NCBI GenBank assembly: GCA_013316045.1
Contig: WSNJ01000012.1
Location: 1 to 32,841, forward strand
Source of the DNA: Clostridia bacterium
GTDB taxonomy: Bacteria; Bacillota; Clostridia; Christensenellales; Pumilibacteraceae
DNA length: 32,841 nt
Direction of reading: 5' to 3'
The translations under genes were made by a program, and so were the position numbers. The notes beneath the pieces are model-generated. The model was not told the origin of the DNA, made no database searches, and saw only the letters and a program-made list of their open reading frames with translations. Positions within the stretch are counted from its first letter, which is position 1; every line of letters starts with the position of its first letter. Below, in pieces: positions 1 through 32,841 of this stretch.

Positions 1-472
1 CTATGAACTGCGACAATTCCCGAATGTTGACGTCGATTAGCATTGGTCTTTGCGTGTCAAGGTAAACGTCCAAATCGTTATGCCCGTGTTGTTCATACCA
101 TCTGCTTTGCCAATCCGGAAAATACATAGACAGTCTGCTGTTAAGGTATTTTTGAGCCTCCGTGATGCAGATTACCTCGTATGGAAGATTAAAGTGTGTT
201 TCCACGAAAGGATTGGCAAAGCCCAGACGGTAAGGGTTAATTCGGCGGCTATATCGGGGACTATACCGATACCGCTTAAACGTCATATCGTAGTTAGCCG
301 ATACGCAGTGAATCGGCACAGTCCCCAAGTTTTCAAAGCCGCTGTTTCTTTTCCCTATAATCTCACGAGCCATAGTCCGATTACGAACCTTGTCAAACGC
401 ATAGCCGTTTGCGACGTGCGTCATAAAACAAGTCTTACCCGTTCTCGGCGGTGCGAAGATTATGGTTATCAT
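1..472 (-). CDS. Zot-family P-loop ATPase, partial (C-terminus outside window)
   Basis: The first 157 residues are visible; the frame is still open at the window edge. The N-terminus is a hydrophobic strand followed by a P-loop (FAPPRTGKT, residues 6-14). The rest fits the Zot/pI pattern: a Walker B-like ITEAQ strand, then LNSR, a WYEQHGHNDLDVYLDTQR stretch (the usual arginine/histidine-rich 'R/H-G-x-D-x-x-x-x-TQ' motif) and a following I-R-E-L helix. In filamentous phages this inner-membrane ATPase drives virion assembly and export. The ATG at 472 lies 1 nt after the stop of the upstream surface-protein gene, whose last codons supply a GGAGG, so the two are translationally coupled. Related P-loop proteins occur in other mobile elements, so membership in a complete phage is inferred. 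Any transmembrane segment would be in the missing part. Confidence 0.75.
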   Translation of the reverse strand, partial: MITIIFAPPRTGKTCFMTHVANGYAFDKVRNRTMAREIIGKRNSGFENLGTVPIHCVSANYDMTFKRYRYSPRYSRRINPYRLGFANPFVETHFNLPYEVICITEAQKYLNSRLSMYFPDWQSRWYEQHGHNDLDVYLDTQRPMLIDVNIRELSQFI

Positions 473-473
473 A

Positions 474-2954
474 TCAGGTTATCATTCCTCCCGGAAGTCC
501 GATGAGTTCCAAATAGTATTCGTATGAACAACTCGACATAAACTGCCCGTAACCTTGACCGTATTCCGTTACATAATCCCAATACATACCCCAATCTCTC
601 GGAATTTCGTATGCCTCGATAAATATACCCAAAGTTTCGCTGCACCCTATGAACGGCGAATTGTTTGCGCTATCGGCTTGAATGTATGTTACGGTATCAG
701 GTATATAAATATTTCTCAACGCCTTGCAGTTTGCAAACGCACGACTTCCGATATACCAAACGCCGGAAGGAATATTCAAGCTCTTTAACTTTGTACAATT
801 TTCAAACATACTGTCGTCGATACCGCTGTATGTGCTTGGAAGAACAACGGACGTAAGCGAAGTACAGTTCATAAACGCCTGATAACCCAAGCCCGTAACG
901 CCTTCGGGAATTTCCACCTTAACAAGCGAAGTGCAGTCCTTAAATGTTGAACCGTTACCGTATTTAACCGTATTCGGTATAATGACTTCGGTAAGATGCG
1001 AACAGCCTTCAAATACGCCGTCGGTGCCGGAAGGATTGTATTCGCCAAGCGCAGTTACGCCCGGTTTAATCACGAGTTTACCTTCGAGCGCAGTTCTTCC
1101 TACGTTTGTGCCTTGCTTCAACTCTTTATCTTCCGTAATCGCAAAGTAATTTTCGGAAATGAGTTGTTCCCAAGTTTTCGTAAGACGTCCTTCGGCGCTT
1201 ATTAGTCCATAGCCCTCTTTGAAAATTGCCGTTAATGTCGTCGCGCCCGTGATAATGTAAGTGCTTTCGTCAACAATATTAGATCCGTCCGTAGACCAGC
1301 CGTAGAACACAACGCCGCTTTTTTGTGGGATAGCGGGATAGTTCGGCTTGCCGTTATTCGTAACCTTTTGAGTATTATAAGTCGTGTTTCCAACTTTGAA
1401 AGTAACGGTGAAATCGTCCAATCTCCACAATGCTGTAAAGGTCATATTTTCAATAATCATGTATTTGCTTACGTCAACGGGATTTGTTCCGTCAATAGAC
1501 CAGCCTGTAAATACATAATCTTTCTTTGTCGGGTTGCTCGGCACGGTAGGTTTATTGTGCTTTTCAACGATTTGCGAATTATGAACTTTGCCGTCCGCCA
1601 TAAACTTGACATCGTATTTGTAGGTAATGTCAGCCACGAACACGGTATCTGCCGTAATGCGGTATTCGCTTACATTGACCGCCGTTCCGTTGACTTTCCA
1701 ACCGTTGAATACCTTGTACACCGTAGATGTTGTCGTAGGTGCAGTTGCATAGTTGCCGCTCTTAATGGTATCGGTTTTCAATGTCGTATCTTCGTATTTG
1801 AACATTACTGAATACAACTTTGTGAACTTTGCCGTAAAGGTTGTGTTCTGCGTAATCTTGTAGTCCGCAAGATTGACAACGGAATTGCCGTCAAGCGTCC
1901 AACCTTCAAACACAAAACCATTCTTTGTCGGATTAGTAGGAATGTTTACTTTGGCGTCCTTCAATACGATTTGGCTATTGTGATTTACACCGTCCGCCAT
2001 AAAGGTTACGTCGTACTTGTGCGTTACGTCCGCAACGATTTTCGTGTTTGCCGTGATACGGAACGTCGCAAGGTCTATCGGCTCGCCATTTACAGTCCAG
2101 CCGTTGAAAATCACATAAGCAGTCGAAGTCGGCGTAGTTACAGAAAGCGTACTGTTCTTATTTACAATCTGAATATTGTAAACGCTGCCGTCGAACTCAA
2201 ACGTAGCGACAACCTGTTCGCCGTTTTCGAGCGTTCCGAGATACTGTTCGTAATAACTTACCGATTTTTGGAGTTCGGCAATCTTTACGTTAAGCGCATT
2301 GACCGTTGACGAATTGTTTTGCATCTGCAACGTGAGGTCGCTGATTTGATTGTTAAGGCTTACGATTTGCGAATTAAGCCCGTTAATCGTGCGAGTGTTC
2401 AATTCGTTGGTTTCCTGCAACTGCGTATTGAGCGATTGCAAATTTGCGAGTTGGCTATTGAGAGCGTTAATGGTATTTGCGTTCTCGTCCTTGTTAGCCT
2501 CCAACATAAGCACTTCGTTAGAAAGCGTGGCGATCTGCCCGTTCAATTCTGATATGGTTGTTTCGTTGCTTTCCTTGATTGTGTTAAGAGTTTCGATTTG
2601 CGTTTCAAGAGCGGTCTTTTGCTCGTTCAGCGTATTGATTTGCCCTTGATAGTCTTTAATGCTGTTATTGAGAGCCGTTGCCTCGCTTGTGTACTGCGAA
2701 ATCAAATCGTTCTGCGTGGTAATGGTATCTCTATAACTGTTGATAAGTTTGTCGTATTCTTCCTTATCCGTAAGTGCCGTATTATAGCCGTCCTCGTAGG
2801 CGTTCTGAATGTCGTCTTGCGTATATAAGCCGTTACCGGCCATACCTGCTTTAACTTTCGACCAATTCAGAATGCCCCAAGTCAGCACGAACGCAAATGC
2901 ACCCACGACAATAATACTGAAGATTATTGCTAAAACTTTTTTTGTGGTTGACAC
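474..2954 (-). CDS. N-terminally anchored coiled-coil / InlB-type repeat / leucine-rich repeat surface protein (826 aa)
   Basis: Residues about 5-30 form one hydrophobic signal-anchor. Residues about 60-235 are a long coiled coil rich in L-N-S-Q-I heptad-like units. Residues about 240-590 hold about five Listeria-Bacteroides-type repeats (each with an F-x-G-W-x-x-x-G core, YDVTFMADG-like strands and a threonine-rich end). Residues about 600-790 hold BspA-type LRR_5 units (F-x-x-C-x-x-L-x-x-V-x-I-P). The predicted topology is N-in/C-out, giving a stalk with a binding head outside the cell or on a virion. The start is GTG at 2954, preceded at 8 nt by GGAGGT; the next ATG is far downstream. It lies 2 nt after the 178-aa gene and 1 nt before the Zot-like gene. 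In a filamentous-phage reading it would be the adsorption protein; otherwise it is an adhesin. No enzymatic motif was seen. Confidence 0.85.
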   Translation of the reverse strand: MSTTKKVLAIIFSIIVVGAFAFVLTWGILNWSKVKAGMAGNGLYTQDDIQNAYEDGYNTALTDKEEYDKLINSYRDTITTQNDLISQYTSEATALNNSIKDYQGQINTLNEQKTALETQIETLNTIKESNETTISELNGQIATLSNEVLMLEANKDENANTINALNSQLANLQSLNTQLQETNELNTRTINGLNSQIVSLNNQISDLTLQMQNNSSTVNALNVKIAELQKSVSYYEQYLGTLENGEQVVATFEFDGSVYNIQIVNKNSTLSVTTPTSTAYVIFNGWTVNGEPIDLATFRITANTKIVADVTHKYDVTFMADGVNHNSQIVLKDAKVNIPTNPTKNGFVFEGWTLDGNSVVNLADYKITQNTTFTAKFTKLYSVMFKYEDTTLKTDTIKSGNYATAPTTTSTVYKVFNGWKVNGTAVNVSEYRITADTVFVADITYKYDVKFMADGKVHNSQIVEKHNKPTVPSNPTKKDYVFTGWSIDGTNPVDVSKYMIIENMTFTALWRLDDFTVTFKVGNTTYNTQKVTNNGKPNYPAIPQKSGVVFYGWSTDGSNIVDESTYIITGATTLTAIFKEGYGLISAEGRLTKTWEQLISENYFAITEDKELKQGTNVGRTALEGKLVIKPGVTALGEYNPSGTDGVFEGCSHLTEVIIPNTVKYGNGSTFKDCTSLVKVEIPEGVTGLGYQAFMNCTSLTSVVLPSTYSGIDDSMFENCTKLKSLNIPSGVWYIGSRAFANCKALRNIYIPDTVTYIQADSANNSPFIGCSETLGIFIEAYEIPRDWGMYWDYVTEYGQGYGQFMSSCSYEYYLELIGLPGGMIT

Positions 2955-2956
2955 TG

Positions 2957-3493
2957 TTATACCTCCTTGATGATTTCTATAATTTGCAACCGAATACCGT
3001 TGTCCGCAAAATACTGTTCGAGGAACGACGCATTTGTGTTTCCGGTGGTTGCAAGTGTGAGTTGTGTTTTGCTACTTAAAAACTTGACTGAAATTTTCAT
3101 AGACGCACTATTGACGATTTGCCCGTCGGTATTGTAAAAGTCTAAAACGACCGTCGCATATACCGATCCAGCCTTTATCTCGCAGTTAAGCAAAATGTAA
3201 TCGTTCAGCACGACGTTGTAGGTTTTTTGAGCTCCATCGAAGCTATCCACTTTCAGCAATTCTTTCTCAAAATAGTAAGTATCCGTATCATCGTAAAGGT
3301 CGTGATAGAACACCACACTCGTAGCCGAATACTTAAAGCTCTCTTGCGAAAAGCGATTGCTTATGTCAATAGTTCCGTTGACGTAGCTCTCGGCTTTGAC
3401 TTCCTTATAGAGTTGCAAACCGCAGAATACGCCGGCAACGATAAGCGCAAAAGCGAGAATATACAAAATTACCAAACCTATGACTTTCTTCAT
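2957..3493 (-). CDS. N-terminally anchored extracellular protein, 178 aa, unrecognised
   Basis: An MKK start is followed by a hydrophobic segment (residues about 5-27) and an extracellular region rich in alternating beta-strand patterns (YNVVLNDYILLNCEIKAG, VVLDFYNTDG). I recognise no family. The only cysteine near the membrane (VFCGL) does not fit a lipobox, so it is probably a bitopic membrane protein and not a lipoprotein. The ATG at 3493 overlaps the TGA of the preceding gene by 4 nt (ATGA) and has a GGAGGTGGTG ribosome site, which makes the start secure. It lies between two other anchored proteins and upstream of the Zot-like ATPase, so a role as a minor structural or export component is possible. 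That is inference from position only. Confidence 0.7.
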   Translation of the reverse strand: MKKVIGLVILYILAFALIVAGVFCGLQLYKEVKAESYVNGTIDISNRFSQESFKYSATSVVFYHDLYDDTDTYYFEKELLKVDSFDGAQKTYNVVLNDYILLNCEIKAGSVYATVVLDFYNTDGQIVNSASMKISVKFLSSKTQLTLATTGNTNASFLEQYFADNGIRLQIIEIIKEV

Positions 3494-4896
3494 AGCACCA
3501 CCTCCGTATATTCGTTGTTTGTTGCCACTTCTACTCCGTCAAGCGTAATATTACGGCTGCGAATAAGCCGTTGCAGATTCGTTCCGCAAAGTGAATTTTC
3601 AAGCATATAGAACGTCTGCATATAGCCTTTAAGCGTAATTGTGTCTAACTCGACTCCGTTAAACGCATCATAGTCCAACCCTACTATCGTCATGTTCTTG
3701 TCTTTGAAATAGTCCGACGCCAGATCGAGCGTAACATTTACTTTTGCTCTCGGGATATCCGCAAACAGTTTCTTGGCGTCCATAGTAAGCGAAACAAAAT
3801 ACCCTTCGTAAACCTCGCTGTAACGGTAAGTGAAAATATCTTCGCCGCGTAATTTGCTTGTAACGTTGAGATTGTACGTCATACGTTCCTGCCAATAACT
3901 CGTGTCGATTTTATCTTCCGATACGTCGTACTTTGAGTTGTTGTCTATAATGCCAAACATACTTTGCGCGCTGTTTCGTGCGCCGTTTTCGTCGTAGTGG
4001 AATTTAAGCACCGAATACGTCTTGATAATATCCGTTACGTCGTCCGTCTTGAATTTTTTAGTGTCATAATCGTATTCCTTGATAGAGAACAGCGAAGATA
4101 AATCAACCGTAATGTAATAATCGCCGTAGCCTGCACTGTTGGTTTTTACCGCTTGCATACACGACTGAAACAAACTGCCGTAGGTGTAATAGTAACGATT
4201 GTAAATATCCCCGACTTTCCAGCCGATACCGAAAATGTTGCGCAGATCTCCGACATCCCTATCGAAATACTTGTCAAGACATATAGCAAAAGCGCGGTCG
4301 TCGATTTTGATGATAAACTGCGTCGTGCGCTTAAGCTCGGTTGCGATGCTGCCGTTCTCGTTGGTAACGCCGTTCCAATTTATACCGTTTGTGTAATCGT
4401 AGTAGTTGAAACTTTTATCGACATAACTGTTGACGATTTTCATAGCGTTATCGTCCGTGCCGTAATAGCGGTCGTTATTGCCAAACGGGTTGATGAACTT
4501 GACACTTGTATTTCCGTCCCAAACGTCGAGCGGCAAGCCTTGATAATCACCCAAATACTGCATCCCCGTAGAGCGGTAATCCGCAGACGTTAGGCTGACA
4601 GTCGTAAAGTAGTTCATTTTGAGTTCTTGTAACTGTATGCCGTTGCCTTTGTCGTTACTGTAATAATTTACTTCGAGGAAATAACGGTCTTTGAGTTCGT
4701 CTTTTTCTTCTTCCGTCAGATCATCAGATTTGATTATCTCTTGGATATCCAAACCGACTTGGTTATCAATGTTGTTTACGCCTATCGTTATATCCTTCAC
4801 AAAGTAGTGGTAATAGATAAAGGCGATAATAACGCACACACTGATAACACACAAAAATACAAGGCAACAGTTGGCTATTGTTTTTAAGACCTTCAA
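3490..4896 (-). CDS. N-terminally anchored extracellular protein, 468 aa, unrecognised
   Basis: A short basic N-terminus and a strongly hydrophobic segment (residues about 7-33) precede about 430 residues of soluble, aromatic- and asparagine/aspartate-rich sequence with many tyrosines. No repeat or enzymatic motif is visible. The start is TTG at 4896 (reads MKVLKT) with GGAGG 10 nt upstream; no ATG fits better. It ends in a 4-nt ATGA overlap with the 178-aa gene. A hairpin at 4924-4961 lies just upstream, so its expression may be partly separated from the 52-aa gene before it. If the module is inovirus-like, its place after the coat-like peptide corresponds to that of adsorption or minor coat proteins. 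Function unknown. Confidence 0.7.
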   Translation of the reverse strand: MKVLKTIANCCLVFLCVISVCVIIAFIYYHYFVKDITIGVNNIDNQVGLDIQEIIKSDDLTEEEKDELKDRYFLEVNYYSNDKGNGIQLQELKMNYFTTVSLTSADYRSTGMQYLGDYQGLPLDVWDGNTSVKFINPFGNNDRYYGTDDNAMKIVNSYVDKSFNYYDYTNGINWNGVTNENGSIATELKRTTQFIIKIDDRAFAICLDKYFDRDVGDLRNIFGIGWKVGDIYNRYYYTYGSLFQSCMQAVKTNSAGYGDYYITVDLSSLFSIKEYDYDTKKFKTDDVTDIIKTYSVLKFHYDENGARNSAQSMFGIIDNNSKYDVSEDKIDTSYWQERMTYNLNVTSKLRGEDIFTYRYSEVYEGYFVSLTMDAKKLFADIPRAKVNVTLDLASDYFKDKNMTIVGLDYDAFNGVELDTITLKGYMQTFYMLENSLCGTNLQRLIRSRNITLDGVEVATNNEYTEVVL

Positions 4897-4923
4897 ATTT
4901 TTTGTACCTCCTTGTTAGAATAA

Positions 4924-4961
4924 AAGGCGCTAAATAAACTTTTCCGTCTAAATAGCGCCTT
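4924..4961 (-). terminator. Intra-operon hairpin, possible weak terminator/attenuator
   Basis: Perfect 9-bp arms (AAGGCGCTA at 4924-4932 and TAGCGCCTT at 4953-4961) enclose a 20-nt loop. On the minus strand the stem runs into TTTTATTCT and then directly into the GGAGG of the 468-aa gene. The T-run is short, so partial termination or RNA processing after the 52-aa gene is more likely than a full stop. Such an arrangement would make the small peptide more abundant than the large anchored proteins. Confidence 0.4.
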
Positions 4962-4974
4962 CGTTGTTGGGGTT

Positions 4975-5133
4975 TTACAGTAAGCCGTTCCAGCCGAAGA
5001 AGTTGAGCATTTTGGCAAGCCAACGTAAGCCGTATGCAATCCATTCAAAGAGTTTGGCGAGAATTGACAACGGCCACATTCCGACCAGCACAACAAGGAT
5101 TATGACGAGGATAATAAGTATCAATTTCTTCAT
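4975..5133 (-). CDS. Small hydrophobic membrane peptide, 52 aa
   Basis: The ATG at 5133 gives MKKLILIILVIILVVLVGMW, then an amphipathic aromatic tail (FEWIAYGLRWLAKMLNFFGW). The first 20 residues form one clear membrane helix and the tail could lie along the membrane. It lies 15 nt downstream of the 117-aa gene on the same strand and is followed by a hairpin (4924-4961). No family is recognised. In an inovirus-like layout, a small helical membrane peptide between the ssDNA-binding-size gene and the anchored adsorption genes would be the coat protein candidate, but a cleavable signal sequence is not obvious. A simple membrane peptide or toxin-like peptide cannot be excluded. Confidence 0.6.
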   Translation of the reverse strand: MKKLILIILVIILVVLVGMWPLSILAKLFEWIAYGLRWLAKMLNFFGWNGLL

Positions 5134-5148
5134 AGGAACGCCTCACCG

Positions 5149-5502
5149 TTAGCGCATAAGCATTGCAAGCAAAGTCTTGTCCGAATTGCGTGCGGGCTTG
5201 ACTGCGCACTCATACACTTCGCCCGTTTCCTTATCCACCGTGCGGACGAGAAAACGCGTACCCGTAACTGTCTTGCCTTCGCCGTTGGTGAACTCAAAAG
5301 GTTCTGCGATAAAGTCCGCCTTATCTTCGTTGCCGAACACGATATCCAAAACCGTATAACCGCCTTTGTCGTTTTTGTCGGGCGGAGCGATTTTGATCTT
5401 TACGTCCCTACCGCGGACGTTGCCGCAGATGAAATATTCGGAATAGGTTTTACCCTTATACTCGAATGCGCCCTTTTCTACCTTAATGCTGTTCTTTGCC
5501 AT
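5149..5502 (-). CDS. Hypothetical protein, 117 aa (possible ssDNA-binding-type)
   Basis: A basic, beta-rich small protein (MAKNSIKVEKGAFEYKGKTY start, then strands such as VKIKIAPP, YTVLDIVFGN and TRFLVRTVD). There is no signal or membrane segment. The ATG at 5502 has an excellent GGGAGG site. Size, basic N-terminus and strand content are compatible with an OB-fold ssDNA-binding protein. It lies immediately before the 52-aa hydrophobic gene, matching the geneV-geneVIII order of filamentous phages. No diagnostic motif was seen, so the DNA-binding role is only a hypothesis. Confidence 0.65.
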   Translation of the reverse strand: MAKNSIKVEKGAFEYKGKTYSEYFICGNVRGRDVKIKIAPPDKNDKGGYTVLDIVFGNEDKADFIAEPFEFTNGEGKTVTGTRFLVRTVDKETGEVYECAVKPARNSDKTLLAMLMR

Positions 5503-5519
5503 AGTTTTTTACCTCCCTG

Positions 5520-5813
5520 TTATGCGGATTTCTTTCCGCCCTTTTTCGCCGGCAACTTCGTGCCTTTTTCTCTGGAATACTTCTTTGCTTCCGATTTGGA
5601 AAGACCTGCGTCCATAGCCTGCTTATAGCGGAACAGTCCAGCGTGGTCGCTCTGGCACTGCAAATAACCCGAGCGGAGTCCTGCTTCATAATCGCTCAAA
5701 GGCTGACCTTCTTTCTGTCCGTGCTGATGCACCTTTGCTCTGCGTTCCTCAACGTAGCTCGCCGCACGCTTGCTGGGTGTAGTCCAACGTCTTTCCGTAT
5801 TGTAATTTGCCAT
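5520..5813 (-). CDS. Hypothetical basic protein, 97 aa
   Basis: Rich in Lys, Arg, Gln and Ser and ending in a very basic tail (KLPAKKGGKKSA); soluble, probably helical, with no cysteine pair or membrane segment that would suggest an enzyme. I chose the ATG at 5813 (MANYNTERRW) because GGAG lies 8 nt upstream; the longer frame to 5861 has no ribosome site. It lies 17 nt before the 117-aa gene in the same operon. Nucleic-acid binding is plausible from charge alone. Not recognised. Confidence 0.6.
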   Translation of the reverse strand: MANYNTERRWTTPSKRAASYVEERRAKVHQHGQKEGQPLSDYEAGLRSGYLQCQSDHAGLFRYKQAMDAGLSKSEAKKYSREKGTKLPAKKGGKKSA

Positions 5814-5985
5814 GTTCAAATCTCCTATTGGTTGTAATTTTGCCCGTGAAACCGATAGCACAGCTTATCTGTCAAACCGGCGCTGATATATTTACTTTGT
5901 CGATCTGTTCTTGCGTAGGCGGCCACCTTTATGAAATTCACGCTGAACACAATCGCCGTTGCTTTATGCGCCGTGCAACATTCGA

Positions 5986-6237
5986 TTAGTTAAGTAGGCT
6001 TAAAAAGCCGTCGTCCGATTCGCTTTCCAAAAGAACCTGCTCGCCCTTAACAAGCGTGCCTTGCTCGTCGTAGTAACGCCTTACCAGCCACAGTTCCGCA
6101 CCGAAGCCGCAAGCGGTCTTATAGTCGAAATACGCACTTGCTTCATCCTCGTCGGCAAAGTATTTACTGCCACGATTACACTCGACACGATAAAACTGCA
6201 CGACTGCGTTCTTTTGCGCACCTTTCATCTTGCACAT
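5986..6237 (-). CDS. Hypothetical protein, 83 aa
   Basis: A small soluble protein (MCKMKGAQKNAVVQFYRVEC start) with an acidic middle (ADEDEASAYFDY) and an acidic C-terminus. The ATG at 6237 has AAGGAG 7 nt upstream. It sits between the sigma-like gene and the 97-aa gene on the same strand. The 172 nt downstream of it contain no convincing gene. Not recognised; no function assigned. Confidence 0.55.
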   Translation of the reverse strand: MCKMKGAQKNAVVQFYRVECNRGSKYFADEDEASAYFDYKTACGFGAELWLVRRYYDEQGTLVKGEQVLLESESDDGFLSLLN

Positions 6238-6325
6238 CGTCTTACTCCTTACTTGGTTTATTTCGTAGGTGCTTGTTCATAGCCCCTACACTTATAGCCA
6301 CGAAAACGGGCAAAAGTTTTCGGTC

Positions 6326-6721
6326 TTACACAAAATTTTTGAGTTTTTTATAAATTCGTGCCAATCTATTGCTGATACTGCACACCGCAACGCCATCGCT
6401 CGCCGCTATCTCGGACACCGTTTGTCTTTCAACAAACAAGCGATTAAGAAGGCTTTGTTGCGTGGGTAACAGTTCCGAAATTGCCTTCTGCAACTTTTCG
6501 TTTTCCATACCGCCGAAAATCTCATCGAAATTGTATTCGTCCGTATAAGACGGCTCGACATTCATTTCGGTAAGAGATTCCATTGAAACGTGCCTACGGG
6601 TTTCACGGCGATTTCCATATTTTTCTTCCTTGTCCATTTCAATCAAAAGGTCGTAAAGCTCGTCCTCTACTTCCACGACACTTTTAGTTCCGTCTGCAAA
6701 TTTGTAAGTATAAGTTTTCAT
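6326..6721 (-). CDS. Sigma-70 region 4-like HTH protein, 131 aa
   Basis: The C-terminal half has the sigma region-4 helix-turn-helix pattern: LPTQQSLLNRLFVERQTVSE followed by IAASDGVAVCSISNRLARIY and KKLKNFV. No core-polymerase-binding region 2 is visible in the N-terminal half, so it is more like the sigma-like regulators of clostridial mobile elements than a complete sigma factor. I use the ATG at 6721 (MKTYTY), which has AAGGAG 7 nt upstream; the longer frame to 6772 lacks a ribosome site. A structured leader at 6751-6835 precedes it. It probably regulates this element's genes. Confidence 0.7.
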   Translation of the reverse strand: MKTYTYKFADGTKSVVEVEDELYDLLIEMDKEEKYGNRRETRRHVSMESLTEMNVEPSYTDEYNFDEIFGGMENEKLQKAISELLPTQQSLLNRLFVERQTVSEIAASDGVAVCSISNRLARIYKKLKNFV

Positions 6722-6750
6722 ATTTTGACTCCTTGAATTTTTTGATGAAA

Positions 6751-6835
6751 TCCGCAGAGCCGAGTTTTCCACAAACTAAAAGACGGCATAGAAACGATTG
6801 AGATTTGTTTCCATTGCCGTCTTGCGGTCTGCGGA
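6751..6835 (-). promoter_or_regulatory. Nested hairpin leader upstream of the sigma-like gene
   Basis: On the minus strand outer arms TCCGCAGA/TCTGCGGA (6828-6835 and 6751-6758) enclose a strong inner hairpin. The inner arms are 6807-6823 and 6780-6795: 9 perfect base pairs (AAGACGGCA) followed by a near-perfect GGAAAC/GTTTCT extension. The inner stem is followed by TTTTAG. It could be a terminator for the 50-aa gene or an attenuator controlling the sigma-like gene, whose AAGGAG follows 18 nt after the outer arm. Confidence 0.5.
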
Positions 6836-6857
6836 TATATTTAATTGTTGCGACTAT

Positions 6858-7010
6858 TTACGCCGCTTTTTCTTTATTGGTTACGCTGATTTTTCCGTCG
6901 TCCGAAAAGCATATAAGCGTAGTACAGCCTTTCAATACTATCTCGACGGTTTTGCTCGATTGATCTACTCTGCACACGAGCTTGCCTTGACTATTGCGTA
7001 CTTCTTCCAT
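6858..7010 (-). CDS. Small conserved-type protein, 50 aa
   Basis: The ATG at 7010 gives MEEVRNSQGKLVCRVDQSSK and ends TNKEKAA. The pattern N-x-x-G-K-x-V-C-x-V-D-x-x-x-K-T-V-E-I-V resembles short beta-rich proteins seen in clostridial integrative elements. GGAGG lies 7 nt upstream and the preceding 49-aa gene stops 2 nt before. The longer frame starting near 7041 would overlap that gene and lacks a ribosome site. Function unknown. Confidence 0.6.
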   Translation of the reverse strand: MEEVRNSQGKLVCRVDQSSKTVEIVLKGCTTLICFSDDGKISVTNKEKAA

Positions 7011-7012
7011 AT

Positions 7013-7162
7013 TTAATCCTCCGATTTCTTTTCCTTTTGCCATTTGAGAATGTTCTCAAGAAACTTCTTCGCTATTGGCTCTAATGTTGCTTTAGGTATA
7101 TTGGCATAGTTCGGCATACCGTTTACTCGAACTTCATACGCTGGTTCTGCTTTCTGTTTCAT
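7013..7162 (-). CDS. Small hypothetical protein, 49 aa
   Basis: Starts MKQKAEPAYEVRVNGMPNYA and ends ILKWQKEKKSED; a short strand region followed by an amphipathic helix. Its ATG overlaps the TGA of the HTH regulator by 4 nt (ATGA), and its stop is 2 nt before the 50-aa gene, so the three are translationally linked. No family recognised. Confidence 0.55.
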   Translation of the reverse strand: MKQKAEPAYEVRVNGMPNYANIPKATLEPIAKKFLENILKWQKEKKSED

Positions 7163-7488
7163 TTCCTTACTCCTTTCAATCCGAAAGTCTTAATAATGGA
7201 CTTCATTACTTCCGCATCTTTGCCGTCAAGCTCTGGCAAAAGCCTCTGTAATAATTCCTGCTGCTCGTCCTTGAGATAGGACTTACCCAACCTATAATTT
7301 TCATCTACACGAATGCCACCTCCATTGCCTTTAGAAGTGTCAATCGGATAATCTAAAGACAATATTAAAATGTCATTGCGGATTGTTCTGTCCGTTACGT
7401 TAAACTCAAATGCCAGATTTGCAACTGTTTCAAATCTACGCATACAAAGAACTTCCAATATGGCATTTCTTCGTTCGCTTGACGTCAT
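7159..7488 (-). CDS. Small DeoR-like (HTH_11) transcriptional regulator, 109 aa
   Basis: The N-terminal winged-helix motif is clear: RRNAILEVLCMRRFETVANL, then AFEFNVTDRTIRNDILIL with the TxRTIRxDI recognition helix and a glycine-rich wing (GNGGGIRV). The C-terminal 45 residues are helical (dimerisation or interaction); no sugar-phosphate-binding domain is present. I prefer the ATG at 7488 over the GTG at 7500, because AAAGGAGG overlaps the GTG but sits at proper distance from the ATG. It is the first gene of the left operon. Its promoter shares a 28-nt block with the recombinase promoter at 22.7 kb, so it may autoregulate and control the recombinases. Confidence 0.75.
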   Translation of the reverse strand: MTSSERRNAILEVLCMRRFETVANLAFEFNVTDRTIRNDILILSLDYPIDTSKGNGGGIRVDENYRLGKSYLKDEQQELLQRLLPELDGKDAEVMKSIIKTFGLKGVRK

Positions 7489-7523
7489 ATCCGATTTCAC
7501 CTCCTTTCGCTTTTCTTGGCGTT

Positions 7524-7564
7524 ATTCTAAAATTCAAATAGGAAGGTTTTTTTCCTATTAGAAA
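7524..7564 (-). promoter_or_regulatory. Promoter/operator block shared with the recombinase promoter
   Basis: The 28 nt at 7537-7564 are the exact reverse complement of 22707-22734. They contain a dyad with arms AATAGGAA/TTCCTATT separated by 7 nt. On the minus strand a TAGAAT box (7529-7524) follows exactly 7 nt after the block, as at the recombinase. Conservation of sequence, orientation relative to the gene, and spacing indicates a co-regulated promoter with a dyad operator in the -35 area, not a consensus sigma-70 -35. Confidence 0.65.
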
Positions 7565-7585
7565 AACTTTTTTAATTTTTTTGAG

Positions 7586-7660
7586 AAAAATAAAAAGCCG
7601 CCGAGTAGCGTGCCACGCACTACTCCCATTGAGTAAATGCGCTTTGCGCTATTCGGCGGC
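7586..7660 (-). terminator. Rho-independent terminator with branched stem
   Basis: Outer 14-bp arms (7597-7610 and 7647-7660; one mismatch, which is G-U on the plus strand) enclose smaller hairpins (AGTAG..CTACT and GCGC..GCGC). On the minus strand the stem is followed by CTTTTTATTTTT (7597 to 7586). It would end transcription of the lexA-like/zinc-ribbon genes before the HTH promoter. Confidence 0.65.
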
Positions 7661-7813
7661 CTCTCGTGTTATTGTAATTACTTACAAAGGTTCGGTTAAA
7701 CCAATCCGATATATACAGTTCGACCTCTTGGCTTTACAGTGTCTCTGTTTCAGACCGACCAAGCGTCTTGCCGTATATTGTCATAAAGACTATAAATTGT
7801 AATTTTTCTTTCG

Positions 7814-8014
7814 TTACTGCATAATTGTTTGCCCTTCGGGTGCGTAAACGTCTAATGAAACGTGCCGTCTGCTCATTACCCGTGATATTGTTACAGTACC
7901 ACAGTGAGGACACTTGACTTTCGTCAAACCGTTTATGTCCCTTATCCCGATTGTCTTTTGGTGGCAGTTGACGCACACAAATGGCACGGGCTTTTCGTAG
8001 TCAAATTTTGGCAT
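7814..8014 (-). CDS. Small zinc-ribbon protein, 66 aa
   Basis: The ATG at 8014 gives MPKFDYEKPVPFVCVNCHQK. Two CxxC knuckles, CVNC and CPHC about 20 residues apart, form a zinc ribbon, followed by a basic patch (RVMSRRH). The longer frame reaching 8146 starts with cysteine/arginine-rich sequence that does not look coded and lacks a ribosome site. AAGGAG lies about 12 nt upstream of the chosen start, slightly long. Small proteins of this type are frequent in clostridial mobile elements, probably as nucleic-acid- or protein-binding accessories; the exact role is unknown. It is followed by the 7586-7660 terminator. Confidence 0.6.
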   Translation of the reverse strand: MPKFDYEKPVPFVCVNCHQKTIGIRDINGLTKVKCPHCGTVTISRVMSRRHVSLDVYAPEGQTIMQ

Positions 8015-8154
8015 TATCTTTATTCTACTCCTTTTCTCTCGCCTGCAAGAGATGGTATTTAGAAAACTGCCTTTGTGCGGTTGAGAACTCCGGCACGGAA
8101 GTAATCTATCTTTTGCAAGTCCTATATAACAACGATTTCGGGGCAAAATCGCAG

Positions 8155-8751
8155 CTAATACATTTTAATGCAACTAACAAGGACACCTTGTATTTCACAA
8201 TCCTTGACGATAATATCCTGCATGGACTTATTTTCCGGATGAAGCCTTATCTTGTCCTTTTCTTTATAAAAGCGTTTAAGCGTGTTTTCGCCATTGACGA
8301 GTGCAACCACGATCTCGCCGTCCTGCGCTTCCTTTTGCTTACGAATAACAAGCAAATCGCCTTTGCTTATGCCTGCTTCTATCATACTGTTACCAAAGGC
8401 ACGAAGCATATACATTTCGCTATTACCGAAGATTGAGCAAGGAAGCGCAAAACTTTCTTCTATGTTCTCTACTTCCAAGCACGGCTCACCACAAGCGATT
8501 TCACCGATAAGCGGAACAGTTACGGTTTCGCCACCCCACAGTTTTGCAAGTGGCGCTATGTTTCCTATATCCGTGCGTTCGATACGCCCTTCCGCTGCCA
8601 ACTGCTTAATATACCGTTGCACGGTTGCCAAAGAACCGAGCTTCAGAGCGTTCATTATGTTACGGAAGCTCGGCGATATACCGTGTTGCTTTTGGTACGC
8701 TACGTTGTACTCCGCTATGGCGTTTTTCGTTTCTTCGCTTAAAACTCTCAT
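8155..8751 (-). CDS. lexA-like: LexA-like self-cleaving repressor (S24 peptidase family), 198 aa
   Basis: An N-terminal winged helix (residues about 1-65, GISPSFRNIMNALKLGSLAT recognition region) is followed by an S24 peptidase domain. The catalytic Ser122 lies in GNSMIEAG and the general-base Lys159 in ENTLKRF. The scissile bond is Cys87-Gly88 (EIACGEP) instead of the usual Ala-Gly, as in UmuD. RecA-ssDNA filaments trigger self-cleavage in this family, derepressing target genes on DNA damage. Residues and length fit LexA (about 200 aa). A dyad just upstream (8772-8790) is a likely autoregulatory operator. It lies between the dnd terminator and the zinc-ribbon gene, so it may be the element's own SOS-type switch and not the host LexA. 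Real substrates cannot be read from the window. Confidence 0.85.
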   Translation of the reverse strand: MRVLSEETKNAIAEYNVAYQKQHGISPSFRNIMNALKLGSLATVQRYIKQLAAEGRIERTDIGNIAPLAKLWGGETVTVPLIGEIACGEPCLEVENIEESFALPCSIFGNSEMYMLRAFGNSMIEAGISKGDLLVIRKQKEAQDGEIVVALVNGENTLKRFYKEKDKIRLHPENKSMQDIIVKDCEIQGVLVSCIKMY

Positions 8752-8765
8752 TTTATATCCTTTGC

Positions 8766-8830
8766 ATTATAACAAAACTGTCCGTTTCGTTATGTGAGTA
8801 GAGTATAACATAAAAACCGCCATATTGCAA
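8766..8830 (-). promoter_or_regulatory. Promoter and operator of the LexA-like gene
   Basis: TTGCAA (8830-8825), a 17-nt spacer and TATACT (8807-8802) form a reasonable promoter. The dyad ACAAAAC-N5-GTTTCGT (8772-8790, one mismatch) sits just past the predicted start of transcription. A second TATAAT (8771-8766) is closer to the gene. A repressor bound at the dyad would block either. It resembles a LexA box in layout, but is not the standard Bacillus or Clostridium consensus. Confidence 0.5.
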
Positions 8831-8849
8831 GCGTGCAGCGTGGCGGTTT
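8811..8849 (-). terminator. Terminator of the dndBCDE operon
   Basis: Perfect 9-bp arms AAACCGCCA (8814-8822) and TGGCGGTTT (8841-8849), with a T-run (TTTTTATG) on the minus strand after the stem. It lies about 50 nt past the dndE stop and before the LexA-like promoter, whose -35 overlaps the loop. Confidence 0.75.
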
Positions 8850-8899
8850 ACAGACAGTGAAAAAATTTTTATTTAATTATAAAATCGGTGGTGTTTCTA

Positions 8900-9280
8900 T
8901 TATATACTTTTGTCAAGATTGGCAAGGTGATTATAAAAGCTACTACCGGAATACTTGTACTCTGCGTAAAGCAGTTTAGCACCTCTATCTAAATGAGCCT
9001 TAAGATATTTCGGAAAATATTCTTCTTCCGATAAATCACTCCCGTTTTTATTTACGATGAGAGCCTTAAACAAATCATCATATTCACCTGTTATCGTTTG
9101 ACGATTAAGTTCAAGTCCATCAGTATCCGTATTAAAGCTATCCTCATCTAACTCCGCACTATTTCTGATAGATAAAGCAATCGCAATTTTTGCCAACGCA
9201 AATGGCTGCAAATGAATAGTCGCGCCAATATCATTGAACACCTGCATTGTTTCTTTTGACGTTTTTAACTTAAATACCAT
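8900..9280 (-). CDS. dndE: DNA sulfur modification protein DndE
   Basis: Small helical protein, 126 aa, close to the family's size, with the N-terminal L-K-T-S-K-E and N-x-I-A-L-x-P-x-x-L-A-K-I-A-I-A-L-S pattern of DndE. DndE binds DNA within the DndCDE phosphorothioation complex. I place the start at the ATG at 9280 (MVFKLKTS) with GAGGTG 4 nt upstream and only 1 nt after the dndD stop; the upstream TTG at 9292 is less likely. It is the last gene of the operon, followed by a perfect-stem terminator. Assignment rests on size, the weak family pattern and position directly after dndD. Confidence 0.85.
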   Translation of the reverse strand: MVFKLKTSKETMQVFNDIGATIHLQPFALAKIAIALSIRNSAELDEDSFNTDTDGLELNRQTITGEYDDLFKALIVNKNGSDLSEEEYFPKYLKAHLDRGAKLLYAEYKYSGSSFYNHLANLDKSI

Positions 9281-9281
9281 G

Positions 9282-11366
9282 TTACACCTCAAAATACTTT
9301 GACGGAATGACGGTAGTGTTGCCGTAATCGTTTATAGATAAAATAAAGCGATCCGATATTTTGTCATCAATGAGTGCTTTATACTCTCCCACTATTTCTT
9401 CATCCGTAGAAAGAATAAACATCTGATTAGAAATTTTATTGAAGAACTCCTCAACAATCTTTTCACGATGATTGGAGTCAATTCTTGCAAAAGGTGTATC
9501 AATGAAAAACGGTATATCCTTTCGGCTCGTTTTTAATAACGCCAAGTATAAAGACATAATATAGACCTGTCTTTCACCTTGCGAGAACGGTGCAGTTATT
9601 GGTGAAGGTAATACTATGGTTTCCTTTTCACCCAGACGTAATTTATTGATTTCAATTAAATATTTCGTATCAAACATTTCCAAGAAATGAGATTTTTCAT
9701 TCACTTGCAAATAGTTCTCAATTTGCAAGAAGGTAACGTCGATAAACTTATACGGAATCACATTTATATTCTTATCAATAACAATCCCATCTATGAAATT
9801 ATCTTTATTAATGATTGATGAAAAACAATCAATAAAAGCCTGCTGTAAAATTTTACCTTGTCGAGCAATCAATTCTTCTTCAAGTAATGTATATACTCCT
9901 ATCGCTCTTGATGAAAGTTCCGTAATAGATTTTGATTTCAGCATCTTTTCGTAAACTTCTTTGGCTTTATTAAACTCTGAATTAATCTGCATTTTCTCGG
10001 CATCTTTTACGGAAATATCTTGAACCAACTTTTCAGTTCTCAACTTCAAGTCTAACAATGCTTTCTCGATTTTTTCCTTTTGTTCAGAATATTCCTCATA
10101 CCCATCAATCGAGCTGGCAGAAAGTTGTTCCCTTAACTTCTTTGTTGTTCTTAATGAAGCGGCTAACGCCTTGTTAGATTTTATAATCAACTGTTGCTCG
10201 AAATCTATTTTTTCATAGATTTGCGCAATCAACCTGTTTATCTGACTATTTGACAAATCGAATAACACATTTTGCTCTTCACTTCCAACAAAAAGTGTAC
10301 GAAGGAACTGTACAATTTCTTCCGAAGAAGATTCTGTAATTCCTTTTTCGTTAAGAAAATTCAGTAACGATTCTTGTATATTATCTTCCTGCAATGCTTC
10401 AGAAATCGCCTTTTGACTTTTGACATCTTGTTCATGTTCCAACCTTGCAAGAAGTTCCTGCATCTGTTTTTTCACAATAAGGAATGGCAAATAATGATTG
10501 GCTATTTCTTTTAACCATCTATTAATTTCTTCCCTTTTTGCTTCTTCCTTTGTAAGATTGGCGCTTATTTCTTTCCATTCAGCCAAACTTACCCCACCAG
10601 ATTTTGAATATTCTTTATGTAGCGCCTGCAACTTTATCTGCAATAAATCAGTATCGTTCTCAAGGCTTTTAAGCTGCTCGTGCATACTTTCAAGCACTTC
10701 TTCGCACGACAATAATTTCTTCTTTGCTTCTTGATATGCGAAATAGGCAGTATTACTTCCGTCTTTTTTCTTAAAGTATCTCTCAAAATTTTCAACCATA
10801 AGGGACAACGTATCCAACCCATACAGTTTCAAAAAAGCATTCTTAAAGTTCTTCCCACCGCCATTTCCAAGAAAGAAATCAGCAATGGATTCGCCGTCAA
10901 AAAAGTAGAAATTAAACATATCCGGCGGAATGATTGATAAAAGATAATTAATGAAATTAGATTGACTTTCCGCGTCAAGTAACTCGTCATCTTTGTAAAT
11001 CAAAAATGTTTCGTCTATCCCTTTCTTCTTCTTTTCCCACTCTCTATGCAAACGGTATGTGTCTATTTGCTTACCATCATTAAACACTAATTCTAATTCT
11101 ACATAGCCTCTCGCAGAAGCATCATACTGTAATTTTACATTGAGAAGATTTTCGACAATAGAATAATACTCCTTGCCCGGTGCCTCAAAGCCCCAAACAC
11201 GGCAACCATACAAACAAGTTTTAATTGACTTGAAAAAGGTTGTTTTTCCTGCCCCATTCTTACCGCCAATCAAAACAATATTGTGGACTTCATCCGACGA
11301 TAAATCAAATACGTTTCGATCAACGTAAGGACCTATATTATATAAAATGATTTTTTTAATCTTCAT
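9282..11366 (-). CDS. dndD: DNA sulfur modification ATPase DndD (SMC/Rad50-like)
   Basis: 694 aa, the usual DndD size. Walker A is GGKNGAGKTT (residues 34-43). Two coiled-coil arms cover about 195-310 and 390-480. The C-terminal half-site has an ABC signature-like APFSQGERQVY (about 590) and Walker B with D-loop, FFIDTPFARIDSNHREKI (about 615). DndD hydrolyses ATP and is thought to open or structure DNA for sulfur insertion. The ATG overlaps the end of dndC by 11 nt, implying coupled translation. It is clearly different from the second SMC-like ATPase at 14386-16338, which has a Cys-x-Cys hinge motif. Confidence 0.93.
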   Translation of the reverse strand: MKIKKIILYNIGPYVDRNVFDLSSDEVHNIVLIGGKNGAGKTTFFKSIKTCLYGCRVWGFEAPGKEYYSIVENLLNVKLQYDASARGYVELELVFNDGKQIDTYRLHREWEKKKKGIDETFLIYKDDELLDAESQSNFINYLLSIIPPDMFNFYFFDGESIADFFLGNGGGKNFKNAFLKLYGLDTLSLMVENFERYFKKKDGSNTAYFAYQEAKKKLLSCEEVLESMHEQLKSLENDTDLLQIKLQALHKEYSKSGGVSLAEWKEISANLTKEEAKREEINRWLKEIANHYLPFLIVKKQMQELLARLEHEQDVKSQKAISEALQEDNIQESLLNFLNEKGITESSSEEIVQFLRTLFVGSEEQNVLFDLSNSQINRLIAQIYEKIDFEQQLIIKSNKALAASLRTTKKLREQLSASSIDGYEEYSEQKEKIEKALLDLKLRTEKLVQDISVKDAEKMQINSEFNKAKEVYEKMLKSKSITELSSRAIGVYTLLEEELIARQGKILQQAFIDCFSSIINKDNFIDGIVIDKNINVIPYKFIDVTFLQIENYLQVNEKSHFLEMFDTKYLIEINKLRLGEKETIVLPSPITAPFSQGERQVYIMSLYLALLKTSRKDIPFFIDTPFARIDSNHREKIVEEFFNKISNQMFILSTDEEIVGEYKALIDDKISDRFILSINDYGNTTVIPSKYFEV

Positions 11367-12735
11367 CGTCCAATCCTGCCTGTATATTCTCGTAGTGAAT
11401 CCACTCTTGATTGATGAGCTTATCGAACTCTTTTTGCATCTTACTACTTCTTGCTATATACTTATTGTTGTTTATAGACACTATCAACTTGGTTATTAAT
11501 TCAAATGGTATATCAGCTTCTTCCGCAGCGACCTTTATTCTATCAATAATTTCAGGCGCATACAAAGCGTCCTTATATCTATCCCACGGCAGCCTTTTCC
11601 CATAAACTTCAAAGTATATATCTACGAGCTTTCTTCTTGACAAATCGCCTTCCAAGTCCCAAAGCGTATCAATATACTTTAATTCGTCTATAGTGATTAA
11701 TTCGATGCCCGTGTCCTTTTGCAATTTTAACAGTCGTTTTAATATCTCTTGCCTTGCTTCGAGTTTGAACGGACCAAAACCATATTCGCCATTGTTTTTC
11801 TTATAGACCTTACCGTTTCTACGTTTATTATCACGGAAATTTGGATCTTGCCTAATACTTACAAGCCAATTTCTAAAATCACGCAAAGGCACAAGCTCGT
11901 CCGAACCGTGATTAATAAAATTTTGTAATGATTTATCTTCCTTCACGATTGTGCAGCACCAACAGCCAAAACGCGAATTGCCCGTTACAGGGATTTTGTC
12001 TTTATCAATTTGCCCGATGACGCTTTGTTCTTCGCCCATATCTTCACCTTGATATAAACTAAATAAATATTTCATATCAACGTTCCACGGACTTATACCA
12101 TCGTTTTTAAGCAAATACTCCCATACTCTTTCATTCTTAATTTCTGTAAGCGGATTATAAACATACGCCTTTGCTATATCAGTATGCGGCGTAAGTATTT
12201 TTCCTTCTATTTCCCTTGAGGAAATACTTCTGTTTCTTGCACTACTTTCTGCCTTTCTAACTCCCAACAAAAGTATTACTTCGCCATACTGCTCAATTAA
12301 GGAATTAGTATATTTGTTCATTGGTAATATTTTTAATCTTTCCGTACACCATCTAAATCCCGGAGGTTCAGGTGTAGGATAGCCCAATCCAATAATTAAA
12401 CTCCAAAAAGATTGCGTTACGTCTGGATAAATAATATCGGCTTGAATGTTTGCTCGAACCTTCTTTGAGAAAATATTTATCTTTTCGGAAGAACTGTGCA
12501 TATACTTTTTAACAACGGGATTTTCAACACCCGTGTCAGAAGTAACAATAAATATTTTCTTGGTACGCGCATATTCAGGCAAACGCAAAACTGTTTCAAC
12601 TACTAATGTTACAAGCAGTGAAGAATCTTTGCCACCGCTATACCCAATAAGCCACGGGCGATTATCGTGCTTATATACATAAGTCATTTCGTTAATTATA
12701 TCTTCAAATTCGGGAAAATTGTTATCTGATCTCAT
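11356..12735 (-). CDS. dndC: DNA sulfur modification sulfurtransferase DndC
   Basis: 459 aa, PAPS-reductase/PP-loop family. The PP-loop SGGKDSS is at residues 33-39. The [4Fe-4S]-type cysteines are Cys130 (FRWCTERLK) and Cys258, Cys260, Cys261 (FGCWCCTIV), matching the family's cluster-binding pattern. DndC activates the DNA backbone with ATP and transfers sulfur brought by a cysteine desulfurase. No dndA lies in the window, so a host IscS/NifS-type enzyme must serve, as in other dndBCDE loci. The start overlaps dndB by 14 nt and the end overlaps dndD by 11 nt. The C-terminus is acidic (GLDDED). Confidence 0.95.
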   Translation of the reverse strand: MRSDNNFPEFEDIINEMTYVYKHDNRPWLIGYSGGKDSSLLVTLVVETVLRLPEYARTKKIFIVTSDTGVENPVVKKYMHSSSEKINIFSKKVRANIQADIIYPDVTQSFWSLIIGLGYPTPEPPGFRWCTERLKILPMNKYTNSLIEQYGEVILLLGVRKAESSARNRSISSREIEGKILTPHTDIAKAYVYNPLTEIKNERVWEYLLKNDGISPWNVDMKYLFSLYQGEDMGEEQSVIGQIDKDKIPVTGNSRFGCWCCTIVKEDKSLQNFINHGSDELVPLRDFRNWLVSIRQDPNFRDNKRRNGKVYKKNNGEYGFGPFKLEARQEILKRLLKLQKDTGIELITIDELKYIDTLWDLEGDLSRRKLVDIYFEVYGKRLPWDRYKDALYAPEIIDRIKVAAEEADIPFELITKLIVSINNNKYIARSSKMQKEFDKLINQEWIHYENIQAGLDDED

Positions 12736-13774
12736 TTTCTTTCGCTTCCTCTTCGCGTGTTAAGGATATTCCAATCTTTGACTTAATTAAATTGCACATT
12801 TTTATAATAGCGTCCTCGTTATTCACTATCTTTCCATGTGCATCTATCATTCGTCCATTCCATTCTTGATTGCAACGAAGCCAATCAACATTAGATAATT
12901 GTGTCAACTTACCTAACTCGCTTTGATTTTCATAAAAATATCGTCCTAATCGACCAAATGCTTGCAATGTAACAGATAAGGTTAATACATAATCTTCTCT
13001 TAAATCGCATTTATGTATTTGCTTATTTTCTAATTGCTGCCACTCCACAATGTACTTAAAAATCATTCCCCAATACTCTACAAGAAACTTGCTATCACTT
13101 TCTGTAACCACTTCATCTTTAAGCACCCTTCTGTTGGCTCTTAAAAAGTTCGCTAACGTAAACAGTTTTAACGAGTTTTTCCCAAGATTATCTTTTTCCT
13201 TGTCCGTATATTTAGACAAAAATGAAACCTTTGAAACCACCTCTTTTACTGCATTAGCTAAATCATCACGACTATCATATAAAGTAGAAAGCGACATTGT
13301 GGATTTAACCGCGTGCTTATTGAGATCAGCAAACATTTGTTGACTACGTTTCAAGCCGGCATCTTCAAAAAAGACGATTGATATAGTTTCGCGTGCTAAA
13401 TCGGGCGCTTCCGCAAGTGCAGCTTCAATGGCCGCCTTTCGATGCTGTCCGTCATTGATTAGAAACACGGCTTCCATATCTACTTCCAAGATACCAATAC
13501 TATCGTCTAACTCCGATGGAATAAATTTCATAGTACCATCAATCGACGCCGACAAAGCCGAAAAAACATAGTTGCCCCTATTGTTCAAAATGTAATCTCG
13601 TATTTCGGGTATTCTCGCCTCGTTTATACAACGCTGCGCCCTAAATTCAGGGGCAATATAATCACGCTCATTTCTAAAAATTTTAGAAAGAGTGCCAAGT
13701 GGCAACATGGCAATATAATATTCGCGCTGTGCCTGTATTCCTTTTACAACCGAAAACTTATAGGTTATACCCAT
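12722..13774 (-). CDS. dndB: DndB, DGQHR-domain regulator of phosphorothioation
   Basis: 350 aa with the diagnostic DGQHR motif (residues 108-112, FLINDGQHRKAAI) and an FFEDAGLKRSQQMFADLNKH stretch typical of the family. DndB is non-essential for modification; in Salmonella and Streptomyces it binds the dnd promoter and limits expression, and it affects site choice. It is the first gene of the operon. The ATG at 13774 has a GAGG site. Upstream lie a TTGACA-N18-TATACT promoter and a 26-bp palindrome covering the -10 region, a natural target for DndB autorepression (inferred). Confidence 0.93.
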   Translation of the reverse strand: MGITYKFSVVKGIQAQREYYIAMLPLGTLSKIFRNERDYIAPEFRAQRCINEARIPEIRDYILNNRGNYVFSALSASIDGTMKFIPSELDDSIGILEVDMEAVFLINDGQHRKAAIEAALAEAPDLARETISIVFFEDAGLKRSQQMFADLNKHAVKSTMSLSTLYDSRDDLANAVKEVVSKVSFLSKYTDKEKDNLGKNSLKLFTLANFLRANRRVLKDEVVTESDSKFLVEYWGMIFKYIVEWQQLENKQIHKCDLREDYVLTLSVTLQAFGRLGRYFYENQSELGKLTQLSNVDWLRCNQEWNGRMIDAHGKIVNNEDAIIKMCNLIKSKIGISLTREEEAKENEIR

Positions 13775-13794
13775 ACCAACCTCGCATAAAAAAA

Positions 13795-13844
13795 TATACT
13801 TACGTATATACGCAAGTATATCATTTTTTATATTAAAATGTCAA
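13795..13844 (-). promoter_or_regulatory. dndBCDE promoter with 26-bp palindromic operator
   Basis: On the minus strand TTGACA (13844-13839), an 18-nt spacer ending in TGA (extended -10) and TATACT (13820-13815). The plus-strand segment 13795-13820 is a 26-bp palindrome with a single mismatched pair. It begins at the -10 and extends over the start of transcription, so a bound repressor would block transcription. The preceding operon shows no terminator, so read-through into dndB is also possible. Confidence 0.75.
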
Positions 13845-13870
13845 TAACAAATTACCATAAAATCAAATTT

Positions 13871-14395
13871 TTATAGCAAATCATCCTCACCAATATCATC
13901 TTCAGATATGCCGTCTATCTCATAGTTATATCCCTCTATTGTTGACGCCAAAAATGACTTAATCTTTTGCATGGCTTCAATAGGATCATCGCTTCCCTGC
14001 TCTAACAATTTACTCACACCAAAATTCGCATACTTTGTGAGAAACTCAAGTTTAGCAAACTTAATTTCAGATGATGGATTAAATGCTAAATCCATTCGCT
14101 GTTCTTCATTAAAGGTTACAAGCGACGTCGTTAATATGGCAGACTGAAATAGGAAATCCAAATCAGTATTATGCGGATGCAAAACAGTTCTCGGAACACT
14201 TGCTCGATTATCCTTTTCCTCGGGCGTTTCCTCCCCCGCTATTTCCACTTGTCTATCATACATTATGCCAATAGAAATACTGATTGCAAAGATGCTGTAA
14301 TTAGGCTGTAAAGTTTGCGGGAAAAACGGCGAGAAAAGATCAAGAGCTTTTCGCCAATTACTACCTTTAAGAATGACGTCTGTCGTTATTTCCAT
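13871..14395 (-). CDS. Unrecognised 174-aa protein of the putative effector operon
   Basis: No family recognised. The N-terminus (MEITTDVILKGSNWRKALDL) and centre look like a compact alpha/beta domain, and the C-terminus is strongly acidic (EDDIGEDDLL). Its ATG lies within the end of the ATPase gene (10-nt overlap), so the pair is made together and may form a complex, as DndE follows dndD in the neighbouring operon. It is the last gene before the dndB promoter. It is soluble, without cysteine motifs or nuclease signatures that I can see. Confidence 0.75.
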   Translation of the reverse strand: MEITTDVILKGSNWRKALDLFSPFFPQTLQPNYSIFAISISIGIMYDRQVEIAGEETPEEKDNRASVPRTVLHPHNTDLDFLFQSAILTTSLVTFNEEQRMDLAFNPSSEIKFAKLEFLTKYANFGVSKLLEQGSDDPIEAMQKIKSFLASTIEGYNYEIDGISEDDIGEDDLL

Positions 14396-16338
14396 AAGAA
14401 GCCCTCCTCAACGTGAGCAACGTTTTGCTCTGCATTAGACACGATAGTATAAACATTACCTATCTTATCTTGCTCAAAACATTCTTGCAAATTGTCCTTT
14501 GAAAACAAAATAATTTGTGGTGCATATTCCGGAATGGTATTAATAACCTTTTGGCGCGGCAAATCTCCAAGTTTAGAGAACGGCGCATCCAAAACTAACG
14601 GATACTCTTTATTCGATAGTATTTCTTCTTCTCGAAGAAGTTTGAAAATACCACCTATATAAGCAAATGATACCGTTGCAAATTGCCCCTCTGACTTTGA
14701 CTCATCGTCAAAGCTATCAGCAACACGCAACGAGAAATCCTTACTTACACTTACAGTACGCTTGGCTTCCAGCATAGCATCGAGCAATTCTTGTATGCTC
14801 TCTTGCAGCTTCTTACTATATGCCAACGATTTCCCCTCAAGGATACTTACAAAATACTGCTTGACTTGTTCCATTATCTCAATCTTCCGGTCAATTATTT
14901 GATTCTCGGAAACCGTAGAACTTAACTTGTCTATATCTTTTTTACATTTGTTTACGAGCATTTTGGCTTTCGTCAATTCTTCTACAAAGCCAGATCTCTT
15001 ATACTTATAATCTTCAATAGCCTGCTCTGCTTTCTTACGCTCAAGAACCAAGTCCTCATACTGCTTATCAGATTTCATGGCATCATCAATTCTTTTGATT
15101 TCGGCATCCTCATTACGTGCGCTCTCTAAATCTTGATTTGCCCTCTTAATAAAGCCTTCCAACTTTTCTCTATTGTACTCTTTACCCCAGCGCGCCGCCA
15201 TATCAGTAAAATTCATATAAAGGCTATCATACCCAAGCGGCGGTAAGAAATTATACAGTTTCCTCAAAGTTTCTTTCTCTTTGGCTGTCAAAGGATTTCC
15301 GCATATACACACTTCTTCTTGCAAAAGAGCATCTATCAATTCTTTATTTACGCCGTGAATTAGTTTTGAATTATTTGCCTGCTCTTTAATTTTCCTCGAA
15401 GCCTTTTCTATCACTTTAGACATCATCAATTTGGGGAAAACAGAAATTAATTCTTCGCCAAAATAAGCATATTCTCTTTTTGCCGACTCTAAATAATTAT
15501 CCCTACGATGCTTACACTCGTTCCGCTTCTGTTCGTATTCTCTTTGGGATTTTGCACTTCCTATCTGTTCGGAAATTCGTTGTATTCTTTCCTGCAACTT
15601 CTTCGTTTCGGCATCGAGCTTATCTAAATTTTCTTGTAACGAATCACGCTTATTTTGAGCGCTCTCCATTTTTTGCCCCAAAGTGATAAGTTCAGAACTT
15701 GAACCCATACCCGTCTTACTTAAAAACAGTGTACCGAGTACAGTCGTCTTTAACTCTGTACTTCCTATGTATTCCGCTGCCTTATCATATACGCTCAAAT
15801 CAAGCATTAGATACATTGCATCACGCAAGCTATTAGCGGAGTCTTTACCTTTGGCTTTCAAATCCGTAATCATGCTTTCGCCGTCGAAAAAGAAATAATC
15901 AGCCAACCCCGAAGGCAGCAACTGTTCTACAACTTCTTCCGGATTTGATAATCTGATCCAATTATTATCACTATCTTTTTTGGTAATGGTAAAAGACGTC
16001 GTTAAGCGTTTCGTTTCAAAAACAGATTTTTGATACGTCCACTCTCTACGCATAGAGTATTCTTCGCCTGCGTGTTCAAAATCAATTATTCCTTTTACAG
16101 CAAACTTTGAACCAACCTCGGCATCACGTTCAAGTTCTAAATTATACATTTTATCACTTGCCGTTTTATTAAAACGCACCTTCCCATAAATGATCCATTG
16201 GAAAAGCTGATGAAAGGTTGTTTTACCTGCACCGTTTACGCCGTAAATTATAGTAACCTTGCCATCTGTGGAACACTCTATTTTCCCAGCTTCCTTAAAG
16301 TTCCTAAAATTCTCGTATTGTACTGTTTTAATTTTCAT
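14386..16338 (-). CDS. SMC/DndD-like ABC ATPase, 650 aa
   Basis: The N-terminus MKIKTVQYENFRNFKEAGKI is typical of RecF/SMC/DndD proteins. Walker A is YGVNGAGKTT (residues 32-41). Coiled-coil arms at about 205-290 and 390-490 flank a hinge-like Cys-Ile-Cys-Gly motif (about residue 345, VCICGNPLT). The C-terminal signature is KSEGQFATVSFAY and Walker B with D-loop is YPLVLDAPFSKLGDLPRQKV. It shares the DndD architecture but belongs to a different operon and differs at the hinge. The start lies inside the end of the 53-aa gene (11-nt overlap) and the stop overlaps the 174-aa gene. It probably supplies an ATP-driven DNA clamp or sensor for the helicase. Confidence 0.9.
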   Translation of the reverse strand: MKIKTVQYENFRNFKEAGKIECSTDGKVTIIYGVNGAGKTTFHQLFQWIIYGKVRFNKTASDKMYNLELERDAEVGSKFAVKGIIDFEHAGEEYSMRREWTYQKSVFETKRLTTSFTITKKDSDNNWIRLSNPEEVVEQLLPSGLADYFFFDGESMITDLKAKGKDSANSLRDAMYLMLDLSVYDKAAEYIGSTELKTTVLGTLFLSKTGMGSSSELITLGQKMESAQNKRDSLQENLDKLDAETKKLQERIQRISEQIGSAKSQREYEQKRNECKHRRDNYLESAKREYAYFGEELISVFPKLMMSKVIEKASRKIKEQANNSKLIHGVNKELIDALLQEEVCICGNPLTAKEKETLRKLYNFLPPLGYDSLYMNFTDMAARWGKEYNREKLEGFIKRANQDLESARNEDAEIKRIDDAMKSDKQYEDLVLERKKAEQAIEDYKYKRSGFVEELTKAKMLVNKCKKDIDKLSSTVSENQIIDRKIEIMEQVKQYFVSILEGKSLAYSKKLQESIQELLDAMLEAKRTVSVSKDFSLRVADSFDDESKSEGQFATVSFAYIGGIFKLLREEEILSNKEYPLVLDAPFSKLGDLPRQKVINTIPEYAPQIILFSKDNLQECFEQDKIGNVYTIVSNAEQNVAHVEEGFLWK

Positions 16339-16489
16339 CTTTCATCACCTGCTCTAATTCAGAAATGATTGTTTTGGCAACGGCTTTTCTGTCCGATGGC
16401 TTTGACTCGTTAAAGTCCTGTTTGGATTTTTCTCTAACGACCGTTTCAACCCTTTTTTTCATTTCTTCAATTATTTCATTATTAGTCAT
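16328..16489 (-). CDS. 53-aa micro-protein between helicase and ATPase genes
   Basis: The frame begins MTNNEIIEEMKKRVETVVRE and ends IISELEQVMKDEN. It is helical, highly charged and without cysteines. Its ATG lies inside the helicase stop region (GGATGACTAA, overlap of 8 nt), and its 3' end overlaps the ATPase start by 11 nt. It fills the only gap in an otherwise gapless operon. Overlaps on both sides on the same strand favour a real, co-translated subunit. A helical linker or regulator of the helicase or ATPase is possible; no homologue is known to me. Confidence 0.7.
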   Translation of the reverse strand: MTNNEIIEEMKKRVETVVREKSKQDFNESKPSDRKAVAKTIISELEQVMKDEN

Positions 16490-18530
16490 CCAAATCCACC
16501 TCCGTGTTGATTTCAGTATAGAACATTACGTCGTCTAATGTCAAATTGTAGTCATTTAACAACGTATCTAATTGCGCTAACAGCTCATCGTGATTTAGAG
16601 CCAATCTTGCATACTCATAGTACCTGCGCAATTCTATTACGGCCATTTTAGGCGTAAGTCCCGACGGCAAAACAATAACGTCATATATATCGGCTGATTT
16701 CTTATCGCCGTATTTACGCAATATTCTTCCTCGCCTTTGAACGAACTCCCTATAATCATCATTGCTTGAAAGTATTAAAGCACTCTTTATAGACGGAATA
16801 TTTATGCCCTCATCAAGACACCTAATAGCAACTAAAGAAGAAACTTCGTTGTTATTAAACATATCTACCAACTCCATTCTTCTATCCATAGATTCCGTAG
16901 CAGTAAACTGACTTGACTTAATTCCAAGATTATATAAGCGGTCTTTTACAAATTGTATATGACGAATTTCATCATCTCTTTGCCCATCGAAAAGCCGTCC
17001 ATCGCCGCAATAAACAATAAAATGGTCTTTTACAGGAATTTGATTTATAAACTCATCTATTTGGCTTATTTTATTTTCAGCCATAGAAATGATACGTAAT
17101 CTTGCACGGACATATTTAACAAAGCGTTCGGAATCAACCAATATACCTTCGTGGAAGCAACTTGCCATATTTGCCGATATTTGATTAAATCTATTTTCTT
17201 CGTCCTCTGTAGCAGATACAAATATCGGATGATAATTATAAGGCACAAGGAAATGCCGTTCCAATGCTTCCTCTATCGGCAAATTGAATACTTGTCCACC
17301 AAAGAAATTTACCAAATCAACGCCAGCCGCATTATTCTTACCATTGACAGGAGTTGCACTTAAACCAAGCATATACTTGAACGTATTATGTAATTCTTCA
17401 TCACGTTGAGTAAACCTATGCGCCTCGTCCACGATAAGCAATTTTTCTTGACTCGATAAATCCATTACAGATTTGAACTTATCGGAGTAAAAAGATTTTA
17501 TCGTTGTAATCAAAATAATTTGCTTTTCAGGATTATACTTCTGCGCAATAACTAATTGTTTCGCAATGCTATACCATTGATGGTTTTCAGAAGATATGAG
17601 CAAAATGCTTGCATCCTTAAATGCTCTCTTAACATCTTCAGCCCATTGTTTAACAAGGTGCTTATACGGCGCAGCTATAACAACAAGACTTGGAAAATCT
17701 TCTATGAGCTTTTTGGCAGAATATATGGCAGTCCAAGTTTTACCTGTACCGGTTGCCATAATATAGAAACCTTTATAGCCGTTTTCTACCCACTTTTGAA
17801 TAGCATTTTCCTGATAATCAAATAACTTAATCGGCTCGGAGTTTTTCTTGGTAAACTTTCTTTCTTCAATGACATTGAAAATACTTTTCTTGATGGAATC
17901 CATAAAGTTATAGACGTCTAAAAATTCGTTTTGGTTATCCCAAAGTTTATCAAACTCTACAACCTCATCATCTACGCTATCACCCTCGCCTGCAATCCAG
18001 CTACGAACAACTCTAACTCTTTCGTAGTTATTTTGATAAGCATTCACGGACGAGTTCGGCGAACCATAAAAAACAATTTTATTATCGTCTTTGTCGATCA
18101 GTATTCCTAATTTGTCGTGATAGATACCAATATCGTTTTTAACCGAAGCGACTTTAATATCTAAAATATCCCTTGCGACAAGTTCTGACAACACTTCCAA
18201 GCTGGCATCATCAAAATACTTAATTTCACTATTAAAGTCCTCAAAAAACCTACGGTTAATCAAATCCTCTTTACGTTCATAACCCAACTGTATTGCCGCT
18301 ATATCATCTTCACTTAATGTAGGGCTTACAATCAAATTAACTTTACCGCCATTACGAATAAACGATGGCAAAGCATTTATGATTAACTTAAAAACAGAGG
18401 ACGAGAAAAACCCAACGCTTCTTCGATACGTTGTAGCCAACTTAAGCGCAGGATTAAGCAAACAGTCCACAAAATTGTCTGTTCCTTGATTGATATAACT
18501 TTTTTTAATTAGTAAGTCCTTGAAATTCAT
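16482..18530 (-). CDS. Phospholipase-D-like domain fused to SF2 DEAD/DEAH helicase, 682 aa
   Basis: The N-terminal domain (about 1-180) has one PLD/HKD-type motif: H138-x-K140, D146 and GSPNSS (156-161). PLD-family nucleases usually act as dimers using two such motifs. A DEAH helicase follows: Q-motif-like FDYQENAIQKW (about 237), Walker A ATGTGKT (259-265), DEAH (368-371), SATP (391-394) and motif VI QRRGRILRKYG near residue 600. The fold resembles helicases of type I/III restriction and other defence systems. The gene starts 2 nt after the 937-aa gene, whose TTGGAG end supplies the ribosome site. It is the most likely nuclease/translocase of the putative effector module. The acidic end (EVDLDD) resembles that of its neighbours. 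Confidence 0.92.
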   Translation of the reverse strand: MNFKDLLIKKSYINQGTDNFVDCLLNPALKLATTYRRSVGFFSSSVFKLIINALPSFIRNGGKVNLIVSPTLSEDDIAAIQLGYERKEDLINRRFFEDFNSEIKYFDDASLEVLSELVARDILDIKVASVKNDIGIYHDKLGILIDKDDNKIVFYGSPNSSVNAYQNNYERVRVVRSWIAGEGDSVDDEVVEFDKLWDNQNEFLDVYNFMDSIKKSIFNVIEERKFTKKNSEPIKLFDYQENAIQKWVENGYKGFYIMATGTGKTWTAIYSAKKLIEDFPSLVVIAAPYKHLVKQWAEDVKRAFKDASILLISSENHQWYSIAKQLVIAQKYNPEKQIILITTIKSFYSDKFKSVMDLSSQEKLLIVDEAHRFTQRDEELHNTFKYMLGLSATPVNGKNNAAGVDLVNFFGGQVFNLPIEEALERHFLVPYNYHPIFVSATEDEENRFNQISANMASCFHEGILVDSERFVKYVRARLRIISMAENKISQIDEFINQIPVKDHFIVYCGDGRLFDGQRDDEIRHIQFVKDRLYNLGIKSSQFTATESMDRRMELVDMFNNNEVSSLVAIRCLDEGINIPSIKSALILSSNDDYREFVQRRGRILRKYGDKKSADIYDVIVLPSGLTPKMAVIELRRYYEYARLALNHDELLAQLDTLLNDYNLTLDDVMFYTEINTEVDLDD

Positions 18531-18532
18531 AT

Positions 18533-21346
18533 TTACTCCAAATCATCGTAATCGAAAGAATCTAAAATATCTTCGTCATTATTATCAAACTGTTCCGAGT
18601 CGCCTTGATCCATTTCGGCTAAAGCACCAAAATCAATATTGGACTCATCGAAACCTTGTCGCACTAAAATCGGTTTTGCCTCATTAAGATAATTAGACGT
18701 TAATGCTAATTTGAATTCTTTTGAATACTTCTTAATAACGCTATACAAAAGCCATGTATTCCATAAACAAGCTAAATCCGGCAATTCTCGGTAATTATAA
18801 AAATCCGACAGTAACTTATACGGCTCTTCTCCAATGAAATCCTCCAAGACAGCATCCAATCTCGAAAAATCCACTTCATCAAGTCCAACTGCGTTTACAG
18901 AAATAATAGTTTCTCTGTTCTTAAATATGAAGGCGTCATTATTCCTATCTATAAACTCTATATATCGTTCTATAGTAGTCCCGACTTCCTTTGCAAACTG
19001 CCTAATATTGGCTATGCTACACTCTTCATACTGCATTATCAAGTTAATAACTTGAGCTTCGCCGCTGATCACTTCAACGCCCAAAGCGCCAATAAACGGT
19101 CTGTTATATTCGTATTCATTAGGGAATATTTCTCGAAGCAAGTAAAAGAATTGCAAATAGTGATTTACACCAACCCTATTAAATAGTCCCGATAAACTAC
19201 CCCTAATTCTTGAAAATACAATATTGGCGTGATGAATTTCCCTATCTCTCAATTCATTATCTACTGCGTACTTTAACGAAGAAATTTCATCGTCAGTTAT
19301 CTCTAAATTATCAAGATGAACGTAATACCCATTCATATTTATAACTTTAGTTGCCGCCGCCATCTGTTGTATAACAATTTCCGTTGCGCCCGGAAAATTA
19401 CTTTGAATATCCCTCTTGGTTACGGGAAAAGCAGATTGCTTAACAAAGGCCTCAATAACGCTATAAAACGTATCACCGGTACTTTTCATCACATAATCAC
19501 GATTGATAGAATATTCGTTAGGCAAGATTTTTTTCAACTGACTATGCAATGAATATTTATTATAAATTTCAATTTCACCAAGTTCAGCGCTGAACTTATC
19601 CATTATTGCTTGAATAGGTAAAACAGGCGAATTATATTGCTTTATGTAATCAAGGATTGCGACTTGCAGTTCATTAGAAATAAGAACTTGCTCGGTATCA
19701 TATTTCCAAACGCCGCGAGCGACCATGACACAAAAAGCCTGTAACCTTGCGCGCACGGCTCTATTGTTATCAGCCAATTCAAAACCATCAAACTCCATGT
19801 ATGCCTTTTCGCGCAAGAAATCTATATTAGCATCTTCATATATATCCATTCCATCTGGGAAGTATTTTTGCATTAAGAAAGACAATATGACTTTAAGGGT
19901 TATTCTGTTCTTTGCAATATACTCACCGTAAATCCTATACTTACTGCAAATCAAATCAGTAATTTCATTTGCGGTAAAAGCATTATTCAATTTCTCGGAT
20001 ATTAGAATACTATACTCTTGAAGATCTGTTTTAGTAAATTCATTTGGAAGCTCTTCCAAACAGAAATCAAGTTTATCTTTTGAATCTCTGCTAAAAAAGC
20101 AAGCGCTGTATCCACTTTCATAAAAAACATCGCCCGTTGTCTTGTCAAGAAATATAGCAACATTAGCGCCTAAACCCAATTCCTCTAATTCGGAAATAGT
20201 AATATATGATTTATGCGGACTAAATAATTTTAATTGAGATACTAAAGCAATTCTGAATTTATTTCTTTTGGGCGACAGCATTCCTCTAATAGCCTTTGAC
20301 TCAACCTGCCGTATCCTCTCTCTTGAAACATTACAAATTTCACCAACGCTTTCTAAAGTAAGCAACTGCCCTTCCAAATATCTTTTTTTAAGGACATAAT
20401 ACTCACGCGGCGCCAACTTATTTATCCACGAATTGAAAATATCAATGGGTAGAGCGGTATTGACCTGCTGTAATGCGCTATAAATCTCAAACATCTCTTG
20501 AGTGGATATATAAATCGGCGAGCGTTCTAAAAAGTCAGCGAGATTATAAATGCTTGATTGATTACATTTTTCAACTATACTTTTATCGTTTATAAATCTT
20601 TCAATCTGCACTTCAGCAAAATGCACATTCAAACTGTCAATATAATGCCTTGTCCGCATTAAACAGTTTTCTTTTTCCAACACACTAAAAAGCTCATCTG
20701 CCGCATTGATAATTGCATAATAGAAATCGCCAGCCAAATCGCCATCTAAACACTGAACTGAATCGCTATTATATCTATGAACAACTTCCACATTGCTCGC
20801 ATCCAATTTTAACTCGGAATTGCTATGTAATTCCTCGCCGGAATTACAAATAGATAATACATTATTCTGATCTATATTTAATGACGCCCACTCTGCTGCT
20901 TCACTAAATATAGATTTCACCGAAAATAAGTTACTTTCAATCTTTATACTATTTGTTTCGCCAATAATTACTTCTTCTTCCGAAATTAAACGTATGCGTA
21001 AAAAATACTCCTCTGTAAACCGAGAAATAGTTTCTACGGGTTCATCACTCACTTCAACAAGTTCTTCTTTACTATCCCTTTCCTCGACAATAAAGCAAAT
21101 TGGACCATCATACCATTCATCATTCAAAAAGCAAAAGGCTCGTTGCAAATCACACATACGATAACCTTGCTTCAAGCACTCCAAATATATTGATGACGTA
21201 TCAGCATCATGCGGACTGTAATATAAGGATTTAAGAAGTTCGACAAAACTATGAGTCCGTAAAAGGCTCATAAAGTATTCATCTACTATTCCATTGTCCT
21301 GCATTGACGATAATTTCTCGTCATACAGAGTTTCAAAATCCTGCAT
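18533..21346 (-). CDS. 937-aa protein with sigma-70 region 4 HTH and multiple helical segments
   Basis: At residues about 305-360 is a near-perfect sigma region-4 motif: LAPREYYVLKKRYLEGQLLT, then ESVGEICNVSRERIRQVESK-A. Around it are hundreds of helical residues; several segments look like winged-helix modules (around 620-690 and 740-850). The end is very acidic (DNNDEDILDSFDYDDLE). No region 2 and no enzymatic motif are visible, so it is not a sigma factor in the usual sense; DNA recognition or RNA polymerase interaction are the obvious options. ATG at 21346 with GAGAGG 5 nt upstream. It lies 24 nt after the WYL gene and 2 nt before the helicase gene, so it belongs to their operon. I know no characterised defence protein with this architecture. 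Confidence 0.8.
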   Translation of the reverse strand: MQDFETLYDEKLSSMQDNGIVDEYFMSLLRTHSFVELLKSLYYSPHDADTSSIYLECLKQGYRMCDLQRAFCFLNDEWYDGPICFIVEERDSKEELVEVSDEPVETISRFTEEYFLRIRLISEEEVIIGETNSIKIESNLFSVKSIFSEAAEWASLNIDQNNVLSICNSGEELHSNSELKLDASNVEVVHRYNSDSVQCLDGDLAGDFYYAIINAADELFSVLEKENCLMRTRHYIDSLNVHFAEVQIERFINDKSIVEKCNQSSIYNLADFLERSPIYISTQEMFEIYSALQQVNTALPIDIFNSWINKLAPREYYVLKKRYLEGQLLTLESVGEICNVSRERIRQVESKAIRGMLSPKRNKFRIALVSQLKLFSPHKSYITISELEELGLGANVAIFLDKTTGDVFYESGYSACFFSRDSKDKLDFCLEELPNEFTKTDLQEYSILISEKLNNAFTANEITDLICSKYRIYGEYIAKNRITLKVILSFLMQKYFPDGMDIYEDANIDFLREKAYMEFDGFELADNNRAVRARLQAFCVMVARGVWKYDTEQVLISNELQVAILDYIKQYNSPVLPIQAIMDKFSAELGEIEIYNKYSLHSQLKKILPNEYSINRDYVMKSTGDTFYSVIEAFVKQSAFPVTKRDIQSNFPGATEIVIQQMAAATKVINMNGYYVHLDNLEITDDEISSLKYAVDNELRDREIHHANIVFSRIRGSLSGLFNRVGVNHYLQFFYLLREIFPNEYEYNRPFIGALGVEVISGEAQVINLIMQYEECSIANIRQFAKEVGTTIERYIEFIDRNNDAFIFKNRETIISVNAVGLDEVDFSRLDAVLEDFIGEEPYKLLSDFYNYRELPDLACLWNTWLLYSVIKKYSKEFKLALTSNYLNEAKPILVRQGFDESNIDFGALAEMDQGDSEQFDNNDEDILDSFDYDDLE

Positions 21347-21370
21347 TCAATCCTCTCATTGTTACTTGTG

Positions 21371-22366
21371 TTAATCGACTGTGTACATAGTTGAAAGCGT
21401 TTGCAAATATTCTATAAATTGATTTTTAAGCTCTCTTGGCGCAACGATTTTCAATTTGTCGCCAAAGCTACAGCACCAACCGAAAAACATATTGCTTATT
21501 TGCACTTCGGCTGAAAACTGAATTTTATTATCGCCCAGATCGGCTATCTTGGTTTTCTCACCGAACTTATCGAAAATGACATCTATTAAATCGGAAGTCA
21601 TTTCAAATGTTACTTTTTGCGTTTCACCGCTAAACATTGAAAAGGCTTGCTTGCGGCTATCCGAAATATCTATGCCTTTTGGTCTTGCTTCTTTATTTAT
21701 GGGTGCATCGAGCATATCGACTTCCGTCATACGGTCTACACGATAGTTCGTTAGCGTTTTATGGTTATCGTGATAACAGACAAGATAATAGTTATCGTTA
21801 GAGAAAACCAATGTTACGGGATTTGCAACGTAACGGTGTCCGTCCTTGCGAAATACTCTCTCGCCGTGCAAATCATAATCGAAATACTTGAATATGATTT
21901 TCTTTTCGGACAATATTGCTTCGTCTATCTTATCAATACTGTAATAAATGTTTTCGTTTGTATGCTTGGTTGTGTTGAATAAAACGATATTCCTTTTCAA
22001 CAGTTCGGCACGATTACTACCGCCGAGCGCCGAAATCTTGTCTATAAACTCGGCTGTCTTTTTTTCGGTAACAAAACTTGCAGCTTGCACTGCGTCCATT
22101 AAGATACGGAGTTCTGGAACGTCAAAGTTACGGTCTATTACATAGTAGGAATTGTTGTGTTGTCCTCTGCGCTGTATAATCTCATACCCGTAGGCATTGA
22201 GCGTTGCTATATCTTGGTAAAGGGTTTTGCGGTCGCACTCTATCCCTACCGCATTTAATTTCTCTATTATTTGATTGGTCGTCAAAGGATGCTGTTCGTC
22301 AGTGTCCTGTTTCAGCATCTCCCAAATCTTTAATAATTTAATTTTAGAAAAATTCTGTTTTCCCAT
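21371..22366 (-). CDS. WYL-domain (YafY-type) transcriptional regulator, 331 aa
   Basis: N-terminal winged helix (residues about 8-75: LLKIWEMLKQDTDEQHPLTT, then the RKTLYQDI recognition helix). The WYL domain (about 140-230) has NYRVDRM and YLVCYHD motifs, and a C-terminal WCX-type extension follows. WYL proteins sense ligands, including nucleic acids or nucleotides, and related WYL repressors (BrxR/CapW type) control phage-defence islands. It heads the operon that continues into the sigma-like, helicase and ATPase genes, 24 nt apart, with no promoter seen in between. The predicted transcript starts only about 2 nt before the ATG and has no ribosome site, so the mRNA would be leaderless. Confidence 0.9.
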   Translation of the reverse strand: MGKQNFSKIKLLKIWEMLKQDTDEQHPLTTNQIIEKLNAVGIECDRKTLYQDIATLNAYGYEIIQRRGQHNNSYYVIDRNFDVPELRILMDAVQAASFVTEKKTAEFIDKISALGGSNRAELLKRNIVLFNTTKHTNENIYYSIDKIDEAILSEKKIIFKYFDYDLHGERVFRKDGHRYVANPVTLVFSNDNYYLVCYHDNHKTLTNYRVDRMTEVDMLDAPINKEARPKGIDISDSRKQAFSMFSGETQKVTFEMTSDLIDVIFDKFGEKTKIADLGDNKIQFSAEVQISNMFFGWCCSFGDKLKIVAPRELKNQFIEYLQTLSTMYTVD

Positions 22367-22374
22367 ACGAAATC

Positions 22375-22403
22375 ATTATAACAAATTATTCGACAAAAAT
22401 CAA
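22375..22403 (-). promoter_or_regulatory. Promoter of the WYL/effector operon
   Basis: TTGATT (22403-22398), a 17-nt spacer, and TATAAT (22380-22375) on the minus strand. The -10 ends only 8 nt before the ATG at 22366, giving a leaderless transcript for the regulator. It probably drives all six genes down to 13871. Confidence 0.7.
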
Positions 22404-22480
22404 GGGTGTAATGTCCAAAAAATAAGACAGCAAAACAAATCAGTGTAACTTTTATTGGACAGCACTTCACGGCGAAGCGG

Positions 22481-22677
22481 TATTCGTCTTTCGACATGGT
22501 TTTGTGTCCGAAAACGCCTTTGCCGTCAAAGGTAGAAAATATTACTTAAAATTTTAATCAAGCAAGATTATAGCGTAATATTTTCTACTACTCTTTGACG
22601 GACTTACCTACAATCATATAAGTTGCTTTTGACAAAGCCATTTCCGGACTTCTCCGTTGTTCGTCGAAAGACGAATA
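22481..22677. repeat. 197-bp long-range inverted repeat in the divergent intergenic region
   Basis: The gap 22367-22776 has no gene. Outer arms of 15 bp match perfectly (22481-22495 and 22663-22677, TATTCGTCTTTCGAC and its complement). Inner arms match over 23 bp (22523-22545 with 22575-22601), interrupted by a 4-nt bulge, with a 29-nt A/T-rich loop. Weak pairing connects the two. The nested symmetry suggests a structured RNA, a recombinase binding or attachment site, or a small MITE-like insertion. It lies between two divergent promoters, so it is not a normal terminator. Confidence 0.7.
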
Positions 22678-22706
22678 AGAAAAGGTTGTTGAGAGGTAAA
22701 AAAATA

Positions 22707-22747
22707 TTTCTAATAGGAAAAAAACCTTCCTATTAGGTATTTAGAAT
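22707..22747 (+). promoter_or_regulatory. Promoter/operator block of the recombinase genes
   Basis: 22707-22734 is an exact inverted copy of 7537-7564. Here the dyad is longer: 10-bp arms CTAATAGGAA/TTCCTATTAG with a 7-nt spacer (22710-22736). A TAGAAT box (22742-22747) follows the shared block by 7 nt, the same spacing as at 7524. AAAGGAG and the ATG at 22777 follow. It is probably bound by a dimeric regulator, perhaps the HTH protein at 7159-7488. Confidence 0.65.
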
Positions 22748-22776
22748 TTCCTCAAAAGCAAAAAGGAGTGTCAAAA

Positions 22777-23157
22777 ATGAAGAAAGCAGTTATCTACACT
22801 TGTCATCTCGAAGGGCGCATAAGCGAACCCGACAATGCGATGCAAGAACAGTTGTGCAGAGAATATGCGCAACAACACGGAATCGAGGTCGTCGGCTTTT
22901 ATATGGATTGCGTGCCGAACAAACGTCAGCCGTTGTTTATGAAACAGCAGTTACTTGACGATTGTAAAAATCACGATTGGGATATGGTTATATTCCCGTC
23001 CCTTTCGATTTTAGGGCGCAAAGTAAACGACAATATGAAGTTCTTGTCGCAACTTTCCAAGCACGTCAAATACAAAGTTGTCGATCAAGAAAACGATCCG
23101 TTTTTAAGAGAAGTCGGAAGAATACTTGAATTATTGTATAAGGCAGGTCAAAGATGA
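22777..23157 (+). CDS. Catalytically dead serine-recombinase N-domain protein, 126 aa
   Basis: MKKAVIYTCHLEGRISEPDN aligns with the start of the next protein (MKTAVIYARFSSDRQTEQS). The catalytic Ser11 is Leu here and Arg9 is Cys; the later DRFSR motif (LDRFSRN) has become SLSILGR. The rest keeps the resolvase fold pattern (QEQLCREYAQQHGIEVVGFY, DWDMVIFPSLS) and stops at the point where the recombinase domain would start. So it is not an enzyme; it may be an accessory or directionality partner of the large recombinase. I use the ATG at 22777 (AAGGAG 8 nt before) and not the GTG at 22768. Its TGA overlaps the ATG of the next gene (ATGA). Confidence 0.8.
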   Translation: MKKAVIYTCHLEGRISEPDNAMQEQLCREYAQQHGIEVVGFYMDCVPNKRQPLFMKQQLLDDCKNHDWDMVIFPSLSILGRKVNDNMKFLSQLSKHVKYKVVDQENDPFLREVGRILELLYKAGQR

Positions 23158-24716
23158 AAACAGCAGTTATCTACGCAAGATTTAGTAGCGATAGACAAAC
23201 GGAACAGTCTATCGAAGGACAAGTTCGTGTATGTAACGACTACGCCGAAAGAAACGATATTCTAATCGCCAGTCAGTACATAGACCGAGCAACGACGGGT
23301 ACAAACGATAATCGTGATGCCTTCCAGCAAATGATGAAAGACAGCGACAAAAAGGCTTGGGATTACGTTCTTGTTTACAAGCTCGATAGATTCTCTCGTA
23401 ATAAGTTTGAAATGGCTATGCACCGCAAGCATCTCAAAGATAACGGGATAAAAATTCTATCCGCTATGGAAAACATACCAGATACCCCCGAAGGCATCTT
23501 GCTTGAAAGCCTTTTGGAAGGTATGAACCAATATTACAGCGAGGAGTTAGCGCAAAAGACCAGACGCGGACAACGAGAAACCCGACTTAAAGGACTGCAT
23601 TGCGCTGGCAAACTTAATTACGGTTACTACACCGAAAAGAAAAAAGTATTTATCCACGACGAAGAAGGTCCGATAGTCAAAGAGATATTTGAAAGGTACG
23701 CTGCCGGTGAACGTGGTAACGAAATTGCTATCAGTTTTGCCAAGCGCGGTATTCTCTATCGTGGTAAGCCGTTCAGTGCAGCGAACATATATGTAATTCT
23801 TCACGGCGAGAAATACACAGGTAAATACGAGTTGCACGGCGAAGTTTACGACAATATCTATCCGAGAATTATCGAGCCAGAACTTTACGAGAAATGCAAG
23901 CAAAAGATTGATGCCAACCGTTACGGCAATCATATCCCCGACTACTCCTACCTACTCCGACACAGAGTTTATTGTGGCAAGTGTGGAACGAGAATGACAT
24001 CATACAGCGGAACGTCGAAGTCTGGACGTGTCAATAAATACTATAAGTGTTGGAACGCTGTCAGCAAGAAAAACTGCGATGCAAAATTCATTAAGAAAGA
24101 CTACCTCGACACAGTTGTAATTAAAACCCTACAAGACACTTTGACGGGTAAAAACCTTACCGTAATCGTGGACGAAATCTATAAACAGCATAACGCCAAG
24201 CTGATGAGCGAAAACACCGTCAAACTACTTGAAAAGGAATTGACGCAGATCAACAAGTCAATAAGCAACATTATGCGAGCGATTGAGCAAGGCATTATAA
24301 CGGACACCACAAAAGAGCGATTACAAGAGCTTGAAAAGTCAAGGCAAGAGTTACAAGAGAAACTGATATTCGAGCGACTGCAGGAGCAAACCGTTTTAGA
24401 CAAGGAAACAATCGCAACGTACTTACAAGACGGTATTAAGCAAGAACCCGAAATGATGATTGAACTACTCGTCGAAAAAGTATTCGTGCATAGCGACCAC
24501 ATAGAAATCATACTCCACTACGTTGACGAACCGATAAAGACAAAACCCCGAATAGACGATAAAGAAGAAAGCCTCGAAGGAACTGACCTTCGGGGCGTTC
24601 TTATTTTTACGGCAATGACTTGGGTGGACGAGTTTTGGTGGAAAGGATTAAAGAAAAAAGACCTTGAGCCAAAACTCAAGGAAACCCGTAATATGCTTGT
24701 ATATATAGAAATATGA
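23154..24716 (+). CDS. Large serine recombinase (site-specific integrase), 520 aa
   Basis: N-terminal resolvase domain (about 1-150) with catalytic Ser11 in YARFSSDRQ and Arg-containing LDRFSRN. The recombinase domain (about 160-265) follows, with LNYGYYTEKK, then a zinc ribbon (CGKCG near 275 and the CWNAVSKKNC pair near 300), then a long coiled-coil (about 350-430). This is the large-serine-integrase family that inserts elements by attP x attB recombination. It is expressed from the shared-block promoter, coupled to the dead paralogue. The last about 50 residues follow a terminator-like hairpin (24571-24608) inside the frame, so the true gene may once have ended earlier. It lies about 55 nt from the broken end of the TIR/LRR gene, as expected for an integrase next to an attachment site. 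Confidence 0.95.
   Translation: MKTAVIYARFSSDRQTEQSIEGQVRVCNDYAERNDILIASQYIDRATTGTNDNRDAFQQMMKDSDKKAWDYVLVYKLDRFSRNKFEMAMHRKHLKDNGIKILSAMENIPDTPEGILLESLLEGMNQYYSEELAQKTRRGQRETRLKGLHCAGKLNYGYYTEKKKVFIHDEEGPIVKEIFERYAAGERGNEIAISFAKRGILYRGKPFSAANIYVILHGEKYTGKYELHGEVYDNIYPRIIEPELYEKCKQKIDANRYGNHIPDYSYLLRHRVYCGKCGTRMTSYSGTSKSGRVNKYYKCWNAVSKKNCDAKFIKKDYLDTVVIKTLQDTLTGKNLTVIVDEIYKQHNAKLMSENTVKLLEKELTQINKSISNIMRAIEQGIITDTTKERLQELEKSRQELQEKLIFERLQEQTVLDKETIATYLQDGIKQEPEMMIELLVEKVFVHSDHIEIILHYVDEPIKTKPRIDDKEESLEGTDLRGVLIFTAMTWVDEFWWKGLKKKDLEPKLKETRNMLVYIEI
24571..24608 (+). terminator. Terminator-like hairpin inside the 3' end of the recombinase ORF
   Basis: GCCTCGAAGG and CCTTCGGGGC (24571-24580 and 24587-24596, one G-U pair) with a 6-nt loop, followed by GTTCTTATTTTT. 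It looks like a rho-independent terminator but lies 120 nt before the stop codon. Confidence 0.5.
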
Positions 24717-24780
24717 TGGAAAAACGGCTAAAAACGATGAAAAATAGGCTTAAAAGGTGTTCTAACGAGGTTAAGCAAAC
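24717..24780. other. Inferred right boundary of the mobile element
   Basis: The recombinase stop is at 24716 and the giant TIR/LRR gene's stop at 24771, convergent and about 55 nt apart. The LRR gene ends abruptly after the AFA of a repeat (SIGANAFA), where an intact protein would continue with G/D-C-x-x-L. This fits integration within that gene, with the junction near 24770-24776. No direct repeat can be matched because the left end lies outside the window. Confidence 0.4.
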
Positions 24781-27700
24781 GCATTAGCACCGATACTCAT
24801 TACACTGCTCGGTATTTCTATGCTCGTCAATTTACCACAATTCTCGAACGCACTACTCCCGATACTCGTTACGCCGCTCGGTATCTCTATACTCGTTAAT
24901 TTACTGCAACCACGAAACGCATAGTCCCCTATACTCGTTACACTGCTCGGTATAGTTAGATTTCCCGTAATAGTTAGCGGCACATATACAATCTCGGTTT
25001 TAGCTTTATTATACAATATCCCGTCTTGACTACTGTAATTTTGATTATTGTTATCTACCGTTATGCTCATTATACTATTGCAATTATAGAATGCACTTCT
25101 TCCGATACTCGTTACACTGTTCGGTATCTCTATGCTCGTTAAGCTACTGCAACCGCTGAACGCATAGTCCCCTATACTCGTTACACTATACGACACTCCA
25201 TTATATGTTATCTCACTCGGTATGACAATTGTTCCCATAATATTTGTAGTCCATTGTCTTATCTTAGCTAATCCGTCTTTGAAACCATAATGAAATTTGT
25301 CTACTATCCCGTATTCATATCCATTCTCATCTTTTTTATTATTCTTGCAATCCCATATTGTAGTACAATCCTCATCCCAACTGTATCCCCACTCGAACGG
25401 CCTTCTTTTTTCTTCGCAATATATTATCAACATATAGCATTCATTGAACGCATAATTCCCGATACTCGTTACGCTGTTCGGTATCTCTATACTCGTTAAA
25501 TTACTGCAACCCCAAAACGCCCCATAACCAATACTCGTTATATCGTTCGGCATAGTTACACTAATCAAACCATAGTGTTTGTAAAACGCCTTATCGGCAA
25601 TACTTATAACTTTTTTATCATCAACATAAGACGGGATTTCAACGTTTGATTTCGTCCCATTATATTTAACAATAGTTATTTCTTCCGTTCCCGAATATTC
25701 AAAATCAGTATGCCAAACGGCATATAAATCATAATTAGGTTCAATTCCCATTTTATATTTTGTTTCATTATCATACGCCTTACTACCGTTTGCACTCGTC
25801 GCCCAGCCCGCGAATTCGTAACCGTTTCGAGTAAACGTATTCTCATTCAAATTTACGGTTGCGTCGGTTGCTATCCTTTGTTGCGACATATTTCCGTCGC
25901 CGCCGTTTGCGTGGAAAGTTATAGTGTTTATATTTGCAATCCAAGTAGCGGTATAAACGCGGTTGCCCGTGTTGCCTTTTGCTACCGTAACCGAATTTTG
26001 CGCGCCGCTTAACCCCGTTCCCGTCCAACCCGCAAATGCATAGCCTGCGCGCGTGGGATTTACGAGCGTAAACGCATTGGATTCTATATTGTATTGCGTC
26101 GGGTTGCCGCTTACACTGCCGCCGCCGAGATTATATTCAATCGCATAAGTTTTAAGAGTCCAGAGTGCATATAACGTATAACTGCTTTCCACACCCATTT
26201 TATAGCTTGCGCCGTTGTCGTATGCTTTATTGCCGTTTGCGCTCGTCGACCAACCTGCAAAATCATAGCCCGTTCTGACGAAACCATTCGCTTTTAAGTT
26301 TGCCGTAGCGTCAGTCTTTATTTTCTGCGCCGTCATACTGCCGCTTCCGCCGTTAGCGTTAAAAACAATTTCGTTTTCGTTCGGCGTCCATACGGCATAA
26401 AGCAAGTTGAAAGAATTCGTACCCATTTTATATTCTGCGCCGTTGCTATACATAACGCTTCCGTTTATGCTCGCAGACCAACCGGCAAACGAATAGCCTT
26501 TTCTTTCAAAGGCGTTGACGGTAAGTTTGGCACTCCGATCCGTACAGATTATTTGCGCGCTCATACTGCCGCCCGTCGCGCCGTTGCCGTCGAATACTAT
26601 TCTGTTTTCGTTTGCCGTCCAATGCGCGTCAACCGAACACTTGCCCGGATATTTCCAAACGCCGACAGACTTTCCTTGCGAATCCGTCAGTTTTTCTTCT
26701 CCGCGATACCAACCGTCAAAAGAATATCCGTCTCTTTCGGGAACGGGGAAAGTATAGTTTTGCTCATATCCGACATACATCTCCGAAACGGTATTGTTCG
26801 CAGTCGCGCCGTTGTAATTGAACGTAATCGAGCCTGCATAAACAATGGCGGCGTTATTTCCGCCGTTCCAATCTTCGTGCCAAGCCGACGGTATATCCAA
26901 AAAGCCCGCCAATGAAATAATTTGAAGATTATCGCAGTCGGCAAACGCATTGCGTCCTATATATTCAACAGAATTCGGAATAACGATTTCGGCAATAGCC
27001 GTTCCGCAAAACGCTTCGTCGTCTATGCGAATCAGATTACGCGGCAAAATCACCGTTTGCAATTTACCGCATTTTGCAAAAGCTCTCGCGCCGATTTTCG
27101 TTACCGTGTCGGGAATAACGAATTCCGTAACTTTATCGAAGTTTTCGAATGCGCCGCTCGAAATTTCGACAACGGGTTTACCGTTATACTCACCCTGAAT
27201 CTCGAATTTGCCCGATACGTTTTTATGATAGTATTTTCCAGCTTTTACGGCATAGCCGCCGTCAACCGCCGTATATTTAAGCCGATTTTCGCTTTTGTGA
27301 TATAGAACGCTACCCGTTATTATCGCGCTTATAACAAGCACTATCGCAAGCGCCAAACTCGTTATTTTTAATATCCGTTTACGCTTGCGCGCCGCTATGT
27401 CCTTTTTGCGTTTTTCTTCTATCCACGCTTTTTGCTTGTTTTGCACGTCGATATAATGCGCCATTGCCGCGCTGTTGTTCGCGGACGCCAAAAGCGCATT
27501 CTGAAATTCTCTGTATTCGGATATTACATCGGGTTGCCCGATAAGTTCTTCGTCCGACTTACAATGCAACTTAGATTGCAAAAGTCCCCAATACGCCGTA
27601 TGATCGTCGGCGTTCATATCGACGCTCATTGCAAAATATCTTTCGGAATACGAGAAATATCCCTTAATCAGACATATCCGCGCAACGGTGTACACGTTGA

Positions 27701-30092
27701 GCAATAATTTTTCGTCGTATTCTTTCGGAATATATTGCAACAGTTTTTCGAAAACGTCAAACACTTTATTCGGCACGGAATCGGATTTTTTGATATTTTC
27801 CGCACACGCGTGCAAAAGCGTTTCCAAAAAAGTCATACGTTGCGCTTCGTTTTCGTACAAGGAAAACAGTTCTTCCAAAGTATTGAAATTCGATAAATTC
27901 CCGATAAATGCGGAAAGATTTTCCGTTGCTCCGCATCCGATTTCGGCATAAAACTTGCCGATATAATCCGGAATATCGTCCTCGCCGTATTCTATCGCTT
28001 TATCGTAGTATTTTATTGCCAAAGCGAACAAATTGCGTTTACGCGCGCTTTCGGCAAAAGAATAGTAGCAATCGGCGTGCTTTTCGAAATCTCCTTGCGC
28101 GAAATACGCCACGGCTCTTTCAAAGAATTCACCGCCGTTTTCCGACGCGCTTTGCACGCTTTTTTCAATCGCCTGCGACAGTATCGCATCGCGGCTCACA
28201 AATTTGTATTTGCCGAAAATTTCCAACCAACCCGAAGCAAAATCGTATCTGTTTTCGTCGATAGCTTTAACGCAACGCTCGCCGCAAATATGCAAAAACT
28301 TCAATGCCGACGGTTCATCGGCTTGTATAAGCGTATTTTCTATGTCGCCGAAAAGACCGTTTCTTTCCGCATATTCGAAAACGAAATCGTCCGACTCGGT
28401 TTTGTATTTCAATTTAAGTTCGCCAAGCTTTGTGAAAAAATCGGCGACGGCTATTTCGGAAAGCTGTTTTAAGTATTCGCTCGCCGCATCGAAAATTTTT
28501 ACTCGCAAACATTTATCGAATATCTTTTTCAGCTTGTCGATATATTCCGCATTATTTTCTTCGTACAAAATAGCCGTATCGATAAAATATTTGCTCATAT
28601 CGAACGGGAATTTCGTTATTGCGTCCTCGAAAAGTTCGTTTCTCAGTCTTGCGACGGTTTCGTTCTTAAACGACTGTATTTGCTCGTATAAAACTTTCGC
28701 TTTGTCATATTCGGCGGCAACATACAAATTCTCTATTTCACCGCATACGGCAAGCAAAATCTCTTCGGCATCGTTTTTCGACGCATAAGCCAATACTTTT
28801 GACAGAAGATCGGTATCGTCGAAACCGTGCACGCCCGTTTGAACGAATTCACGAATATTTTTACACCGCGCTTTCGCCAACAATTTGCCCAAAAGCGCAT
28901 TGCCGTTATCCGGACTGCTTGTGAGAAAATCGCCGAACGACTTGCCCGCTTCGTCGAATGCGCCGCTTTGCAAATATGCGTATGCGATTTTCAACAGCTT
29001 TTCGGCATTCGCGGTAAGTTTCGCTACGGTATAATTGCCTATTTCGCGTTTTTCTACGTTTTTTCTTTGAGATTGACCCCCCCCCGAGTTATTGCGAATA
29101 TCGGAAATTTCGAGAATATCCAATCTCGCCGCCGCAACTTTGCTTTTTTCGACTCGCTTTTTAATTTCTCTTCTTTCTATATGCGGCACTTGGGTTTTCG
29201 CCGCTTTTACTACTCGCGCAACATAAGCGTCTAAATCGTGCAAAAACGTAAGACTGTTTCTGTCTATACATTGCACGGACGAAAGCGGACGCGACAGTTC
29301 GCTCGGATTAAAGCCTTTGTACGCTACGATAAGCGCATTGCTTTGCTTTTGTCCGCTCTTTATGCGCTTGTAGAATCTCGACCACTCGTTCTTTATCCAC
29401 GTGGATTCTATGTATTCCGTTTTGCTCCCGAATACGATCATTACGTGCGCCGTGTTCAGCGCGTTGAATATGTACGGTTCGTATTTTTCGCCCGCTTTGT
29501 CTTTCAGCGATTCGCGGCTGTAAAACACCCTGTATCCGAGCGACTGCAAATGAGTATATAACTCAAACGCTTCGTGGCTGTCCTCGGTCCGCTCTACTCC
29601 GTTTTCAAGTTCCGTATCCTTATACGAAACAAATATGTCGTAAGGCTGTTCTTTCGATGCCTTTTCGACCCACTCTTTTCGTATCTTTTCTATCTTCTCG
29701 GCTTGCGTTTCGTAATATTTGCGGTTGTCTTTGTTCGCCAAGTCAAGCGCTCGCAGATAATCTTTATCCCCGAGTATGCTGTCGTAGCTCGTCGCATAGC
29801 ACGTGGGGATCATTTTCCCGTCGTAGTCCTGCTCGTACTTTATGCCGTACTTAGCAAGCACCAATCCCCAATATCCCTCGCTGTTTTGCGGATACTTGCG
29901 GATTATATCCCGATACGCCTCTTCCGCGTCGTCGAACGCGTTCAGCCGTAGTTTCTGCGCGGCATTATACAACAGAGTAACTTCTTCGTTCGAAAGTTCC
30001 TCTTCCTTGTACGCTCCGCAAGCGGGACATTTCCACTTCCCGTCTGCGTATTCATAATTCGCTCCGCATATATTGCAAATATTCCGACTCAT
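24771..30092 (-). CDS. Giant zinc-ribbon/TPR/TIR/transmembrane/LRR protein, 1773 aa, probably 3'-truncated
   Basis: Order of domains: zinc ribbon (C6, C9, C22, C25); helical TPR-like segment (about 35-130); TIR domain (about 151-290; YDIFVSYKDT, and W232-x3-E236 placing the catalytic glutamate for NAD hydrolysis); low-complexity linker with a G9 tract (about 338); TPR-like repeats (about 365-890); one transmembrane helix (about 905-930); LRR_5 block (about 960-1070); several Listeria-Bacteroides repeats (about 1090-1420; GYxFxGW); second LRR_5 block to the end. TIR and TPR would be cytoplasmic and the repeats outside. The protein stops in mid-LRR without a C-terminal domain, next to the recombinase. 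It is the last gene of the XRE-SPFH operon. TIR enzymes usually cleave NAD+ or make signals in immunity. The start has no good ribosome site. Confidence 0.9.
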   Translation of the reverse strand: MSRNICNICGANYEYADGKWKCPACGAYKEEELSNEEVTLLYNAAQKLRLNAFDDAEEAYRDIIRKYPQNSEGYWGLVLAKYGIKYEQDYDGKMIPTCYATSYDSILGDKDYLRALDLANKDNRKYYETQAEKIEKIRKEWVEKASKEQPYDIFVSYKDTELENGVERTEDSHEAFELYTHLQSLGYRVFYSRESLKDKAGEKYEPYIFNALNTAHVMIVFGSKTEYIESTWIKNEWSRFYKRIKSGQKQSNALIVAYKGFNPSELSRPLSSVQCIDRNSLTFLHDLDAYVARVVKAAKTQVPHIERREIKKRVEKSKVAAARLDILEISDIRNNSGGGQSQRKNVEKREIGNYTVAKLTANAEKLLKIAYAYLQSGAFDEAGKSFGDFLTSSPDNGNALLGKLLAKARCKNIREFVQTGVHGFDDTDLLSKVLAYASKNDAEEILLAVCGEIENLYVAAEYDKAKVLYEQIQSFKNETVARLRNELFEDAITKFPFDMSKYFIDTAILYEENNAEYIDKLKKIFDKCLRVKIFDAASEYLKQLSEIAVADFFTKLGELKLKYKTESDDFVFEYAERNGLFGDIENTLIQADEPSALKFLHICGERCVKAIDENRYDFASGWLEIFGKYKFVSRDAILSQAIEKSVQSASENGGEFFERAVAYFAQGDFEKHADCYYSFAESARKRNLFALAIKYYDKAIEYGEDDIPDYIGKFYAEIGCGATENLSAFIGNLSNFNTLEELFSLYENEAQRMTFLETLLHACAENIKKSDSVPNKVFDVFEKLLQYIPKEYDEKLLLNVYTVARICLIKGYFSYSERYFAMSVDMNADDHTAYWGLLQSKLHCKSDEELIGQPDVISEYREFQNALLASANNSAAMAHYIDVQNKQKAWIEEKRKKDIAARKRKRILKITSLALAIVLVISAIITGSVLYHKSENRLKYTAVDGGYAVKAGKYYHKNVSGKFEIQGEYNGKPVVEISSGAFENFDKVTEFVIPDTVTKIGARAFAKCGKLQTVILPRNLIRIDDEAFCGTAIAEIVIPNSVEYIGRNAFADCDNLQIISLAGFLDIPSAWHEDWNGGNNAAIVYAGSITFNYNGATANNTVSEMYVGYEQNYTFPVPERDGYSFDGWYRGEEKLTDSQGKSVGVWKYPGKCSVDAHWTANENRIVFDGNGATGGSMSAQIICTDRSAKLTVNAFERKGYSFAGWSASINGSVMYSNGAEYKMGTNSFNLLYAVWTPNENEIVFNANGGSGSMTAQKIKTDATANLKANGFVRTGYDFAGWSTSANGNKAYDNGASYKMGVESSYTLYALWTLKTYAIEYNLGGGSVSGNPTQYNIESNAFTLVNPTRAGYAFAGWTGTGLSGAQNSVTVAKGNTGNRVYTATWIANINTITFHANGGDGNMSQQRIATDATVNLNENTFTRNGYEFAGWATSANGSKAYDNETKYKMGIEPNYDLYAVWHTDFEYSGTEEITIVKYNGTKSNVEIPSYVDDKKVISIADKAFYKHYGLISVTMPNDITSIGYGAFWGCSNLTSIEIPNSVTSIGNYAFNECYMLIIYCEEKRRPFEWGYSWDEDCTTIWDCKNNKKDENGYEYGIVDKFHYGFKDGLAKIRQWTTNIMGTIVIPSEITYNGVSYSVTSIGDYAFSGCSSLTSIEIPNSVTSIGRSAFYNCNSIMSITVDNNNQNYSSQDGILYNKAKTEIVYVPLTITGNLTIPSSVTSIGDYAFRGCSKLTSIEIPSGVTSIGSSAFENCGKLTSIEIPSSVMSIGANAFA
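24786..25560 (-). repeat. 69-bp LRR_5-coding repeats
   Basis: Several imperfect units of about 69 bp (23 residues), each beginning near ATACTCGTTAC on the plus strand and containing CTCGGTATCTCTAT; many share long identical runs. They encode C-x-x-L-T-S-I-E-I-P-x-x-V-T-S-I-G units. The near identity points to recent expansion or conversion. Confidence 0.8.
29077..29085 (-). repeat. G9 homopolymer inside the TIR gene
   Basis: A run of nine C on the plus strand (nine G in the coding strand) encodes part of NNSGGGQ, between the TIR domain and the TPR region. A slip of one or two bases would shift the frame and cut off the TPR, membrane and LRR parts while leaving the TIR domain intact. Confidence 0.85.
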
Positions 30093-30132
30093 CAGTTTTT
30101 ACCCGAGTTTTTTTTTAATCTTTTAATCTCGA

Positions 30133-30717
30133 TTATATAATTCTGTTCTTTTCCGCTTCGATTTCGGCAGATAAATCGAGCCCCGAAGTTTCGGGCATAG
30201 ATACACCGCTCATTTTCGCGCGAGCGGCATCGATCATAGGGCGAACCGAAGCAATTTCCGCATCGCTTCGCGCTCTGTTGGCGGGATTCGATGTTTTCAT
30301 TGCTCCGACCATTGCTTTTTGCGAAATTTTCATATTGCGCATATATTTCGCCATTTTGGCGTTTGCTTTCTGTATCTTGCGGATATCCGGAAGCTGCGAT
30401 TTGCCGCTTGCCATAGAATCGAGCGCCGCCATAGCGGTTGCCATAGTCATTGCGATGGAATTAGATACGTTTATAATATCGAAATTCGCTTTCGTTTGCA
30501 TAAGCGCGCTTATAACGTCGTTAAGCTCCATAAGCGCATTCAGCGCAACGTCGTAAGTCCCCGTATCGCCGTTGATTTCCGCTTCCGCCGCAATCTTGGC
30601 ATACTCTTCGCGCTTTTGCTTTAACGTGTTGATTTGCTCGTTGAATTTTTCAAGCTGCTCGTCGCGCTCCATCTGCGCCATAATTTCTTTTTCCTGCTTC
30701 GTCTTAAAAAATGCCAT
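30133..30717 (-). CDS. Coiled-coil protein with ESCRT-III/Snf7-like layout, 194 aa
   Basis: Basic/charged N-terminal helix (MAFFKTKQEKEIMAQMERDE), a long helical hairpin, then a methionine-rich segment (MAALDSMASGKSQLPDIRKI, then NAKMAKYMRNMKISQKAMVG) reminiscent of the CHMP/Snf7 core, and an acidic C-terminal tail. Length fits ESCRT-III proteins (about 200 aa). They polymerise on membranes to bend or repair them; bacterial relatives include PspA/Vipp1 and others in conflict systems. The assignment rests on layout and composition, so a generic coiled-coil protein is the alternative. It lies 5 nt after the 335-aa gene and 40 nt before the TIR gene. Confidence 0.7.
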   Translation of the reverse strand: MAFFKTKQEKEIMAQMERDEQLEKFNEQINTLKQKREEYAKIAAEAEINGDTGTYDVALNALMELNDVISALMQTKANFDIINVSNSIAMTMATAMAALDSMASGKSQLPDIRKIQKANAKMAKYMRNMKISQKAMVGAMKTSNPANRARSDAEIASVRPMIDAARAKMSGVSMPETSGLDLSAEIEAEKNRII

Positions 30718-30722
30718 TTTTC

Positions 30723-31730
30723 TCAGCCCTCCGTATCGATTTTCGTTTTAGCGTCGTTCGACTTTGCAATGTCTTCGCTTGCACTCGCCAACGCTTCTTT
30801 CTCGCGCTTTTTGCGCATAAGCTCTTCTTTGTATTTCATCGCGTCGTCGCTGACGGTTGCCGCTCCGCTGTCGAGCCCGAACACTTTGCTGTCGAGCGTT
30901 GCCGTGCGCTCCGAAATGGTTTTGATTTCGGCGTCCATACGTTTGAGAATCACAACCGCCTTATCCGGTTCCGTCAATACTTTTTTCAATCTGTCGATAT
31001 TAAGCAACGCTTTCGCTTTGCTTATTTCTTCCGCCGCAAAATCTGTTGCTTGCAGAATTTCTTTTGCGTTTGCGAAAATCATATCCAAAAGATTATAACA
31101 AGCCGAATAATTATTCTGACGCACCGTAAGCATATCTATTTTGCTTTTTACCGCTTTTACGTTACGGAACAGTTCGTTTATTTTGCGCTCGTTGTTTTCG
31201 TCCAACATAGCGTTTTCGTATTCTGAAAGATCCTTTTCCAATGTGCGAACTTCTTTATCGAGCCGTTTACCGTTCTCCGCGAAACTTTGCTTTATATCCG
31301 CAAGCTCGTCCAAACGGGCGTCCAATTTTCTGCGACTTCGGCTTATTTTTGCCTGCCGTATTTCTTCCGGCGTTTCCATTACGGCGTTGCCGTCCAGCAC
31401 GTCTTTCCAAAGTCCGATAGTATAGAACAATTCGTCGGCGGCACTTTCGAAACGGTGCGTCATAGGTTGCTCGATTTGCTTTTTCAATTCTTTCAACTGT
31501 TCTGCCGCGTCGTTTGCCAACAATTCGATATTCTCCGAACCCGTGCATACGCTGTTTTCCAACATATCTGTCAAAGTCTTTAATTGTTCCGTAATGCTTA
31601 CAACCGTATCTTTATCAAGCTCGACGTTACCCTTGCCCTTATCCAAACGATAAGCGACGGCTTTCAACTCGTTTACGATATCATCGCGCAAAGCATTGTT
31701 ATTTTTAACCGACGGAATATATTTTTTCAT
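30723..31730 (-). CDS. Long coiled-coil protein, 335 aa
   Basis: Almost entirely charged heptad-like helix (for example KLDARLDELADIKQSFAENG and RTLEKDLSEYENAMLDENNE), without membrane segment or nucleotide-binding motif. MKKYIP start at 31730, 12 nt after the SPFH gene and 5 nt before the 194-aa gene. A filament-forming or membrane-associated scaffold is likely given its neighbours; PspA/Snf7-like relationship is possible but not shown by any motif. The specific role is unknown. Confidence 0.7.
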   Translation of the reverse strand: MKKYIPSVKNNNALRDDIVNELKAVAYRLDKGKGNVELDKDTVVSITEQLKTLTDMLENSVCTGSENIELLANDAAEQLKELKKQIEQPMTHRFESAADELFYTIGLWKDVLDGNAVMETPEEIRQAKISRSRRKLDARLDELADIKQSFAENGKRLDKEVRTLEKDLSEYENAMLDENNERKINELFRNVKAVKSKIDMLTVRQNNYSACYNLLDMIFANAKEILQATDFAAEEISKAKALLNIDRLKKVLTEPDKAVVILKRMDAEIKTISERTATLDSKVFGLDSGAATVSDDAMKYKEELMRKKREKEALASASEDIAKSNDAKTKIDTEG

Positions 31731-31742
31731 TATTTCGCTCCT

Positions 31743-32396
31743 TTATCCGTTAATCCTGTTTCTGATAAGTTCCAAATCTTCTTCGTTGACGTGAATCCCG
31801 TCGACCGTAAGATCTTTTAATTTTAACCCAAGCTCGCCGAATACGCTTTCCGACGAAAGCGCTTTTATAAGAGCTTGTCGCAGTTCGTCCGTATGTGCGG
31901 ATATTTCGAATACGGATATATCGGTAGCCGCAAAATACTTTCCCAAAAGCGTCGTACCGACCGTTCTGAGAACGCCGACGGTTTTTTCGCGCAACATATC
32001 GAGGGTTATATTCTCTTCCGTATCGAAACAGCGCATCAGTTTTCCCGTTTCCGCGATTTCCACGCTGTATTTTCCGTTTGTTCCAACGCGGTACGCCTCT
32101 TTCAGACGCTCGTTGTTAACCTGAATATTTCCGAATCCCCACATCATATTCGGCAACAGTTTCGTTCTTACAAACGCTACTCTGCATTCTTTGCCTATAT
32201 ACTCTTTGCCCGATTCCGAAATCTTTTTCGGAGCTCCGGCATTTATGCGAAACGCTATGTTTTCATCCGCAAACACAAGCGCACGATATCCGTTCGGCAC
32301 TTTTATCGCCGTCGCTTTATCCGCAATAAACGTATCCGTAAATTGCACAATTACGTTTTCGTCCGCTATCATCGGTTCCAATACGATTCCTTTCAT
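31743..32396 (-). CDS. SPFH/Band 7-like protein, 217 aa
   Basis: Sequence fits an SPFH core: early strands YRALVFADENIAFRINAG, middle VAFVRTKLLPNMMWGFGN, a helical region, and the closing LGLKLKDLTVDGIHVNEEDL motif, followed by the ELIRNRI end typical of Band 7/YdjI-type proteins. SPFH proteins assemble rings or scaffolds at membranes. There is no N-terminal transmembrane helix, so it would rely on partners or membrane binding. Its ATG overlaps the TGA of the XRE gene by 4 nt. It lies directly before two coiled-coil proteins and the TIR protein. Confidence 0.8.
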   Translation of the reverse strand: MKGIVLEPMIADENVIVQFTDTFIADKATAIKVPNGYRALVFADENIAFRINAGAPKKISESGKEYIGKECRVAFVRTKLLPNMMWGFGNIQVNNERLKEAYRVGTNGKYSVEIAETGKLMRCFDTEENITLDMLREKTVGVLRTVGTTLLGKYFAATDISVFEISAHTDELRQALIKALSSESVFGELGLKLKDLTVDGIHVNEEDLELIRNRING

Positions 32397-32752
32397 TTGT
32401 TTTCTCCGTTTTTTGTATTTACTAATTTACATATTTCTTCGAGCGTTACATTATCCACTTCGTCTTGCGCCAAAGCCAAAATAACCCGCCGCTTTTTCTC
32501 GCCGAGTTCCGTTAAGTCAATCTTAACTCTGTCTTTCGTAGCAACAAGTGCCTCGCGCAAATTTTCCTGATCTCGCTCAGAAAGATTATACACGCGAACA
32601 ACGTTTTCCGCCATACCGTTGGGAATATCCCGTCTGCCGTTTTCGATAGCATTCAGATACGGCGCGGAAATTTCCAATTTCTCCGCCATCTCTTTTGCAC
32701 TGTCCCCCGAGTTTATTCGTATTATCCTTAAAACTTTGCCGAATTCGGTCAT
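32393..32752 (-). CDS. XRE-family HTH regulator, 119 aa
   Basis: N-terminal XRE helix-turn-helix: FGKVLRIIRINSGDSAKEMA, EKLEISAPYLNAIENGRRDI. The C-terminal half is acidic and helical. It is the first gene of the TIR operon; its ATG at 32752 has AGAGGT upstream. The dyad AGTAT-AAC-ATACT over the -10 box is a likely autoregulatory operator. It probably controls the whole five-gene operon. Confidence 0.85.
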   Translation of the reverse strand: MTEFGKVLRIIRINSGDSAKEMAEKLEISAPYLNAIENGRRDIPNGMAENVVRVYNLSERDQENLREALVATKDRVKIDLTELGEKKRRVILALAQDEVDNVTLEEICKLVNTKNGENK

Positions 32753-32780
32753 ACCAATCTACCTCTTTTAAGATAAATAC

Positions 32781-32810
32781 AGTATAACATACTATTATGT
32801 AATCTGTCAA
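32781..32810 (-). promoter_or_regulatory. Promoter/operator of the XRE-SPFH-TIR operon
   Basis: TTGACA (32810-32805), 18-nt spacer, TATACT (32786-32781) on the minus strand; AGTATAACATACT (32781-32793) is a 13-bp dyad overlapping the -10, suited to an XRE repressor dimer. Confidence 0.7.
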
Positions 32811-32841
32811 TACATTTTTGTAAATTTGCGTTGTATTATTT

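What the first reader, a model, noticed from the sequence alone, without database searches (positions are those of the whole stretch)
24771..32752. XRE-SPFH-coiled coil-Snf7-like-TIR operon: possible membrane-surveillance defence system
Five genes with gaps of 40 nt or less combine a membrane scaffold (SPFH), an ESCRT-III-like polymer and a TIR enzyme with TPRs, a membrane helix and an extracellular LRR head. One could imagine membrane damage or surface contact triggering TIR-driven NAD loss.
Basis: inference. Interest (0 to 1): 0.72.

Follow-up and report, generated by a model that had tools for sequence, protein, structure and literature searches.

The report
Bacterial ESCRT-like operon with TIR gene
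A group of gut and digester Clostridia carries a conserved gene cluster pairing a membrane-bending machine resembling the one our own cells use to cut and repair membranes (ESCRT) with an enzyme-type domain known from immune cell-death proteins (TIR), a combination I could not find described and whose function is still untested.

Summary
XRE, SPFH, 335-aa, 194-aa and zinc-ribbon/TIR/TPR/TM/LRR genes lie on one strand with gaps of -4, 12, 5 and 40 nt. The neighbours are conserved in 12 named Clostridia-type MAG loci. The 194-aa family belongs to the ESCRT-III/Snf7 superfamily: 9 of 33 members hit Pfam Snf7 (one above cut-off), the best profile match in the PDB is Asgard ESCRT-IIIB, and the helix order is ESCRT-III-like. 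In 34 of 37 sampled loci a MIT-like plus AAA (Cdc48/Vps4-class) ATPase gene lies close by; in the window's genome it sits on another contig with a zinc-ribbon/trypsin-like protease. So this looks like a bacterial ESCRT-III/Vps4-like module with an SPFH scaffold and often a TIR arm. TIR genes cluster with it far above chance (20 of 70 versus 0.6 expected). The family is patchy (33 of 297 genomes of the order) and nearly absent outside it. Defence by NAD loss remains inference. The catalytic-type Glu is kept in 26 of 31 TIRs, the LRR head is not system-wide, and the window's TIR gene is probably truncated beside a serine-recombinase element carrying Dnd/Pbe genes.

The parts
32393..32752 (-). 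XRE-type HTH protein, first gene, probable regulator
   Evidence: HTH_31 39.2 bits, HTH_3 35.6 bits; a near-identical gene opens several related operons, e.g. L088, L090, L095, L099
31743..32396 (-). SPFH / Band-7 protein, 217 aa, no TM helix
   Evidence: Band_7_1 39.2 bits against cut-off 24; SPFH gene in 32 of 37 sampled loci
30723..31730 (-). 335-aa all-helical protein: N-terminal four-helix region (8-112), then a long helical hairpin (121-177, 181-227) and further helices
   Evidence: AlphaFold mean pLDDT 82; Foldseek inconclusive; P335 found in 8 of 37 sampled loci and in all 12 named loci
30133..30717 (-). 194-aa ESCRT-III/Snf7-superfamily protein; helices 3-49, 52-103, 112-141, 152-170, 183-193
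   Evidence: fold; family profile to Asgard ESCRT-IIIB, CHMP2A and CdvB; relatives hit Pfam Snf7
24771..30092 (-). Zinc ribbon - TPR - TIR (E236) - TPR - TM - BspA-type LRR / Flg_new protein, 1773 aa; probably 3'-truncated
   Evidence: domains; catalytic-Glu alignment; TM; one search aligns it to residues 2-1734 of a 1907-aa relative
22768..24716 (+). Two serine-recombinase-family genes abutting the 3' end of the TIR gene; not part of the system, probably the edge of an inserted element
   Evidence: Resolvase/Recombinase/Zn_ribbon_recom; ORF ends 54 nt from the TIR stop codon

Best explanation
The five genes are the front half of a bacterial ESCRT-like membrane-remodelling operon with a TIR arm. 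SPFH and the ESCRT-III-type proteins would assemble on the inner face of the cell membrane. The MIT-like-AAA ATPase, which in this genome lies on another contig, would pull on and recycle the ESCRT-III polymer. The membrane-anchored zinc-ribbon/TPR/TIR protein would report on this assembly: when envelope damage (for example phage entry or attack by a competitor) makes a large or persistent assembly, clustered TIR domains would cleave NAD and stop growth. Shown here: the genes, domains, fold class, conserved linkage and retained catalytic-type Glu. Inferred: localisation, polymerisation, ATPase action, trigger, NADase activity and defensive purpose. I put about 0.8 on the ESCRT-III + MIT-like-AAA + SPFH identity and about 0.4 on TIR-driven defence as the purpose.
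For: Linkage: 34 of 37 ESCRT-III-like loci have the AAA gene nearby, 32 SPFH, 18 a same-strand TIR, 16 SPFH+AAA+TIR; 12 of 12 named loci keep P335, ESCRT-III-like and AAA genes, 11 of 12 SPFH (the twelfth is cut by its contig end), and all 12 have a TIR, in L099 upstream. TIR_2 domains lie within 8 kb of the ESCRT-III-like gene in 20 of 70 cases against 0.6 expected; the largest of 200,000 simulations was 6. ESCRT-III identity: 9/33 members hit Pfam Snf7, L069 at 34.0 bits over the 27.3 cut-off; the profile's best PDB match is Asgard ESCRT-IIIB over its whole length, E 0.0026; fold, TM 0.49/0.56 to Asgard ESCRT-IIIB. ATPase: MIT, AAA, AAA_lid_3 and Vps4_C matched in that order in L065; Vps4_C in 15/21; best single-AAA PDB chain is archaeal Vps4/CdvC, aligned from the MIT region to the end. 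TIR: catalytic-type Glu in 26 of 31. Patchy, accessory distribution: 33 of 297 genomes of the order. Parallel: in B. subtilis an SPFH protein (YdjI) and two membrane proteins recruit the ESCRT-III homolog PspA (PMC8581546).
Against: No experiment. The window's own 194-aa protein has no Pfam Snf7 hit, its model is only medium confidence (pLDDT 67) and no Foldseek match passes E 0.001. The MIT match is below Pfam's cut-off (24.6 vs 30 bits), and the C-terminal part of the AAA is closer to p97/Cdc48 D2 than to Vps4. The MIM1-like tail common in the wider family is missing in the window's subfamily. TIR was not detected on the same strand in 19 of 37 loci, and five TIRs have lost the Glu, so NAD cleavage cannot be the universal output. 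None of these proteins matches a specific defence system in PADLOC. The window's TIR gene may be broken.
Confidence: 0.5

Rival explanations
1. Envelope-stress or membrane-repair system with no suicide output: ESCRT-III-like, SPFH and AAA proteins patch the membrane, and the zinc-ribbon/TIR/TPR/TM protein is only an anchor and scaffold, like YdjG/YdjH for PspA and YdjI in B. subtilis.
For: YdjI/PspA/YdjGH is a proven SPFH + ESCRT-III + membrane-anchor unit (zinc ribbons of YdjG from PMC11237479). Five TIRs have lost the catalytic Glu. Several loci show SPFH + ESCRT-III + AAA with no TIR detected.
Against: The Glu is kept in 26 of 31 TIRs across deep divergence, which a pure scaffold would not require. 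Distribution is patchy rather than housekeeping.
Confidence: 0.3
2. A surface-contact or vesicle/adhesin module: the LRR/Flg_new ectodomain is the business end, ESCRT-like proteins shape or shed membrane, and the TIR tunes it.
For: Large BspA-type LRR ectodomains in the window's subfamily, often around 2000 aa; an associated zinc-ribbon/trypsin-like protease.
Against: The ectodomain is not conserved across the system: many TIR proteins have 0 or 3-5 TM helices.
Confidence: 0.1
3. A cell-division or membrane-scission aid, as Cdv/ESCRT serves in some archaea.
For: In L065 the operon follows a gene whose product is clearly FtsZ; L052 of the same genus shows similar upstream genes.
Against: The location is unique to that genus among the loci seen; most genomes of the order lack the system, so it is not needed for division.
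Confidence: 0.07
4. Chance adjacency of unrelated coiled-coil, SPFH and TIR genes.
For: Coiled-coil proteins give spurious profile matches, and TIR genes are common in these genomes.
Against: Conserved linkage over 37 loci and a large statistical excess.
Confidence: 0.02

Closest known systems
Archaeal/eukaryotic ESCRT-III + Vps4 (Cdv, CHMP/Snf7-VPS4)
   Same: ESCRT-III-type helical protein next to a MIT-like + AAA ATPase; MIM1-like tails in much of the family; SPFH also linked to ESCRT in some archaea (PMC10936438)
   Different: In Bacteria; AAA C-terminus nearer Cdc48 than Vps4; coupled to TIR proteins and a trypsin-like protease; [quoted passage not shown]
B. subtilis pspA-ydjGHI (PspA/YdjI SPFH system)
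   Same: ESCRT-III superfamily protein, SPFH protein, and zinc-ribbon membrane protein in one operon
   Different: Snf7 rather than PspA_IM30 matches; has an AAA ATPase and TIR domains; no TPM-domain protein seen
Bacterial Vps4-like or PspA/Snf7-AAA neighbourhoods of PMC11237479
   Same: Classical AAA ATPases near PspA/Snf7-superfamily proteins in Bacteria have been noted, including two-AAA proteins as in several loci here
   Different: That paper says Snf7 is displaced where Vps4-like genes were transferred to bacteria; no SPFH + Snf7 + MIT-AAA + TIR operon appears in the passages of its main text that were read
TIR-based antiphage systems (Thoeris, SpbK and others)
   Same: TIR domain with the catalytic-type Glu
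   Different: No ThsA-like partner seen in the operon; only weak profile matches to ThcB4 or ThsB; fused to zinc ribbon, TPR, TM and LRR
IetAS (AAA ATPase + protease)
   Same: AAA ATPase with a protease in the same operon; the AAA matches IetA models
   Different: Trypsin-like rather than subtilisin-like protease (the latter from memory); the AAA match is generic, shared with TRIP13; extra ESCRT-III, SPFH and TIR genes

Membership tests
ESCRT-III / Snf7 family (194-aa protein) | Pfam Snf7 profile above cut-off, window protein itself | tested here: not met
   No Snf7 hit at E up to 0.1
ESCRT-III / Snf7 family (wider family) | Pfam Snf7 profile above cut-off in a member | tested here: met
   L069 34.0 bits vs 27.3; 9 of 33 members at E up to 0.1; Snf7 search of 299 genomes of the phylum gave nothing over the cut-off, and the Sulfolobus acidocaldarius control also falls below it
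ESCRT-III / Snf7 family | Long alpha1-alpha2 hairpin followed by shorter helices | tested here: met
   Helices 3-49, 52-103, 112-141, 152-170, 183-193 at medium confidence; ESCRT-III chains give the top Foldseek probabilities and TM-scores, but no E below 0.001
ESCRT-III / Snf7 family | C-terminal MIT-interacting motif | tested here: inconclusive
   MIM1-like spacing in 24 of 42 tails (shuffles mean 1.9, max 6) but absent in the window's subfamily
ESCRT-III / Snf7 family | Polymerises on membranes | not testable with these tools
   needs biochemistry
Vps4 ATPase (operon partner, not in window) | N-terminal MIT domain | tested here: inconclusive
   L065 24.6 bits vs cut-off 30, aligned over nearly the whole domain; its closest PDB match is VPS4B MIT, E 0.19; the profile of 20 also hits the chitin synthase 1 chain 2mpk (E 2.6e-5) and TPR designs
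Vps4 ATPase | Single classical AAA plus Vps4_C | tested here: met
   AAA in 21 of 21, Vps4_C in 15 of 21; L009 24.5 and L065 24.8 bits vs 21.3; some relatives carry two AAA domains
Vps4 ATPase | AAA nearer Vps4 than Cdc48 | tested here: not met
   Lid and C-terminal profile scores best with p97/Cdc48; no phylogeny made. The eukaryotic beta-domain is absent, as in crenarchaeal Vps4 (PMC4686814)
SPFH / Band 7 | Band-7 domain over cut-off | tested here: met
   39.2 vs 24 bits
TIR NADase | TIR domain over cut-off | tested here: met
   TIR_2 40.2 vs 28 bits
TIR NADase | Catalytic Glu | tested here: met
   E236 in WIKNEW; 26 of 31 aligned TIRs keep it
TIR NADase | NAD cleavage | not testable with these tools
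   assay needed
PspA/Vipp1 family | PspA_IM30 profile match | tested here: not met
   Not among the families listed for 33 members; at most one member with E above 0.044 could be unlisted
Known antiphage system | Match to a specific PADLOC system | tested here: not met
   194-, 335-aa and SPFH proteins none or weak; TIR weak PDC-S66; AAA generic IetA/TRIP13; protease generic
Known antiphage system | Protects against phage | not testable with these tools
   phage challenge needed

The most novel reading that the evidence does not exclude
A previously undescribed bacterial immune-type system in which a true ESCRT-III/MIT-AAA machine on the cell membrane, organised by SPFH, reports membrane damage to TIR NADases: a bacterial link between membrane repair and programmed cell death.
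Probability: 0.3. Interest if true: 0.93.

Novelty: new variant of a known kind. Interest (0 to 1): 0.76.

Why it matters
[quoted passage not shown] Here Clostridia carry Snf7-matching ESCRT-III-type proteins beside a MIT-like-AAA ATPase in dozens of loci. If confirmed, this bears on the origin of ESCRT (deep bacterial ancestry or transfer from archaea) and makes it testable with small bacterial proteins. The TIR partner would also give a candidate route from membrane sensing to NAD loss, a trigger type not established for bacterial TIR systems to my knowledge.

Tried and rejected
Direct Pfam and NCBIfam scans of the 194- and 335-aa proteins gave nothing useful. A scan of viral contigs found no relatives. 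Pfam Snf7 over the phylum gave only noise, and the archaeal control also falls below its cut-off, so that profile is insensitive. I tried to claim the 335-aa protein and the second ~200-aa coiled-coil of other loci as further ESCRT-III paralogs: profile-profile comparison did not support it (P 0.08 to 0.4) and Foldseek of the 335-aa model was inconclusive, so I dropped it. I first called the ATPase Vps4; the C-terminal profile is nearer Cdc48, so I call it Vps4-like. I considered L099 to lack a TIR, then found one upstream. I looked for the far edge of the element beside the TIR gene: LRR pieces exist on another contig beside a different recombinase, but the link is not proven.

Full report
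Observation. The window is a whole 32,841-bp contig of a 1.89-Mb draft genome. On its right end five - strand genes run XRE, SPFH, 335 aa, 194 aa and a 1773-aa zinc-ribbon/TIR/TPR/TM/LRR protein, with gaps of -4, 12, 5 and 40 nt. Pfam confirms HTH, Band_7_1, TIR_2, LRR_5 and Flg_new.

Missing partner. A search of the family found two relatives with the same operon plus two further AAA ATPase genes and a zinc-ribbon/trypsin-like protease. The window's contig lacks these, but contig C16 of the same genome starts with the 372-aa AAA gene and the protease gene in the same order. The second, 426-aa AAA gene is absent between the 194-aa and TIR genes here and also in a relative whose 194-aa protein is 90% identical (L051/L090), so it is optional. 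Physical joining of C10 and C16 is inferred, not shown.

Conservation. A profile of the 194-aa family finds members in 33 of 297 genomes of the order, in 20 of 122 genera; outside the order in the class only two noise-level matches appeared. In 37 annotated loci, 34 have the AAA gene, 32 an SPFH gene, 29 both, 18 a same-strand TIR and 16 all three. Twelve named loci from GTDB genomes (Clostridia-type MAGs, one labelled Elusimicrobiaceae) show the same core. TIR_2 domains over the genomes fall within 8 kb of the ESCRT-III-like gene 20 times of 70 against 0.6 expected, with a simulation maximum of 6. The simulation treats genomes as independent and does not correct for relatedness, but the excess spans many genera.

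The 194-aa protein. By itself it matches no Pfam family. As a family, 9 of 33 members match Snf7, one above the curated cut-off. The profile's best match in the PDB is Asgard ESCRT-IIIB over its full length (E 0.0026), followed among real relatives by CHMP2A and CdvB. AlphaFold (13 sequences, pLDDT 67) gives the ESCRT-III helix order. Foldseek has no hit below 0.001, as is common for long helices, but Asgard ESCRT-IIIB has the highest probability listed (0.91) and the highest TM-scores listed (0.49/0.56), with CdvB2, CHMP2A, Vipp1 and Snf7 next and BAR/eisosome proteins as competitors. In the wider family the last helix carries a MIM1-like spacing in 24 of 42 tails against 1.9 in shuffles, but not in the window's subfamily.

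The ATPase. In L065 one protein shows MIT, AAA, AAA_lid_3 and Vps4_C in Vps4 order, MIT being below cut-off. Its first 91 residues hit VPS4B MIT first in the PDB (E 0.19). The family profile's best single-AAA chain is the archaeal Vps4/CdvC, aligned from the MIT region to the end, but the C-terminal profile alone is closer to p97/Cdc48 D2. I therefore write Vps4-like.

The TIR protein. The catalytic-type Glu is retained in 26 of 31 TIRs (24 of about 29 non-redundant) and lost in L055, L057, L058, L059 and L069. Nearly all have an N-terminal zinc ribbon where the start is visible. The single TM with LRR ectodomain belongs to the window's subfamily; other members have 3-5 TMs or none. The window's copy ends in mid-LRR about 170 aa before its relative L051, 54 nt from a serine-recombinase gene. 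The adjoining 9-22 kb carries DndB, PAPS-reductase (DndC-like), DndD-like and PbeA/PbeC-like genes, so an inserted defence island probably clipped it.

Mechanism. B. [quoted passage not shown] By analogy, SPFH and ESCRT-III-like proteins here assemble at the membrane with the TIR protein as anchor and reporter, and the AAA recycles the polymer. TIR clustering would then give NAD loss. Steps after gene content and fold are inference.

Known or new. PMC10936438 holds that combined Vps4 and ESCRT-III systems are limited to archaea and eukaryotes. PMC11237479 notes Vps4-like transfers to bacteria without Snf7, and Snf7/PspA with other AAA proteins. None of the ten literature searches over the held open-access library found the SPFH + ESCRT-III + MIT-AAA + TIR operon; most preprints and subscription papers are not covered, so priority cannot be claimed.

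Noticed in passing
window 9282-24716: Dnd/Pbe-type phosphorothioation defence genes (DndB 12722-13774, PAPS-reductase/DndC-like 11356-12735, DndD-like 9282-11366, PbeA/PbeC-like 14386-18530) with a WYL regulator and two serine-recombinase-family genes, abutting the TIR gene's 3' end; G+C falls to about 33-39% between 9 and 22 kb.
   Followed up: partly
G000:C64 (L112) 2337-4905: Another serine recombinase next to an LRR-coding remnant resembling the lost 3' end of the window's TIR gene; may be its far half.
   Followed up: partly
L065 6321-15128: The operon sits directly after ftsZ; L052 of the same genus has similar upstream genes.
   Followed up: partly
L013 7718-9253, L014 12768-14669, L053 10505-12418: ESCRT-III-like domain fused to an FtsK/SpoIIIE-type ATPase domain.
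   Followed up: no
L013 11389-14712: TIR - NB-ARC - APAF1_C-like protein with beta-propeller matches, about 0.5 kb after the AAA gene of an ESCRT-III-like operon.
   Followed up: no
L011 3660-5312 and L098 12586-13878: RuvB-type AAA proteins inside these operons.
   Followed up: no
L012, L052, L054, L055, L057-L060, L063-L070, L073: A second conserved ~200-aa helical protein (MWPFKSKYDKL...REDVV) between SPFH and the ESCRT-III-like gene; no Pfam match in the three tested and no provable homology to ESCRT-III.
   Followed up: partly
genome G059: Twenty TIR_2 proteins in one 2.4-Mb genome.
   Followed up: no
L091: Close relative of the operon in a MAG labelled Elusimicrobiaceae: mislabelled contig or transfer.
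   Followed up: no
window 474-2954: 826-aa coiled-coil / Flg_new / LRR_5 surface-type protein.
   Followed up: no
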